From positions 1,302,001 through 1,366,000 of the forward strand of contig OY365738.1 of assembly GCA_959347345.1 (NCBI GenBank): DNA of 64,000 nt, read 5' to 3'. Source of the stretch: an uncultured Amylibacter sp. (GTDB lineage: Bacteria; Pseudomonadota; Alphaproteobacteria; Rhodobacterales; Rhodobacteraceae). The notes under the pieces were generated by a model. That model was not told the origin of the DNA and ran no database searches. It saw only the letters and a list, made by a program, of their open reading frames with translations. Positions 1-64,000 of the stretch are shown here, in pieces. Each line of letters begins with the position of its first letter. Position 1 is the first letter of the stretch. The position numbers and the translations under genes were made by a program.

Positions 1-82
1 GATTGCTGGTGCCTGCGCCCTGCACAGGATAGCCATCATTCACAATAAAAGCATTGCCAATCACGCCGATTAACGGTTTCAT
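1..82 (-). CDS. Class I glutamine amidotransferase (peptidase C26 / PuuD-like), 5' fragment
   Basis: Only the first 27 codons are in the window, running off its left edge. The start is ATG (complement of 80-82), with AGGCG a few bases upstream. The visible residues begin MKPLIGVIGN, followed by NDGYPVQGAG, which resembles the start of gamma-glutamyl-GABA hydrolase-like class I amidotransferases (peptidase C26), where the first beta strand reads PLIGI-x-GN. The catalytic Cys-His-Glu lie outside the window, so activity cannot be judged. The family assignment rests on a short N-terminus and is tentative. Confidence 0.45.
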   Translation of the reverse strand, partial: MKPLIGVIGNAFIVNDGYPVQGAGTSN

Positions 83-302
83 TTCGCCTGTGTCCTATAA
101 CGCTCTTAGGTCTGGTTTGACCCGTGCGCCAGTTTTCGGCGCGTCCATTTACGGATTATCCACCCATTGTTTGGGCTTTTTGGTGCGTTTGGCAGGTTTT
201 TGAGGGAATGGCAAGGGGGTTTTGTGGGTTTTTTGTATTATTTGTTATTTAGGTGTTAATTATGAATAGGGGATGGTGAATTATTACGACCTAATGAACC
301 GT

Positions 303-331
303 TTATTAACCTTTACACCTGTTACTATATT
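303..331 (+). promoter_or_regulatory. Possible promoter of the methyltransferase-GIY-YIG gene
   Basis: A TATATT hexamer at 326-331 (5/6 to the -10 consensus) lies 17 nt after a weak TTATTA at 303-308. Initiation about 7 nt downstream would leave a short leader containing an AAAGGGG ribosome-binding site at 351-357 and TTG at 364. The region 83-302 shows no gene; it holds G/T-rich sequence and a short GTGAATT-like motif near 280. Confidence 0.3.
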
Positions 332-363
332 TGCTATCACAAATCCAAACAAAGGGGCAGGTC

Positions 364-1779
364 TTGCTAAATAACGATTCGATAAAAAACCGCACCATCT
401 TTTGCCACGATAATTTGGAAATCTTACGTGGGATAGACTCCGATTGCGTGGATTTAATATACCTTGACCCCCCGTTCAATAAGAAAAAGATTTTCACCGC
501 CCCGATTGGCAGTAACGCCGAGGGCGCGTCCTTCAGCGATATATTCCGCGAGGAAGACGTGAAAGAGGATTGGTTGCAGGATATAAAAGAGGATTTTTAC
601 CCTGTCCATGACCTGTTAATTGCCGTGCAAACGATAGAGGGGCGGACTTCCTATAACTTTTGTTATCTTGCTTATATGGCGATTCGCCTGATAGAATGCA
701 AAAGGATTTTGAAAGACACAGGTGCGCTTTATTTGCATTGCGACCCGACTATGTCGCATTATTTGAAACTGCTTTTGGATTGCATCTTTGGGGAGACGAA
801 CTTCAAAAACGAAATCATTTGGAAACGGCGACAGGATACTCATAACCTTGCAACAAAGGTTATGGGAAGCGTGCATGATGTTATTTTTTGGTACGGGGGG
901 TCTGAAGCCTCTTTTTATAAACGGCAATTCACACCATATGACGCGGCTTATTTAAAGGAATTTTACAAATATAAAGACAATCGCGGGGAATACAGATTGT
1001 TGCCCTGCACGAACGAATCGGGGGGCAATAAACCTTATACATTTCAAGGGATAAAAAGGGCGTGGCGATTTAGTCCTGAAACGATGCAAAGCATGTTTAA
1101 TGATAATATGCTTGTTCAATTAAAAACGGATGGACCTTATTATTATAAAAAGCATTTAACCCATGCACAAGGCGTTCCCTTGCAGGATTTATGGAACGAT
1201 ATTTCCCCCGCACGGGGTAAGGAGGCAACGGGTTATCCGACCCAAAAGCCTATTGCTTTGCTGGAAAGGATTATAAAATCATCTTGCCCTGAGGGTGGTA
1301 TTATTCTTGATCCGTTCTGCGGATGTGCGACCACCTGCGTTGCTGCCGAAAAATTCAAACGGAAATGGGTTGGGATAGATGTGTCGGTCAAGGCATACGA
1401 TCTTGTCAGGGAACGTATGAAAAAAGAGGTGGAGTGGGAGGATGATTCTTTATTCAAAGATGATTTGGTTAGCTTTGAAACCGAGCCTCCTGTTCGTACG
1501 GGCGCGGATGTGCGGGTGCAGAAATATGTTTATATCATTTCCAACACGCAATATAAGGGGGAATGGAAAGTTGGTATCGCTTCTGATGTGAAAAAACGCC
1601 TGAGTTCTTACCAAACCTCCGACCCGAACCGTGGTTATGTTTTGGAATATAGTTTTCTAACGCCTAATTTTCGTGAGATTGAAAAATATATCCATGACCA
1701 TTATGACAACCGCCACGAGTGGGTGCGCGAACCTGATATGCAGAAAATCGTTAGGGATATAGAGGGTTTTAACGATTAA
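364..1779 (+). CDS. Beta-class DNA methyltransferase fused to a C-terminal GIY-YIG/T5orf172 domain
   Basis: This is a site-specific DNA (N4-cytosine or N6-adenine) methyltransferase. The catalytic motif DLIYLDPPFN comes early and the SAM-binding motif DPFCGCATTC comes late, the beta-class order (IV, recognition region, I). The block LYLHCDPTMSHYLK is typical of orphan and type III-like Mod enzymes. After about residue 380 a separate domain begins (YVYIISN ... KVGIASDVKKRLSSYQ ... EIEKYIHDHY) with the Tyr, Arg and Glu layout of GIY-YIG/T5orf172 folds, so it could cut or bind DNA. TTG364 is preferred over TTG331 because AAAGGGG lies 6 nt upstream and the start aligns with the paralog near 60543. 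The last residues (FND and stop) are read from the start of a TTAACGATTAA array. No separate restriction gene is adjacent. The target sequence is unknown. Confidence 0.82.
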   Translation: MLNNDSIKNRTIFCHDNLEILRGIDSDCVDLIYLDPPFNKKKIFTAPIGSNAEGASFSDIFREEDVKEDWLQDIKEDFYPVHDLLIAVQTIEGRTSYNFCYLAYMAIRLIECKRILKDTGALYLHCDPTMSHYLKLLLDCIFGETNFKNEIIWKRRQDTHNLATKVMGSVHDVIFWYGGSEASFYKRQFTPYDAAYLKEFYKYKDNRGEYRLLPCTNESGGNKPYTFQGIKRAWRFSPETMQSMFNDNMLVQLKTDGPYYYKKHLTHAQGVPLQDLWNDISPARGKEATGYPTQKPIALLERIIKSSCPEGGIILDPFCGCATTCVAAEKFKRKWVGIDVSVKAYDLVRERMKKEVEWEDDSLFKDDLVSFETEPPVRTGADVRVQKYVYIISNTQYKGEWKVGIASDVKKRLSSYQTSDPNRGYVLEYSFLTPNFREIEKYIHDHYDNRHEWVREPDMQKIVRDIEGFND

Positions 1780-2242
1780 TGGTGAATTGTGAATTGTGAA
1801 TGATTGGTTATTAGGGATTAAGCGTTAGGTATTAGAATTTAAGGGCAGAGGTTTTTGTTGCGCCCTCACTTCGTGGCAAGCCACTTCGTTCGGTCGCCCA
1901 CCCGCCCACCCCTCCTGCGGAGAGCTGGACGGGCTATTTTTTGGCTGGGGTTTGGCTCAGCGTCTTGTATATAGTCTAAATAAATTTAGAGCAAACCTAT
2001 CACCCATTCCCAAGTATTCTTTGCAAATAATCTAAACTATCGTCTTGTATATCCTGCTTGTAAATTTATGACAATCCCTAGCGTCTTGAAACCCAAGGGC
2101 TTTTGGCATGCTCCCACGAAGTGGGGGCTACGCACAAAAGACCACGCTGGTCGGCATTCGCGTAAGCGATGACGAAGACCCAAAGGGCTAATCCGCTAAT
2201 CCGCTAATCGTTAATCACTAATCGTTAATCGTTAATCGTTAA
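1780..2242 (+). repeat. Dispersed intergenic repeat, copy A, with flanking 7-nt arrays
   Basis: The core is at about 1841-2189. In order it contains GGGCAGAGGTTTTTGTTGCG, CTCCTGCGGAGAGCTGGACG, an AT-rich middle with AAGTATTCTTTGCAAATAAT, a hairpin (CTCCCAC GAA GTGGGGG) inside CTTTTG...CAAAAG, a GACCA CGC TGGTC hairpin, and GACGAAGACCCAAAGGGC. The left flank is GTGAATT-type units; the right flank is TAATCCGC and TAATCGT units (2187-2242). Seven more copies occur in the window. It lies between two plus-strand genes and holds no convincing ORF. Confidence 0.85.
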
Positions 2243-2373
2243 AATAACAACTAATATCTAAAAAAATCACTTTCCCCCTAGCAAACCCCCCAAAAATCCC
2301 CTATACTCCCCCAAAAGCCACCCAAGAAAAACAAGAGGCGGCATAAAACTGAGGCAGAAAACAGGCGGTATCT

Positions 2374-3549
2374 ATGACCAATATGGCACATAGTCTGGGC
2401 GTGACCACCCCACGCGAGGCAGAGCTTTCACGCTGGTGGCGCAGCGTTGATAAGGTCTCATTCGCCTTGCTCATCCTTTTATTCATCGTTGGGGTTGCGC
2501 TGGCATTGGCGGCCTCCGTGCCTCTGGCAGAGCGCAACGGATTGCCCCAATACTACTATGTCAAACGCCAAGCCGTGTTTGGATTGGCGACCCTAGCCGT
2601 GATTTTCATGACCGCCATTATATCGCCGAATTGGGTGCGTAGGCTGGGTATCGTGGGGTTTTTCATCGCCCTGATTGCGCTGATGTGCTTGCCTTTGCTC
2701 GGCACGGATTACGGCAAAGGCGCGGTGCGCTGGTATTCCACGCCTTTCGGCTCGCTTCAACCCTCCGAATTCATCAAACCCCTGTTTGTCGTTTTCACCG
2801 CTTGGATGATGTCCAGCGGGATGAACGGCGCGGGGATTATTTGGCGCGGAGTGTCATTCCTATCCCTATCCCTCGTCGTTTTTATCCTTATCATGCAACC
2901 CGATTATGGACAGGCGAGCCTGCTGGTCTTTGCTTGGACAGCCATTTATATCGTGGCGGGCGCGAATTGGCTGGTTATCGGCGTTTTGGGCGCGATACTG
3001 GTGGCGGTTGGCATGATTGCCTACGCCAATTCCGAGCATGTTGCTGGGCGGATTGATGCGTTTTTATCGCCCGACCTGTCGCCCTATACTCAATTAAGTT
3101 ACGCCCATAACGCCATACAGGAAGGCGGATGGTGGGGAGTCGGCATCGGGCAAGGCGAATCCAAATGGCACCTACCAGACGCACACACCGATTTTATCAT
3201 AGCCGTGGTGGCAGAGGAATTCGGGCTATTCGTGGTCTGTTTGATTTTGCTGTTATTCAGCGCGATTACATGGCTATCCTTCATGCGTATTATGAAAGAG
3301 AGCAATAATTTCATGCGACTCGCCGCAACAGGGCTTATCAGCCTATTTTTCATCCAATGTTTTATTAATTTCGGCGTGACCATGCGTTTGTTACCCGCGA
3401 AAGGCATGACTCTGCCGTTTATCAGCTATGGCGGCTCGTCATTATTAGCGTTTGGCTTGACCTTTGGCATGCTGTTTGCCTTTACCCGCTTGCGCCCGCA
3501 GAATATTTTTTCTGGCGGGCAGGGTTTGCAAAATAGGACTATAAAATGA
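2374..3549 (+). CDS. ftsW: Peptidoglycan polymerase FtsW, cell division
   Basis: FtsW is a SEDS-family glycosyltransferase in the inner membrane that polymerises lipid II at the septum with FtsI. The 391-residue product has about ten hydrophobic segments and the family signature PAKGMTLPFISYGGSS near residue 345, plus TDFIIAVVAEEFG in the preceding periplasmic loop region. The length is normal. ATG2374 follows AGGCGG; ATG2383 is an alternative. It opens the ftsW-murGCB-ddl-ftsQA block, but murD, expected upstream in alphaproteobacteria, is replaced here by repeat copy A and a methyltransferase gene, so the upstream part of the dcw cluster lies elsewhere. Confidence 0.95.
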   Translation: MTNMAHSLGVTTPREAELSRWWRSVDKVSFALLILLFIVGVALALAASVPLAERNGLPQYYYVKRQAVFGLATLAVIFMTAIISPNWVRRLGIVGFFIALIALMCLPLLGTDYGKGAVRWYSTPFGSLQPSEFIKPLFVVFTAWMMSSGMNGAGIIWRGVSFLSLSLVVFILIMQPDYGQASLLVFAWTAIYIVAGANWLVIGVLGAILVAVGMIAYANSEHVAGRIDAFLSPDLSPYTQLSYAHNAIQEGGWWGVGIGQGESKWHLPDAHTDFIIAVVAEEFGLFVVCLILLLFSAITWLSFMRIMKESNNFMRLAATGLISLFFIQCFINFGVTMRLLPAKGMTLPFISYGGSSLLAFGLTFGMLFAFTRLRPQNIFSGGQGLQNRTIK

Positions 3550-3558
3550 GTTTTAAAA

Positions 3559-4737
3559 ATGAATTTTAAACAAAAAACAACCTCCCCCCCGTTGGTTTTA
3601 ATCGCGGCGGGGGGAACGGGCGGGCATATGTTCCCTGCCCAGTCGCTCGCCGAAGAAATGCTATCGCGGGGTTGGCGGGTTGCGTTAATGAGCGATGATC
3701 GCGGGTTGCGGTATAGCGCGGGTTTCCCCGATACGGTGGCACGGATACAAATCGGCTCTGCCACTTTTGCCCGTGGCGGGTTATTGGCGCGATTGCTTGT
3801 TTTGCCGAAAATCCTTGGCGGGGCGTTATCGGCACGATGGTTTATCTTTAAAAACAAACCTGCGGTTATCGTGGGTTTCGGCGGATATCCGTCCATTCCT
3901 GCGTTATTGGCGGGCGGATGGGCGCGAGTCCCCCGCGTTATACACGAGCAAAACGCCCTGCTGGGGCGAGTCAATCGGCGGTTTGCTCCGAAGGTAAATT
4001 TGCTAACCTGCGCCCTGCCTTTGGCGCAAGATTATGAAAACACCACGGGGGTTTTTATCGGCAATCCCCTGCGTAAATCCATCCAAGCTCGGCAGGGTGC
4101 GGGGTATATCGCCCCGGGCAACTGGCCTTTGCAGATGCTGATTATCGGTGGCTCGCAAGGCTCTGCCGCACTGGGCGAACCTGTGGCACTCGCGCTGGCA
4201 ACCTTGCCCGAAGCCCTGCGCACTCGGCTTACCATCATTCACCAAGCCCGTACGGAAGACGCACCCGCATGCCACGCGATTTATACAAACGCGGGGATTC
4301 GGGCGGAAGTCGCTGGGTTCTTTGATAATATCGGCGATCATCTGGTGAAATCGCAATTGGTTATTTCGCGTAGTGGCGCGTCTTCCATCAGTGAAATTGC
4401 CGCCATAGGTCGCCCGTCCGTGTTAATTCCCCTGCCAACGGCTATGGATGACCATCAATCCGCGAACGCACGGTGTTTGGCGGATATTGGTGCGGGGATT
4501 ATTTTACCGCAGGACGAGCTGGACGCTCCGACATTGAAAAAAATCGTCACGGGGATATTAAACGCACCCACCAAATCGGCAAAAATGGCACAGGCGGCAC
4601 TGATGCTGGCACGACCAGATGCGGCGGTGGTTTTGGCGGATTTGGTGATGCAAACCGCCCTTGATAAAAATAAAAACCCCACAGAAAACCCCGCAGAAAC
4701 ACACGCAGAAACCTACACAGAAAACCCCGCACCATGA
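3559..4737 (+). CDS. murG: UDP-GlcNAc:undecaprenyl-pyrophosphoryl-MurNAc-pentapeptide transferase MurG
   Basis: MurG adds GlcNAc to lipid I to make lipid II on the inner face of the membrane. The N-terminal loop [12 protein letters not shown] (residues 16-27) is the MurG/GT28 signature. GGSQGS near residue 196 and [10 protein letters not shown] with [10 protein letters not shown] in the C-terminal half form the UDP-GlcNAc site. At 392 residues it is slightly long, owing to a low-complexity tail of Pro/Glu/Thr/Asn with repeated ENPAE and HAETYTE-like words. It starts 9 nt after ftsW and overlaps murC by ATGA, so coupled translation is likely. Confidence 0.95.
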
Positions 4738-6170
4738 CCCCTACCTTAATTCCCAACCCCGCAGACCCAACGAAACTCCCCCGTCAATTAGGCGGGATTC
4801 ATTTCATTGGGATTGGCGGGATTGGCATGTCTGGTATTGCCGAGGTTTTGATGAACCACGGCTATAAAGTCCAAGGCTCCGATATAAAAACCAGCAAAAT
4901 AACCGACCGTTTGCAATCGCTAGGGGCAAAGATTTTCACCGACCAGAAGGCGGGCAATGTCACGGGGGCCGAGGTTATCGTTGTCTCATCCGCTATCCAG
5001 CCCGATAATGCCGAGTTGATGGAGGCGCGCCGAACCTCTATCCCCGTTGTGCGTAGGGCGGAAATGCTCAGCGAACTGATGCGTTTGAAATCAAACATAG
5101 CCGTTGCTGGCACGCATGGCAAAACCACAACGACAACCATGGTGGCAACCTTGCTGGAATCCTCAAACATGGACCCAACCGTGATTAACGGCGGGATTAT
5201 CCACGCTTTCGGCTCTAACGCTCGGATGGGTTTGGGCGAATGGATGGTGGTAGAGGCGGATGAATCGGACGGCACTTTCGTGAAACTGCCCGCGACTATC
5301 GCTATGGTGACGAATATCGATTCCGAACACATGGAACATTACGGCAGTTTTGAAGCCTTGCTGGCAGCGTTTGAGCAGTTTATTTCCAACATCCCCTTTT
5401 ACGGTGTGGGGATTTGCAATACCGACCACGAGGTCGTTCAAAACCTAGTCGGGCGGATGCACGATAGGCGAATTATCAGCTATGGTTTTAATCTGCAAGC
5501 CGATGTGCGGGCGGAAAATCTGGTCTATCGCGCGGGGAATAGCCATTTTGATGTGATAGCGGATACGCGGCGGATTGCTGTTGCTTTGCCCATGCCTGGG
5601 GCGCATAATGTATCAAACGCCTTGGGTGCTATCGCGTTGGCGATTTATTTGGGGCTTACCGATGAGCAAATCCAAACTGCCTTTGCCAATTTCAAAGGCG
5701 TTAATCGGCGATTCACCCATATAGGGGATTGGAACGGGGTGATGTTAATTGATGATTACGCCCATCATCCTGTGGAAATTCGTGCGGTATTGGATGCGGC
5801 TCGTCAAGTTACGAAAGGGCGGGTTTTGGCAGTGCATCAACCGCATCGGTTCAGCCGTCTATTTGATTTGTTTGAGGATTTTTGCACCTGTTTTAATCAG
5901 GCCGATTGCGTGGGGATTTGTGATGTGTATAGCGCGGGGGAGTCGCCTATTAACGGCGCATCCCAAGCCGATTTATTGGCAGGATTGCGTGACCATGGGC
6001 ATCGTGGGGTTTATGCTCTGGACGGCAAATTGAATGGTGCGGAGGGTTTGGCGAAATTCGTTAAAACCCATGCCCAATCGGGCGATATGGTGATTTGTCT
6101 GGGTGCGGGTAGTATCAGCACATGGGCGAATGATTTGCCACAGGAATTGGCAAAGCTGGATAAAAAATGA
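4734..6170 (+). CDS. murC: UDP-N-acetylmuramate--L-alanine ligase MurC
   Basis: MurC is a cytoplasmic ATP-dependent ligase that adds the first L-Ala of the peptidoglycan stem peptide to UDP-MurNAc. The N-terminal Rossmann loop [12 protein letters not shown] (residues 23-34) binds the UDP substrate, the P-loop [10 protein letters not shown] (125-134) binds ATP, and the central domain has [11 protein letters not shown]. The C-terminal ligase domain contains [15 protein letters not shown]. The length of 478 residues is normal. It overlaps murG and murB by 4 nt (ATGA) on each side, indicating a tightly coupled operon. Confidence 0.96.
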
Positions 6171-7090
6171 TGCACTCCTTGCCCAAAGTACGCGGTCGTT
6201 TGCAAGCGGATTTTGACCTATCCGCGTTGTCTTGGTTGCGAGTCGGCGGGAAGGCTCAGGTTTTATTCCAACCCGCAGATAGCGATGATTTACGCGAATT
6301 CTTACGCGATTTGCCCGCCGATATCCCCGTATTCACTATCGGAGTTTGTTCCAATTTAATCATCAGGGATGGCGGGGTAAAGGGTGTGGTTATCCGTTTG
6401 GGACGCGGGTTTAATGATGTGGAAGTCTTGGCGGATTGCCAAATCCGAGCGGGTGCAGGTGCGCTGGATTCCATCGTTGCCAAACGCGCGGCGGAGGCTG
6501 GCATTGATTTGGCGTTTTTGCGGACAATTCCGGGCAGTATCGGCGGGGCGGTAAAGATGAATGCAGGGTGCTATGGTCGCTATATTGCCGATGTTTTTAT
6601 GGGGGGTGAGGGTGTGACGCGGACGGGTGAAACCGTGAAACTAACCCGCGACGATATAGATTTTGCCTATCGCAAAACCAACCTGCCCGATGGGTTTATT
6701 GTGACCTCTGCCATTTTGCAGGGGGCGGCGGACTCGCCCGATGCGATAAACGCCAAAATGGACTCGGCACTGGCAAAACGCAGTGAAACACAACCGATTG
6801 ACATGCGCTCCTGCGGTTCTACCTTTCGCAATCCTGCGGGTTATAGCTCGACTGGTGCGATTGATGACCCAAACACGCTGAAAGCATGGAAACTGATAGA
6901 AGACGCGGGTTTGCGCGGTGCAACCCTTGGCGGGGCGCAAATGTCACCCAAACATTGCAACTTTTTAGTCAATACAGGCGGGGCAACAGCCCATGATTTA
7001 GAAAAACTTGGCAATGATATTCAAAAAAAGGTTTTCAAATCCACAGGAATCATGCTAGAATGGGAAATAGAGCGTATAGGTGAAGACTAA
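6167..7090 (+). CDS. murB: UDP-N-acetylenolpyruvoylglucosamine reductase MurB
   Basis: MurB is a cytoplasmic FAD enzyme that uses NADPH to reduce UDP-GlcNAc-enolpyruvate to UDP-MurNAc. FAD-binding elements are SWLRVGGKA (22-30), [12 protein letters not shown] (59-70) and [17 protein letters not shown] (121-137). CGSTFRNP near residue 217 carries the catalytic Ser, and the C-terminal [10 protein letters not shown] supplies the late Glu. The 307 residues fit the short type I-like MurB of alphaproteobacteria. The start overlaps the murC stop (ATGATG); the second ATG at 6170 is equally possible. Confidence 0.95.
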
Positions 7091-7165
7091 AACGTTCTTA
7101 AAAACGGGCGATTAAGACCCGAATATAACGACAAAACCTTGTGAAAAAGGTTGGAAGAGGCAGAT

Positions 7166-8110
7166 ATGACAGGCAACGCACGCCCGCACTCTACGCATGC
7201 AAAGCGTATAGCGGTTTTGAAGGGTGGTTTTTCCCAAGAACGCGATGTATCCTTGGTATCGGGGCGTGAAATCGCCCGTGCCTTGCGGACTCTGGGCTAT
7301 CATGTATCCGAATTGGACGCGGGGGATTCCATCGCCCACGATTTACAAACCGCCAAACCTGACATTGTTTTTAACGCCCTGCATGGTCGCTGGGGCGAGG
7401 ATGGCTGTATCCAAGGTCTGCTGGAATGGTTAAAAATCCCTTATACCCATTCGGGGGTTTATGCCTCTGCCACGGCTATGGATAAGGAGAAAACTAAGGC
7501 TTTATACCGCACCCATAGCCTGCCCGTGGTGCAAAGCCATATTATCACTAAAACCGCCGCCCGTGCGAAACACCCGATGCAACCGCCCTATGTTATTAAA
7601 CCTATCAATGAAGGCTCTTCCCTGGGGGTGGTTTATATTATGAATGCCGATAAAACGCTCGCGGATTTGCCCGATAATTTGACTCATGATTTACCTGAAA
7701 CTCTGATGGCGGAAGAATACATCGCGGGGCGCGAATTAACCGTAACCGTGTTGGGCGATTCGCCCTTGACCGTCACCGATATTATCTCCCCCGATTGGTA
7801 CGATTACCATGCAAAATATAACGAAGGCGGCTCGCAACACATTATCCCCGCCGATATACCGAAAGAGATATTTGATGCTTGCCTAGATTACGCGGGGCGG
7901 GCGCATCGGGCGTTATCGGCTCGCGGAGTATCCCGTACCGATTTTCGCTGGGATGAACCACGCGGGCTGGATGGATTATTTTTGCTGGAAACAAACACGC
8001 AACCAGGAATGACCCCCACATCGTTAGTCCCCGAACAGGCGGCTCTGGCGGGTATGGATTATCCCGCATTGGTTAATTGGATTGTAAAGGATGCGTCATG
8101 CAATCGTTAA
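7166..8110 (+). CDS. ddl: D-alanine--D-alanine ligase
   Basis: Ddl joins two D-Ala for the stem peptide terminus and is a cytoplasmic ATP-grasp enzyme. Recognisable segments are KGGFSQERDVSLVSG near the N-terminus, the ATP-binding PPYVIKPINEGSSLGV, the EEYIAGRELTV strand, and the Mg-binding LLETNTQPGMTPTSLVPEQA near the end. ATG7166 (314 residues) is chosen over the in-frame TTG7151 because GAGG sits 5 nt before it. The 75-nt gap after murB is the widest in the cluster. The last 13 nt overlap ftsQ. Confidence 0.93.
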   Translation: MTGNARPHSTHAKRIAVLKGGFSQERDVSLVSGREIARALRTLGYHVSELDAGDSIAHDLQTAKPDIVFNALHGRWGEDGCIQGLLEWLKIPYTHSGVYASATAMDKEKTKALYRTHSLPVVQSHIITKTAARAKHPMQPPYVIKPINEGSSLGVVYIMNADKTLADLPDNLTHDLPETLMAEEYIAGRELTVTVLGDSPLTVTDIISPDWYDYHAKYNEGGSQHIIPADIPKEIFDACLDYAGRAHRALSARGVSRTDFRWDEPRGLDGLFLLETNTQPGMTPTSLVPEQAALAGMDYPALVNWIVKDASCNR

Positions 8111-9168
8111 AACACAAACCCAATATCGTCCGCTATGAAGACATGGATTTGCTGGATGACCCACCGATTGAGGCTTTGCGTGGGGCAGTGACTATTGCCC
8201 CGCCCTTGACCGAGGAAAGTTTCACCCGTGAAAGCAATATCAAACCGCTAAACGCCGAATCGGAAAAGGTTTTCCACCAATTCATCGGGATAAAAAACAC
8301 CCCGCGTCATAACAGCCGCGCCAGCTATAAACTGCAACGATTATGGCTAACCCCGCAGTTTCGGTTTGTCGTGAAAAAGGCAGTGCCGATTGTGATGCTA
8401 TGTTTGATTGGGTTTTATTTGGCGGGCTATCGCACTATCAACGGTTTTCAAACGGATATAGAGCAAAAATGGATTCGCATGATAACAGCCCTGCAAACAC
8501 GCCCAGAGTTCATGATTAACCTCGTGAAAATCACGGGGGTTGATGCGGGTTTGGATACAGCGGTGCGCAATGCTGCGGGGGTGGCTTTGCCGCAATCTTC
8601 CCTGACGCTGGATTTGTTTTCGGTGCGTCAAAAGATAGAAGCCCTTGATACGGTGAAATCCGTGGCGTTGGTTAAGCGAGTCGGTGGGATTTTGGATATT
8701 ATCGTCACCCCGCGAACCCCCGTTGCCGTAATGAAAGACGGTGTGGCGTTGGTTTTATTGGATGAGAACGGGGTGCGCTCTGGCACTATTCCCACGCGAA
8801 GAACCCGTTTGGATTTGCCTTTAATTACTGGGCTTGGGGCGCAGGCTAATCTGGCAGAAGCCCGCGCGATGCTGGCGTTAATGGCGCAGTTATCGCCCGA
8901 TTTATCCGCCCGAATACTGGGGCTGGCACGGGTTGGCGAACGCCGTTGGGATATCTTGCTGGACCGAGGGCAAATCATTCAGTTGCCACAGGATAATGCC
9001 GAACGCGCTCTGGCGCAGGTGATTGAATGGCAGAACCGCGCAAACATCCTTACCCGTGATATCAGCATAGTGGATATGCGCAATTTGGAACGTCCTATTG
9101 TCCGCCTATCCACCCCCGCCTTGGAAGATTTCCAAACAGGGCAAGCGGCGATTTTGGGGATAAACTGA
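8098..9168 (+). CDS. ftsQ: Cell division protein FtsQ
   Basis: FtsQ is a bitopic membrane protein linking cytoplasmic and periplasmic division proteins (FtsBL). It has a cytoplasmic N-terminus, one membrane span (VPIVMLCLIGFYLAGY, about residues 92-107), a POTRA-like start (INLVKITGVDAGL) and the beta domain with GVRSGTIPTRRTRLDLPLI and LDRGQIIQLPQDN. ATG8098 has AAGG 7 nt upstream and gives 356 residues; TTG8077 is a less likely start. It overlaps both ddl and ftsA (TGATG), as expected in the cluster. Confidence 0.9.
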   Translation: MQSLKHKPNIVRYEDMDLLDDPPIEALRGAVTIAPPLTEESFTRESNIKPLNAESEKVFHQFIGIKNTPRHNSRASYKLQRLWLTPQFRFVVKKAVPIVMLCLIGFYLAGYRTINGFQTDIEQKWIRMITALQTRPEFMINLVKITGVDAGLDTAVRNAAGVALPQSSLTLDLFSVRQKIEALDTVKSVALVKRVGGILDIIVTPRTPVAVMKDGVALVLLDENGVRSGTIPTRRTRLDLPLITGLGAQANLAEARAMLALMAQLSPDLSARILGLARVGERRWDILLDRGQIIQLPQDNAERALAQVIEWQNRANILTRDISIVDMRNLERPIVRLSTPALEDFQTGQAAILGIN

Positions 9169-10520
9169 TGAACTATCATTACGAATTTCAAAAGAAGCTC
9201 CAACGGCACAAACGCGAGGCAGTCAGCCGTGGCGTGATAGCGGTGTTAGACATTGGCACCTCTAAAATCATTTGCATGATTTTACGGTTTGACCCGAATG
9301 TCCAGCATAGCGGGGAATTGCCGAGTGATAATATCGCTCGCCACGCCTGTTTTGAAGTCGTAGGCGTGCGCAACATCCAATCTCGCGGCGTTCGTTTCGG
9401 TGAAATAGTGGATATGAAAGAGACCGAACGCGATATCCGCCAAGCTATCCAAGAGGCGCAGAAAATGGCGCAAGTGCGGGTAGACCACGCTATCGTTTGT
9501 TTTTCTGGTGGGCGAGCGCAATCGTATAATTTGAACCACAGCACTCAACTGGAAGGGCAAACCGTCAGCGAACGCGATATTGTCCGCGTGATGGCGGGGT
9601 GTGATACCCGCCCAACCCATCCGGACTTTGAGACTTTGCACTTTATGCCGATACGGTTTTCCTTGGATGACCAAGGCGATTTAAGCCACCCGTTGGATCA
9701 AGTCGGCTATCAACTGGGTGTGGAAATGCACAAATTGGATGTGGAAAAGCGAGTCATTAACAATGTGTTAAACTGCGTGAAAAGCTGTGATTTGCAAATT
9801 GCTGGGCTGGTGAATTCTGCTTATGCCAGTGGGATTTCCGTGCTAACAGAGGATGAAAAACAACTGGGGGCGGCCTGTATTGATATGGGGGCGGGAACGA
9901 CTTCGGTCAGTGTCTTTGTCCGCCGTCATTTGGTTTATTCCGCCTGTGTGCGGATGGGGGGCGATCACGTCAGCCGTGATATCTCGTACGGATTGAACGT
10001 GTCCGATACGATGGTTGAGCGGATAAAAAACCATTATGGCGGGGTGGTTGCGACCCGCGCCGATGACCGCGATTTTATCGGAGTTGGGCAGAATACCGGC
10101 GATTGGGATTATGATAGTAAGAAAATCAGCCGTGCCGATTTGATAAGCGTGATGGAGCCTCGGTTGCGTGAAATTTTGGAGGAGGTTCGGATGAAACTGG
10201 AAGAGGCGAATTTTTATAATTTGGTCAGCCAGCGGATTGTTTTGACAGGCGGTGCCAGTCAAGTGATGGGGATGGAGGGTTTTGCCAGCCGTATATTAGG
10301 GCATCAGGTGCGGATTGGGCGGCATTTGCGGATAAAAGGTGCGCCCCAGACGAGTACCACCGCCGCCTACGCCGCCGCCGTGGGGAGTGTGCTGTCCTTT
10401 ACTAATCCACAGGATGAGTTCTGGGATTTTGATAGCTCTGGTTTGCCGATGGGATTTGGGCAGAGGCAAGCGATGGGCTATGTCCATCGGTTGTTCGCGT
10501 CTATAAAAGAGAATTGGTAG
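9168..10520 (+). CDS. ftsA: Cell division protein FtsA
   Basis: FtsA is an actin-like ATPase that tethers FtsZ filaments to the membrane. The phosphate-1 loop is VLDIGTSKIICMI near residue 26, the second is CIDMGAGTTSVSVF near 243, and the adenosine motif is VLTGGASQVMGMEGFA near 366. The C-terminal amphipathic peptide VHRLFASIKENW is the membrane anchor. At 450 residues it is complete. It shares one base with ftsQ. In alphaproteobacteria ftsZ normally follows; here repeat copy B and an unrelated convergent gene follow instead. Confidence 0.95.
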   Translation: MNYHYEFQKKLQRHKREAVSRGVIAVLDIGTSKIICMILRFDPNVQHSGELPSDNIARHACFEVVGVRNIQSRGVRFGEIVDMKETERDIRQAIQEAQKMAQVRVDHAIVCFSGGRAQSYNLNHSTQLEGQTVSERDIVRVMAGCDTRPTHPDFETLHFMPIRFSLDDQGDLSHPLDQVGYQLGVEMHKLDVEKRVINNVLNCVKSCDLQIAGLVNSAYASGISVLTEDEKQLGAACIDMGAGTTSVSVFVRRHLVYSACVRMGGDHVSRDISYGLNVSDTMVERIKNHYGGVVATRADDRDFIGVGQNTGDWDYDSKKISRADLISVMEPRLREILEEVRMKLEEANFYNLVSQRIVLTGGASQVMGMEGFASRILGHQVRIGRHLRIKGAPQTSTTAAYAAAVGSVLSFTNPQDEFWDFDSSGLPMGFGQRQAMGYVHRLFASIKENW

Positions 10521-10977
10521 GGTTTTAGTTATTAGTTATTAGTTATTAGTTATTAGTTGTTAGTTATTAGTGATGCCCTGCGGGTCTTCGTCATCGCTTG
10601 CGCGAATGCCGACCAGCGTGGTCTTTTGTGCGTAGCCCCCACTTCGTGGGGGCATGCCAAAAGCCCTTTGGTTGCAAGACGCTAGGGATTCTATAAATTT
10701 ACTATCTGGAATAACAAGACGTTAGATTGGATTATTTGCAAAGAATACTTGGGAAGGGGCGATAGGTTTGCTCTAAATTTATTTAGGCATTGCCTAGATG
10801 CTAGGACAGGCAAAAGCCACAAAACCCCGTCCAGCTCTCCGCAGGAGGGGTGGGCGGGTGGGCAACCGAAGATCGAGGGCGCAACAAAAAACCTCTACCC
10901 CCAACTCCTAATAACAAACCCACAATCCCTAACAACCAATCGTTAATAACTAATAACTAACAACTAATAACTAACCA
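10521..10977 (-). repeat. Dispersed intergenic repeat, copy B (inverted), with 7-nt arrays
   Basis: The core is at about 10572-10902 in minus orientation relative to copy A. The hairpin reads CCCCCAC GAA GTGGGGG on the minus strand. The left array is six or more TTAGTTA units (10525-10571); the right array (10930-10981) contains TAACTAA/TAACAAC units, which also provide the stop codon of the ABC exporter gene. It lies between convergent genes (ftsA and the ABC exporter). No gene is supported here. Confidence 0.85.
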
Positions 10978-12789
10978 CTAACCCACCAAAACCTCCTCAT
11001 CCGCCTGTCGCTCCCACATCGCGGCATACCGCCCGCCAAAAGCCAGCAACCCATCGTGTCGTCCGCTTTCCACGACACGCCCCTCTTCCAACACCACAAT
11101 CAAATCCGCCTCCACAACCGTGGACAACCGATGGGCAATCATAATCACCGTGCGCCCGCGTCCTAACCCACGCAGGCTATCCTGTATATCACGCTCGGTC
11201 TCCGTATCCAATGCAGAGGTCGCCTCATCCAACACCAAGATAGGCGGGTTCTTTAACAGAGTCCGCGCTATCCCCACACGTTGCTTTTCACCACCAGACA
11301 GCTTTAACCCGCGTTCGCCGACGGAGGTATCATAGCCCTCTGGCAACTGCACAATAAAATCATGGATTTTGGCGGCACGAGCGGCGGCTATAATTTCATC
11401 TTGCCCCGCACCCTCACGCCCATAACCGATATTATAGCCAATCGTATCATTAAACAAAACCGTATCCTGGGGGACAATCCCCAAGGTTTGATGCAGGGAT
11501 TTCTGCGTCACCTGCGATATATCCTGCCCGTCAATGGAAATCTGCCCGCCCTCCACATCGTAAAACCGAAATAACAACCGCCCGATGGTGGATTTACCCG
11601 AACCAGACGGCCCGACAATCGCCAGCGTCTGCCCCGCTTTCACCTCTAACGACACATCCTTTAATATCCGCCGCGCCGCACCATAGCCAAAGAGTATCCC
11701 ATCAAAACGCACCGCCCCACCCGTCACCGCCAAATCGGGAGCATCCGCGATATCCACAACTTCCTGCGGTTGGCGGAGTAAATCAAACATCTCACCCATA
11801 TCCACAATAGCTTGGCGGATTTCGCGATACACCGTCCCCAGAAAGCTCAAAGGCATCGTCACCTGCACCATATACGCATTGACCATAACAAAATCGCCGA
11901 CCGTCAAATCGCCGCGTTGCACGCCAAGGGCGGCCAGCACCATAACGCAAACCAGTCCTATATTAATAACCAACGCCTGCCCGAAATTCAAAAACGCCAG
12001 CGAGTAATTGGTCTGCAAAGCCGCCGATTCATATTGGCGCATGCTGTCGTCATACCGAGCCGCCTCACGTTCCTCCGCGCCAAAATATTTCACGGTTTCA
12101 AAGTTTAACAGGCTGTCCATAGCCTTTTGATTCGCCTCCGTATCCTGCTGATTCATCTTTTTGCGGATTTTCACGCGCCATTCGGTGACGGCAAAGGTGA
12201 ACCAGACATAAAGAGCTATGGTGACCACCACGATTGCCAAATACCAAATATCAAAGACGAAAAACAATATCGCGGCAACGAAGGTTAATTCCAAAATCAG
12301 AGGCCCCACGGAAAACAGAACATAGCGGAGTAAAAATTCTACGCCTTTTACCCCGCGTTCAATGACTCGGCTTAATCCGCCAGTTTTGCGCATGATATGA
12401 TAGCGCAGGGATAGGCGGTGGATATGCTGAAAAGTCTCTAACGCCAACTGACGCAGGGCGCGTTGCCCAACCCGTGCAAAAATAACATCGCGTAATTGGT
12501 CAAACCCTACCGAGCAAATCCGCATAGTACCATAAGCCACCACCAGCCCAACCGCGCCCAAGGCGAGCATAAAGGCGGGGTTTGAAGGATCGGTAGTCAT
12601 GGATAGAATATCAACCGCCGCTTTGTAGAAAAACGGGATGCTGACGGTGAGTATTTTGGCGAATAGCAGAACGAACAGGGAGGCAACGACTCGCCGTTTT
12701 ACCCAATGTTTGCCACTCGGCCAAAGATAGGGCAGAATACTGGTAAGAACCGCAGGGGTATCTTGGATTTGGTCTTTGTTTTTAGGCAC
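10978..12789 (-). CDS. Atm1/ABCB7-type ABC exporter (fused permease-ATPase)
   Basis: This 603-residue half-transporter has an N-terminal membrane domain with about six spans, then an ATPase with Walker A GPSGSGKST, signature LSGGEKQR, Walker B ILVLDEATSALD and switch His in IMIAHRLSTV. FETVKYFGAEEREAARYDD and LAFLNFGQALVINIG are characteristic of the Atm1/HMT1 branch, which exports glutathione-linked compounds for metal or Fe-S homeostasis; that role is inferred from the family. The start is GTG12789. The stop TAG is supplied by the TAGTTAG-type array of repeat copy B. A LysM protein gene lies 34 nt upstream on the same strand. Confidence 0.88.
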   Translation of the reverse strand: MPKNKDQIQDTPAVLTSILPYLWPSGKHWVKRRVVASLFVLLFAKILTVSIPFFYKAAVDILSMTTDPSNPAFMLALGAVGLVVAYGTMRICSVGFDQLRDVIFARVGQRALRQLALETFQHIHRLSLRYHIMRKTGGLSRVIERGVKGVEFLLRYVLFSVGPLILELTFVAAILFFVFDIWYLAIVVVTIALYVWFTFAVTEWRVKIRKKMNQQDTEANQKAMDSLLNFETVKYFGAEEREAARYDDSMRQYESAALQTNYSLAFLNFGQALVINIGLVCVMVLAALGVQRGDLTVGDFVMVNAYMVQVTMPLSFLGTVYREIRQAIVDMGEMFDLLRQPQEVVDIADAPDLAVTGGAVRFDGILFGYGAARRILKDVSLEVKAGQTLAIVGPSGSGKSTIGRLLFRFYDVEGGQISIDGQDISQVTQKSLHQTLGIVPQDTVLFNDTIGYNIGYGREGAGQDEIIAAARAAKIHDFIVQLPEGYDTSVGERGLKLSGGEKQRVGIARTLLKNPPILVLDEATSALDTETERDIQDSLRGLGRGRTVIMIAHRLSTVVEADLIVVLEEGRVVESGRHDGLLAFGGRYAAMWERQADEEVLVG

Positions 12790-12823
12790 ATTCTGGCTCT
12801 GTTAAAAATTTGCGCCTTATGGA

Positions 12824-13894
12824 TTACTCGGTGGTCGGCGTGTCAATTTGTGGAATGTTAAAAATCTGCCCAGGGAAAATCAAATCGGGGTTTTGGATAA
12901 GCTCTTTATTCGCCTCAAAGATCTGCAAATAGCGCAAACCATCGCCATAACTCTCATACGCCAAAGCCCACAGATGATCGCCCGCCTGAATAGTAACCTG
13001 CCTATTGCCGTCCACCGTTTGGGGCGAGACTCGGTTAAGGGTTGAATCAATCGTGGCGGTGATGGTGTTGGTTTCATCCAAAGCCTCCACCAAAAGGTCA
13101 TGCTCACCAACCGCAACATCGGGCAAGGATACCTGCCACGCGCCGTCCGTAATGGGCGATTCAATCGGCTCGCCACCCGTGATGGACACGCGAACGCGCC
13201 CATCTGCGTTGGCGCGACCCTTGATGATAACATCACCCGTGGCACCGTAATCTATCGTGTCTATCTGTATTTCTGTGACGGAATCCGTGGCGGAGGGCGC
13301 GATGGGTTCGGTCTGTAATAATGTCACGCCTTCATCGTCTTTGGCGACAATCAAGGGGGCGGTTTTGTGGGTCGGGTCAATCGGTAGAATGGTAAAGCTC
13401 TCTGCGGATTTTATCTGAGCGCCGTCTGGGTCTGCCACCAGTTCCGAAACCAGTGGCGGTTGCCCTGCGGGAATATCAAATAAAGCGACAAAATTACCGC
13501 TTCCATCGGTTTGCGCACGGGCGACTTCTGCGCCATTGCCAAGGACTTGGACGGTGCTGTTAGGCGATGCCACGCCAGCGACAACCGCGTTGCCCTGTTT
13601 ATCCACGCGGACAACATCAAATTTGGGGGCGATAAGGTCTGGGGCAGGTTCAGGTTGGGTTTCGTCAGAAGCTGAGGGCTCTTTCGGCTCTGCCACCATA
13701 GTTTCTTCGGCGGTTTCTTCGCTTGCGGGTTCGGCAGTTTCCTCGCTTGCGGGTTCGGCAGTTTCCTCGCTTGCGGGTGCGGAAACCTCCGCCCCCTCCG
13801 CCACGATTGGCGTTTCTTCCCCACCAGAAAACAGAGTCGCGCGGATCAGCACACCAACCACCACGACCACAACCAATAATAATACAACACGCAC
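12824..13894 (-). CDS. LysM-domain envelope protein with N-terminal membrane anchor
   Basis: The product begins with one membrane helix (VRVVLLLVVVVVVGVLI), then an acidic low-complexity linker with three tandem copies of PASEETAE, then one or two Ig-like beta segments (AVVAGVASPNSTVQVLG and DVIIKGRANADGRVRVSI), and ends with a LysM domain (IQAGDHLWALAYESYGDG ... PDLIFPGQIFNIP) that should bind peptidoglycan. GTG13894 is chosen because AAGGA lies 8 nt before it; TTG13915 would add seven residues. It is co-oriented with the ABC exporter, and a structural envelope role is inferred. The triplicated 24-nt DNA repeat behind PASEETAE may vary in copy number. Confidence 0.8.
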   Translation of the reverse strand: MRVVLLLVVVVVVGVLIRATLFSGGEETPIVAEGAEVSAPASEETAEPASEETAEPASEETAEETMVAEPKEPSASDETQPEPAPDLIAPKFDVVRVDKQGNAVVAGVASPNSTVQVLGNGAEVARAQTDGSGNFVALFDIPAGQPPLVSELVADPDGAQIKSAESFTILPIDPTHKTAPLIVAKDDEGVTLLQTEPIAPSATDSVTEIQIDTIDYGATGDVIIKGRANADGRVRVSITGGEPIESPITDGAWQVSLPDVAVGEHDLLVEALDETNTITATIDSTLNRVSPQTVDGNRQVTIQAGDHLWALAYESYGDGLRYLQIFEANKELIQNPDLIFPGQIFNIPQIDTPTTE

Positions 13895-13943
13895 GTTTTG
13901 TTTCCTTTTCCACAAAACCTTAAAAAATATGGGCGAACAGCCT

Positions 13944-14552
13944 TTAGCTATCCTCTAACCGCATAGCAACATTTTCCCAATTCACCAGATTATCCAAGAA
14001 ATTACGGATATAATCGGGGCGTTTATTGCGATAATCCAAATAATACGCGTGTTCCCAAACATCGCACCCAAGCAGCACTATTTGATTAAAACACAAAGGA
14101 TTAACTCCATTCGCGGTTTTGGTAATCGCCAGCGAATCATCGGGTTTTTTCACCAACCAGCACCAGCCAGCGCCGAATTGCCCAACACCCGCAGTGATAA
14201 AGGCTTGTTTGAAATCCTCAATCGTTTTGAAACTATCCAGAATCGCCGCTTCCAGTTCAAACGGCATATCGCGTCCAGTTGGACCCATCATTTCCCAAAA
14301 CTGGTTGTGATTCCAAAATTGCGACAGATTGTTAAAGATGCCGTTTTGGACTGACGTGGTGGAATCATAGTTATTGCGGATAATATCCTCAAGCGGTTCA
14401 GAATCCCATTCTGTCCCCTCTATCAATTTGTTGCCATTATCGACATAAGCCTTGTGGTGAAAGTCATGGTGTAGTTTAAGTGTCTCTGCCGACATGCCGT
14501 GTTTTTCAAGTGCCTTATAGTCATAAGGAAGGTCAGGAAGTTCAAAGGCCAT
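13944..14552 (-). CDS. sodB: Superoxide dismutase (Fe/Mn family)
   Basis: It converts superoxide to hydrogen peroxide and oxygen. The metal ligands are visible: His in LKLHHDFHHKAYV near residue 28, His in FWNHNQFWEMM near 81, and Asp and His in LGCDVWEHAYYLDY near 160-168. FGAGWCWLV and the GVNPLCFNQ segment fit the iron-type group, but Fe/Mn use cannot be settled from sequence. The 202 residues are complete. The ATG is preceded by GGAG and by a plausible sigma70 promoter. Confidence 0.93.
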   Translation of the reverse strand: MAFELPDLPYDYKALEKHGMSAETLKLHHDFHHKAYVDNGNKLIEGTEWDSEPLEDIIRNNYDSTTSVQNGIFNNLSQFWNHNQFWEMMGPTGRDMPFELEAAILDSFKTIEDFKQAFITAGVGQFGAGWCWLVKKPDDSLAITKTANGVNPLCFNQIVLLGCDVWEHAYYLDYRNKRPDYIRNFLDNLVNWENVAMRLEDS

Positions 14553-14587
14553 AAAGTGTGCTCCGTTGTTAAGTAAATCAGTAAGGT

Positions 14588-14617
14588 CATATAAAACAAT
14601 TCTTTATGCAATGGCAA
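14588..14617 (-). promoter_or_regulatory. Putative sodB promoter
   Basis: On the minus strand TTGCCA (complement of 14612-14617, 5/6 to the -35 consensus) is followed after 18 nt by TATATG (complement of 14588-14593). Transcription would start about 30 nt before the sodB ATG. The rest of 14618-14717 holds GTGAATT-type 7-nt units. Confidence 0.45.
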
Positions 14618-14717
14618 GGGGTTATTTGCAGGTTATTTGAAAAAAATTGTGAATAGGGGGTTTTTAATGGTGAATTGGGGGTTTTTCCGAAGGGCATCAT
14701 TCATAATTCACCATTCA

Positions 14718-15464
14718 TCATTCACAATTCACCACCAGTTTCCCCAACGGCGAGCGCACCCGCACCCGCTCCCCCACTCCATCACGAGGACGCGCATAAA
14801 CCTGCTTGCTCGCCTCGACAAAAATCACCCCCGCAACCACGGGAATAATCCGCCGATGGGCAATATAATCCCAATACACCGCCATCCGCAGCCAAAACGG
14901 ACGCGAAGACGGGGCAAAATACAAGGCAGGAAAATGGCGTTCTGGCACGAACTTATGCAACCGCAATAAATGCTCCACCTGCCCGACACTATACGGTCGC
15001 CCCACGCCAAAAGGCGTTTTATCCGACCGAGCCCAAAGCCCCGACCGATTGGATACGATAAAAACAACCCGCCCGCCTGGACCTAACACCCGCCAAATCT
15101 CATCCAACAAAGCATCCGTATCCGTGCATGTTTCCAAAGCGTGCAATAAAACCAGCTTATCCACCTGCCCGTTGGCTATCGGCCAGTGCAGCTCTTCGCA
15201 CAAGACCGCACAGTTTGCCAGATGCTCGCCCGTATCGCCAGGCCAAGCAATCACCCCTTGCTCTGCTGGCATTAACGCTATAATCCGCCGAGCTTTCGCC
15301 AAAAACGGACGTAACAAAGGCGTGGCAAAGCCGAACCCGACAATCGTTTGCCCCTTAGTATCGCCCCACATATCGCACAAGCATTTGCGCAAGGCTTTTT
15401 GCACCGTACGCCCTAAAAACGTGCGGTAATAAAACTTTTTCAAATCAACGACATCAAAACGCAT
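14718..15464 (-). CDS. Class I SAM-dependent methyltransferase family protein
   Basis: A 248-residue protein with a Rossmann methyltransferase layout: a degenerate motif I (TIVGFGFATPLLRPFL), QVDKLVLLHALETCTDTDALLDEIWRVL without the usual Asp-rich loop, then LGPGGRVVFIVSNRSGLWAR. Related proteins in alphaproteobacteria sit divergently from gloB, as here. No substrate can be assigned, and motif I is poor enough that catalysis is not assured. The final residues VVNCE and the stop are encoded by GTGAATT-type repeat units, so the native C-terminus seems to have been replaced or extended by the array. Confidence 0.75.
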   Translation of the reverse strand: MRFDVVDLKKFYYRTFLGRTVQKALRKCLCDMWGDTKGQTIVGFGFATPLLRPFLAKARRIIALMPAEQGVIAWPGDTGEHLANCAVLCEELHWPIANGQVDKLVLLHALETCTDTDALLDEIWRVLGPGGRVVFIVSNRSGLWARSDKTPFGVGRPYSVGQVEHLLRLHKFVPERHFPALYFAPSSRPFWLRMAVYWDYIAHRRIIPVVAGVIFVEASKQVYARPRDGVGERVRVRSPLGKLVVNCE

Positions 15465-15490
15465 TGCTTTTTACCTGTAAATGTGGCACA

Positions 15491-15504
15491 TTATAGTACT
15501 ATAA
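15491..15504. promoter_or_regulatory. Palindrome in the divergent gloB/methyltransferase control region
   Basis: TTATAGTACTATAA is a perfect 14-bp palindrome midway between two divergent genes. It contains TATAAT on the minus strand and TATAAC on the plus strand, so it could carry overlapping -10 elements or an operator. No good -35 hexamer is seen on either side. Confidence 0.35.
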
Positions 15505-15538
15505 CACACTTAACCCCACACTTACAGGAGAAAACCCG

Positions 15539-16306
15539 ATGTCTTTAGAAATTCTAACCCTACCATGTTTGGAAGATAACTATGCCTTTATTCTGCGTTG
15601 CACGGATACGGGCGAAACCGCGCTAGTTGATGCGCCCGAATCCGCGCCTATTTTGGCGGCTTTGGACGCGAAGGGCTGGCCTTTGCATAAAATCCTGATT
15701 ACCCATCATCATTCTGACCATATTGACGGGGTGGAGGCTATTCGCGGTGCAACAGGTGCTATGGTTTATGGTGGTGCGGCGGATGCGCATCGGTTGCCCG
15801 CGTTGGATTACGGCTTGGCAGAGGGTGATTCTGTGACCGTAGGGGCGCATAAGGGCGAAGTCATTGATGTATCGGGTCATACGATTGGGCATATTGCGTT
15901 TTTGTTTAAGGATGCAAAGGCGGCGTTCAGCGCGGATAGCCTGATGGCGTTGGGGTGTGGTCGTGTGTTTGAAGGCACCCAGGCGCAGCAATGGGTTACT
16001 TTGAAGAAATTTATGGAGTTGCCTGCCGATACGATGATTTATTCGGGGCATGAATATACCGCCGCGAATGGCGCGTTTGCCGTGACGATAGAGCCTGATA
16101 ATGCCGATTTACAGGCGCGGGTTAAGGATATTGCAGAGGCTCGCGGGCGGGGTGAGGCGACTGTGCCGTCGTTGTTATCGTTGGAATTGGCGACTAACCC
16201 GTTCTTGCGGGCAGGCGTGGCTGGGGTGAAGGCGAATATGGGGATGGCTAGCGCGAGTGATTCTGATGTGTTTTGTGCGATTCGGACGCGGAAAGACGAT
16301 TTTTAG
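15539..16306 (+). CDS. gloB: Hydroxyacylglutathione hydrolase (glyoxalase II)
   Basis: It hydrolyses S-D-lactoylglutathione to D-lactate and glutathione, the second step of methylglyoxal detoxification. The metallo-beta-lactamase motif THHHSDH (residues 55-61) binds the two metals, with further ligands in SGHTIGHIAF, SADSLMALGCGRVFEG and YSGHEYTAAN. The 255 residues are a full-length GloB with the C-terminal substrate domain. A strong AGGAG precedes ATG15539. The stop TAG lies in the first TTTTTAGTTG unit of the following array. Confidence 0.94.
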   Translation: MSLEILTLPCLEDNYAFILRCTDTGETALVDAPESAPILAALDAKGWPLHKILITHHHSDHIDGVEAIRGATGAMVYGGAADAHRLPALDYGLAEGDSVTVGAHKGEVIDVSGHTIGHIAFLFKDAKAAFSADSLMALGCGRVFEGTQAQQWVTLKKFMELPADTMIYSGHEYTAANGAFAVTIEPDNADLQARVKDIAEARGRGEATVPSLLSLELATNPFLRAGVAGVKANMGMASASDSDVFCAIRTRKDDF

Positions 16307-16770
16307 TTGTTAGTTGTTAGTTATTAGTTATTAGTGATGCCCTTCGGGTCTTCGTCATCGCGACATAGGGCAGTTGAACCTGCCCGCAAATTAAAACAAT
16401 GAATGCCGACCAGCGTGGTCTTTTGTGCGTAGCCCCCGCTTCGCGGGAGCATGCCAAAAGCCCTTTGGTTACAAGACGCTAGGGATTCTATAAATTTACT
16501 ATCTGGAATAACAAGACGATAGAGTGGATTATTTGCAAAGAATACTTGGGAATTGGTGATGGGTTTGTTCTAAATTTATTTAGGCTGTGCCTAGATGCTT
16601 GGATAGGCTTTAGCCAAAAATCACCCGTCCAGCTCTCCGCAGGAGGGGTGGGCGGGTGGGCAACCGAACGCAGTGAGGGCGCAACAAAAAACCTCTACCC
16701 TTAACACCTAATAACAAACCCACAATTCTTAATAACCAATCACTAATAACTAACAACTAATAACTAACAA
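16307..16770 (-). repeat. Dispersed intergenic repeat, copy C (inverted), with nested mini-element
   Basis: The core is at about 16337-16700, in minus orientation. The stem reads CTCCCGC GAA GCGGGGG on the minus strand, a paired change from copy B. An additional segment with GGGCAGTTGAACCTGCCC (about 16365-16405) interrupts the CATTC...GATG hairpin. TTAGTTA arrays flank both ends, and the right one supplies the stop of the next gene. It lies between convergent genes and holds no supported ORF. Confidence 0.85.
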
Positions 16771-17358
16771 CTAGAGCTCACTCGCTCGCATCATCGGAAA
16801 AAACCGCCCCTGCGAGCGCACACCAAACCAATCCTCCCCATCATACGGCATAACTTCCCCCAAATCCACCAACCGATAAAAACTTTTACGATCGATTAAC
16901 GCCTCCAAATTCGCACGGACTAAAACATAGGGCGCGGGCTCTCCCGTTTGCGGATTATGCGCCATTCGCAAAGGCGCGTCCCGCGACAAAATAACGCTAT
17001 CATCCACGTTCGTATGAAAGGTAATTGTCTGCGAATCCCCCGCCCCAGACACATCAAAATCAATCGCGATAAAAGGCGCGTCATCAACCTTTATCCCAAC
17101 TTTTTCAACGGGAGTCACCAGAAAATAATCATCCCCATCTTTGCGGATAATAGAGGCAAACAAAACCACCAGAGCCTTGCGCCCAATCGGTGTGCCTTGA
17201 TAAAACCAAGTGCCATCGCGGGCAATCCGCATGTCCAAATCACCGCAAAACGGCGGGTTCCACAGATGCACGGGGGGCAGCTTGCCGTCCTTGGTTTTAC
17301 GCGCGGATTCGGCCAAAGAGCCCAGTGTAGCTTGATTATCAGGACTCGCCTTTTGCAT
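16771..17358 (-). CDS. DUF1285 family protein
   Basis: The 195-residue product matches the DUF1285 family: PPVHLWNPPFCGDLDMRIAR, DGTWFYQGTPIGRKALVVLF and YFLVTPVEKVGIKVDDAPF are its conserved blocks. The biochemical role is unknown. ATG17358 (GTG17361 also possible) overlaps the end of ribH by 20 nt on the same strand, so the two genes are probably co-expressed. The stop codon TAG is the first triplet of a TAGTTGTTAG array. Confidence 0.8.
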   Translation of the reverse strand: MQKASPDNQATLGSLAESARKTKDGKLPPVHLWNPPFCGDLDMRIARDGTWFYQGTPIGRKALVVLFASIIRKDGDDYFLVTPVEKVGIKVDDAPFIAIDFDVSGAGDSQTITFHTNVDDSVILSRDAPLRMAHNPQTGEPAPYVLVRANLEALIDRKSFYRLVDLGEVMPYDGEDWFGVRSQGRFFPMMRASEL

Positions 17359-17794
17359 CACTAATCACCAAATCCACCATCATAACAACCGCCCGTGCCG
17401 CTTCCGCGCCCTTTTTCACAAAATGACGGGTGAAGAAATCAATATGTTCGGGCGTTTCTTGGAACTCATGCGGGGTCAATGACACGGAAAACACTGGCAC
17501 CCCTGTGTCCAAACCGACTCGCACCAATCCATCCACAACCGCCGCCGCGACAAACTCATGCCGATAAATCCCGCCATTCACCACCAAAGCCGCCGCCACA
17601 ACCGCATCATATTTCCCCGTGTTCGCCAGCTTTTGCGCGACCAGAGGCATCTCTAACGCCCCAGGAACTTCCACCATATCAATATCACACGGGCGATTCT
17701 GCGCCTTCATCTCTGCCACGAATCCATCGTAAGCCTGCCCAACAATTCCCGCATGCCAATTCGCACGAATAAACGCAATGTTAATCTTTTTCAT
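17339..17794 (-). CDS. ribH: 6,7-dimethyl-8-ribityllumazine synthase (RibH2-like)
   Basis: It condenses 5-amino-6-ribitylaminouracil with dihydroxybutanone phosphate to the lumazine precursor of riboflavin. Conserved features are FIRANWHAGIV, VPGALEMPLVAQKL and VVNGGIYRHEFVAAAVVDGL with the catalytic His. The stretch TPHEFQETPEHIDFFTRHF resembles the decameric RibH2 type of Brucella and rhizobia more than RibH1. The start ATG17794 has AGGG 7 nt upstream; upstream in-frame ATGs lack a better site. No other riboflavin gene is nearby. Confidence 0.88.
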   Translation of the reverse strand: MKKINIAFIRANWHAGIVGQAYDGFVAEMKAQNRPCDIDMVEVPGALEMPLVAQKLANTGKYDAVVAAALVVNGGIYRHEFVAAAVVDGLVRVGLDTGVPVFSVSLTPHEFQETPEHIDFFTRHFVKKGAEAARAVVMMVDLVISDAKGES

Positions 17795-17884
17795 AAGATG
17801 CCCTTTCATATTCCCGCCAATATAACGCAAAACCGCGCCACCCGCAAGCTAGACTTTTGCCAAAATACGATTATACATGGGGGT

Positions 17885-18925
17885 ATGACACAAAAAATAC
17901 AAATCACCCGCCCTGATGATTTTCATCTGCATCTGCGCGATGACGCGATAATGCGGGCGGTGTTGCCAGAGACTACGCGCCATTTTGCCCGTGCGCTGAT
18001 TATGCCGAACCTCAATCCGCCTGTTGTTACCGCGCAAAATGCCCGTGATTATCGCGAACGGATAATTGCCGCGATGCCGCCCGATGCTGATTTCACCCCC
18101 CTCATGACCCTGTATTTGACAGAGCAAACCGACCCGAACGACCTGCCCATCGCCGTGGATATGGCAGGGGTTATAGCGGTAAAATACTATCCCATGGGCG
18201 CGACCACCCATTCGGATTTCGGCGTGAAAACCCTGAAAAACGTGATGCCCGTGCTGGAACGTATGGCCGATATGGGGCTGAACCTGTGCATCCATGGCGA
18301 AGTCACCGACCCCGATATTGATATTTTTGACCGCGAGGCGGTTTTTATTGACCGCGTTTTAATACCCCTCCACGAAACCCTGCCTGAATTAAAAATCACG
18401 GCAGAGCATATCACCACGAAAACGGCTGTGGAGGCCGTGCTGGGGGCGGGTGAGACTCTATCCGCCTCTATCACCGTCCATCATTTGATGATAAACCGCA
18501 CGCATCTTTTGGCGGGGGGGATTCGCCCGCATTATTATTGCCTGCCTGTGGCGAAACGCGAGATCCATCGGCTGGCGTTGCGTGAGGCGGCGATATCTGG
18601 CAACCCCAAGTTTTTCCTAGGAACCGATAGCGCACCGCACATGGATACCGATAAACTATCCGCCTGTGGCTGTGCTGGGTGTTTTACCGCCCCGCATGCT
18701 CTGCCTTTGCTGGCGCAAGTGTTTGATGAAGAAAACGCCCTGCCTGCGTTAAACGGATTTTGCGCCGAATATGGCGCGGCACATTACGGATTGCCCCAAA
18801 ATACTGGCACGATTACCCTTGAAAAGGGCAACGACCCGCAAGCTACACCTGCACAAATCACCCCCGATAATAACACAATTACCGCATTTAATCCGCCAGA
18901 GCCATTTTACTGGTTTGTGCGATAG
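17885..18925 (+). CDS. pyrC: Dihydroorotase (class II, PyrC type)
   Basis: It cyclises carbamoyl aspartate to dihydroorotate in pyrimidine synthesis. The metal-binding HLHLRD appears at residues 14-19, the carbamylated Lys in GVIAVKYYPMGATTHSD, His in CIHGEV and EHITTKTAVE, and Asp in LGTDSAPH. The length of 346 residues fits E. coli-type PyrC. ATG17885 is the only sensible start for the family. There is no standard ribosome-binding site, and TATACA at 17872-17877 puts the likely transcript start at or next to the ATG, so the mRNA may be leaderless. Confidence 0.92.
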   Translation: MTQKIQITRPDDFHLHLRDDAIMRAVLPETTRHFARALIMPNLNPPVVTAQNARDYRERIIAAMPPDADFTPLMTLYLTEQTDPNDLPIAVDMAGVIAVKYYPMGATTHSDFGVKTLKNVMPVLERMADMGLNLCIHGEVTDPDIDIFDREAVFIDRVLIPLHETLPELKITAEHITTKTAVEAVLGAGETLSASITVHHLMINRTHLLAGGIRPHYYCLPVAKREIHRLALREAAISGNPKFFLGTDSAPHMDTDKLSACGCAGCFTAPHALPLLAQVFDEENALPALNGFCAEYGAAHYGLPQNTGTITLEKGNDPQATPAQITPDNNTITAFNPPEPFYWFVR

Positions 18926-18942
18926 GAAATTTATGCTATAAC
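18915..18942 (+). promoter_or_regulatory. Possible dnaB promoter
   Basis: TTGTGC (18915-18920) and TATAAC (18937-18942) are separated by 16 nt just at the end of pyrC; the start would be about 50 nt before the dnaB ATG. The -35 match is weak (3/6). Confidence 0.3.
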
Positions 18943-18997
18943 GCACCCTAACATTAACCCTAACACTGCCACCCAAAAACCGATAGTTGATAAAAAC

Positions 18998-20593
18998 ATG
19001 AGCGAAATCAGAGCCTTAAAAGAAACCGCACCCGATACGGACGTCAACGAATCAGAAACTCTCCCTCACAACATAGAAGCAGAGCAAGCTATTATTGGCA
19101 GTTTGCTGTTTAATAACGAGGTGTATGAACATGTTTCCCCTATCGTTAAGGCGGAACATTTTTTTGACCCCGTTCATAAAAGGCTTTTTGAAATAATTCG
19201 GTCGCAGATAGAACGCAACACATTCGCCTCTCCTGTCACTACTAATACATTTTTGAGGGATGACGAGGGATTCCTAGAACTTGGTGGGCAAGATTATTTG
19301 AATCAACTTGCGGCATCCGTTAGCTCCGTTATGGCGGTACGCGATTACGCCCAGATGGTTTATGATATGTCATTACGGCGCGGACTTATCGTCATTGGTA
19401 ATGATATTGCTGAAGGGGCGCAAAGGATTAGCATTGATACTACGCCCAGCGAGCATATAGCCGAGGCGGAACAAAAGCTCTACATCCTATCCGAACAGGG
19501 GCAAGTGGAACGGGGCTTTCAGGGGTTTGTCGTTTCAACCGCCGATGCGATTAAACAAATACATGCAGCTTATAAACGCGATGGCTCGTTGGCGGGGATT
19601 TCCACAGGGTTAGATAGTTTGGATGAAATCCTTGGTGGGTTGCAAAAATCCGATTTGCTGATTCTGGCAGGGCGACCCTCCATGGGCAAAACTGCCTTGG
19701 CAACAAATATAGCCTATAATGTGGCAAAGGCCTATAAAAAAGGCAAAAAAGACGATGGAACAGAGGGCACAATCGCGGGTGGAATTGTTGGTTTCTTTTC
19801 TTTGGAAATGTCGTCCGAACAGCTGGCAGGGCGGATTTTATCCGAAGCAACCGAATTGCCATCCTATAAAATACGTTCTGGCAACATTAACGAAACCGAA
19901 TTCCGCCAATTGATAGATGCGGCAAAGATATTAGAGAAATGCCCACTTTACATTGACGATACTCCCGCCGTACCCATCAATCAACTGGCAACACGGGCGC
20001 GGCGTTTGAAACGCACGCATGGGTTGGATTTACTGGTAGTGGATTATTTGCAATTGGTGCGCCCCGCGCGGGCGAATCCTAACCGTGTTAATGAGGTTTC
20101 CGAAATCACCCAAGGATTAAAGGCAATCGCAAAGGAATTAAATATCCCCGTTATTGCCCTATCTCAGCTATCGCGGGCGGTGGAGCAACGCGATGATAAA
20201 AAACCCCAGCTTGCCGATTTGCGCGAATCGGGGTCAATTGAGCAAGACGCGGATATTGTGATGTTTGTTTATCGTGCCGAATACTATCTTGCACGGTTAA
20301 AACCCGATGAAAATGACGGTGAAAAAATGGCAAAATGGCAAGAAGATATGGAAAAAGTTCATAATAAGGCAGAGGTTATTATTGGCAAGCAACGGCATGG
20401 TCCAATTGGTGAGGTAGATTTACACTTCAACGGGGAAATCACGAAATTCAGCAATTTAGCAGATGAATCGCAATACCCTGACCAGCAAAAATCTATCCCT
20501 GCACCTAAATCGCAAAAAGCCATTCCCGCCCCCTCATCATCGGACGATACAAACGCCGCCAATTTTAGTGATGATGATTCAGTTCCTGTTTAA
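18998..20593 (+). CDS. dnaB: Replicative DNA helicase DnaB
   Basis: DnaB is the hexameric 5'-3' helicase of the replisome. The N-terminal domain (LPHNIEAEQAIIGSLL) and the RecA-like C-terminal domain are both present: Walker A ILAGRPSMGKTALATN, the SLEMSSEQLAGRIL block, Walker B LLVVDYLQLV, and LSQLSRAVEQRDDKKPQLADLRESGSIEQDAD with the arginine finger region. At 531 residues it is somewhat long because of a Lys/Gly insert (YKKGKKDDGTEGTIAG) after Walker A and a Pro/Ser-rich acidic tail. Confidence 0.95.
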   Translation: MSEIRALKETAPDTDVNESETLPHNIEAEQAIIGSLLFNNEVYEHVSPIVKAEHFFDPVHKRLFEIIRSQIERNTFASPVTTNTFLRDDEGFLELGGQDYLNQLAASVSSVMAVRDYAQMVYDMSLRRGLIVIGNDIAEGAQRISIDTTPSEHIAEAEQKLYILSEQGQVERGFQGFVVSTADAIKQIHAAYKRDGSLAGISTGLDSLDEILGGLQKSDLLILAGRPSMGKTALATNIAYNVAKAYKKGKKDDGTEGTIAGGIVGFFSLEMSSEQLAGRILSEATELPSYKIRSGNINETEFRQLIDAAKILEKCPLYIDDTPAVPINQLATRARRLKRTHGLDLLVVDYLQLVRPARANPNRVNEVSEITQGLKAIAKELNIPVIALSQLSRAVEQRDDKKPQLADLRESGSIEQDADIVMFVYRAEYYLARLKPDENDGEKMAKWQEDMEKVHNKAEVIIGKQRHGPIGEVDLHFNGEITKFSNLADESQYPDQQKSIPAPKSQKAIPAPSSSDDTNAANFSDDDSVPV

Positions 20594-20614
20594 TCATTTT
20601 AAGGAAAACCCGCC

Positions 20615-22054
20615 ATGGATATGCCCGCCCCCAATCGCGCCCTGATGAGCCGAAAGGCGGCGATTGTCGCGGCGTTATCGGCGTTTCTGCCCAAGGACTC
20701 CCTTATCCATGATGAACACGAAACCCGTGCTTATGAATGCGACGCTTTATCCGCCTATCGTTGCCCGCCAATGCTGGTGGCACTGCCGAGCAGCACGCAA
20801 CAAGTCAGCCAAATCCTACGTTTTTGCCATAAAGAAAACATCCCCGTTGTGCCACGCGGGGCGGGGACTTCCCTGACAGGCGGGGCCTTGCCCACCGCCG
20901 ATTGTCTGGTTTTGGGCGTGGCAAAAATGACGGAGGTTTTGGAAATCGACTACCCAAACCGCTTTGTTCGCGTGCAAACGGGGCGGACTAATCTGGCAGT
21001 AACGGATGCCGTGCAGGACAACGGGTTTTTCTACGCACCCGACCCGTCCAGCCAACTGGCCTGCGCTATTTCGGGTAATATCGCGATGAATTCTGGCGGG
21101 GCGCATTGTTTGAAATACGGGGTGACGACTAATAATCTGCTGGGCGTGACTATGGTTATGATGGATGGAACTGTGGTGGAATTGGGCGGGGCGGACATGC
21201 TGGATGCCCCTGGGGCTGACCTTTTGGGCGTGATTTGTGGCTCTGAAGGGCAGCTGGGGGTGGTGACCGAGGCGACCCTGCGTATCCTGCCAAAACCCGA
21301 GGGCGCACGCCCGATTTTAATCGGCTTTGATAAAGAATCGGTTGCGGGGGCTTGCGTTGCCGATATTATCAAGGCGGGGATTTTACCCGTGGCGATTGAG
21401 TTCATGGATAAGCTTTGCATAGAGATGGTGGAGGATTTTTGCAACGCAGGCTATCCAAAAGCCGCCGCCGTTTTGATTGTAGAGGTAGAGGGCAGTGATG
21501 CCGAAATAACATACGAACTGGCGCAAATCAGGAAAATCGCCGCCCGTCATAACCCCGTGGAAATACGCGAAAGCCAATCGGCGGACGAATCTACCGCTAT
21601 CTGGGCGGGGCGTAAGGCGGCGTTTGGCGCGGTTGGGCAAATCAGCGATTCTATGTGTTTGGATGGGGCGATTCCCGTGTCGGCTCTGTCGCAGGTTTTA
21701 ACCCGTATAGCCGAATTATCGGCGCAATATGGCTTGCCTGTCTGCAATGTGTTTCACGCGGGCGACGGCAATATGCACCCGTTAATCATGTATGATGCTA
21801 ATAAAGCGGGGGATTTGGAAAAGTGTGAAAAATTAGGTGCGGAAATCCTGCGGTTATGTGTGGAAGTCGGCGGGTGTTTAAGTGGCGAACACGGGGTTGG
21901 GATAGAAAAACGCGACCTATTATTGGCGCAATTTAACCATGATGACCTAGACGCGCAAATGTGGGTAAAGGATGTGTTTGACCCTAAATGGCTGTTAAAC
22001 TCCGCCAAGGTGTTTCCTTTGGAATGTAGTCTTTCACGGCGCGGGGGGATGTGA
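20615..22054 (+). CDS. glcD: Glycolate oxidase FAD-binding subunit GlcD
   Basis: GlcD is the FAD-linked catalytic subunit of glycolate dehydrogenase (glycolate to glyoxylate). The PCMH-type FAD domain shows PVVPRGAGTSLTGGALP and DPSSQLACAISGNIAMNSGG; the C-terminal domain has VFHAGDGNMHPLIMYD and CLSGEHGVGIEKRDLL, conserved in GlcD/LldD2-like oxidases. The 479 residues are complete. AAGGA precedes ATG20615. It overlaps glcE (TGATG). Closely related D-lactate dehydrogenases cannot be excluded, but the adjacent glcE supports glycolate. Confidence 0.9.
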   Translation: MDMPAPNRALMSRKAAIVAALSAFLPKDSLIHDEHETRAYECDALSAYRCPPMLVALPSSTQQVSQILRFCHKENIPVVPRGAGTSLTGGALPTADCLVLGVAKMTEVLEIDYPNRFVRVQTGRTNLAVTDAVQDNGFFYAPDPSSQLACAISGNIAMNSGGAHCLKYGVTTNNLLGVTMVMMDGTVVELGGADMLDAPGADLLGVICGSEGQLGVVTEATLRILPKPEGARPILIGFDKESVAGACVADIIKAGILPVAIEFMDKLCIEMVEDFCNAGYPKAAAVLIVEVEGSDAEITYELAQIRKIAARHNPVEIRESQSADESTAIWAGRKAAFGAVGQISDSMCLDGAIPVSALSQVLTRIAELSAQYGLPVCNVFHAGDGNMHPLIMYDANKAGDLEKCEKLGAEILRLCVEVGGCLSGEHGVGIEKRDLLLAQFNHDDLDAQMWVKDVFDPKWLLNSAKVFPLECSLSRRGGM

Positions 22055-23289
22055 TGAAAACCTATTCCCCCGATGATGAAACCGCGCTGGCTGGTGTGAT
22101 TGAAAACGCTGGTAAGACGGGCGATTCTTTTCGTATTCTGGGCGGGGGCAGCCGTGCCACGCTGGGCAATCCTGTAAATCACACCGCCATTTTATCCATG
22201 CAAAACATTCGCGGGGTGCGGTTGTACGAACCAGAGGCGTTGACGCTCGTTGTCGCTGCGGGAACGCCTTTGGCAGAGGTTGAATCTCTGCTGGACGCAA
22301 ACGGACAGCATCTGCCGTTTGAACCTGCCGATTACCGCGAAATCCTGCATACACAGGACAAAACCCCGCTTATCGGTGCGCTGGCAGCGTGTAATATATC
22401 GGGGCCGCGCCGTATAGTCGCTGGCGCGTGTCGCGATAGTATGATTGGGCTTCGCGCCATAACGGGGCGCGGGCAGATTATTAAAAACGGCGGGCGAGTG
22501 ATGAAAAACGTGACGGGCTATGATTTGGTGAAACTGCTGGCGGGTAGCTTTGGCACGCTTGCGGTCATCAGCGAATTGGCGTTCAAAACCCTGCCGAAAC
22601 CCGAGGTCGGCGCGACTTTGTGCCTTAACGGATTGAATGATAATGACGCGGTGGGTTGCCTATCGGCGGCGTTAAACAGCCCCTATCAAATCACGGGTGC
22701 GGCGCATGTGCCGAACGGTTTGGGGGGGTCTGCGTCGATAACTTTAATACGGATAGAGGGTTTTGCCGATTCTGTGCGGTATAGAACCGATGCGTTAAAA
22801 GACCATTTGGGTAAGGTTATTAAGGACGATATTAAAACCGATATTACCGTGGAGACCAACCCCGATATTTCCGCCAACCTCTGGCAATCGGTGAAAAACC
22901 TGCATCCTTTTATTGGCAAGACTGGGGATATTTGGCAAATCGGTATGAAATCCTCTGACGCACCCGATTTTGGTAGAGCCATGCGGGATTTGACCGATAC
23001 AGGAACACCCGTTGAGTACTTTTTTGATTGGGGCGGGGCAAGGGCGTGGGTGCTCTGCCCACTTGGGTTTGATTTACGGTTTAATCTACGCGAACACGCC
23101 CCCGAAAAATCTAAACCCTTGGGAGGCTACGCCACCCGCCTACGCGGAAACACCGATAAAAAAAAGGATAAAACAAAGGATAAAACAAACGCCTTCCCCC
23201 CGCTTGCCCCCGCCATCGCACAAATCCAAACAGACCTTCGCACAAAATTTGACCCCCACACCCTGTTAAATTCGGGCATTATGGGATAA
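22054..23289 (+). CDS. glcE: Glycolate oxidase subunit GlcE
   Basis: GlcE is the second FAD-binding subunit of glycolate dehydrogenase. The FAD domain shows FRILGGGSRATLGNP and LGALAACNISGPRRIVAGACRD-like spacing, followed by GRGQIIKNGGRVMKNVTGYDL, a GlcE hallmark. The protein ends HTLLNSGIMG as in GlcE homologs. A Lys/Asp/Thr-rich insert near residue 365 comes from a short tandem DNA repeat (GGATAAAACAAA). The iron-sulfur subunit glcF, which normally follows, is absent; an AI-2E permease gene comes next. Confidence 0.88.
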   Translation: MKTYSPDDETALAGVIENAGKTGDSFRILGGGSRATLGNPVNHTAILSMQNIRGVRLYEPEALTLVVAAGTPLAEVESLLDANGQHLPFEPADYREILHTQDKTPLIGALAACNISGPRRIVAGACRDSMIGLRAITGRGQIIKNGGRVMKNVTGYDLVKLLAGSFGTLAVISELAFKTLPKPEVGATLCLNGLNDNDAVGCLSAALNSPYQITGAAHVPNGLGGSASITLIRIEGFADSVRYRTDALKDHLGKVIKDDIKTDITVETNPDISANLWQSVKNLHPFIGKTGDIWQIGMKSSDAPDFGRAMRDLTDTGTPVEYFFDWGGARAWVLCPLGFDLRFNLREHAPEKSKPLGGYATRLRGNTDKKKDKTKDKTNAFPPLAPAIAQIQTDLRTKFDPHTLLNSGIMG

Positions 23290-23298
23290 ATACGAATC

Positions 23299-24408
23299 AT
23301 GAGCCTAAAAGTTTCACAACAAATCATCTATTGGAGCGCGGGATTGGTCGCGCTTATCGCCTTCGTGTGGCTATTGGGCGGGACGTTAATGCCATTCCTA
23401 GTCGGGATGGGCATCGCCTATTTCCTTGATCCACTGGTGGATAAATTGGAGGCATTACGCCTACCCCGTGCAGTCGCAACCGCGTTTATCAGCATCGGTG
23501 CGGTATTGATAATCGTTCTGGCACTCCTAACCCTGCTACCCGAATTGCAACGCCAAATCGTCAATCTTATCACCGCCTTACCCGATTATTTCGCCATCGC
23601 ACAAACGCTTTTGAATGAACACCTGCCGAGTTTGGCAAAGGAATCACCCCTGTTGGAACGGGGCATAGCCCAAATCACCGCCCGATTGGAATCCAGTGGC
23701 GATGATTTAATTGGAGTCATCCTCAGCTCTGCCTTTGGTATCATTGATATCCTTATTTTTATGGTTATCACCCCCGTTGTCGCCTTTTATATGCTGCTGG
23801 ATTGGGACAATATGGTTGCCAAAATAGACTCGTGGTTGCCACGCGATCACCGCGCCGATATTCGCGGGCTTGCGCTGGAAATGGACCGAGTATTGGCGGG
23901 GTTTGTCCGTGGGCAACTCAGCGTTTGTGCCATATTAGGCGGGTTTTACGCGGTTACGCTGGCTCTGGTCGGGTTGCAATTTGGGCTAGTCGTTGGGCTG
24001 GTCGCGGGTTTGCTCAGCTTTATTCCCTATGTCGGCGCGACAATCGGCGGAGTGCTGGCGATTGGGCTGGCGTTGTTTCAATTTTGGGGCGAGCCACAAT
24101 GGATTATCGCTGTTGCCGCGATTTTTGTCATTGGGCAAACGGCGGAGGGCAATATATTGACCCCGAAACTGGTCGGTGGGTCGGTTGGTTTGCATCCTGT
24201 TTGGCTGATGTTTTCGCTGTCTGCTTTTGGGGCGTTGGCGGGTTTTACTGGGCTGTTGCTGGCTGTGCCTATGGCGGCGTGTATCGGTGTGGTTTCCCGC
24301 TTTGCCATAGGGCGGTATTTGCAAGGTCGTTTGTATCAAGGCGCGGATTTCAAGGGCGAGGCGGTGAAGAAAAAGCCCCGTGCGGGTAAAAACACGGGTA
24401 AAAGGTAG
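23299..24408 (+). CDS. AI-2E family transporter (PerM/YdiK-like membrane protein)
   Basis: A 369-residue membrane protein with seven to eight hydrophobic segments. GMGIAYFLDPLVDKLE, DILIFMVITPVVAFYMLLDW, LSFIPYVGATIGG and the late EGNILTPKLVGGSVGLHPVWLM are typical of the AI-2E/UPF0118 family. Members export autoinducer 2 or exchange ions, and the substrate here is unknown. A basic tail (KKKPRAGKNTGKR) ends the protein. The downstream DnaA-like gene starts 4 nt after the stop, an arrangement common in alphaproteobacteria. Confidence 0.87.
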   Translation: MSLKVSQQIIYWSAGLVALIAFVWLLGGTLMPFLVGMGIAYFLDPLVDKLEALRLPRAVATAFISIGAVLIIVLALLTLLPELQRQIVNLITALPDYFAIAQTLLNEHLPSLAKESPLLERGIAQITARLESSGDDLIGVILSSAFGIIDILIFMVITPVVAFYMLLDWDNMVAKIDSWLPRDHRADIRGLALEMDRVLAGFVRGQLSVCAILGGFYAVTLALVGLQFGLVVGLVAGLLSFIPYVGATIGGVLAIGLALFQFWGEPQWIIAVAAIFVIGQTAEGNILTPKLVGGSVGLHPVWLMFSLSAFGALAGFTGLLLAVPMAACIGVVSRFAIGRYLQGRLYQGADFKGEAVKKKPRAGKNTGKR

Positions 24409-24412
24409 ACCC

Positions 24413-25093
24413 GTGGTTAAGCAACTGATTTTTGATTTGCCAGTGAAAACGGCCTTTGGGCGGGCCGATTTCTTTGTGTCCGATTCCAATGAAACTGCGG
24501 TAAAAATGCTAACGCGAGTCGGCGCAGACGCACCCGTGGCGTTGATTTTAGTCGGCGAATCGGGGGCGGGTAAATCCCATCTGGCGCGGATTTGGGCGGA
24601 TGATTGCGGTGCGAAGGTGATAAACTGCGCGGATTTGGCGGGGGCGGATTTAGCGATTTTGTCCGAATCGCGCGTGTGTGTAGAGGATTGCGGGGCGATG
24701 CCGCCCGCCTGTGAAACCGCGTTGTTTCATCTGTATAATTTGATGATGGACGCGGGGGCGGGGACTCGGCTGTTATTAACCAGCGCGATTCCGCTGCGCG
24801 ATTGGGCGATTGGCATCCCCGATTTGCAGAGCCGTTTGCAAGCCGCAGGGTTTGCTCGTGTAGCCCCGCCTGACGATCAACTGCTGGCGATGATTATGTT
24901 AAAGCAGTTTGATGACCGTCAAATTTTGATTGAGCCAAAGGTGTTGGATTATATTTTATCACGGATGGAGCGGTCGTTTGCTATGGTCGCGCGACTGGTG
25001 CAAGAGATGGATAAAATGGCGTTAGGGCAAGGCAAACCCATCGGGCAGAAAATCGCGCGGGAGGTTTTGACAAGGGTGAATTGTGAATGGTGA
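24413..25093 (+). CDS. DnaA-like AAA protein, Hda/HdaA type
   Basis: A 226-residue AAA protein homologous to the central part of DnaA but without its DNA-binding domain. It begins KQLIFDLPVKTAFGRADF, carries Walker A VGESGAGKSHLA, a degenerate Walker B (RVCVEDCGAM) and the sensor region IPDLQSRLQAAGF. By family it should act with the sliding clamp to inactivate DnaA-ATP after initiation. GTG24413 is chosen for its AAAGG site; the upstream in-frame ATG lies within the permease gene. The last residues VNCEW and the stop are encoded by GTGAATT/GTGAATG units of a repeat array. Confidence 0.82.
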   Translation: MVKQLIFDLPVKTAFGRADFFVSDSNETAVKMLTRVGADAPVALILVGESGAGKSHLARIWADDCGAKVINCADLAGADLAILSESRVCVEDCGAMPPACETALFHLYNLMMDAGAGTRLLLTSAIPLRDWAIGIPDLQSRLQAAGFARVAPPDDQLLAMIMLKQFDDRQILIEPKVLDYILSRMERSFAMVARLVQEMDKMALGQGKPIGQKIAREVLTRVNCEW

Positions 25094-25247
25094 ATGGTGA
25101 ATTGGGTTTGTGGCGAACTTCTTTCCTAAAATAACTAACACCCAGTTATTAAATAACCAAAAATAACTCACCATAGTTATTTTAGATAACGGATAATTAG
25201 AATAACCAATAATTCACAATTCATAATTCATAATTCATCATTCACCC
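25073..25247. repeat. GTGAATT-type 7-nt arrays between convergent genes
   Basis: Units GTGAATT, GTGAATG, GTGAATG, GTGAATT occupy about 25075-25104 on the plus strand, and the inverse units (TTCACAA, TTCATAA, TTCATCA, TTCACCC) fill 25208-25247. Each array encodes the end of a gene (the Hda-like gene and pth). The middle has AATAACTCACCATAGTTATT-like inverted sequence (about 25150-25185). Confidence 0.75.
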
Positions 25248-25788
25248 GCAGAACCCGTGCCAAATCGCCCTTTACCAAAGACCCGCTCAGCTCACACAAT
25301 CCATCAATCACACGCATTCGCTCTGATTCCTGCTCTTTATAAAAATCACCGACAACATAGCCCGACACACCCGCCTTATTATCAGGGCGACCAATGCCAA
25401 TCCGCACCCTCTGATACTCCGCACCCATATGTGCATCAATGGATTTCAGCCCGTTATGCCCGCCCGCGCCTCCGCCGGTTTTTATCCGCACCCGAGCCAA
25501 GGGCAAATCCAAATCATCGTGGAAAACAATAACATCCGCCAGTGCTATTTTATAAAAATCGGCGGTGGCACGCACAGACTGCCCCGATAGGTTCATAAAA
25601 GTCATCGGCTTTAGCAAAATAACCTTTTCCCCGTCAATATCGCCCGCCGTAACCAAGCCGTTAAACTTATCACGCCAAGGGGCAAACCCGTGTCGCCGCG
25701 CCAGCGCATCAACCACCATAAAGCCTATATTATGGCGATGGTGGCTGTATTGCGGTCCGGGATTTCCCAATCCAACACATAATTTCAT
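25228..25788 (-). CDS. pth: Peptidyl-tRNA hydrolase
   Basis: Pth releases tRNA from prematurely dropped peptidyl-tRNA. The start MKLCVGLGNPGPQYSHHRHNIG holds the conserved Asn and catalytic His (near residue 20); PMTFMNLSG, VFHDDLDLP with the catalytic Asp, and GGGAGGHNGLKSI follow. ATG25788 has a strong AAAGGAG 7 nt upstream and gives the standard 186 residues. The C-terminal VNDEL and stop are encoded by GTGAATGATGAATTATGA repeat units, matching how the convergent Hda-like gene ends. Confidence 0.95.
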   Translation of the reverse strand: MKLCVGLGNPGPQYSHHRHNIGFMVVDALARRHGFAPWRDKFNGLVTAGDIDGEKVILLKPMTFMNLSGQSVRATADFYKIALADVIVFHDDLDLPLARVRIKTGGGAGGHNGLKSIDAHMGAEYQRVRIGIGRPDNKAGVSGYVVGDFYKEQESERMRVIDGLCELSGSLVKGDLARVLRVNDEL

Positions 25789-25842
25789 ATCACGCTCCTT
25801 TGCAAATTCTCGTGCAAAACCCAAACTTACCAGCAAAGCCGA

Positions 25843-25895
25843 TAAAAAAACACCCCCAAACCCAAGCTGGCATCGCGAGGGTTTGAAGGTGTTTT
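25843..25895 (-). terminator. Rho-independent terminator after rplY
   Basis: On the minus strand AAACACC TT CAAACCC pairs with GGGTTTG GG GGTGTTT around a loop of about 15 nt, and a run of seven T follows the stem. It sits about 80 nt after the rplY stop and about 55 nt before the pth start, so pth probably needs its own promoter or read-through. Confidence 0.8.
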
Positions 25896-25972
25896 ACTCT
25901 CAACAGAAAAGACCACAAAAGTGACCACAAAAATTCACAGAAAGACTGCGAAAATCCGCGAAATTCGGTAGC

Positions 25973-26647
25973 TTATTCTTTATCAGAACCCTCTTCTGTT
26001 GGTGTTTCTTCTGCACCTTCTTCTGCGGCGTCTGTTGCGGCGGCTTGATCAGCCTCCTCATCCTCAGCACTCAGAACTGTTGGGGCAGCTACGTTTAGAA
26101 TCATAAAATCACGATCTGCAATAACAGGATTCGCACCCTCTGGCAGAGTAACCTTGGAAATCGTTATCGAATCACCAATATCCAAATCGGCAATGTCAAT
26201 TGGGATGTTTTCTGGAATATCGCCAGCCGTGACTCGCAGTTCAATATCGTTGCGCACCATAGTCAAAACGCCACCTTTTTTCAAACCAACACAAATCTCT
26301 TCGTTTTCAATCAGCAACGGAATGTGCATATTAATACGGCTATCGCGTTTCAAGCGGAGCAAATCGATATGCACGGGCAAATCCTTTACGACATCGCGTT
26401 GAACGCTACGACACACGCACCGAACATCGTCTTGCCCGTCCAGTTTCAGGTTGAAAAGAGTGGACATGAAGCCACCGTCTTTCAGCCGTTTGAACAGGAT
26501 ATTAAAGGGGATAGCGATGGGCATAGGCTCTGCCCCGCCGCCATAAACAACGCCCGGCACAAGGCCTTCGCGTCTTGCAGAGCGGGCGGCCCCCTTGCCT
26601 GTCCCCGCGCGTGGTTGTACCACTAAATCAGGAATTTTTCCTGCCAT
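25973..26647 (-). CDS. rplY: 50S ribosomal protein bL25 (CTC family)
   Basis: bL25 binds 5S rRNA. The 224-residue product is the long CTC form: an N-terminal L25 domain ([21 protein letters not shown]) and a C-terminal TL5 domain ([19 protein letters not shown] ... [18 protein letters not shown]), ending in an acidic tail ([19 protein letters not shown]). In alphaproteobacteria rplY, pth and ychF are commonly neighbours; here rplY-pth are together but ychF is separated and inverted. AGGAG lies before ATG26647. Confidence 0.94.
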
Positions 26648-26677
26648 GATGTGCTCCTTTTAGAGTTTTTTAGAACT

Positions 26678-26706
26678 GCGGCTTGCCTCCAAGGGTGCAA
26701 GTCCGC
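26678..26706 (-). promoter_or_regulatory. Stem-loop in the rplY leader
   Basis: On the minus strand GCGG-A-CTTGC and GCAAG-CCGC form a 9-bp stem with one bulged A and the loop ACCCTTGGAG, about 30 nt before the rplY start. Such a leader could serve as an autoregulatory site for bL25, but only the fold is seen. Confidence 0.35.
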
Positions 26707-26754
26707 GAATAAGAAACCCCATGTAGGCGATTTTTGGGGGGGATGCAAGTGTTT

Positions 26755-27093
26755 TTAGTGATTAATGATTAGTGATTAGTGATTAGTGGGGTTTTAATGA
26801 TGAATTATTGGTTATTTGGGATTAAGAGCAGAGGTTTTTTGTTGCGCCCTCACTGCGTTCGGTTGCCCGCCCGCCCACCCCTCCTGCGGAGAGCTGGACG
26901 GGCTATTTTTTGGCTGGGGTTTGGCTCAGCGTCTTGTATAGTGTCTAAATAAATTTAGGAAATAACTATCGTCTTGAAACCAAAGGGCTTTTGGCATGCC
27001 CTCACACCGTGAGGGCTACGCACAAAAGACCACGCTGGTCGGCATTCGCGTAGCGATGACGAAGACCCGAAGGGCATCACTAATCACTAATCA
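26755..27093 (+). repeat. Dispersed intergenic repeat, copy D (shortened), with 7-nt arrays
   Basis: The core is at about 26825-27076. The middle AT-rich part is deleted relative to copy A. The stem reads CCCTCAC ACC GTGAGGG, keeping pairing with a C-G to T-A change. ATTAGTG units flank both sides; the right array runs on to about 27112 and encodes the end of trpA. No gene is supported between rplY and trpA. Confidence 0.85.
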
Positions 27094-27897
27094 CTAATCA
27101 CTAATCACTCCTCGCGCCAATCCCCCAACAAACTCCAACACCTGCTCTGCTGTATCCCCATCGGCTATCCGCTCGACAATGGCAGAGCCGACAACCACAC
27201 CATCCGCCACACGCGACATCAAACGAACATCCTCAAACGTCTTAATCCCAAAACCCACGCAAATCGGCAAATCACTGACCGCGCGAATCGGCACCAACTC
27301 CCCCGCGACCGAATCGGCAGAAGAAGACCCCGCGCCAGTCACCCCCTTAATCGCTACATAATAAACGAAACCAGCCGCGCCGCGCATCACGACACCTAAC
27401 CGCCCCGCGTCAGTAGTCGGCGTGGCAAGCCGAATGAAATGCAAGCCCGCGGCTTGGGCTGGCAAACACAGCTCTTCATCCTCTTCTGGCGGTAAATCCA
27501 CGATAATCACGCCATCCACACCCGCCGCGACCGCATCACGGATGAAATCAGCAACCCCGTGATTGTAAATTGGGTTGTAATAGCCCATCAACACAATCGG
27601 CGTTATATCATCCGCCGCGCGAAACACCCGCACCTGTTCCAACGTCTTTATCAGAGTCATACCGCCCGCCAACGCCCGTTGCCCAGCCTTTTGTATGATA
27701 ACTCCATCCGCCATAGGGTCACTGAACGGCAACCCCAGCTCAATAATATCTACCCCCGCGCGAGGCAACCCCAGCAGTATATCCAGCGAGGTTTGATAAT
27801 CCCCATCCCCCGCCATAATATACGAAATAAAGGCAGGGCGGCCTTGCTCCCGCAGAGCTTTGAACTTTTTATCTATACGATTATCCGCACTATTCAT
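27094..27897 (-). CDS. trpA: Tryptophan synthase alpha chain
   Basis: TrpA cleaves indole-3-glycerol phosphate, and indole passes to TrpB. The signature [14 protein letters not shown] carries the catalytic Glu and Asp; [29 protein letters not shown] and [11 protein letters not shown] complete the TIM-barrel phosphate site. ATG27897 gives 267 residues, the usual length. It stands alone: trpB and trpF, its normal partners, are not next to it. Its final residues (about VISD) and stop lie inside an AGTGATT array bordering repeat copy D. Confidence 0.93.
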
Positions 27898-27997
27898 CAC
27901 GACTCCCGTCACATTTGATATGGTCTTTTGCGTGAAAATACAGTAAATCCACACAAAAAACAATCACAAAAATCAATCCATAAAAAGGAACACCCCC

Positions 27998-29095
27998 ATG
28001 GGATTTAAAACTGGTATCGTTGGCATGCCCAATGTTGGCAAATCCACGCTGTTTAACGCGCTGACTTCATCGGGGGCGGCCGCGGCGGCGAACTTCCCGT
28101 TTTGCACGATAGAGCCGAATACGGGCGAAGTCACCGTCCCCGACCCTCGGCTTGATGTGCTGGCGGGGATTGCTGGCTCTGCCCAGATTATCCCTGCAAA
28201 GATGACCTTTGTGGATATCGCGGGGCTGGTAAAAGGCGCGGCACAGGGCGAGGGGCTCGGCAACCAATTCCTTGCCCATATTCGCGAATGTGACGCGATA
28301 ACCCACCTTGTGCGGTGCTTTGAAAACGACGATATCACGCATGTAGAGGGGCGGATTGACCCGCTTGCCGATATAGAATTGATTGAAACCGAGCTGATTC
28401 TGGCGGATTTGGATTCCATTGAAAAACGCTTGCACGGTATTGTGCGCAAGATAAAATCGGGCGATAAGGATATTTTGGAACAACGCGATTTGATGCTCCG
28501 CGCACAGGCGTGTTTGGAAAAGGGCGACCCAGCACGGATGATTCAGGTGGATGCGGAACAGGCGCGGGCGTGGAAAGCCTTGGGGCTATTGTCCGCCAAA
28601 CCGATTTTGTTTTTATGTAATGTTGAGGAAGAATCGGCAGCCTCTGGCAACGCGTATTCCGCGTTGGTGGAAGGCGTGGCAAAGGCGCAAAACGCCGCCT
28701 GTGTTGTTATTTCCTGCGCGATTGAACAGGAAATCAGCCAACTGGACGGGGACGAAGCCAAGATGTTTTTGGATGAAATGGGTTTGGCAGAGCCAGGGTT
28801 AAATCGCCTTATCCGTGCGGGCTATGATTTATTGACCTTGCAGACGTTTTTCACGGTCGGGCCAAAGGAAGCGCGGGCTTGGACGGTGGCGCGGGGCGTG
28901 CTTGCACCACAGGCGGCGGGGGTGATTCACGGGGATTTTGAGCGTGGATTTATCCGTGCGGAAACGATTGGGTATGATGATTATGTCTCTTGCGCGGGCG
29001 AATCGGGTGCTAAAGAGGCTGGCAAAATGCGCGCCGAGGGTAAGGGGTACGCCCTGCGCGACGGCGATGTTTTGCATTTTTTGTTTAACACTTAG
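27998..29095 (+). CDS. ychF: Ribosome-binding ATPase YchF (Obg family)
   Basis: YchF is a conserved Obg-type P-loop NTPase that prefers ATP and binds ribosomes. G1 is GMPNVGKSTLFNAL (residues 7-20), G3 lies in FVDIAGLVKGAAQGEGLGN, and the specificity loop is NVEEE rather than NKxD, as in YchF. The C-terminal TGS domain (LLTLQTFFTVGPKEARAWTV ... IHGDFERGFIRAE) is intact. The 365 residues are complete. AAAAAGGA precedes the ATG. It is divergent from trpA and convergent with ssrA. Confidence 0.96.
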   Translation: MGFKTGIVGMPNVGKSTLFNALTSSGAAAAANFPFCTIEPNTGEVTVPDPRLDVLAGIAGSAQIIPAKMTFVDIAGLVKGAAQGEGLGNQFLAHIRECDAITHLVRCFENDDITHVEGRIDPLADIELIETELILADLDSIEKRLHGIVRKIKSGDKDILEQRDLMLRAQACLEKGDPARMIQVDAEQARAWKALGLLSAKPILFLCNVEEESAASGNAYSALVEGVAKAQNAACVVISCAIEQEISQLDGDEAKMFLDEMGLAEPGLNRLIRAGYDLLTLQTFFTVGPKEARAWTVARGVLAPQAAGVIHGDFERGFIRAETIGYDDYVSCAGESGAKEAGKMRAEGKGYALRDGDVLHFLFNT

Positions 29096-29099
29096 GGGG

Positions 29100-29412
29100 A
29101 ATTAGTGCAGGTTTCTGTTGCCAGGTACCTGCGGACCCCGCCCAGATCCTGCAAAGGAAAGGGAGTTAGGTTTTGGTTTCCCTACTGCTATGCAGCAAGA
29201 GCCACCGGAGCATTGTTGTTATTTGCAACTAAGCTTCTTGGGTCGATAACAGCGACACCGCACCGAGCAAAAGCTAACATTTTTAGACGTCCGTCGATCC
29301 TATTTCGGCCCCGCAATCCAAATTTTTGGGTTTTGGTGGAGCCGCTGGGTACCGCCCCCAGGTCCGATCCGCTTATTCTATGCGCGTTTATCACTATAGT
29401 TCCGTAAGGAAC
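29100..29412 (-). ncRNA. ssrA: Two-piece (circularly permuted) tmRNA
   Basis: tmRNA rescues stalled ribosomes by trans-translation. On the minus strand the acceptor piece comes first and ends CGGCTCC-ACCA (CCA at 29336-29334). About 21 nt of spacer follows, then the coding piece begins GGGGCCG (29312-29306). GGGGCCG pairs with CGGCTCC and gives a G3.U wobble, the alanine identity element of tmRNA. The tag reading frame runs from GCA at 29226 to TAG at 29188 and encodes ANNNNAPVALAA, a typical alphaproteobacterial tag. The order acceptor-spacer-coding is that of permuted alphaproteobacterial ssrA. The 5' end is inferred from the promoter; the 3' end is approximate, just before the convergent ychF stop. 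Confidence 0.92.
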
Positions 29413-29418
29413 ATGGTG

Positions 29419-29447
29419 CATATAGCAACAGGGAAAGGGGTTGTCAA
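29419..29447 (-). promoter_or_regulatory. ssrA promoter
   Basis: On the minus strand a perfect TTGACA (complement of 29442-29447), a 17-nt spacer and TATATG (complement of 29419-29424) precede the tmRNA. This is one of the best sigma70-type promoters in the window, and it lies directly after the stop of the upstream GRDP-like gene. Confidence 0.8.
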
Positions 29448-29458
29448 GGGTTTTTTTG

Positions 29459-29968
29459 CTAACGAGCGTAATTTTCTCCCAAAACAGACGCCAAAGTCGG
29501 GCGTTCCACCATTTTATAGGCATCACTTCCGTCTGTTTTGATTCGCCTGCCACAATTTGGACACCGCTGTGATTTCGCCCACAAATCCGCTGGTGCAGGT
29601 TCGCCAAACATGGATTGATAGACTTCCAGCGTTTGTCGCCAAGCACGTTTCAAATTCGCCTCATCCACCGCGCCACGCATGCCGAAGTAAGGGAAATGGT
29701 GCAAAAATTCCCCATAAATCGCTTGGCAATCAACCGCGTATTTTTGGGTATCAAGAATGTGTAAATGCCAGAATTCATCAACAAGGCTTGATGGAACAAG
29801 GGGTAAGTCTGGATGCTCTTTGCACATTTCAAGATAGCGTTTGTATTCTTTTTCAACGCGCAGGGCAAAATCAACATCCCAGCCCATGCCTTCTTCATCA
29901 TCAAGGCATTTGACAACGATAGGTTCTAAGTTTAGGTCTTGGGGGTTTATGGTTATTGGTTGTTTCAT
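29459..29968 (-). CDS. GRDP-like protein (glycine-rich domain-containing protein-like)
   Basis: A 169-residue soluble protein. The block LVDEFWHLHILDTQKYAVDC followed by FLHHFPYFGM resembles the GRDP-like (DUF1399-type) family, where the HxHxxD and HHFPY elements are conserved. A C-terminal CPNCGRRIKTDG could hold one half of a metal site. The function is unknown. AAAGGAG precedes ATG29968. It lies between the pentapeptide-repeat gene and ssrA, and its end nearly touches the ssrA promoter. Confidence 0.55.
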   Translation of the reverse strand: MKQPITINPQDLNLEPIVVKCLDDEEGMGWDVDFALRVEKEYKRYLEMCKEHPDLPLVPSSLVDEFWHLHILDTQKYAVDCQAIYGEFLHHFPYFGMRGAVDEANLKRAWRQTLEVYQSMFGEPAPADLWAKSQRCPNCGRRIKTDGSDAYKMVERPTLASVLGENYAR

Positions 29969-30061
29969 TTTGTTTCTCCTTTAGGTTTTTTGTGGGGTTT
30001 GGTAAGCCACTTTAATGTTTTATTATGGTTTAATAAAAATTACAAGGGCGAACGGTGATTT

Positions 30062-31186
30062 TTAGATGGGGGTTAGCCAATGTTGGGGACGTTCTATATC
30101 ATCTGGAAGTTGTGTATGTTCATCTCCAAACATTTTATTAACTTGCTCTTGGGTTAGTTTTTTAGCCTTACTAAAATCAGCACCATGAACTTTTGTACCC
30201 TCAAATCTTGCTCCTCTAAGTGTAGCACCTTCAAAATACGCCTCTGTTAAAATAGCATCGTCAAAAGAAACATAAGACAAATCTGTTTTATAAAATTTGG
30301 ACTGATAAAACTTACTTTTATCAAAAATTGTGCCATTACTGCTATCGGTGTATGTGTTAAAACTAAGCTCGCTAAACCGATAGCCTGATAAATTGCAGTT
30401 TTCTAAATTAACACGAAATTTATCCCGCTTCCAGAATAATAGATATTTCTTTTTTGTACCTAAAACATCTATCCCAGCTTGAATATCTTCTCTCATAGGT
30501 TTATATTTCTTTAAAGCCGTTACACGTACATAAGCACACAGAATATCCATAATTTTTTCATAATCATCATCGCTATCTTTGGCAATACGTTCCAACGAAT
30601 AAATCCCACCGACTCGTGCCTCTATATTGGGTTTATTATCCTTATTATTATCAAAATTCTGTTTATAAGCACCAATTTGATCTATTGCCCGCGAGATTTG
30701 CTCGGCTACCCGCCCATGCTCGCTAATTTTATTTTGGTTATCGGAAATTAAATTGCGTGCAATAGCGATAATATAACCAATAATAGCACCTGCGGCCGCA
30801 ACAATACCAAAATAGCGAATAGAGATAGAAAAAATAATTCCTGCGTCAATTATCTGTTCAGACGGGACGACACCAGTTGGATTTGTTAGTTTAGGTAAAT
30901 CTTTTATTAATTTAGATAAATTTTCATAAAGTGTAGAAATATCCGGCCAAAAAAATTGAAAAGCTGCAATAATAAAACCAACTGCGACCAAAAGCAAAGC
31001 ACCTGCAAGAATTTTTCTAATACCTCTCCATAAAAGTTTGCACCAAGCCCTAAAACGCTTTGCCCGTTCTTTAACTATATGTCGCCATTTAATAGTAGCC
31101 CAAATAATAATAAAACAAACAACAAGAATCGGAATAAAATTATCTTTCAAAAAGTTCCATAATTCATATAAATAACACATAACCAT
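30062..31186 (-). CDS. Membrane protein with C-terminal pentapeptide repeats
   Basis: A 374-residue protein. Three hydrophobic spans lie in the first half (FIPILVVCFIIIWATI, ILAGALLLVAVGFIIAAF, FGIVAAAGAIIGYIIAIA). The segment ARVGGIYSLERIAKDSDDDYEKIMDILCAYVR is common in membrane-linked pentapeptide proteins. A run of A(D/N)LxF-like pentapeptides follows (NLENCNLSGYRFSELSF, YFEGATLRGARFEG, VHGADFSKA). The role is unknown. The start, with AGGGAGG upstream inside sdhB, is 2 nt after the sdhB stop, so it is probably read from the sdh operon. It is visibly more AT-rich than its neighbours, which suggests acquisition. Confidence 0.75.
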   Translation of the reverse strand: MVMCYLYELWNFLKDNFIPILVVCFIIIWATIKWRHIVKERAKRFRAWCKLLWRGIRKILAGALLLVAVGFIIAAFQFFWPDISTLYENLSKLIKDLPKLTNPTGVVPSEQIIDAGIIFSISIRYFGIVAAAGAIIGYIIAIARNLISDNQNKISEHGRVAEQISRAIDQIGAYKQNFDNNKDNKPNIEARVGGIYSLERIAKDSDDDYEKIMDILCAYVRVTALKKYKPMREDIQAGIDVLGTKKKYLLFWKRDKFRVNLENCNLSGYRFSELSFNTYTDSSNGTIFDKSKFYQSKFYKTDLSYVSFDDAILTEAYFEGATLRGARFEGTKVHGADFSKAKKLTQEQVNKMFGDEHTQLPDDIERPQHWLTPI

Positions 31187-31188
31187 AA

Positions 31189-31968
31189 CTAAACCTCCCT
31201 TTTCACCATCATTTTCTTAATCTCAGCAATCGCTTTCGCGGGGTTCAGCCCTTTGGGACAGGTCTTGGCACAATTCATAATCGTATGACACCGATACAAC
31301 TTGAACGGGTCATCCAAGGCATCCAGCCGTTCGCTCGTCGCCTCGTCTCTGCTATCAATCAGCCACCGATACGAAGCCAACAAAGCCGCTGGTCCAAGGT
31401 ATTTATCGCCATTCCACCAATAGCTGGGACAGGAGGTAGAACAGGCCGCGCACATCACGCATTCATACAAACCATCCAGCTTTTTACGGTCATCAATGGA
31501 CTGTTTCCATTCCTCTTTCGGGCGGGCGGTTTTGGTTTCTAACCACGGCATAATAGCCGCATGCTGGGCATAAAAATTGGTTAAATCAGGCACCAAATCC
31601 TTTACCACAGGCATATGAGGCAGGGGATAGATTTTAATATCGCCCTTAATATCATCCAGCCCGTAGATACACGCCAGCGTATTGACTCCGTCAATATTCA
31701 TCGCGCAGGACCCGCAAATCCCCTCCCTGCACGATCTTCGAAACGTCAGGGTCGGGTCAATCTCATTCTTAATTTTTATCAGCGCGTCCAGCACCATTGG
31801 CCCGCATTTATCGCGGTCAATTTGATAGATATCCACGCGCGGATTATCGGCATTATCGGGGTCATACCGATAAATCCTTAGGGTTGTAATCCGAGTCGCC
31901 CCATCGGGCGCAGGCCAAGTCTTGCCCGTCGTCATACGTGAATTTTTTGGAAGGGTTAGTTCAACCAT
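31189..31968 (-). CDS. sdhB: Succinate dehydrogenase iron-sulfur subunit SdhB
   Basis: SdhB carries electrons from the flavin subunit to the membrane quinone site. The [2Fe-2S] ligands are in [15 protein letters not shown] with a later Cys in NTLACIYG; the [4Fe-4S] and [3Fe-4S] clusters are in [17 protein letters not shown] and [17 protein letters not shown]. The 259 residues are complete. A GAGGA site precedes ATG31968 and lies right after a TTAGTTG array. A VapD-like gene separates it from sdhA. Confidence 0.96.
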
Positions 31969-31982
31969 TTTATCCTCTTTTA

Positions 31983-32022
31983 TTTAGTTGTTAGTTGTTA
32001 GTTATTAGTTGTTAGTTGTTAA
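31983..32022. repeat. 7-nt array between sdhB and vapD-like gene
   Basis: Five or so TTAGTTG/TTAGTTA units. On the minus strand the first unit gives the TAA stop of the vapD-like gene, and the SdhB ribosome-binding site follows directly. Confidence 0.8.
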
Positions 32023-32363
32023 GCACCATCTGCACCCAAGTTATCCATTATCCAAGTTATCGCGGGCATTAAATCGTTATTATCCTCTATCCGCAACATC
32101 CTTATATCACCAACAGACGGCGCGAACCAAGGAAACATTTTAGATAATTCTTGCACTGCCAAAACACACTCAACAGCACTAATACTATCATTGCCAAAAT
32201 ACATACTTTTCTGCTGACGATAAAATCCACGAGCGATTAAAACCTCCGCAATATCATTATAAGCATTACCCGTTGACTTAACATGATAGTGTTCGTCCAG
32301 CTTGGCTTGAACCATATCAAACGCGATTCCATAAATCGTTTTATTTACTATTTTATCATTCAT
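32019..32363 (-). CDS. VapD-family endoribonuclease/toxin-like protein
   Basis: A 114-residue protein matching the VapD family: IAFDM near the N-terminus, NAYNDIAEVLIARGFYRQQ, SMYFGNDSISAVECVLAVQE and the closing FAPSVGDIRMLRIEDNNDLM. VapD has a Cas2-like ferredoxin fold and RNase activity in Haemophilus and Helicobacter, where it can act as a toxin. No short partner (VapX-like) is visible next to it. AGGAG lies 7 nt before ATG32363. It sits inside the sdh operon between sdhA and sdhB, bordered on both sides by TTAGTTA arrays, which suggests insertion into an older operon. Activity is inferred from the family only. Confidence 0.8.
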   Translation of the reverse strand: MNDKIVNKTIYGIAFDMVQAKLDEHYHVKSTGNAYNDIAEVLIARGFYRQQKSMYFGNDSISAVECVLAVQELSKMFPWFAPSVGDIRMLRIEDNNDLMPAITWIMDNLGADGA

Positions 32364-32371
32364 TTTTAACT

Positions 32372-32414
32372 CCTAAATAACTAATAACTAATCACTAATA
32401 ACTAATAACTAGTA
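32372..32414. repeat. 7-nt array between vapD-like gene and sdhA
   Basis: About six TAACTAA/TCACTAA units on the plus strand. Read on the minus strand, the first one provides the TAG stop of sdhA. Confidence 0.8.
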
Positions 32415-34229
32415 GACTCGTGCTTTCGGCGCGATTTTTGCCAGTGAAATGCCGCCATCTGCCTCCGCAGTTAACGGCGCAGTATGAACATCGCGGTAAC
32501 TCATCGCGACCGAAGCCCCCGCAACCCGTGCCAGCGAATGCACCCGCCAATTCGCATCATCTCTATCTGGATAATCCTCGTGCGCGTGCGCCCCGCGTGA
32601 TTCGCGCCGCGCCACCGCCCCAAATATAGTCGCCAGTGCGTTCGGCATTAAATTCGCCAATTCCAGCGTTTCCATCAAATCCGAATTCCATATCAGCGAG
32701 CGGTCGCTAACGCTAATATCATCCAGTTTGCCCGCTATCGTGGTCATTTTCTCACACCCCTCTGCCAGGGTTTTTTCGGTGCGAAACACGGCCGCATCGG
32801 CTTGCATAGTCTTTTGCATTTCCAAACGTAAATCAGCCGTTGCCACCGCCCCGCCCGCATAACGCAACCCGTCAAACCGCGCAACGCATTTATCCACGCA
32901 AGCCATATTTACAGGGGGATTGGCCGCCCCTGCCTCAATAATCTGCCCCGCGCGAACAGCGGCGGCGCGCCCGAAAACAACCAGATCTATCAAACTGTTA
33001 GAACCCAGCCGATTCGCGCCATGCACGGACGCACACCCAGCCTCCCCCACAGCCATAAGACCGGGCAAAATACGGTCATGGTCTTCGGCGGAGGGATTCA
33101 AAACCTCGCCCCAATAATTGGTCGGTATCCCGCCCATATTGTAATGCACGGTTGGCAAAACGGGAATCGGCTCTTTGTGAATATCCACACCCGCAAATAT
33201 CCGCGCCGATTCGGTAATGCCGGGCAAACGTTCCGCCAGAGTCTCTGGCGGTAAGTGATTCAAATGCAGATGAATATGGTCTTTTTCCGTGCCAATCCCC
33301 CGCCCCGCACGGATTTCCAAGGTCATGCACCGCGACACGACATCCCGCGAAGCCAAATCTTTGTAGGTCGGGGCGTAACGTTCCATAAACCGTTCGCCCT
33401 CGGCATTGGTTAAATATCCGCCTTCGCCCCGTGCACCTTCGGTAATCAAGCAACCCGCGCCATAAATCCCGGTTGGGTGGAATTGCACGAACTCCATATC
33501 CTGCAAGGCAAAACCAGCCCGCGCCACCATACCACCGCCATCGCCGGTACAGCTATGCGCGGAGGTCGCGCTGAAATACGCCCGCCCATAGCCGCCCGTT
33601 GCCAGAACAACCATCTTTGCGTTAAACACATGCAGGCTGCCATCGTCCAGTTTCCACGCGACTACACCTTGGCAAATACCGTCCGTGCTGATGATTAAAT
33701 CCAGCACAAAGTATTCTATGTAAAATTCCGCATTATGTTTCAATGACTGCCCGTAAAGCGTGTGTAAAATCGCATGCCCCGTGCGGTCGGCAGCGGCACA
33801 GGTGCGTTGAGCGGGCGGACCTTCGCCATATTCGGTGGTATGTCCGCCAAAAGGTCGTTGGTAAATTTTGCCCTCTTCGGTGCGTGAAAACGGCACGCCA
33901 TAGTGTTCCAGTTCATAAACCGCCTTGGGGGCTTCGCGGACAAGGTATTCCATCGCGTCCGTATCGCCGAGCCAGTCTGACCCCTTTATCGTATCGTATA
34001 AATGCCATTTCCAATGGTCGTTCATATCCGTGCCGACGTCCATATTGCCAAGGCTGGCGGCTATTCCGCCTTGGGCGGCGACGGTGTGCGAACGGGTGGG
34101 GAATAATTTGGATATACAGGCGGTTTTTAGCCCTTGTTCCGCCATGCCTAGGGTCGCGCGGAGCCCTGCCCCGCCTGCGCCAACGACTATCACATCGTAA
34201 TCATGGTGGGTGTATTGATAGCTTGCCAT
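32409..34229 (-). CDS. sdhA: Succinate dehydrogenase flavoprotein subunit SdhA
   Basis: SdhA oxidises succinate to fumarate at a covalent FAD. The N-terminal dinucleotide loop is [19 protein letters not shown], and [13 protein letters not shown] carries the FAD-linking His. Substrate residues are in the [16 protein letters not shown] block, followed by [20 protein letters not shown]. The 606 residues are full length. It is 25 nt downstream of sdhD. Its stop TAG falls at the start of a TTAGTTA array. Confidence 0.97.
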
Positions 34230-34254
34230 GGGGGAGTCCTTTTATATGGGGGGT

Positions 34255-34599
34255 TCAGTTACGTATCATCAGGGATATCAGGGCGAATACAGCGGCAGAG
34301 CCAACACCCCAGCAAAACGCACGGATAAGAATCGGCAGAATGATGACGGCGGGTTTTGCGTGGATATAATCGCCGACTATGACTTGGAGTCCGTCGCTGA
34401 GGTGCTTGCTGGTAAGCAGGAAAAACATGGTGAGGGGTAAGGCGACTATCGGTGAGGCTAGGCAAGCGATGACTTCCGCATGGGGTTTGCCGATTAAACA
34501 GCCAAAGATAACAACAGCAAAGATGGTCAGGGGAATCAGCGCGAGTGCGGTGAATCTTTCCATCAGCCAATGTTTAGCGTGGGGACGGTTCGTGGTCAT
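34255..34599 (-). CDS. sdhD: Succinate dehydrogenase membrane anchor SdhD
   Basis: A 114-residue subunit with three membrane spans. HWLMERFTALALIPLTIF and HLSDGLQVIVGDYIH (heme-b/quinone region) are typical of alphaproteobacterial SdhD. ATG34599 overlaps the sdhC stop (ATGA) and has GGGGGTG upstream, and TTG34626 is rejected because it would lie inside sdhC without need. Confidence 0.9.
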   Translation of the reverse strand: MTTNRPHAKHWLMERFTALALIPLTIFAVVIFGCLIGKPHAEVIACLASPIVALPLTMFFLLTSKHLSDGLQVIVGDYIHAKPAVIILPILIRAFCWGVGSAAVFALISLMIRN

Positions 34600-35000
34600 A
34601 ATACACCCCCAAAATACAACAGGCAAAGGGCGGTTAAAACCACGCTACCGATAATCATTATCCAGCCCATTCTGTCCGCGTTTTGCACCGATAGCCCCGC
34701 GCCCATATCCCAAATAAGGTGGCGAATCCCGCCCAAACTGTGGTAAAATAACGCCCAGAGTGACGCGGATAGGATGATGATACCGATTGGATGGGTTAGC
34801 ACGCAAGTCATAAAAGCAAAGGCTTTTGGCGATACCGCCGCCGCCCAAACCCACCCTGATATTAGGAAAAACGCGACAATCAGCGATAACCCACTGATAC
34901 GCACGAGGATGGAGGTCATAGAGCTCATCTGCGGGCGATAAATCGTCAAATGCGGCGAAAGCGGGCGGTTTTGTGGGGGTTGTGGCGGTTTATCGGTCAT
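34596..35000 (-). CDS. sdhC: Succinate dehydrogenase cytochrome b556 subunit SdhC
   Basis: The first gene of the sdhCDAB operon, 134 residues with three membrane spans. RPLSPHLTIYRPQMSSMTSILVRISG is the conserved start (quinone-site Ser and Arg), and HSLGGIRHLIWDMG contains the heme ligand His. ATG35000 is chosen on family grounds; there is no strong ribosome-binding site. It is divergent from dmdA across a 147-bp region with a TTAGTTA array. Confidence 0.92.
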   Translation of the reverse strand: MTDKPPQPPQNRPLSPHLTIYRPQMSSMTSILVRISGLSLIVAFFLISGWVWAAAVSPKAFAFMTCVLTHPIGIIILSASLWALFYHSLGGIRHLIWDMGAGLSVQNADRMGWIMIIGSVVLTALCLLYFGGVL

Positions 35001-35044
35001 GTTTTTGAGCTTATAGCGTTTGATGGCAAAGCGCAAGGGGGTTT

Positions 35045-35082
35045 TTTAGTTGTTAGTTATTAGTTATTAGTTGTTAGTGATG
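35045..35082. repeat. 7-nt array between sdhC and dmdA
   Basis: TTAGTTG, TTAGTTA, TTAGTTA, TTAGTTG and TTAGTGA units, directly upstream of the dmdA -35 box. This is the one array found in a divergent promoter region. Confidence 0.8.
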
Positions 35083-35084
35083 AA

Positions 35085-35113
35085 TTGACAATTAACAATT
35101 CCCACACTATACT
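35085..35113 (+). promoter_or_regulatory. dmdA promoter
   Basis: TTGACA (35085-35090) and TATACT (35108-35113) are separated by exactly 17 nt, a near-consensus sigma70 promoter. The predicted start, near 35120, leaves a leader of about 28 nt before ATG35148. Confidence 0.78.
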
Positions 35114-35147
35114 CATACCTCAAACCATCCCAAAAGACCCGCCACAA

Positions 35148-36296
35148 ATGACAGATTCCATAGATAAAACCACTATAAACACATCGGGCATTCTGCCAAC
35201 CCGCCGCCTCCGCGCCACGCCTTTCACCAAAGCTATGGAGAAAACACCGCCCCGTTCCTACACCATTTACAACCACATGTTCCTGCCTGCGGTTTTTAAT
35301 TCTTTACAAGACGACTATCACCATTTGAAAAATCACGTCCAGATTTGGGACGTTTCGGTCGAACGGCAAGTGCTGCTAAAGGGCAAAGACGCAAGGCGAT
35401 TGGCCGTTATGATGACTCCGCGAGATTTGCGTAAAGCCCGCGTGGGACGGTGTTATTACGCGCCTTTGACTAACGCGAAAGGCGGGATTATAAACGATCC
35501 GTTGGTGTTGTGTTTGGATGAAGACGAGTTTTCCTTTTCAATCGCCGATAGCGATGTTTTGCTTTGGGTGCAGGGTTTGGCGCAGGGGCTGGGGCTGGAT
35601 GTAGAGGTCACCGAACCCGATGTCAACCCGCTTGCGATACAGGGTCCCCGCGCCGATGATTTGATGGCGGAAGTATTTGGGCATGAAATCCGTGCGTTGA
35701 AATTCTTTGATTTCGCACCGTTTGAGTTTCAGGGGGTGCAGATGAATATCGGGCGGTCTGGTTGGTCTAAACAAGGCGGGTTTGAGATTTATTTGAATGA
35801 TTCCGCATTGGGCGAGGCTTTGTGGAATGCGATTATGCTCGCAGGTGCACCGTATAATATCCGTGCTGGTTGCCCCAATTTGATTGAACGGATTGAGGGC
35901 GGGTTATTTAGCTATGGCAACGATATGACTACGGATGAAACTCCGTTAGAGGTTGGGCTGGATGCCTATTGCAATCTGGACGCGGGGCATGATTTTATCG
36001 GTAAAGAGGCGTTGTTAAAGCAGCGTGAAGAGGGTGTGAAACGCCGTATTATGGGTGTGCGGATAGAGGGTGCGCCGATGACTCCCGTCTATATTCCCCT
36101 GGATTGTTTTGATAAAGGGTGGCGCAAGGGCAATCGTAAGGTTGGCTTTGTGACCTCTGGCGTTTATTCGCCTGATTTTGATGCGAACCTTGGCTTTGCT
36201 ATGTTGGATATTGACTATGCCAAGGATGGGGCGTTGGTGGAAATCGCGATGGATGGGGAACGCCGTGTTGGGCGAGTGTGTCCGTTGCCGTTTAAT

Positions 36297-36305
<9 letters not shown>
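35148..36305 (+). CDS. dmdA: Dimethylsulfoniopropionate (DMSP) demethylase DmdA
   Basis: DmdA moves a methyl group from DMSP to tetrahydrofolate, giving methylmercaptopropionate; it is a GcvT-fold enzyme of marine bacteria. Segments that follow the SAR11 and roseobacter DmdA pattern are RRLRATPFTKAME, YHHLKNHVQIWDVSVERQV, VMMTPRDLRKARVGRCYY, GGIINDPLVL, FSIADSDVLL, GRSGWSKQGGFEIY and NLIERIEGGLFSYGND. Glycine-cleavage GcvT differs in these blocks. Length is 385 residues. A near-consensus promoter lies directly upstream; the in-frame TTG35085 is the -35 box, not a start. No dmdB/C/D is adjacent. The last residues NSY and stop are read from a TTAGTTATTAG-type array. Confidence 0.85.
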
Positions 36306-37762
<1,457 letters not shown>

Positions 37763-37803
37763 ATTACGCGAACCTCGCATAACATTCTTGGATATAAAAA
37801 CCG

Positions 37804-40800
37804 ATGACACAGGCAGACACGAACCAACCTAATATAAATAAGGGGGCGGGCAATGAAGACCAGCACGCTCTGTCGTTTTTACAGGGGGATAATGCCGCCT
37901 ATATTGGGCAAATATACGCGGCGTTTTGCCAATCGCGCGATTCGGTGGATAAGAGCTGGGCGGATTTTTTTGATGCTGCGTTAAAGGATAATGCGAAAGA
38001 GAGTGCAACGGATGCAACGGATGAAACAACCGCACCCAGTTGGAAACGTGCCGATTGGCCTCTAACGAATCAAGAAACCTCACCCGATACGCAATGGTCT
38101 AATGGGGGGAACAAAGGCAACGGCAAGGCAGATGGCAAAACCCAAGCCACAACCCCTGCCCCCTCCTCCACAGAAAATAAAACCGAAACCCCCGCCGAAA
38201 CCAAACGTGCGGTTCTGGATAGTATCCGCGCCCTCATGCTGATTCGCGCCTATCGCCTACGCGGGCATTTAATCGCGGATTTAGACCCGCTTGATATGCG
38301 CGATAAAACCCCGCATCCCGAATTAGCCCCCGAAAACTACGGATTTACCGATGCTGACCTCGACCGCGAAGTCGTTCTGGACAATGTATTGGGCATGCAA
38401 TCCGCGACTATCCGCGAAATCCTGACTGTCCTACGCCGCACCTATTGCGGCACTTTCGCCCTGCAATATATGCACCTTTCTAACCCCGATGAGGCAAGCT
38501 GGCTAAAGGAACGGATAGAAGGATATAAAAACGAAATCCAATTCACGAAAGAGGGTCGCGCGGCGATTCTAAACAAGATGGTAGAGGCAGAAGGATTCGA
38601 ACACTTCTGCCATGTCAAATACTCTGGCACGAAACGCTTTGGGCTGGATGGGGCAGAATCCCTCATCCCCGCTATGGAGCAAATCATCAAACGCGGTGGC
38701 GCCCTTGGGATTAAGGATATTATCATCGGCATGCCACACCGCGGGCGGCTCAATGTGCTATCCAATGTGATGGCAAAACCCTACCGCGCGATTTTCAACG
38801 AATTCTTTGGTGGCTCGTCCAAACCCGACCAAGTGGAGGGCTCTGGCGATGTCAAATACCATCTGGGTGCGTCCGCCGACCGTATCTTTGACGATAACAA
38901 TGTACATTTATCCCTAACCGCCAATCCGTCCCATTTGGAGGCGGTTAATCCAGTGGTTCTCGGCAAAGCCCGCGCCAAGGGTGACCGCAACGGGCGCAAT
39001 CGTTCCGCCATTCTGCCCCTGTTATTACACGGTGATGCTGCCTTTGCTGGGCAGGGGATTATTGCCGAGTGTTTCGGGCTATCTGGCCTTCGCGGGCATA
39101 TCACGGGTGGCACGATTCATATCGTTGTTAATAATCAAATCGGTTTCACAACCTCGCCCCACGATAGCCGTTCTTCGCCCTATCCCACCGATATTGCTAT
39201 GATGGTGGAGGCACCGATTTTCCACGTGAATGGCGATGATCCAGAGGCTGTTGTGCATGCCGCAAAAGTCGCCGTGGAATTCCGCCAGAAGTTCAATAAA
39301 GATGTGGTTATTGATATTTTCTGCTATCGCCGATTTGGCCATAATGAGGGGGACGAGCCGATGTTCACCCAGCCCCAAATGTATAAAAAAATCCATGCCC
39401 ACAAAAGCTCTATGCAGATTTATGCCGACCGATTGATAAAAGATGGGCTGTTAAGTGCAGAGCAGTTTGAACAGCAAAAGACCGATTTCCAAAACAAACT
39501 GGATGAAGAATTCACCGCAGGGCGCGATTACAAACCGAACAAAGCCGATTGGCTGGATGGAAACTGGTCGCATTTGGAAAGCACAGACCCAGAATATCAA
39601 CGCGGTAAAACCGCGATTTCCAAGACTCGGTTTAAGGAAATTGCGGCGGCTTTAACCAAAGTCCCCGCCGATTTTAACCCCCATAAAACGCTGTTGCGGA
39701 TTTTGAAGGCAAAACAGGCGGCGTTGGAAAACGGCACGGGGATTGATTGGGCTACCGCAGAGGCGTTGGCTTTTGGTTCTTTGCAGATAGAGGGTTTTGC
39801 CGTGCGATTATCAGGGCAGGATTGCACCCGTGGCACGTTCAGCCACCGTCATTCTGGCTTTGTTGATCAGGAAAGCGGGCAGAAATACTATCCATTAAAT
39901 CATATACGCGAAGGCAAACAAGCACCTTATGAGGTGATAGATTCGATGCTATCCGAATACGCGGTTTTGGGTTATGAATACGGGTATTCTTTGGCAGAGC
40001 CGAACGCATTGACGATATGGGAGGCGCAGTTTGGCGATTTCGCCAATGGTGCGCAGATTATGATTGACCAGTTTATTTCATCGGGTGAATCCAAATGGTT
40101 GCGGATGTCTGGGCTGGTGATGCTACTGCCCCATGGCTATGAAGGGCAAGGACCAGAGCATTCCTCCGCCCGCCCCGAAAGGTTTTTACAGATGTGTGCA
40201 GAGAGCAATTGGATAATCGCAAACTGCACCACTCCCGCCAATTATTTCCATATTTTGCGCCGTCAGTTGCATCGTACTTATCGTAAGCCTTTGGTGATTA
40301 TGGCGCCGAAATCCTTGTTACGTCATAAAATGGCGGTTAATGATGTCGCGCATTTCACCGCCGATTCCAGCTTTCACCGTATTTTGCATGATGACGCGGA
40401 AAACGGCTTGTCCGATACAAAACTGGTTGCCGATAAGCAGATAAAACGGGTGGTTTTATGTAGTGGCAAGGTTTATTATGACCTGCTGGCAGAACGCGAT
40501 AATCGCGAAATCCGCGATATTTACCTGATGCGGGTGGAGCAAATCTACCCCGTGCCGAAAATCGCTTTGACCAAGGAACTATCGCGGTTTAAGCAAGCCG
40601 ATATCGTCTGGTGTCAGGAAGAACCCCAAAACCAAGGTGTTTGGTCGTTTATCAACCCGCATTTGGAAGAATTGCTGTTGAAAATCGGTGCAAAACACAC
40701 CCGCCCGATTTATGTAGGGCGAGGCGAAGCCGCCGCCCCCGCCACTGGTTTGGCGCGGAGTCATAAGGAAGAGCAGGATTCTCTGGTCAATGATGCGTTA

Positions 40801-40842
40801 AGTTTGAAACCCGCAAAATCTGTTAAAAAAGGAAAGAAATAA
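37804..40842 (+). CDS. sucA: 2-oxoglutarate dehydrogenase E1 component
   Basis: The thiamine-diphosphate subunit that decarboxylates 2-oxoglutarate in the TCA cycle. [18 protein letters not shown] is the N-terminal E2-binding region; [28 protein letters not shown] and [16 protein letters not shown] form the TPP site, and [11 protein letters not shown] the His/Glu region. The 1012 residues are complete. A Thr/Asn/Lys-rich linker (about residues 72-135) is longer than usual. It follows mdh by 41 nt, and sucC and sucD, often between them, are absent. It overlaps sucB by one base. Confidence 0.96.
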
Positions 40843-42101
40843 TGTCTAAAGAAATCAGCGAAGTTCGCGTGCCTACTCTGGGTGAAAGCGTTACCGAGGC
40901 AACCATCGCCAAATGGCATAAAAAAGCTGGCGATACCGTCGCCCGTGATGAAATAATTTGCGAGCTGGAAACGGATAAAGTGTCCGTTGAGGTATCCGCG
41001 GCAGAGGCTGGCGTGTTGGCGGAAATCATCGTGGCAGAGGGTGCGAATGTTGGGATTGATGCGTTGCTGGCGACTATTAAAATTGGCGCGGCGGGCGATT
41101 CCGTGAAGAACGGCGCGGGCGCAGAGGAGAGCCCTGTTGCGCCCGACCCTGCGCCCGCGACCCCCGCCAATACGGGCGGTAATAAAACGACTACCACAGT
41201 CGTGGCGACAGAAACGCCCACCCCCGCAGGAGTCAAAAACGCACCCTCGGCAGAAAAATTGATGACGGAACATAGCCTGCAAAACATTGCTGGCACGGGG
41301 CGTGACGGACGGATTATGAAGGCCGATGTGCTGGCGGCGTTAGACCGCACCACACCGATAAACACCCCCGCAAGCTCCCCCGTTTCGGCGAAAACCCCGC
41401 AACAAGGGGAGGAGCGAGTCAAAATGACTCGCCTGCGTCAAACCATCGCCAAACGGCTGAAAGACAGCCAAAACACCGCCGCCATGTTGACCACTTATAA
41501 CGAGGTTGATATGTCCGCGATTATCGCCCTTCGTGCCGCCCATCAGGCGGATTTCGTGAAAAAACACGGGATAAAACTGGGGTTTATGGCGTTTTTCACC
41601 AAGGCATGTTGCGTTGCATTAAAAGAAGTGCCAGAGGTTAATTCCGAAATTGACGGCGATGAAATCGTGTATAAAAACTATGTTAATATGGGGATAGCCG
41701 TCGGCACCCCCAACGGTTTGGTCGTCCCTGTGCTGCGCGATGCCGACCAGATGAGCTTTGCTGATGTGGAAAAAAACCTGTTTATATTGGGGCAGAAAGC
41801 CCGCGATGGGCAACTGGCTATGGATGATTTGCAGGGCGGTAGTTTTACGATTTCCAATGGGGGGATTTATGGCTCTATGATGTCGTCGCCGATTTTGAAC
41901 CCCCCGCAATCGGGGATTTTGGGGATGCACGCGATACAAAAACGCGCGGTTGTGGTGGAGGATGCGGTGGTCGCCCGCCCGATGATGTATTTGGCTTTGT
42001 CCTATGACCATCGCGTGGTGGATGGCAAAGGGGCGGTTACGTTTCTGGTGCGTGTGCGTGAGTTGCTGGAAGACCCCGCGCGGTTGCTGATTGACGTTTG
42101 A
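40842..42101 (+). CDS. sucB: 2-oxoglutarate dehydrogenase E2 (dihydrolipoyl succinyltransferase)
   Basis: Transfers succinyl groups to CoA and forms the core of the complex. One lipoyl domain has the lipoylated Lys in [11 protein letters not shown] (near residue 45). A Pro/Ala/Thr linker follows, then the E3-binding domain ([20 protein letters not shown]) and the acyltransferase domain with [15 protein letters not shown] and the catalytic [16 protein letters not shown]. The 419 residues are normal. A short TTAGTGA/TTAGTTG array (42104-42126) follows. Confidence 0.95.
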
Positions 42102-42142
42102 TTTTAGTGATTAGTTGTTAGTGATTAAAGGGGGAAATTAAA

Positions 42143-42469
42143 ATGCGCAAAATAATCTTAATAGCACTGTTTGCTTTCGCCATCGCACTGCCCGCCACCG
42201 CGCAGGACTATGTTATATGCAAAGCCGTGGGGCGATTAGCCGAAAAAATAATGATTGAACGTCAAGACGGCACACCAATGGAACAGGTCATGGAGGCGGC
42301 GAAACAGAGCACTTCTGCCAACCCAGATTTCGCCGACATGGCAAAGCCACTCACCGAAATTATCCTTGCCGCATATAGCCACCCGCAGGGGCAAACCGCC
42401 CAAGCACAAACCCAAACCATCCAAGATTTCAAACGCACGGTCACAAAAACCTGCTATGAAAGCCTCTAA
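42143..42469 (+). CDS. Small secreted protein of unknown function
   Basis: A 108-residue product with a clear signal peptide (MRKIILIALFAFAIALPATA, likely cut before QDY). The mature part is about 88 residues, mostly helical in composition, with two cysteines (near residues 26 and 104) that could pair in the periplasm. No family is recognised. It sits between sucB and lpd with GGGGG upstream, so it is probably transcribed with them, yet a periplasmic protein has no obvious role in the cytoplasmic complex. Confidence 0.7.
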   Translation: MRKIILIALFAFAIALPATAQDYVICKAVGRLAEKIMIERQDGTPMEQVMEAAKQSTSANPDFADMAKPLTEIILAAYSHPQGQTAQAQTQTIQDFKRTVTKTCYESL

Positions 42470-42508
42470 ACCCAACTCTAAAACCCAACTTTAAAAAGGA
42501 AAAACAAA

Positions 42509-43894
42509 ATGGCAAATTACGACGTTATCATCATAGGCGGGGGTCCGGGCGGTTATGTCTGCGCGATTCGCTGTGCGCAATTAGGACTGAAAACCGCTTG
42601 TGTAGAGGGGCGAGACGCGCTCGGCGGCACTTGCCTGAATGTCGGCTGTATTCCGTCCAAAGCGTTGCTCCACGCCAGCCATTGCTACCACGATGCCCAG
42701 CATAATTTTGAAAAAATGGGCATTACCGCGACTCCCAAAATAGATTTCGCCAAAATGCAGGAGTACAAAACGGGAGTCATCGCGCAAAACACCGCGGGGA
42801 TTGAATTCCTGTTTAAGAAAAACAAAATCGATTGGCTGCGCGGTTGGGGCAGCTTGGCGGGCGACGGCAAGGTTAAAATCGGCAAAGAGACGCACAGCGC
42901 GAAATCCATCGTTATCGCTACGGGCTCGGATGTCGCGCCGTTAAAAGGCGTGGAGTTGGATGAGAAAATAGTCGTGTCCTCCACGGGCGCGTTATCCCTG
43001 CCCAAAGTGCCAAAGAAAATGGTCGTCATTGGCGCGGGAGTGATTGGGTTGGAAATGGGGTCGGTTTATGCTCGGTTGGGCAGCGAAGTCAGTGTGATTG
43101 AATACCTGCCCAGTATTACTCCAGGGATGGATGGTGAGGTCAGCAAAACCTTCCAGCGTATTCTAAAACGCCAAGGTTTGGGCTTTATTATGGGGGCGGC
43201 TGTGCAGTCCGTGTCGGTAAAAGGCAAAGGTGCAAAGGTGGAATATAAGGTGATGAAAACCGATAAGGTCGAGGTGATGGAGGCAGATTGCGTTCTGCTG
43301 GCAACGGGGCGGCGACCGTTTGTCGACGGGCTTGGGTTCGGCGATTTGGGTGGTGTGATGACTGCCCAAGGGCAGATTGAAACGAGTGCGGACTGGCGGA
43401 CGAATCTGGACGGTGTTTATGCGATTGGCGATGTTTGCACGGGGCCGATGCTGGCGCATAAGGCCGAAGATGAGGGTATGGCAGTGGCCGAAGTGATAGC
43501 TGGTGGCAAAGGGCATGTCAATTACGGCATCATTCCCAGCGTGATTTATACCGCGCCAGAGGTTGCCAGTGTTGGGCAAACCGAGGAGCAGTTAAAGGAA
43601 GCGGGTGTGGATTATAAGGTTGGTAAATTTAGCTTTATGGGCAACGGGCGTGCTAAGGCGGTTTTCCAAGCCGATGGGTTTGTGAAAATGCTGGTGGATG
43701 CCGCGAGCGACCGTATTTTGGGGTGTCATGTGATTGGACCAGCGGCTGGGGATTTAATACACGAGGTTTGCGTGGCGATGGAATTCGGGGCTTCGGCGCA
43801 GGATTTGGCGATGACCTGTCACGCACATCCGACGTTCAGTGAGGCTATGCGAGAGGCCGCGCTGGCATGTGGCGATGGGGCGATACACGCGTGA
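42509..43894 (+). CDS. lpd: Dihydrolipoamide dehydrogenase (E3)
   Basis: Reoxidises dihydrolipoamide of the 2-oxoacid dehydrogenase complexes. FAD binding: [21 protein letters not shown]. The redox-active disulfide is in [16 protein letters not shown]. The NAD site is [20 protein letters not shown], a second FAD loop is [22 protein letters not shown], and the C-terminal interface has [15 protein letters not shown] with the catalytic His. The 461 residues are complete. AAAAAGGA precedes ATG42509. It closes the mdh-sucAB-lpd block. Confidence 0.96.
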
Positions 43895-43896
43895 TT

Positions 43897-44127
43897 TAGT
43901 TGTTAGTTATTAGTTATTAGTTATTAGTTTTTTAGCCCTTCGGGTCTTCGTCATTTCTTTGAAATGCCGACCAGCCCCACGCGAGGGCGAGGGCTTTTGT
44001 GCATATAGAGCTTTTGCCTATAGGCAAAAGCCCATACACAAAAGCCTTTGGTTACAAGATGATAGGTTTTTCCTAGATTTATTTAGGCTTTGCTTAGATG
44101 CTAGGGTTGATTATTATCGGCTTAATG
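43897..44127 (-). repeat. Dispersed intergenic repeat, copy F (inverted, truncated)
   Basis: Only the tail half of the core remains, about 43934-44105 in minus orientation. It carries the CATTTCAAAGAAATG hairpin and a central hairpin GCTTTTGCC TATA GGCAAAAGC that differs from the other copies. A TTAGTTA array lies at 43897-43930. The remainder up to 44164 is AT-rich leader of the next gene. Confidence 0.78.
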
Positions 44128-44164
44128 ATTAGTTAATAAAAATGATAAAAAAGGATAATAAGAT

Positions 44165-44776
44165 ATGAATTTAAATTTTTCTATAGAATCTGATAACATA
44201 CTTTCTTTTGTTAGACATTGGTCTGGGCTTTACAATGACCCTCTTGAAAGTATTTATGAAAAACACATAAAAGAAACCCTAACCGAGTATAACATAAAAG
44301 AGCTTTACAGATGGAAAAATGAAGGCAAAGGGAAAATTGCAGCCCATAAAATAAAAAGCATAGAAAATAATTATCTAATACCACTGCCCGCACTTGATAA
44401 ACTTGAAGATAGATATTTGAATCATAAACAGGAAGGCGGGGCAATATGGAACATCTTTTATCTGCACATACTTTCAAAAAATCCGCATTTAAAACAGAAA
44501 TTACCCGATGAATATCCTATATTTGATAAACACGCCTATCGCGCCATGCGCTTTATGAAATTAAAAGAACCTAGGGAACTGCCCAGATCAGATAGTCAGG
44601 CTAAAAAACTTTTTATATACACGGAATATATCAAATATAAAAAATTCTATAAAGAGATTGAAAACAAAATCCAAGAATACCTTAATGAGGATGGTGACCA
44701 CGCAAAGCGTAAGATTGATATGGCATTATTTAAATTCGGACAATTTTTGGAAAAAGCTCAACCTTACCAACGCTAA
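44165..44776 (+). CDS. Hypothetical AT-rich orphan gene
   Basis: A 203-residue, Lys/Glu/Tyr-rich protein with no signal peptide or membrane span. Recognisable words are WSGLYNDPLESIYEKH, DEYPIFDKHAYRAMRFM and a C-terminal charged helix. No family is identified with confidence. Codon use and base composition are clearly more AT-rich than neighbouring housekeeping genes, suggesting horizontal gain. It is flanked by copies of the dispersed repeat in opposite orientation (F and G). A GGATAATAAG stretch before the ATG gives only a modest ribosome-binding site. It could be a defence or mobile-element cargo gene, but that is speculation. Confidence 0.6.
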   Translation: MNLNFSIESDNILSFVRHWSGLYNDPLESIYEKHIKETLTEYNIKELYRWKNEGKGKIAAHKIKSIENNYLIPLPALDKLEDRYLNHKQEGGAIWNIFYLHILSKNPHLKQKLPDEYPIFDKHAYRAMRFMKLKEPRELPRSDSQAKKLFIYTEYIKYKKFYKEIENKIQEYLNEDGDHAKRKIDMALFKFGQFLEKAQPYQR

Positions 44777-44791
44777 TGTATTGGCTTGGGC

Positions 44792-44835
44792 GCGTACTTA
44801 CTTGAATATGGCTTGCCCTCAAGAGTTAAGTACGC
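44792..44835. repeat. Imperfect palindrome downstream of the orphan gene
   Basis: GCGTACTTA (44792-44800) and TAAGTACGC (44827-44835) are perfect inverted arms, with CTTGA and TCAAG pairing inside. It could fold as a long hairpin 3' of the orphan gene. Confidence 0.6.
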
Positions 44836-44845
44836 ACCCCTTTTT

Positions 44846-45470
44846 GCGTGTCGGTATCGCGTAGCGATAACGAAGACCCGCAAGGGCATCGTAATAATTC
44901 TAGAGCAGTTCTATAATTCTAGGAAACGACCGCCTTGTTTCTTAATTTTAGCGGGCGTGCCCGCAGGGGGGGCGGTCGCGCGCACCCTCACCCCCACGGG
45001 TGCGCGTCAGCTTATCGGTTGTACTGGGTCAGTGTATTTTAGAGTCGCTGGTGACGCAAAACCCTATTATCCTCGCTAACAAGACGCACACCCTTCGGGT
45101 TCGCGCGACCCGTGCCAAACATGACCGATGGGTTTTAATAGTGAATGGTGAATGATTCTTTTCTTTCGCCCTCACTTGGGGCAAGCCCCTTCGTTCGGGC
45201 TTCCCGCCCGCCCACCCCTCTGCGAGGCTTGGGCGGACGGGTTTTTATGGCTAAAGCCTATCCAAGCATCTAGGCAAAGCCTAAATAAATTTAGAGCAAA
45301 CCTATCAACAATTCCCAAGTATTCTTTGCAAATAATCCACTCTATAATCTTGTTATTCCAGATAACAAAATTAGGAAAGGCTTATCGTCTAGCAACCAAA
45401 GGGCTTTTGGCATGCCCCCACGAAGTAAGGGCTACGCACAAAAGCCCCCACCCCCTCAAAAATCCAAACA
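44846..45470 (+). repeat. Dispersed intergenic repeat, copy G, split around a hairpin-rich block
   Basis: A tail fragment with TATCGCGTAGCGATA and GACGAAGACCC-like end lies at 44849-44888, and a nearly whole core follows at about 45150-45452. In the core the central hairpin is decayed (CCCCCAC GAA GTAAGGG). Between them, 44925-45120 holds nested inverted repeats such as CGACCGCC/GGCGGTCG and CGCGCACCC/GGGTGCGCG. No gene is supported between 44777 and 45473. Confidence 0.75.
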
Positions 45471-45473
45471 ATC

Positions 45474-46037
45474 TTACCGTTTAGAGAACTGAAAGCTCTT
45501 CCGCGCTTTGGCCTTACCGTATTTCTTACGTTCCACAACCCGCGAATCACGGGTCAAAAACCCAGCCGCCTTTAACGCCCGCCGTAAAGACGGCTCGTAT
45601 AACTGCAACGCCTTAGAAATCCCGTGTTTCACCGCACCCGCTTGCCCAGACAAACCGCCGCCTTTCACCCGAGCCATCACGTCAAACTGCCCCTCTACAT
45701 CCGCCACCGAAAACGGCTGACGCAGAACCATCTGCAACACAGGACGGGCGAAATAAACAGACATCTCACGCCCATTAACCTCAATCTTACCCGACCCAGG
45801 CTTGATCCAAACCCGCGCCACAGCATCTTTGCGTTTGCCCGTGGCATAAGACCGCCCCAGCGAATCGCGAACAGCTTCGCGCAATGGCACAGGCTCGTTC
45901 ATAACAACGGGTTCGCTGGCAGCCTCCGCCAAATCACCCAGCGATTTGGTCGGGCTATCAGCACCATCCAAATTCGGCATCATACCCTGTGATTCTGCAA
46001 CTGGTGCAGTCTCTGGTGTTTCAATTTCATCAATCAT
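45474..46037 (-). CDS. rpsI: 30S ribosomal protein uS9
   Basis: uS9 contacts the P-site tRNA anticodon through its basic C-terminal tail. The conserved body starts [21 protein letters not shown] and ends with the [11 protein letters not shown] tail. About 58 residues precede the conserved body; they are acidic and low in complexity, longer than usual although alphaproteobacterial uS9 often has an N-terminal extension. It overlaps rplM by 4 nt (ATGA), as in the standard rplM-rpsI operon. Confidence 0.93.
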
Positions 46038-46501
46038 GATTGGCTCCGCGTGTTTTTAGGGTTCATCTTTTTCACATCAAGTATTTCTGGCTTTTGCGCG
46101 TCGTGTTCGTGCTCTGTCCCCGCATAAATCCGCAAATTGCGCATCTGCTGACGGCTTAACACGCCCCCGGGCAACATCCGTTTCACGGCTTTTTCCAGCA
46201 AACGCGTAGAGAATTCCCCCTCCAAAATCTGCCCAGCGGTACGCTGTTTAATGCCACCAGGATGCCCCGTGTGCCAATAATGGATTTTATCGCTGCGTTT
46301 TTTCCCCGTTAATTGCACCTTATCGGCGTTGATAACGATAATATTGTCGCCCATATCCATGGACGGCGTGAAAGTCGGCTTGTGTTTACCGCGTAAATAA
46401 AACGCGATGATTGTGGCGAGGCGGCCGAGCACCACACCCTCCGCATCTATCAGCAGCCACTTTTTGTGAATGTCGGTCGGTTTTGCAGAAAAGGTTTTCA
46501 T
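46034..46501 (-). CDS. rplM: 50S ribosomal protein uL13
   Basis: uL13 is an early-assembling large-subunit protein. [58 protein letters not shown] and [20 protein letters not shown] are the conserved blocks. ATG46501 has AAGGAA upstream and gives 155 residues; the 24 upstream in-frame codons are the mRNA leader. Confidence 0.95.
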
Positions 46502-46555
46502 ATCTATTCCTTGGTTTTTCCTATGTTTATCATTGGGTTTCGTGTCTTTTATCAT

Positions 46556-46584
46556 TTTATACGTAATTTTCAAGTCTTTTTCTA
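46556..46584 (-). promoter_or_regulatory. Putative rplM-rpsI promoter
   Basis: On the minus strand TAGAAA (4/6 to -35) and TATAAA (5/6 to -10) are 17 nt apart, with a leader of about 48 nt to the rplM ATG. Upstream, at 46623-46636, GGTATT-AA-AATACC forms a short inverted repeat of unknown role. Confidence 0.45.
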
Positions 46585-46755
46585 AAGAAATAATCGTTTT
46601 ATTTCAAACAGTTAAGATAATAGGTATTAAAATACCGCAAAAATAAACATTTCTTTTCGTGTTTTTTACCCTGCCCGCGTTTTCTTTTTATTATCCATTT
46701 GCGTGTCAAAAGGGGGGCATAAAGGCGCACGCCCCAACCTATAAGGAGACTTCCC

Positions 46756-49700
46756 ATGCATAAATTTTTCACCCTTGCCCTGTTTGTTTTAGCCGCCTGT
46801 GGTGGAGGCGGTGGAGGCGAGCGCGTTGCGGTTTCTCAGTTTGCCGAGGTTTGCACGGATAATCCGTTTGATTCAACCTGTGGTGTGGATTTTGATGATA
46901 TGCGAGAGGATATGTGCCGAGCAACGCCCGATGATTTGCGTTGCCCTGATACTCTGGCGCGGATTTGTGCCGAGGATCCGTTTGATGCCTTGTGTGCGAG
47001 TGTGAAGTATAGCGCGGCACGGGTGGAAATCTGTCGGTTTAATCCGTTTGATACGCGGTGTTTTGACACGATAGATGCTATTTGTAAGGCGAATCCGTTG
47101 GATACGTTGTGTGATGATAGTGATGATACCGAGGCGGGCGAGCCTGGGGATGGGGATACGGGGACGGTTGATTCGGGGGGTGATTCGGGGGATAATATAG
47201 CCGAAATCTGCGCGGATGACCCGTTTGATGCTCTGTGCGATAGTACCTATGACACCGAGCGCGAATCGGTTTGCCGTCAAAACCCGCAAGACAACCGTTG
47301 CCCCGATACTATAACCCGTGTTTGCGAAGCTGATGCGCTGGATGCTCTTTGCAACGATAATAGCGGTTATGATAGCGACCGCGAGTCCGCTTGTCGCACT
47401 AACCCACAAGACTCCCGTTGCCAATCCATCATCAAAGCCCTGTGCGATCCAAACCCACTGGACACCATCTGTGCCACCGATAACCGCTATAAAAACGACC
47501 GCAAAACCGCCTGCCGAACCAATCCGCAAGACCCGCGTTGCCCCGATACCATAGCCGAAATCTGCGATGCCAACCTGCGCGACCCTGTTTGCGATAAGGA
47601 CGCAAGATACCAAGACACGCACCGAACCGCTTGCCGTCAATCGCCGAATAACCCGATGTGCAACGATACGATAACCCGTCTTTGTAATGCCGATGCGTTG
47701 GATGACCTTTGCACCGATGATAGCGGTTATGATAGTGACCGCGAATCGGCTTGTCGTAATAATCCCGAAGATGTCCGTTGCCCCGCCACTATAACCCGTC
47801 TTTGTAATGCCGATGCGTTGGATGACCTTTGCACCGATAATAGCGGTTATGATACCGCACGCGAATCGGCGTGTCGTGAAACCCCAAGCGATGACCGTTG
47901 CCCCGATACTATAACCCGTCTTTGTAATGCCGATGCGTTGGATGACCTTTGCACCGATGATAGCAGTTATGATACCGCCCGCGAATCGGCGTGTCGTGAA
48001 ACCCCAAGCGATAACCGTTGCCCAGATACTATAACCCGTGTTTGCACCGATAACCCGTTTGATGCTCTGTGCGATAATACCTATAATAACGACCGCGAAT
48101 CGGTTTGCCGTAATGATAACAGTGATAACCGTTGCCCCGATACTATAACCCGTCTTTGTAATGCCGATGCTCTGGATGAGCTTTGCACCGATAATAGCAG
48201 TTATGATACCGCCCGCGAATCGGTTTGCCGTAATGATAGCAGCGATAGCCGTTGCCCTGCAACTATAACCCGTCTTTGTGAAGCTGATGCTCTGGATGAC
48301 CTGTGCACCGATAATAGTGGTTATGATACCGCCCGCGAATCGGCTTGTCGTGAAAACCCAAGCGATAACCGTTGCCCAGATACGATAACTCGCCTTTGTA
48401 ATGCCGATGCTTTGGATGACCTGTGCACCGATAATAGCGGTTATGATACCGCCAGAGAAACCGCTTGTCGTGAAACCCCAAGCGATAGCCGTTGCCCTGC
48501 CACTATAACCCGTCTTTGTAATGCGGATGCGCTGGATGCTCTTTGTGCCAGTGATGACGGTTATGATACCGCCCGCGAGTCCGCCTGTCGCAATAATCCC
48601 AGCGATGACCGTTGCCCAGCCACTATAACCCGTCTTTGTGAGGCTGACGCGTTGGATATTCTTTGTACCAATGATAACAGTTATGATACCGCCCGCGAAT
48701 CCGCTTGTCGTGCCAACCCAGAAGACTCCCGTTGCCCCGATACTATAACCAGAATCTGCACCGATAATCCGTTTGATGCTCTTTGCGATAATAGCTATAA
48801 CCTTGACCGCGAATCGGTTTGCCGTAATGATAGCAGCGATAACCGTTGCCTCGATACTATAACCAGAGTCTGCAAGGATAACCCATTTGATGCTCTTTGC
48901 GATAATACCTATAATTCTGAGCGTGAATCGGTTTGCCGTAATGATAGCGGTGATAGCCGTTGCCCAGATACTATAACCCGTCTTTGTAATGCCGATGCTT
49001 TGGATGAGCTTTGCACCGATAATAGCGGTTATGATACCGCACGCGAATCGGCCTGTCGTGAAAACCCAAGTGATAACCGTTGCCCAGATACTATAACCCG
49101 TCTTTGTGATGCCGATGCGCTGGATGACCTTTGCACCGATAATAGCAGTTATGATACCGCCCGCGAATCGGCCTGTCGCAATAATCCAAGCGATAGCCGT
49201 TGCCCAGCCACCATAACCCGTCTTTGCAATGCCGATGCGTTGGATGACCTTTGCACCGATAATAGCGGTTATGATAGCGACCGCGAATCGGCCTGTCGTG
49301 AAAACCCAAGCGATGACCGTTGTCCAGATACTATAACCAGAGTCTGCGGGGCTGACCCATTTGATACGCTTTGCAACGATACCTATAATAACGACCGAGC
49401 AACCGCTTGTCGCAATAAAACCCAAGGCGAGGGTGATTGTACAAATACCATAGCCAGAGTCTGCGGGGATAATCCCTTTGATACCCTTTGCAATAATGAC
49501 TATAACTCTGACCGTGAATCGGTTTGCCGTAATGATAGCGGTGATAGCCGTTGCCCCGATACCATAACCCGTGTTTGCACCGATAATCCATTTGATGCTC
49601 TTTGCGATAATACCTATAACCTTGAGCGCGAATCGGTTTGTCGTAATGATAGCGGTGATAGCCGTTGCCCCGATACTATAACCCGTGTTTGCACCGATAA

Positions 49701-52700
49701 TCCATTTGATGCTCTTTGCGATAATACCTATAACCTTGAGCGCGAATCGGTTTGTCGTAATGATAGCGGTGATAACCGTTGCCCCGATACTATCGCCAGA
49801 ATCTGCACCGATAACCCGTTTGATGCTCTGTGCGATAATACCTACAACACCCCCCGTGAAACGGCCTGTCGCGAAAACCCAACAGCCCCCCGTTGCCAAT
49901 CCATCATCAAAGCCCTGTGCGACCCAAACCCTCTGGACACCATCTGTGCCACCGATAACCGCTATACAAACGACCGCAAAACCGCCTGCCGTGAAAACCC
50001 AACAGACCCCCGTTGCCCCGCTACTATAACCGAAATCTGCGATGCCAACCTGCGTGACCCGATTTGCGACACCGACTCACGCTACCAAGAAACCCACCGC
50101 ACCGCTTGCCGTCAATCGCCTAATAACCCAATGTGCACCGATACGATTACCCGCGCCTGCGATATAAACGCATTGGATAGGCTCTGCACGGGCGATAATC
50201 GCTATATCCCCGCGCAAATCACCCACTGCAACCAGCCAGCAAACACAGGCTCGCCCGATTGCCAGCATTTCGCCACAACCTCACCTTGCCTAGAAAACCC
50301 GTTCCTTGAATACGGACAATGCGAGGCCGCATTTGATAACCCAGAATCCGCCAAACAAGCACGGTTTGACTATTGCAATGGGGAAAACCCGATAGCATCA
50401 CTCTGCACCGGGGCGCAAACAATATGTCAGCAATCAGAAAACCTATTCGCCACAAACTGCGATGCCTTCAATAACACGGCACGACTGGATTATTGCGCGA
50501 CTGGCACAAACGCGTTGCTTAACGCCGAGCCAAACCCGCAATGCGTTGCCATACAGGAAAACAACGAATCCTGCGTTTCAAACCCCTTTGCCGACGTCTG
50601 CACGACCATCCTAACCGACGCCGCGACGATTAGACAAGGGCGGGTGAATTATTGCCACACGCTCACCCCCGAACAAATCACCGCCAATTATTTATGCGCG
50701 AATCTTGATCAAATTTGCCGCGAATCGCCTTTTGAAAAAATATATGGTTGCTTAAATCATAGCGCGTGGGAGGGCGACCGCGACCGCCAAGCCATTGCCT
50801 GCCGTGCAGACCCAACCCGCCAATCTGCGGCTTGCACGGGTCCTATTCGGTATTGCTTCCAAAACCCGTTTGATGCAGAGAACAAACACGGGGCTTGCAC
50901 CCACTCCGCCTTTCACAAAGAGCGTGAAGCCCGCGTTCTTGGCTGTTATAACGGGACATTCAGCAGCCCAGCTTGTGAAGAGCTTGCCCCGTGTAACGCC
51001 ACGCCCTTTTCCACGACAATCACGCTAAACGAGACAACATGCAACACCGCCCCAGAATTCGCGGCGATTCGCACGATAAAAATCGAAGGATGCAGCGGCG
51101 CGGACTTTGCCAATTTTTCCTGCAACGATGTCCAAGCGACCTTTTGCACGGACAGCAACACAGATAACTATTTGTTTTCCCCCTTGTGTAATCGCGCCGA
51201 TAACCCGTATCAACACCTGCGCACGGATTTGATTGATATTTGCATATCTAATTCCAATGCCGAAGGATGCACCGATAATATCAATCACTGCGTGCTTAAT
51301 CCGTATAAGCTCTATAAAACCTGCGTGAATACTGCCTTTGATACTCTCCGTACTACGTCCGTTACAAACTGTATTTCAAACAATCAGGATAATGGCGGAA
51401 TACAAACCAGTGATACCTTTTGCCGAAATATAGACCGCGCGGTTTGCACCCATATTGGTCGATTTGCCAATCCATTTCATGAACTCTGCTATCTTAATAG
51501 CACGAATGGACTTTATGCAACCAGACGCTATACGATTTTCAATAATTGTATTGGAGGCACGCTGCGCGGCCAGACTTGTAAGGTCGTCATTGCTTGCAGA
51601 GCCAACCCGTTTGGTTCAGAATGCCCCGATGACGCGCTGTTTAATGATGCGAAAGAGACCTATTGCCGTGCGAATTCAACTGATTTGTGCAACCCTACCA
51701 TAGAGCGGGTTTGTGCGACCAACGCGCTGGATGATTTATGCACGGGCGATAGCCGCTATGACACCCCGCGTATTGCGGCTTGCCGTGAAGACCAAAGCGA
51801 TAATAAATGCGCACAAATTATCAAAGATGTGTGTGATGTTACACCATTGGATACGTTATGTGCCGAGGATAACAGCTATACAGATGCCCGCCAAACCGCC
51901 TGCCGAACCGCCGATTTAACCACGGAAACCCGTTGTGGCACGGCTATTATGCAAATCTGCGATGCCAACCTGCACGACCCGATTTGCGATAAGGACGCAC
52001 GCTACCAAGACACGCACCGCGATGCTTGCCGTCAATCGCTGAATAACCCGATGTGCGTTGATACAATAACCCGTGCCTGTGATATAAACGCACTGGATAG
52101 GCTCTGCACGGGGGATAATAGGTATATCCCCGCGCAAATCACCCACTGCAACCAACCAGCAAACACAGGCTCGCCCGATTGTCAGCATTTTGCCACAACC
52201 ACACCTTGCCTAGAAAATCCGTTCCTTGAAGGCGGACAATGCGATGCCGCATTTGATAATTTAGACTCTGCCAAACAAGCACGGTTTGACTATTGCAATG
52301 GGGAAAGCCCAATAGCATCCCTCTGCACGGGGGCGCAAACGATATGTCAGCAATCAGAAAACCTGTTCGCAACCAAATGCGATGCCTTCAATACCACGGC
52401 ACGGGTGGATTATTGCGCCACTGGCTCAAACACGCTGATGGGCGATACTATGCAAACAGACCCAAAATGCACGGACACGAATATCCCCGCGCAATCCTGC
52501 GTTTCAAACCCCTTTGCAGACGTCTGCGCGACCATCCTAACCGATGCCGAGACGATTAGACAAGGGCGGGTGAGCTATTGCCACACGCTCACCCGCGCAG
52601 AAATCCGCGGCAGTTATTTATGCAGTTCCCTTGACATTATTTGCCGCGAATCCCCTTTTGAAAACGTCTTGTATCGCTGTTTAAAGCATAGCGCGTGGGC

Positions 52701-55377
52701 GGGCCACCGCGACCACCAAGTCAGCACCTGCCGTGCAGATGAAACCCGCCAAGCTGCGGCTTGCACGAATTTTATTCAGTATTGCTTCCAAAATCCGTTT
52801 GATACAGCAAACAAAGGCTTTTGCAAGGATCCCGCCTTTAATCAAGAGCGCGAAGCCCGTGTGCTTAGCTGTTATAATGGGAGATTCATAGGTTCGGCTT
52901 GTGACGCGCTTGCCCCGTGTAGCAATGCACCCTTTTCCACGACACTCATGCTAAACGAGAGAACATGCAACACCGCACCAGAATTCGCCGCGATTCGCAC
53001 GATGAAAGCTGAAAACTGCAACGGCGCGGACTTTGCCAACTTTCCTTGCGATAATGTCCGAGCTGCCCTTTGCACGGACAGCAACACAGATAATTATTTG
53101 TTTTCCCCCTTATGCAATCGTGCCGATAACCCCTATCATCAGGTACGCAAAAATTTGATTCAGGCTTGCCAGAATAATTCGAATCTACAGGGATGCACAG
53201 AGACCATCCTACTCTGCCTGCGCAAGGGGGGCTATGAAACCGACACAACCTGCGTGAATAGTGCGTTTAATTCTCACCGTGACGGACAAACGAGTCAATG
53301 CACTGCTGCATATCGGGATAGCGGCAGTATCCACGAGGACGATATCGCTTGCATAGCGATAGATACCGCGGTTTGCACAGACACAGGCCCCTATGCCAAT
53401 CCATTTCATGATATCTGCCGTCTTACTGGCGTTGATTATTCCGCAGAGCGGACGGCGATTTTCAATGGTTGCACGGATGGCATGCTAAGTGGCACGGTTT
53501 GTGAGCCCGTTACCTTTTGCATGACCTACCCTTTTGGTAGCGACTGCCGCTCTGACCCCCTGTTTGAGACTGCAAGAGAGACCTATTGCCGTGCGAATTC
53601 AAATACTACCTGCAACTCTATCGTAGAGCGGCTTTGCACGGCTGACGTGCTGGATGATATTTGCGCGGATGATACGCGATATAGTGACGCACATGAAACC
53701 GCCTGTCGTGGTACGCCCACCGATTCCCGTTGCGCTGGTGTGATAGCCCAACTCTGCGATGCCGAGGCTCTGGATGATATTTGTGCCAGCGATTCGCGTT
53801 ATAGCGACGCACACGAAACCGCCTGCCGTGGTGCGCCTGAAGATAGCCGTTGCGCCGATGTGATAACGCAGGTATGCGATGCCAACGCACTGGATGATTT
53901 ATGCACGGGCGATAGCCGTTATGACACCCCGCGTATTACGGCCTGCCGCGAAGACCAAAGTGATAAGAAATGCAAAAAGATTGTCAAAGATTTGTGCGAT
54001 GCGACCCCATTAGATACGTTATGCGCCGATGATAACCGCTATAAAAACGCCCGTAAGGAGGCGTGCCGCGCCGCCGATTTAACCACCGAAACCCGTTGTG
54101 GCGAGGCTATTATGCAAATCTGCGATGCCAACTTGCGCGATGAGATTTGCGATAAGGACGACCGCTATCAAACCCTGCATAGGGCAGCATGTCGCCAAAC
54201 CGCCAATAATCCGCAGTGTGCCACCACGATAACCACGATTTGCACAGGTGATCCGTTTGATAGCGCGTGTATCAGCAACCCGTTCTATCGCCGTGCACGG
54301 CTGATTGATTGCATCACCGCAGATAACACCCGCGAATCACGATGCACCGATATGACCGAACAGCGGGCGTGTTTTGAAAACCCCTTTTCTGGTTTGTGTG
54401 GTGGCATAGATAATCTTGGCAATGTTGCGGAGTTGGCGCGGAAAGCCCGTGTTGACTTTTGCAATGATAATCCGCAGGACGATCTGTGCGTAGGTATTAA
54501 TATCGAGCGAATCTGTAGCTATGACCCCTTTAGCGTGAATTGTCTTTACGGCGGAATATACGACACCGCGCGGGTGGCAAAAATCACCGAATGCTCTTGG
54601 AAAGCAAAGCAATATAGTGGTGATTGCGCAGGCACCTTGGCACGACCGAACTTCGCCACTTGGTCGCAAGGGTTTGCCAAGGACCTGCCCGCAAGTCCGG
54701 ATACACAATACATACATAACCAATTCTTACGCGGAACTGCAACCGGGCTCAATACTGGTGATTTTACGCCCATCGGTGGAGTCAAAACTTTGAACCTGCG
54801 CGACGCAACCTATAAAGGGAAAGCCTTGGGCGGGGATGTATCCAGTGGCATGGCGTTCTTTAGAGCATCACGAAGTTACGTTTTTGATTCGTTTTTATCT
54901 ACCGTTCCTACAACAGGTATTTTTGCCTACGCTGGCATTCTATCGGATACCAATTTGGGCGAGCCTTTAAGCCAAACATCGGGACGCGCCATCTGGAACG
55001 GACAAATTCGCGTAGAACATGGGGACGGTGAATATGTGAATAAAGATCTGGACCTGAGCATTGATTATTCTGAAAAAAGCATTTATGCCTTTGTTCATGC
55101 TCCCCGAAGATGGGCTTCTGATTACCACTACTTGTTGCAAGGGAATTATAACGACGTTGGGTTAATAACGGGAACAGTGCAGTATACCGCATTCTTTACT
55201 AACAACCCAAAACTCCCTGACCGTTATAATCTGGAACCAGGGATTCTGACAGGCTTAATCGGGCAAAAAGGCGCGGTTGGCGCGTTTATCAGCGAGACAT
55301 TTTACACCGAGTCAAACTATGGTAACTCTAATTATTCTGGCGGGTTTGTTGTGTGTCCTGCGGGGGGGTGTGAATAA
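46756..55377 (+). CDS. Giant cysteine-rich repeat surface lipoprotein (2873 residues)
   Basis: The product starts with a lipoprotein signal peptide (MHKFFTLALFVLAAC, lipobox LAAC) and a Gly run. From about residue 30 it is built from units of 38-40 residues, each with four cysteines spaced C-x8-C-x(11-13)-C-x8-C-x7. The consensus elements are C-x2-(N/D)(P/A)(F/L)D-x-LC, SGYD-x2-RE-x2-CR, NP-x-D-x-RC and DTITR. I count 29 units before about residue 1130, then a variant Cys-rich region, four more units, a second copy of the variant region and six or so more. An acidic Gly/Asp spacer interrupts unit 3. The last 230 or so residues lack the repeat and read like a beta-barrel lipoprotein domain (TbpB-like; YNLEPGILTGLIGQKGAVGA). 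The protein should be outer-membrane anchored, periplasmic or surface-exposed, with dense disulfides. AAGGAG precedes the ATG; the stop TAA is inside a TTAACGA array. The function is unknown. Confidence 0.9.
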   Translation: MHKFFTLALFVLAACGGGGGGERVAVSQFAEVCTDNPFDSTCGVDFDDMREDMCRATPDDLRCPDTLARICAEDPFDALCASVKYSAARVEICRFNPFDTRCFDTIDAICKANPLDTLCDDSDDTEAGEPGDGDTGTVDSGGDSGDNIAEICADDPFDALCDSTYDTERESVCRQNPQDNRCPDTITRVCEADALDALCNDNSGYDSDRESACRTNPQDSRCQSIIKALCDPNPLDTICATDNRYKNDRKTACRTNPQDPRCPDTIAEICDANLRDPVCDKDARYQDTHRTACRQSPNNPMCNDTITRLCNADALDDLCTDDSGYDSDRESACRNNPEDVRCPATITRLCNADALDDLCTDNSGYDTARESACRETPSDDRCPDTITRLCNADALDDLCTDDSSYDTARESACRETPSDNRCPDTITRVCTDNPFDALCDNTYNNDRESVCRNDNSDNRCPDTITRLCNADALDELCTDNSSYDTARESVCRNDSSDSRCPATITRLCEADALDDLCTDNSGYDTARESACRENPSDNRCPDTITRLCNADALDDLCTDNSGYDTARETACRETPSDSRCPATITRLCNADALDALCASDDGYDTARESACRNNPSDDRCPATITRLCEADALDILCTNDNSYDTARESACRANPEDSRCPDTITRICTDNPFDALCDNSYNLDRESVCRNDSSDNRCLDTITRVCKDNPFDALCDNTYNSERESVCRNDSGDSRCPDTITRLCNADALDELCTDNSGYDTARESACRENPSDNRCPDTITRLCDADALDDLCTDNSSYDTARESACRNNPSDSRCPATITRLCNADALDDLCTDNSGYDSDRESACRENPSDDRCPDTITRVCGADPFDTLCNDTYNNDRATACRNKTQGEGDCTNTIARVCGDNPFDTLCNNDYNSDRESVCRNDSGDSRCPDTITRVCTDNPFDALCDNTYNLERESVCRNDSGDSRCPDTITRVCTDNPFDALCDNTYNLERESVCRNDSGDNRCPDTIARICTDNPFDALCDNTYNTPRETACRENPTAPRCQSIIKALCDPNPLDTICATDNRYTNDRKTACRENPTDPRCPATITEICDANLRDPICDTDSRYQETHRTACRQSPNNPMCTDTITRACDINALDRLCTGDNRYIPAQITHCNQPANTGSPDCQHFATTSPCLENPFLEYGQCEAAFDNPESAKQARFDYCNGENPIASLCTGAQTICQQSENLFATNCDAFNNTARLDYCATGTNALLNAEPNPQCVAIQENNESCVSNPFADVCTTILTDAATIRQGRVNYCHTLTPEQITANYLCANLDQICRESPFEKIYGCLNHSAWEGDRDRQAIACRADPTRQSAACTGPIRYCFQNPFDAENKHGACTHSAFHKEREARVLGCYNGTFSSPACEELAPCNATPFSTTITLNETTCNTAPEFAAIRTIKIEGCSGADFANFSCNDVQATFCTDSNTDNYLFSPLCNRADNPYQHLRTDLIDICISNSNAEGCTDNINHCVLNPYKLYKTCVNTAFDTLRTTSVTNCISNNQDNGGIQTSDTFCRNIDRAVCTHIGRFANPFHELCYLNSTNGLYATRRYTIFNNCIGGTLRGQTCKVVIACRANPFGSECPDDALFNDAKETYCRANSTDLCNPTIERVCATNALDDLCTGDSRYDTPRIAACREDQSDNKCAQIIKDVCDVTPLDTLCAEDNSYTDARQTACRTADLTTETRCGTAIMQICDANLHDPICDKDARYQDTHRDACRQSLNNPMCVDTITRACDINALDRLCTGDNRYIPAQITHCNQPANTGSPDCQHFATTTPCLENPFLEGGQCDAAFDNLDSAKQARFDYCNGESPIASLCTGAQTICQQSENLFATKCDAFNTTARVDYCATGSNTLMGDTMQTDPKCTDTNIPAQSCVSNPFADVCATILTDAETIRQGRVSYCHTLTRAEIRGSYLCSSLDIICRESPFENVLYRCLKHSAWAGHRDHQVSTCRADETRQAAACTNFIQYCFQNPFDTANKGFCKDPAFNQEREARVLSCYNGRFIGSACDALAPCSNAPFSTTLMLNERTCNTAPEFAAIRTMKAENCNGADFANFPCDNVRAALCTDSNTDNYLFSPLCNRADNPYHQVRKNLIQACQNNSNLQGCTETILLCLRKGGYETDTTCVNSAFNSHRDGQTSQCTAAYRDSGSIHEDDIACIAIDTAVCTDTGPYANPFHDICRLTGVDYSAERTAIFNGCTDGMLSGTVCEPVTFCMTYPFGSDCRSDPLFETARETYCRANSNTTCNSIVERLCTADVLDDICADDTRYSDAHETACRGTPTDSRCAGVIAQLCDAEALDDICASDSRYSDAHETACRGAPEDSRCADVITQVCDANALDDLCTGDSRYDTPRITACREDQSDKKCKKIVKDLCDATPLDTLCADDNRYKNARKEACRAADLTTETRCGEAIMQICDANLRDEICDKDDRYQTLHRAACRQTANNPQCATTITTICTGDPFDSACISNPFYRRARLIDCITADNTRESRCTDMTEQRACFENPFSGLCGGIDNLGNVAELARKARVDFCNDNPQDDLCVGINIERICSYDPFSVNCLYGGIYDTARVAKITECSWKAKQYSGDCAGTLARPNFATWSQGFAKDLPASPDTQYIHNQFLRGTATGLNTGDFTPIGGVKTLNLRDATYKGKALGGDVSSGMAFFRASRSYVFDSFLSTVPTTGIFAYAGILSDTNLGEPLSQTSGRAIWNGQIRVEHGDGEYVNKDLDLSIDYSEKSIYAFVHAPRRWASDYHYLLQGNYNDVGLITGTVQYTAFFTNNPKLPDRYNLEPGILTGLIGQKGAVGAFISETFYTESNYGNSNYSGGFVVCPAGGCE
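47230..50150 (+). repeat. Tandem 114-120 bp coding repeats in the giant lipoprotein gene
   Basis: The same words (for example ACTATAACCCGTCTTTGTAA) recur every 120 nt, or 114 nt for the NPFDALC type of unit, for nearly 3 kb. Several neighbouring units are almost identical (for example 47680-48000 and 49560-49800), which implies recent expansion or gene conversion and a risk of collapse in short-read assemblies. Confidence 0.88.
50030..53640 (+). repeat. 1.6-kb internal duplication in the giant lipoprotein gene
   Basis: The segment from about 50030 to 51660 is repeated from about 51950 to 53585, at an offset of about 1920 nt. Examples are GATATAAACGCATTGGATAG at 50161 against 52081, and TGCCGTGCGAATTCAA near 51665 and 53588. 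The two copies have diverged at many third positions and by small in-frame indels, so this is an older event than the unit expansions. A further copy of 51730-51960 occurs at about 53890-54120. Confidence 0.85.
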
Positions 55378-55915
55378 CGATTAACGATTAACGATTAACG
55401 ATTAGTGATTAGTGATTAATTTTTTGCCACTTCTTGACTGGTCGGCATTTCGAAGAAATGACGAAGACCCGAAGGGCTAAATTAATGATGAATGATTGGT
55501 TATTAGAGGTTAAGAGCGGCGGTTTTTTGTTGCGCCCTCACTGCGTTCGGTTGCCCACCCGCCCACCCCTCCTACAAGGGCAGTTGAACCTGCCCGAAAA
55601 TAAAAATAATGAGCTGGACGGGTTTTTGTGGCTTTTGCCTATCCAAGCATCTAGGCAAAGCCTAAATAAATTTAGAACTTACCCATCACCAATTCCCAAG
55701 TATTCTTTGCAAATCATCCAATCTATCGTCTTGTTATTCCAGATAGTAAATTTATAGAATCCCTATCATCTTGTAACCAAAGGGCTTTTGGCATGCCCCC
55801 GCAAAGCGGGGGCTACGCACAAAAGACCACGCTGGTCGGTATCGCGCAAGCGATGACGAAGACCCGAAGGGCATCACTAATCACTAATCATTAATCGTTA
55901 ATCGTTAATCGTTAA
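55378..55915 (+). repeat. Dispersed intergenic repeat, copy H, with nested mini-element
   Basis: A TTAACGA/TTAGTGA array (55376-55418) is followed by a spare tail fragment with CATTTCGAAGAAATG (55437-55476), then the full core at about 55509-55874. The stem is CCCCCGC AAA GCGGGGG. In the head, GCGGAGA is replaced by a mini-element with GGGCAGTTGAACCTGCCC (55580-55597). A TTAATCG array (55875-55915) abuts the dnaE stop. It lies between convergent genes; no ORF is supported. Confidence 0.85.
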
Positions 55916-58900
55916 TTAAAACTCCTCAATCCCCAGCACCCCAGCGATTCCTTTGAACGCCGATTTCATCTGCAAGTTCAACGGATAGCTATCCTTTAAC
56001 GCCAGCTCTACATCGCCGTCCAAATCAGGCGCACGTAATACCAAATGCACCGCGCCTTGCGACCCGCGAGCCCCTGCACCAGACAAATCCCCCAACCGTG
56101 CCGCCACCGACTCCAACGCCGCCGCTTCATCCACGAAAATCCGCAACCCCTTTATGGATACATCGCCCATAAAGCCCTCAACCGTTTGCACTTTACGAGC
56201 ATTCAGGCGCAACTGCCCGTCATTATACCCCGCCTCCACGTTCAAAACAACATTCTGCCCGGATTCCAATAACCCACGATATTCCGCCAAAGCCTCTGAA
56301 AACAAGCTAACCTCATACAGCCCCGTTGGGTCTGATAACTGGACAAACGCGAATTTATTACCCTTTGCCGAGATCCGCTCTTTCTTGGACGCAACCGCAC
56401 CCGCCAATTTACAATGCAAGGTATCTTTTTCCTTTTCCACCTTTGCATTCATCTGTGCAAAAGTCAGAACAGATTTACGCGCCAATACCGATTGATAATC
56501 GTCCAGAGGATGCCCCGATAGATAAAACCCGATTGCCAAATGCTCTTCTATCAATCGCTCGTTTGGCAGGAAATCTTTCACATCGGGCAAGGGCGGGGGC
56601 GGCAATTCATCACCTCCCCCAAACAGAGCATTTTGCTGAGAATTCTTTTCGCTAATCACAGTATTAGAATAGCCGACCAGCGATTCTATCCCATCATGCA
56701 CGCGCCGCCGATTGCCATCCAAACAATCAAACGCACCCGCCGCCGCCAGCCGTTCCAACGCACGTTTGCCAACTCGGCGCAAATCCACCCTACGGGCAAA
56801 ATCAAACAAATCGGTGAATTCGCCGTCTTTGCGGGCATCACTGATAAGACGCATAACCTCTACACCCACATTTTTTAACGCACCCAAAGCGTAAAATATT
56901 TTGCCATCCTTCACGCTGAAGGTCGCCTCGGATTTATTAACACAAGGGGGGTGAGCAACCAGCCCCAAAGCCTCAACCTCGCGGTAATAAACCGCCATTT
57001 TATCGGTGTTGTGAATATCGCAGGTCATCACCGCCGCCATGAACTCCAAAGGATAATTCGCCTTTAGCCATGCGGTTTGATAGGACACCAAAGCATACGC
57101 CGCCGCGTGGGATTTGTTAAAGCCATAATTCGCGAACTTATCCAGCAGATTCCAAACCTCATCCGCCTTGCCCTTTGGCACGCCATTCGCCAAAGCACCC
57201 GCGATGAATTTGGGTTTTTCTTTATCCATCTCGGCTTGGATTTTCTTACCCATAGCACGGCGCAACGAATCCGCACCGCCGAGGGTATAGCCCGCCATGA
57301 CTTGGGCAATTTCCATCACTTGTTCCTGATAGACGATAATCCCTTGGGTTTCATCCAGCAAGTGGTCAATAGAATCATGCATTTTCTGCCGCTTGGCACG
57401 GTTGTTTTTTATATCGCAAAACAGGGGGATATTTTCAATCGGACCGGGGCGGTAGAGCGCGACCAAAGCGACTATATCCTCTATACAGGTAGGCCGCATC
57501 CGCCGCAACGCATCCATCATACCCGATGATTCCACTTGGAACACGGCAATAGTCTTCGCGGCAGAATATAAATCAAAGGTCTTTTTATCGGTTAAATCAA
57601 TCGCGCTAATATCAATATCAATCCCGCGAATCCGCAGGAAATCCAACGTATATTGAATGACGGTCAGGGTTCTTAATCCCAGAAAATCAAACTTCACCAG
57701 CCCCGCCTTTTCCGCCCATTTCATATTAAATTGCGTGGCGGGCATGGACGAGCGAGGGTCTTGATACAACGGCACCAGCTCATCCAACGGGCGATCGCCA
57801 ATCACCACACCCGCCGCGTGGGTGGAGGCATTTCGCAACAATCCCTCTAACTGTCCCGCGTAGTCCATCAGGCGTTTGACTATTTCTTCCGCCTGTACAG
57901 CGTCACGCAAACGCGGTTCGTCCTTTAATGCTTTTTTAATGGAAACGGGTTTGACACCCTCTTCTGGTATGAGTTTAGCAAGGCGATCAACTTGGGGATA
58001 CGGCATGTTCAAAACCCGCCCAACATCACGCAGGGCTGCTTTGGATAGCAACGCGCCAAAGGTGATGATTTGCGCGACCCTATCGCGACCGTATTTTTGC
58101 TGGACGTATTGGATAACTTCCTCTCGCCTTTCCATACAAAAATCAATATCAAAATCGGGCATGGAGGCACGTTCGGGATTCAAAAACCGCTCGAATAAAA
58201 GCGAATACCGCAAGGGGTCTAAATCGGTGATTTGCAAAACATAAGCAACCAACGACCCCGCGCCAGAGCCACGACCAGGCCCGACAGGGATATTATTATC
58301 CTTTGCCCAGCGAATAAAATCGGCAACAATCAGGAAATAACCGGGGAAACCACGATTGATAATAATATCCAGCTCAAATTCCAGCCGTTTTTCATAAACA
58401 TCCACGCTGGCGGAGGGCTCAATCGTTTTCAATCGTGCAGTAAGCCCTTCGGCGGCTTGACGGCGCAATTCGGAAACCTCATCATCGGCGAATTTCGGTA
58501 AAATAGGGGCTTGGGTGCTCGGTTTAAACGCGCACCGTTTGGCGATTTCAATGGTATTCTCAATCGCCTCTGGCAAGTCGGCGAATCGGCGAATCATTTC
58601 ATCTGGGGTTTTCAAATAATACTCTGGTGTCAGTCGCCTGCGCCCGCTTTGCTGATCAACACGAGCGTTATTGGCAATGCAAATCAGCGCGTCATGGGCG
58701 GCGAACATGTCTTTATTGGCGAAATAAGCATCATTGGTGGCGACCAAAGGCAAATCCAAAATATAGGCAAGGTCAATAAAATCAGCCTCGCTGGCGGATT
58801 GTTCGGGGGTCAGGGTGTTGTCCGTGCCATGCCGATGCAGTTCAATGTAAAACCGCGTGGGGAATATCGCGGCGAGTTCCTGCATCAAGGCCTTCGCTTT

Positions 58901-59395
58901 GCCCTTCTGCCCATCGCACAGGATTTTACCGATAGGACCCAAAGCACCACCAGACAGGCAAATCAACCCGTCATTATGGGCGGATAAATCGGCAATACTA
59001 ATCGCGCCTTTGCTGATTTCTTCATGCAGATATAGGCGGGAATTCAGGCGTAGCAAATTATCATAGCCCGTTTTATTCTGTGCCAGCAAAACAATCGGGC
59101 GACCAGCGGGCGGGTTATCACCGACAGTCTGCCCCGCCGTTTGCGTGGTATCTACTCGCAAATCCATTTGACAGCCGATGATGGGTTGAATACCCGAATT
59201 GCCAAGGGCTTCGGCAAATTCCAACGCCCCGAACATGTTATTTGTATCGGTAATGGCCAGCGCGGGCATCGCCATTTTACGGCAAGTTTGCGGTAGGTCT
59301 TTTATTTGCAACGCCCCTTCCAGCAGGGAATAGGCGGTATGGACTCGCAGATGAATAAAGGCGGGGGATTTGGTTTTGGCGCGGGTTTGAGTCAT
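55916..59395 (-). CDS. dnaE: DNA polymerase III alpha subunit (DnaE1)
   Basis: The replicative polymerase catalytic subunit. The N-terminal PHP domain begins FIHLRVHTAYSLLEGALQIK. The palm carries GPGRGSGAGSLVAYVLQITD and SMPDFDIDFCMERREEVI with the catalytic Asp residues; the fingers include STHAAGVVIGD and FNKSHAAAYALVSYQTAWLK. A late OB domain (KLAGAVASKKERISAKGNKF) and a C-terminal domain follow. The 1159 residues are complete. Its ATG overlaps the stop of an upstream DNA methyltransferase gene (ATGA), so the two are translationally coupled. Confidence 0.97.
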   Translation of the reverse strand: MTQTRAKTKSPAFIHLRVHTAYSLLEGALQIKDLPQTCRKMAMPALAITDTNNMFGALEFAEALGNSGIQPIIGCQMDLRVDTTQTAGQTVGDNPPAGRPIVLLAQNKTGYDNLLRLNSRLYLHEEISKGAISIADLSAHNDGLICLSGGALGPIGKILCDGQKGKAKALMQELAAIFPTRFYIELHRHGTDNTLTPEQSASEADFIDLAYILDLPLVATNDAYFANKDMFAAHDALICIANNARVDQQSGRRRLTPEYYLKTPDEMIRRFADLPEAIENTIEIAKRCAFKPSTQAPILPKFADDEVSELRRQAAEGLTARLKTIEPSASVDVYEKRLEFELDIIINRGFPGYFLIVADFIRWAKDNNIPVGPGRGSGAGSLVAYVLQITDLDPLRYSLLFERFLNPERASMPDFDIDFCMERREEVIQYVQQKYGRDRVAQIITFGALLSKAALRDVGRVLNMPYPQVDRLAKLIPEEGVKPVSIKKALKDEPRLRDAVQAEEIVKRLMDYAGQLEGLLRNASTHAAGVVIGDRPLDELVPLYQDPRSSMPATQFNMKWAEKAGLVKFDFLGLRTLTVIQYTLDFLRIRGIDIDISAIDLTDKKTFDLYSAAKTIAVFQVESSGMMDALRRMRPTCIEDIVALVALYRPGPIENIPLFCDIKNNRAKRQKMHDSIDHLLDETQGIIVYQEQVMEIAQVMAGYTLGGADSLRRAMGKKIQAEMDKEKPKFIAGALANGVPKGKADEVWNLLDKFANYGFNKSHAAAYALVSYQTAWLKANYPLEFMAAVMTCDIHNTDKMAVYYREVEALGLVAHPPCVNKSEATFSVKDGKIFYALGALKNVGVEVMRLISDARKDGEFTDLFDFARRVDLRRVGKRALERLAAAGAFDCLDGNRRRVHDGIESLVGYSNTVISEKNSQQNALFGGGDELPPPPLPDVKDFLPNERLIEEHLAIGFYLSGHPLDDYQSVLARKSVLTFAQMNAKVEKEKDTLHCKLAGAVASKKERISAKGNKFAFVQLSDPTGLYEVSLFSEALAEYRGLLESGQNVVLNVEAGYNDGQLRLNARKVQTVEGFMGDVSIKGLRIFVDEAAALESVAARLGDLSGAGARGSQGAVHLVLRAPDLDGDVELALKDSYPLNLQMKSAFKGIAGVLGIEEF

Positions 59396-60543
59396 AGGGG
59401 GATTATAGGGGGATTTTGCGGATTGGCAAGGTTTCTAGCAATAAAATCATCAAAAACCCCATTGGCATCGCTTAACCTATTAACAACCATATTAACCGAG
59501 TTTGCCTCAATATCAATACCAATCCAACGTCTGTGTAAATGATGCGCCGCCACGCAAGTGCTCGCACACCCGCAAAACGGATCAAGCACCAAATCGCCTT
59601 CTTTACTGGATGCTTTGATAATTCTATAAAGCAAGGCAAGCGGTTTTTGCGTGGGATAGCCCGTGTTTTCCGCCCGCGAAACTCGCGGAATATCCGTCCA
59701 ATTATTATCAAGCGGAGTGCCTTTGTAATCATCCAGATATTGCCGTCTTTCCACCCTTGCCCCGCTTTTAATAATAATATTTCCCTTTTGATATTCTTCT
59801 TCCAAACGGGGCTTGCTTAATCGCCACCCCGATGGATATGGATTTTTACACCCGCGCCATTCAAAACAAAGATTAGGTCTTGCGCCCATAGTTTTTGCCC
59901 TAAAAACAGGGGTAGTCGTGTTATACCGCCTGCCCTTTTCATCCGTTTTATTAAACTTTTTTATAATTTCCGCGTCATTCACATCAAATTCCGCTATTGG
60001 ATTCAAATAATAATCCTTGGTCTTTGTATAAAAGAAAATCGTATCGGTATTCGCGCCAAACTTCCTTGCGGCATATTGACTGCCCTTACCACGGGAAGAA
60101 TTCCTTTGCCAAATAATTTCATTATGAAAATTATTCGCGCCAAAAATCGTATCCATAACGGTTTTCAAATAATGACTAGCCGTAGAATCGCAATGTAAAT
60201 AAAAAGAGCCTGTTGGTTTCAAAACCCTATGCAATTCCAAAATCCGCAGGGACATAAAACCGATATAAGCCATCATAGCCTTGCCATGCGCCGCATCTAT
60301 CACCTGAATAAAACTGGATAAAGAGGGGTGTTTATCAAATAATTGTGCTAACAATCCTTCATCAACATCGCTCCATTTCCAAGTATCTTTGAAAGACGAC
60401 CCCGCGGCGGTACTGCCATCAGGGGCGTGAAAAATCCGTTTGGAATTAAACGGAGGATCAAGGTAAATCAAATCCACCGAATCGCTATCCATACCCCGAA
60501 GAATATAGAGATTATCGCCCGTGAATATGGTATTCTTTTGCAT
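59392..60543 (-). CDS. Beta-class DNA methyltransferase (orphan type)
   Basis: A 383-residue site-specific DNA methyltransferase with early VDLIYLDPPFN (catalytic) and late DLVLDPFCGCASTCVAAH (SAM-binding), the beta-class order. FYLHCDSTASHYLKTVMDTIFG and WTDIPRVSRAENTGYPTQKP are shared with the methyltransferase at 364-1779, so the two are paralogs, but this one lacks the GIY-YIG tail. It is not CcrM-like. ATG60543 is preferred because TATAAT lies so close to ATG60564 that the longer form would start at the transcript end. No restriction gene is next to it. Its stop overlaps the dnaE start. Confidence 0.85.
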   Translation of the reverse strand: MQKNTIFTGDNLYILRGMDSDSVDLIYLDPPFNSKRIFHAPDGSTAAGSSFKDTWKWSDVDEGLLAQLFDKHPSLSSFIQVIDAAHGKAMMAYIGFMSLRILELHRVLKPTGSFYLHCDSTASHYLKTVMDTIFGANNFHNEIIWQRNSSRGKGSQYAARKFGANTDTIFFYTKTKDYYLNPIAEFDVNDAEIIKKFNKTDEKGRRYNTTTPVFRAKTMGARPNLCFEWRGCKNPYPSGWRLSKPRLEEEYQKGNIIIKSGARVERRQYLDDYKGTPLDNNWTDIPRVSRAENTGYPTQKPLALLYRIIKASSKEGDLVLDPFCGCASTCVAAHHLHRRWIGIDIEANSVNMVVNRLSDANGVFDDFIARNLANPQNPPIIPL

Positions 60544-60570
60544 CGCTTGCTCTTCTGCTTTCATATTTTT

Positions 60571-60576
60571 ATTATA
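60571..60576 (-). promoter_or_regulatory. -10 element of the methyltransferase-dnaE operon
   Basis: TATAAT (complement of 60571-60576) places the transcript start near 60564, with the leader GAAAGCAGAAGAG before ATG60543. The -35 box is weak: ACTTGT at 17 nt or TTGTTT at 15 nt. Confidence 0.5.
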
Positions 60577-60690
60577 GGCTATTCAATCATTAAACAAGTG
60601 TTAAAATTTATATTTACTTAATCGCAAAAACACACTAAACACAAACCACGACCCCCTAAAAACGAACTCCATAACGAACCGCCTTACCCC

Positions 60691-62178
60691 ATGCTCACCC
60701 TCTCAAACATCTGCAAATCCTACCCAGGCGTGATGGCGAATGACGCGATTACCCTAACGATAAACGCCGGTGAAATCCACGCATTATTGGGCGAAAACGG
60801 CGCGGGCAAATCCACACTGGTGAAAACCATTTACGGGCTTGTTAAACCCGACACAGGCACAATGACGCTGGACGGGCAACCGTTTCACCCTGCCCAGCCT
60901 CGCGCCGCCCGCGCCCAAGGCATAGCCATGGTGTTCCAGCATTTTTCCCTATTCGAAGCCCTTACCGTTGCCGAAAACATCGCCCTTGGCATGGAAACCC
61001 CGCCGAAACCCGCGATTTTATCCCAAACCATCGTTGAAACCTCGGCAAAATACGGGCTATCCCTAGAACCCAGCCGACTAATCGGCGATTTATCCGTGGG
61101 CGAACGCCAAAGGGTGGAAATCGTCCGTTGCCTTATTCAAAACCCAAAACTGCTGATTATGGACGAGCCGACATCGGTATTAACCCCGCAAGAGGTCGCC
61201 CGATTGTTCAAAACCCTACGCCAATTGCAAAGCGAAGGCACGGCTATTTTATACATATCCCACAAGTTGGAAGAGATAAAAACCCTGTGCGACCGCGCAA
61301 CTATCCTGCGTGCAGGGCGGGTTATCGGCACGGCCGACCCCAGACGCGAATCCGCCAAATCCATGGCAGAGGCGATGGTGGGGGCAAAGCTCTCCGCTCC
61401 CCTACGCCACACCGTGAAAACGGGCGAGACCTTGTTAAAAATAAACGATTTATCACTGGAATCGGCAGACCCTTTTGGCACATCTTTGCGCGGTATTAAC
61501 CTGAATTTATCGGCAGGGCAAATCATCGGCATCGGCGGAGTCGCGGGCAACGGGCAGGACGAATTCATGCTGGCGGTATCGGGCGAGGATGCGGTTGCCC
61601 CCCACGCTATCACCTTTAAAGGAACGCATATCGGCGCGTTAAACCCAACCGCACGGCGGATGGCGGGGATATTCTCCGCACCAGAGGAACGCAGCAATCA
61701 CGCAGGAGTCGCCAACATGACCCTTGCGGAAAACACGATGCTTACGGCTTTTTATAGCCAAAACCTCGGCACGCGGGGGTTTATCAAATACGACCATGTG
61801 CATGGCTTAACGCACAAAATCATTGATACTTTTGATGTGCGGACAAGCGGGATATTCGCATTGGCAAAATCCCTGTCTGGTGGGAATTTGCAGAAATTCG
61901 TTATAGGGCGAGAGATTTTACAAAACCCCGCCGTGTTCATCGTTAATCAGCCAACTTGGGGGGTGGATCCCGCGGCCGCGAACGCTATCCGTCGTGCGTT
62001 AATTCAACTAGCAGAGGACGGCGCGGGGGTGATAGTCATCAGCCAAGACTTGGATGAATTGCTGGAAATATCCGATACTCTGGGGGTTTTGAACAACGGG
62101 TATTTATCCGAATTACGCCCGACGCAGACGTTGGGGATGGATGAAATCGGGCTTATGATGGGCGGGGCGGGGCAATGA
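60691..62178 (+). CDS. Nucleoside-type ABC importer, double ATPase subunit
   Basis: A 495-residue protein with two fused ATPase domains. The first has Walker A LGENGAGKSTLVKTIYG, signature LSVGERQRVEIVR and Walker B LLIMDEPTSVLT; the second has a modified Walker A (GVAGNGQDEF), SLSGGNLQKFVIGREI and FIVNQPTWGVDP. This layout belongs to the sugar/nucleoside importer group (RbsA/YufO, NupA). Together with two unequal permeases downstream it fits the BmpA-type nucleoside system; the binding protein is not in the window. It is divergent from the methyltransferase and overlaps the next gene by 4 nt. Confidence 0.88.
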   Translation: MLTLSNICKSYPGVMANDAITLTINAGEIHALLGENGAGKSTLVKTIYGLVKPDTGTMTLDGQPFHPAQPRAARAQGIAMVFQHFSLFEALTVAENIALGMETPPKPAILSQTIVETSAKYGLSLEPSRLIGDLSVGERQRVEIVRCLIQNPKLLIMDEPTSVLTPQEVARLFKTLRQLQSEGTAILYISHKLEEIKTLCDRATILRAGRVIGTADPRRESAKSMAEAMVGAKLSAPLRHTVKTGETLLKINDLSLESADPFGTSLRGINLNLSAGQIIGIGGVAGNGQDEFMLAVSGEDAVAPHAITFKGTHIGALNPTARRMAGIFSAPEERSNHAGVANMTLAENTMLTAFYSQNLGTRGFIKYDHVHGLTHKIIDTFDVRTSGIFALAKSLSGGNLQKFVIGREILQNPAVFIVNQPTWGVDPAAANAIRRALIQLAEDGAGVIVISQDLDELLEISDTLGVLNNGYLSELRPTQTLGMDEIGLMMGGAGQ

Positions 62179-63269
62179 TATATTTACAAAATCGTGCCGA
62201 GCCCTCCGCACCCATGCGTGTTCTTGCGCCATTAATTGCTATCATAGCAACGCTTATCGCGGGTGGGCTATTATTCGCGGTGCTGAATAAAAACCCGTTT
62301 GTCGCCATAAGAATGATTATTTGGGACCCCGTATTTGGCGAGTTCGCGTTTTATTATCGCGGGCAGGTTCTCATCAAAGCCGCGCCCCTGATTATCATAG
62401 CCCAAGGGCTGGCGTTTGGGTTTCGTGCGGGGTTTTGGAACATCGGGGCAGAAGGGCAGTTTATCATGGGTGCGCTGGGCGGTGGCGCGGTTGGGCTGGC
62501 GTTTTATCCTGCTGACCCTGCTTCTGTGGACTCCGCCTTTATCCTGCCTATGATGGTGATAAGCGGGGGTATAGCGGGGGGCTTATGGGGGCTCATCCCC
62601 GCCTATTTGAAAATTCGGTTTAACGCGAATGAAATTCTGGTCTCCCTAATGCTGGTTTATGTCGCCTTGCAGTTTCTTAACGGGATGGTCACGGGGCCTT
62701 TGCGCAATCCAGAGGGGTTTAACTTCCCCGAAAGCCGCAGTTTCCAAGATTGGGACTCGGCGCATAATGCAGAGCTTTGGTTGGGCAGTGGCGTGCATAT
62801 CGGGGTGTTTGCCGCTTTGATAATCAGCCTGCTTGCCTACGTTATTTCCACCCGTCATATCCTTGGCTATCATATCAATCTAAGCGGATTTTCGCTTCGG
62901 GCGGCGCGGTTTGCTGGGGTGAAACCGCATGTAATGATTGCCCTGTGTTTGGGGCTGTCAGGTGCGCTGGCGGGGATTGCTGGCGTATTTGAGCTAACGG
63001 GACCAGCGGGCAAACTATCCACGACGTTTCCATTGGGCTATGGCTTTACCGCGATTATCGTAGCGTTTTTGGGGCGATTACATCCGCTTGGCATCGTGCT
63101 GGCGGGGGTGCTACTGGCGATTACTTATGTCGGCGGTGATATTATACAGGCGGAATTTGGACTGCCGAAAGCCTCTATCCAAGTGTTTCAGGGGATGCTG
63201 TTGTTTTTCCTGCTGGCAACGGATGTTTTAATTCGGTTTAGGGTGCGGATTGGGGGCGGTCATGCTTGA
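62175..63269 (+). CDS. ABC importer permease, YufP/NupP type
   Basis: A 364-residue membrane protein with about nine hydrophobic segments. GLAFGFRAGFWNIGAEGQFIMGALGG is the conserved loop of BPD-transporter-2 permeases for nucleosides, and RFNANEILVSLMLVYVALQF and SGFSLRAARFAGVKPHVMIALCLGLSGALAG follow the YufP pattern. The start overlaps the ATPase gene (ATGA) and the end overlaps the next permease by 8 nt. Confidence 0.88.
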   Translation: MIYLQNRAEPSAPMRVLAPLIAIIATLIAGGLLFAVLNKNPFVAIRMIIWDPVFGEFAFYYRGQVLIKAAPLIIIAQGLAFGFRAGFWNIGAEGQFIMGALGGGAVGLAFYPADPASVDSAFILPMMVISGGIAGGLWGLIPAYLKIRFNANEILVSLMLVYVALQFLNGMVTGPLRNPEGFNFPESRSFQDWDSAHNAELWLGSGVHIGVFAALIISLLAYVISTRHILGYHINLSGFSLRAARFAGVKPHVMIALCLGLSGALAGIAGVFELTGPAGKLSTTFPLGYGFTAIIVAFLGRLHPLGIVLAGVLLAITYVGGDIIQAEFGLPKASIQVFQGMLLFFLLATDVLIRFRVRIGGGHA

Positions 63270-64000
63270 TGCTCTGTCACTTTACGGAATAGCCCTGATT
63301 GTCACATTGATTGGCACGGCAACCCCTGTTTTACTGGCGGCAACGGGGGAATTGGTCGTTGAAAAAGCGGGTGTTTTAAATCTGGGAGTCGAGGGCATGA
63401 TGATTTTCGGCGCGATTGCTGGGTTTATCGCGGCGGTCAGCACGGGCAGTCCGTTTATCGGCTTTATCGCGGGGGCGACGGGCAGTGCGGTTTTATCGCT
63501 GGCGTTTGTGGTATTAACGCAGTATTTCTTGGCAAACCAAGTCGCCTCTGGTTTGGCGTTGACTCTGTTTGGCATAGGGTTGGCGGCGTTTTTAGGGCAT
63601 AATTACACGGGTATAAAACCGCCCGAATCACCGCAATTACACATCCCGTTTTTATCGGATTTACCGCTGATTGGACGCGGGCTGTTCGGCTATGACGCGA
63701 TGATTTATCTGTCGGTTTTGCTGGTCGGGCTGGTGTGGTATTTTCTGCGCCACACACGGGCGGGGCTGGTTTTGCGGGCGGTGGGTGAGAACCACGATGC
63801 CGCGCATGCTCTGGGCTATAATGTCGTGCGAGTGCGGGTTTTGGCGATATTATTCGGTGGAGCCTGCGCGGGGCTGGGCGGTGCGTATTTGTCTTTGATT
63901 CGCGTGCCACAGTGGAGCGAAGGGATGACGGCGGGCGCGGGCTGGATTGCGCTGGCTCTGGTGGTTTTCGCAGGATGGAAACCGTGGCGAGTGATATTGG
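63262..64000 (+). CDS. ABC importer permease, YufQ/NupQ type (cut by window end)
   Basis: About 246 codons are visible, open to the right edge. MLDALSLYGIALIVTLIGTA, ATGELVVEKAGVLNLGVEGMM and LRAVGENHDAAHALGYNVVRVR are the conserved parts of the second permease of nucleoside-type importers. ATG63262 overlaps the upstream permease by 8 nt, so the three genes are one operon. The C-terminal membrane segments lie beyond the window. Confidence 0.87.
   Translation, partial: MLDALSLYGIALIVTLIGTATPVLLAATGELVVEKAGVLNLGVEGMMIFGAIAGFIAAVSTGSPFIGFIAGATGSAVLSLAFVVLTQYFLANQVASGLALTLFGIGLAAFLGHNYTGIKPPESPQLHIPFLSDLPLIGRGLFGYDAMIYLSVLLVGLVWYFLRHTRAGLVLRAVGENHDAAHALGYNVVRVRVLAILFGGACAGLGGAYLSLIRVPQWSEGMTAGAGWIALALVVFAGWKPWRVIL

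What the first reader, a model, noticed from the sequence alone, without database searches (positions are those of the whole stretch)
46756..55377. A 2873-residue lipoprotein made of about 39 four-cysteine units with a beta-barrel-like end
Seen: lipobox, then 38-40-residue units with a fixed C-x8-C-x(11-13)-C-x8-C-x7 pattern, 29 of them in one run, and a different C-terminal domain of about 230 residues. Four Cys per unit implies on the order of 250-300 cysteines. I know of no described family with this unit. Inference: an outer-membrane-anchored, disulfide-laddered fibre or coat, perhaps an adhesin, phage shield or metal binder (the SGYD/DNS-rich loops are acidic). At 8.6 kb, more than 13 percent of this window, it is a costly gene for such an organism.
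Basis: partly seen in the sequence, partly recalled or inferred. Interest (0 to 1): 0.88.

Follow-up and report, generated by a model that had tools for sequence, protein, structure and literature searches.

The report
Giant cysteine-repeat surface lipoprotein
A bacterium carries a giant protein made of dozens of cysteine-bracketed repeats that ends in the barrel domain other bacteria use to send lipoproteins to the cell surface; two relatives come from a named sponge symbiont.

Summary
Window 46756-55377 (+) is one intact 2873-codon ORF with a lipobox and 245 cysteines. It has 32 units of exact C-x8-C-x(11-13)-C-x8-C spacing, and comparison between units shows purifying selection. The protein matches nothing in Pfam or NCBIfam.

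Three searches gave 78 relatives of 529-4828 aa; all 78 carry 1-15 barrels. Two are named Candidatus Halichondribacter symbioticus, a sponge symbiont. The window protein has the highest cysteine share and just one barrel.

Most likely it is a Slam/T11SS-exported surface lipoprotein with a disulfide-stapled stalk. Export via Slam, the disulfides and host contact are inferred, not shown. Verdict: new variant of a known kind.

The parts
46743..46748 (+). AAGGAG ribosome-binding site, 7 nt before the ATG
46756..55377 (+). giant Cys-repeat lipoprotein gene, 2873 aa
   Evidence: purifying selection between units
46756..46800 (+). lipoprotein signal peptide with lipobox VLAAC (acceptor Cys = residue 15), followed by a Gly-rich stretch
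   Evidence: sequence by eye
46852..50136 (+). main regular array of four-cysteine units (residues 33-1127)
50158..51594 (+). first stretch with irregular Cys spacing (residues about 1135-1613)
   Evidence: copy of the second irregular stretch
51595..52056 (+). second group of regular units (residues 1614-1767)
52057..53517 (+). second stretch with irregular Cys spacing (residues about 1768-2254); DNA 50033-51234 and 51953-53160 are 83% identical
53518..54588 (+). last group of units (residues 2255-2611), the final ones irregular
54589..55374 (+). C-terminal handle plus eight-stranded barrel domain of the TbpB/HphA/fHbp fold (residues 2612-2873), with the family motif GLIGxxGAVGAF...GGFV
   Evidence: profile hit 2612-2869; AF2; fold search; profile chain

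Best explanation
The gene encodes a 314-kDa acidic outer-membrane surface lipoprotein. The Sec/Lsp signal and lipobox anchor the N-terminus by a lipid. The C-terminal handle-plus-barrel domain is the type of domain thought to be recognised by a Slam (T11SS, DUF560/SlipAM) translocon, which would thread the chain across the outer membrane. The roughly 2580 residues between them, with 240 cysteines, would then fold outside as a string of small helical units, each C-x8-C bracket closed by a disulfide. The result would be a long, protease-resistant stalk or coat on the cell surface, with the barrel as its free end. Its likely task is contact with the surroundings, plausibly an animal host such as a sponge. 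Shown here: the ORF, lipobox motif, repeat, selection, predicted barrel fold, sequence-profile link to TbpB_B_D proteins, and a family of 78 relatives. Inferred: lipidation, Slam export, disulfides, stalk shape, host contact.
Against: No Slam gene among 40 window ORFs scanned, and no genome is held for the window. The barrel does not match PF01298 directly, and direct profile comparison with TbpB_B_D proteins is weak (prob 66 and 19). Foldseek TM-scores are only about 0.3-0.4 for most hits, with rmsd mostly above 8, so the fold relation is distant. In the reverse test, 0 of 10 SlipAM loci (8.2-9.0 kb each) had a barrel ORF by my profile. At 3 of 5 small barrel loci the neighbours scanned (3, 2 and 1 ORFs) were not Slam. 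AF2 of the repeats is poor. Parity of whole stretches is less clean (114 even, 47 odd). A 245-cysteine chain is an awkward client for a translocon that needs unfolded substrate. Sponge association rests on the names of 2 relatives.
Confidence: 0.6

Rival explanations
1. Same protein class, but the cysteine-rich part is the ligand-binding effector (for example capture of cations or a host molecule) rather than a stalk, and the barrel only serves export.
For: T11SS cargo are described as N-terminal effector plus C-terminal export barrel (PMC12282271 and PMC8406197 passages). The protein is acidic, net charge -193. The window member has put nearly all its length into units and kept one barrel.
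Against: No CXXC; unit number varies widely between relatives, more typical of a spacer; many relatives have many barrels instead (1-15).
Confidence: 0.25
2. A periplasmic lipoprotein with a structural role in the envelope; the barrel is a leftover of a surface ancestor and there is no Slam.
For: No Slam among 40 window ORFs scanned; 0 of 10 SlipAM loci carry a barrel gene detectable with my profile; unfolded export of 245 cysteines would be hard.
Against: The barrel is present in 78 of 78 relatives and sits at the very C-terminus in 70 of 78 (65 of the 78 were found with queries that include the barrel); a 314-kDa chain is large for the periplasm.
Confidence: 0.1
3. Metal-thiolate binder or store (metallothionein-like).
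For: Very high Cys and Asp content.
Against: Smallest Cys-Cys step is 5, no CXXC; cysteines come in even numbers with fixed C-x8-C brackets; an exported protein would meet oxidising conditions.
Confidence: 0.04
4. Assembly or reading artefact of a repetitive locus.
For: 120-nt repeats and an 83% identical duplication make short-read assembly of the exact unit number uncertain.
Against: Open frame of 2873 codons; pN < pS in 231 of 231 unit pairs; relatives of similar size on contigs up to 4,737,489 bp.
Confidence: 0.03

Closest known systems
Slam-dependent / T11SS surface lipoproteins (TbpB, LbpB, fHbp, HpuA, NHBA, PmSLP) and hemophilins (HphA, Hpl)
   Different: 2873 aa with a 245-Cys repeat array in front of the barrel; aligned identity to the solved members listed is 7-16%; Slam partner not seen.
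Multi-barrel Sphingomonas and Psychrobacter surface proteins (T11SS cargo architectures of PMC12282271)
   Same: Repeats plus multiple TbpBBD-type barrels, predicted T11SS cargo (passages).
   Different: Those repeats are proline-threonine or proline-threonine-aspartate, not cysteine units; here relatives reach 15 barrels and the window member has one.
Haemophilus parahaemolyticus Pls (verified T11SS cargo, PMC12282271)
   Same: Long repeat region fused to a C-terminal barrel (passages).
   Different: Alpha-helical EEARKA repeats in a 525-aa protein; no four-cysteine units mentioned in the passages read.
Small barrel lipoproteins of genomes in the order of G001 (L081-L085)
   Same: Lipobox by eye plus one barrel ending near GAFHG...GGF; profile match prob 98.9.
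   Different: Open frames of 201-299 codons, no cysteine repeats; 2 of 5 beside a SlipAM gene.

Membership tests
Slam/T11SS cargo (TbpB-like surface lipoproteins) | C-terminal handle plus eight-stranded barrel | tested here: met
   by prediction: AF2 pLDDT 85; Foldseek and VIA hits to TbpB, HphA, HpuA, fHbp, NHBA
Slam/T11SS cargo (TbpB-like surface lipoproteins) | Sec signal with lipobox (or SPI signal for soluble cargo) | tested here: met
   VLAAC at residues 11-15, by eye; no signal-peptide predictor available
Slam/T11SS cargo (TbpB-like surface lipoproteins) | Sequence homology of the barrel to TbpB_B_D proteins | tested here: met
   only through an intermediate: barrel family to A4 prob 98.9, A4 to TbpB_B_D proteins prob 97.5; direct comparison prob 66 or 19
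Slam/T11SS cargo (TbpB-like surface lipoproteins) | A Slam (SlipAM, PF04575) gene in the genome, often adjacent | tested here: inconclusive
   none among 40 window ORFs scanned; genome not held; adjacent for 2 of 5 small relatives; barrel found at 0 of 10 SlipAM loci
Slam/T11SS cargo (TbpB-like surface lipoproteins) | Slam-dependent display on the cell surface | not testable with these tools
   needs an experiment
Pfam PF01298 TbpB_B_D | Score above the Pfam cut-off | tested here: not met
   no PF01298 hit at E <= 1 for the C-terminal domain or the 10 other barrels of A1; one small relative, L083, reaches E 0.0094, below the cut-off. So it is not filed under this Pfam entry
Any curated family for the four-Cys unit (Pfam, NCBIfam) | Profile match to the repeat | tested here: not met
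   0 families at E <= 1 for the whole protein
Metallothionein-like metal binders | Clustered CXC/CXXC/CC cysteines | tested here: not met
   smallest Cys-Cys step is 5
Disulfide-stapled repeat protein | All cysteines paired in disulfides | tested here: inconclusive
   even Cys number in 593 of 601 C2-to-C1 intervals; between barrels 114 of 161 stretches even, 47 odd; AF2 pLDDT 47

The most novel reading that the evidence does not exclude
A Slam-type translocon exports, unfolded, a 314-kDa chain with 245 cysteines, and about 120 disulfides form outside the cell to make a stiff ladder-like fibre. Animal-associated bacteria have expanded this into a family of giant surface proteins (1-15 barrels, dozens of cysteine units, several paralogues per genome) that serves as their main host-facing layer.
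Probability: 0.3. Interest if true: 0.82.

Novelty: new variant of a known kind. Interest (0 to 1): 0.62.

Why it matters
Slam-dependent lipoproteins were described with one or two barrels (PMC5449769 passages), and two lineages with multiple barrels were added later (PMC12282271 passages). This family reaches 4828 residues and 15 barrels, and the window member carries 245 cysteines. If it is exported by Slam, which takes unfolded substrate (PMC9090332 passages), it poses a direct question: how are so many cysteines kept from pairing in the periplasm? It is also a candidate host-contact layer of a sponge symbiont that is passed from mother to larva (PMC10154371 passages). Finally, it gives the four-cysteine unit, absent from Pfam and NCBIfam, a family, a partner domain and a testable pathway.

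Tried and rejected
Direct family searches: the whole protein against Pfam, NCBIfam and PDB sequences gave nothing useful (a PDB hit at E 0.45 is chance). The A1 profile against PDB sequences gave one chance hit, M156R at E 2.3.

Genome context: scans of genome contigs and viral contigs with the barrel alignment confirmed nothing. A DnaE scan gave 80 loci; none of these 80 loci shows a unit or barrel ORF, though several are short. The barrel was not found in the genomes of the six best DnaE matches or in 385 sampled genomes of the class of G001, nor the unit in 394 sampled genomes of its family. In 390 sampled genomes of its order only five weak hits came up, the small lipoproteins. No genome in those sets is known to carry the giant gene, so these blanks show little. 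Plasmid and phage records: no match.

Unit structure: AF2 of four units with 14 rows gave pLDDT 47 and pTM 0.26; three short helices per unit recur, but I did not search folds with it. Alignment A2 was out of register for some rows; A3 left out five of its 19 rows.

Cysteine pairing: my first table around the NPF motif (839 both, 142 and 56 one only, 121 neither) is unreliable because the anchor matched shifted positions, as the listed examples show; I do not use it. Part of the '0 cysteines' class in the second count arises because the C3-C4 loop can itself carry the NPF motif; it is still even. Only 601 intervals with a next motif within 90 residues entered that count.

TbpB_B_D comparison: of 25 loci a script picked 24 ORFs near the hit (none for L112); one (L103) was the wrong frame, and the comparison was redone on 23. 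I did not check each picked ORF against PF01298 again. The five small lipoproteins were found with the barrel profile, so their match back to it is not independent; their match to TbpB_B_D proteins is. The large barrel alignment used 150 randomly drawn rows of those longer than 190 residues.

Papers: searches for sponge symbiont plus cysteine-rich repeat plus lipoprotein, giant plus sponge symbiont plus surface protein plus cysteine (one review listed, not read), cysteine-rich plus tandem repeat plus surface lipoprotein plus DUF560 and sponge plus symbiont plus transferrin-binding protein plus lipoprotein found no description of this family in the open library. The Halichondribacter genome paper (Environ Microbiol 2020, seen only as a citation) was not read.

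Full report
Observation. Window 46756-55377 (+) holds a single ORF of 2873 codons with AAGGAG upstream. The translation has a lipobox (VLAAC), then a Gly-rich stretch, then cysteines at steps of 9, 12 or 14, 9, 8 for much of its length. There are 245 cysteines, 240 of them between residues 32 and 2611. Exact units number 32, looser ones 35. TRF sees the main array as a period of 114 or 120 bases. Two irregular stretches are copies of each other: 60% identical over 658 protein columns, 83% over 1216 bases.

Real gene. The 22 exact 40-residue units were compared by codon: pN is below pS in 231 of 231 pairs (means 0.30 and 0.63), and the four cysteine columns each use both cysteine codons. Four Cys, one Asp, one Tyr and one Arg position are invariant among these 22. 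The frame is therefore under selection for protein sequence. The exact unit number could still be wrong, since nothing here tests the assembly.

The unit. No Pfam or NCBIfam model matches at E <= 1. A profile of the unit, built from 495 pattern matches (428 distinct), gives 1245 aligned segments in the 66 proteins searched; the consensus is C-x2-[ND]-P-F-x4-C, then a Y or F with an R about 4 further on, then C and C again. In the window's units the first loop often reads ADALDDL in place of NPFDxL. Between C2 and the next C1 motif the number of cysteines is even in 593 of 601 intervals, as expected if cysteines are gained and lost in pairs. Parity of whole stretches between barrels is less clean (114 of 161 even, 47 odd). 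AF2 of four units is not confident (pLDDT 47), although three short helices recur in each unit. Pairing C1-C2 and C3-C4 is my inference.

The family. Three protein searches (the last two scored only the candidates sharing most words) gave 78 distinct relatives. All 78 have at least one barrel, 1 to 15 each, mean 6.7; 466 barrels were counted in the first 65. Those 65 came from queries that include the barrel. The third search used units alone, and 13 of 13 new proteins still had barrels, so among giant proteins the unit and barrel go together. Shorter unit-only proteins would have been missed because of the length limits of the search. The last barrel ends within 12 residues of the C-terminus in 70 of 78. 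A crude pattern finds a lipobox in 54 of 78 and a signal-peptidase-I-like start in 17, reminiscent of the lipidated and soluble cargo classes of PMC8406197 (passages). The window protein is the extreme: highest cysteine share (8.5%; the others at most 6.2%) and most exact units (32; the next has 15 by the overlapping count) among all 79, with one barrel. Four protein clusters list the same longest contig length, 4,737,489 bp (P0006, P0007, P0020, P0031), which suggests several paralogues in one genome.

Organism. DnaE is 60-64% identical to six loci (L001, L002, L003, L019, L054, L070) and 41-56% to the other 74 of the 80 kept. Three of the six carry Rhodobacteraceae-type names (Gemmobacter, Octadecabacter, Rhodobacteraceae), the rest only Alphaproteobacteria or Proteobacteria; a locus labelled Amylibacter is at 48%. 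I therefore call the organism Rhodobacterales-like; the tools give no group name for G001. A nucleoside-type ABC transporter pair lies within about 5-7 kb of dnaE in 3 of the 6; in the window it also lies near dnaE. Among relatives four carry an organism name in the tables: two Candidatus Halichondribacter symbioticus, one Gammaproteobacteria bacterium, one Proteobacteria bacterium. NCBI places Halichondribacter in Rhodobacterales, and it is described as an obligate symbiont of the sponge Halichondria panicea provisioned to larvae (PMC10154371, passages). A sponge origin of the window is therefore plausible and unproven.

Surroundings. Most of the 40 window ORFs scanned match ordinary chromosomal families (cell division, TCA cycle, ribosomal and others), some match nothing, and none is a Slam. 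Some of the window's ORFs were not scanned. No second unit or barrel gene lies in the window.

Mechanism. Best reading: lipid-anchored N-terminus, disulfide-stapled unit array as stalk or coat, C-terminal barrel as the Slam recognition domain and free end. Slam moves unfolded substrate, and a motif at the C-terminus is proposed to be recognised (PMC9090332, passages). A 245-cysteine client would have to stay unpaired in the periplasm, the most interesting open point. I give 0.6 to this reading as a whole; the barrel identity alone I hold at about 0.9, Slam export at about 0.7, host contact at about 0.4.

Novelty. The secretion class and barrel are known; the cysteine unit, the size and barrel numbers up to 15 are not described in what I could search. 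I rate it a new variant of a known kind.

Noticed in passing
window 55375-55419, 55873-55916, 2221-2241: Heptamer TAACGAT in tandem begins at the stop codon of the giant gene; an inverted array lies at the 3' end of dnaE, and a third copy near 2.2 kb. Eight matches to two units against 0.02 expected.
   Followed up: partly
window 55460, 55855 and 27058: The stretch GACGAAGACCCGAAGGGC occurs three times on the + strand of the window, twice near the ends of the gap between the heptamer arrays; may be a small repeat element.
   Followed up: partly
window 46873-49899 (-): A 1008-codon open frame runs antisense to the repeat array; most likely a shadow of the repeats.
   Followed up: no
window 331-1779 (+) and 59392-60564 (-): Two N6/N4 DNA methylase genes, the first with a T5orf172 domain, in one 64-kb stretch.
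   Followed up: no
window 44165-44776 (+), 12824-13915 (-), 24380-25093 (+): ORFs of 203, 363 and 237 aa without a Pfam match at the limits used.
   Followed up: no
P0012, P0015 (15 barrels), P0009, P0017, P0020 (14 barrels): Relatives with 14-15 consecutive barrels in one protein.
   Followed up: partly
G009 and G034: Two genomes of the order of G001 hold 12 and 10 TbpB_B_D matches each, a large set of small barrel proteins.
   Followed up: no
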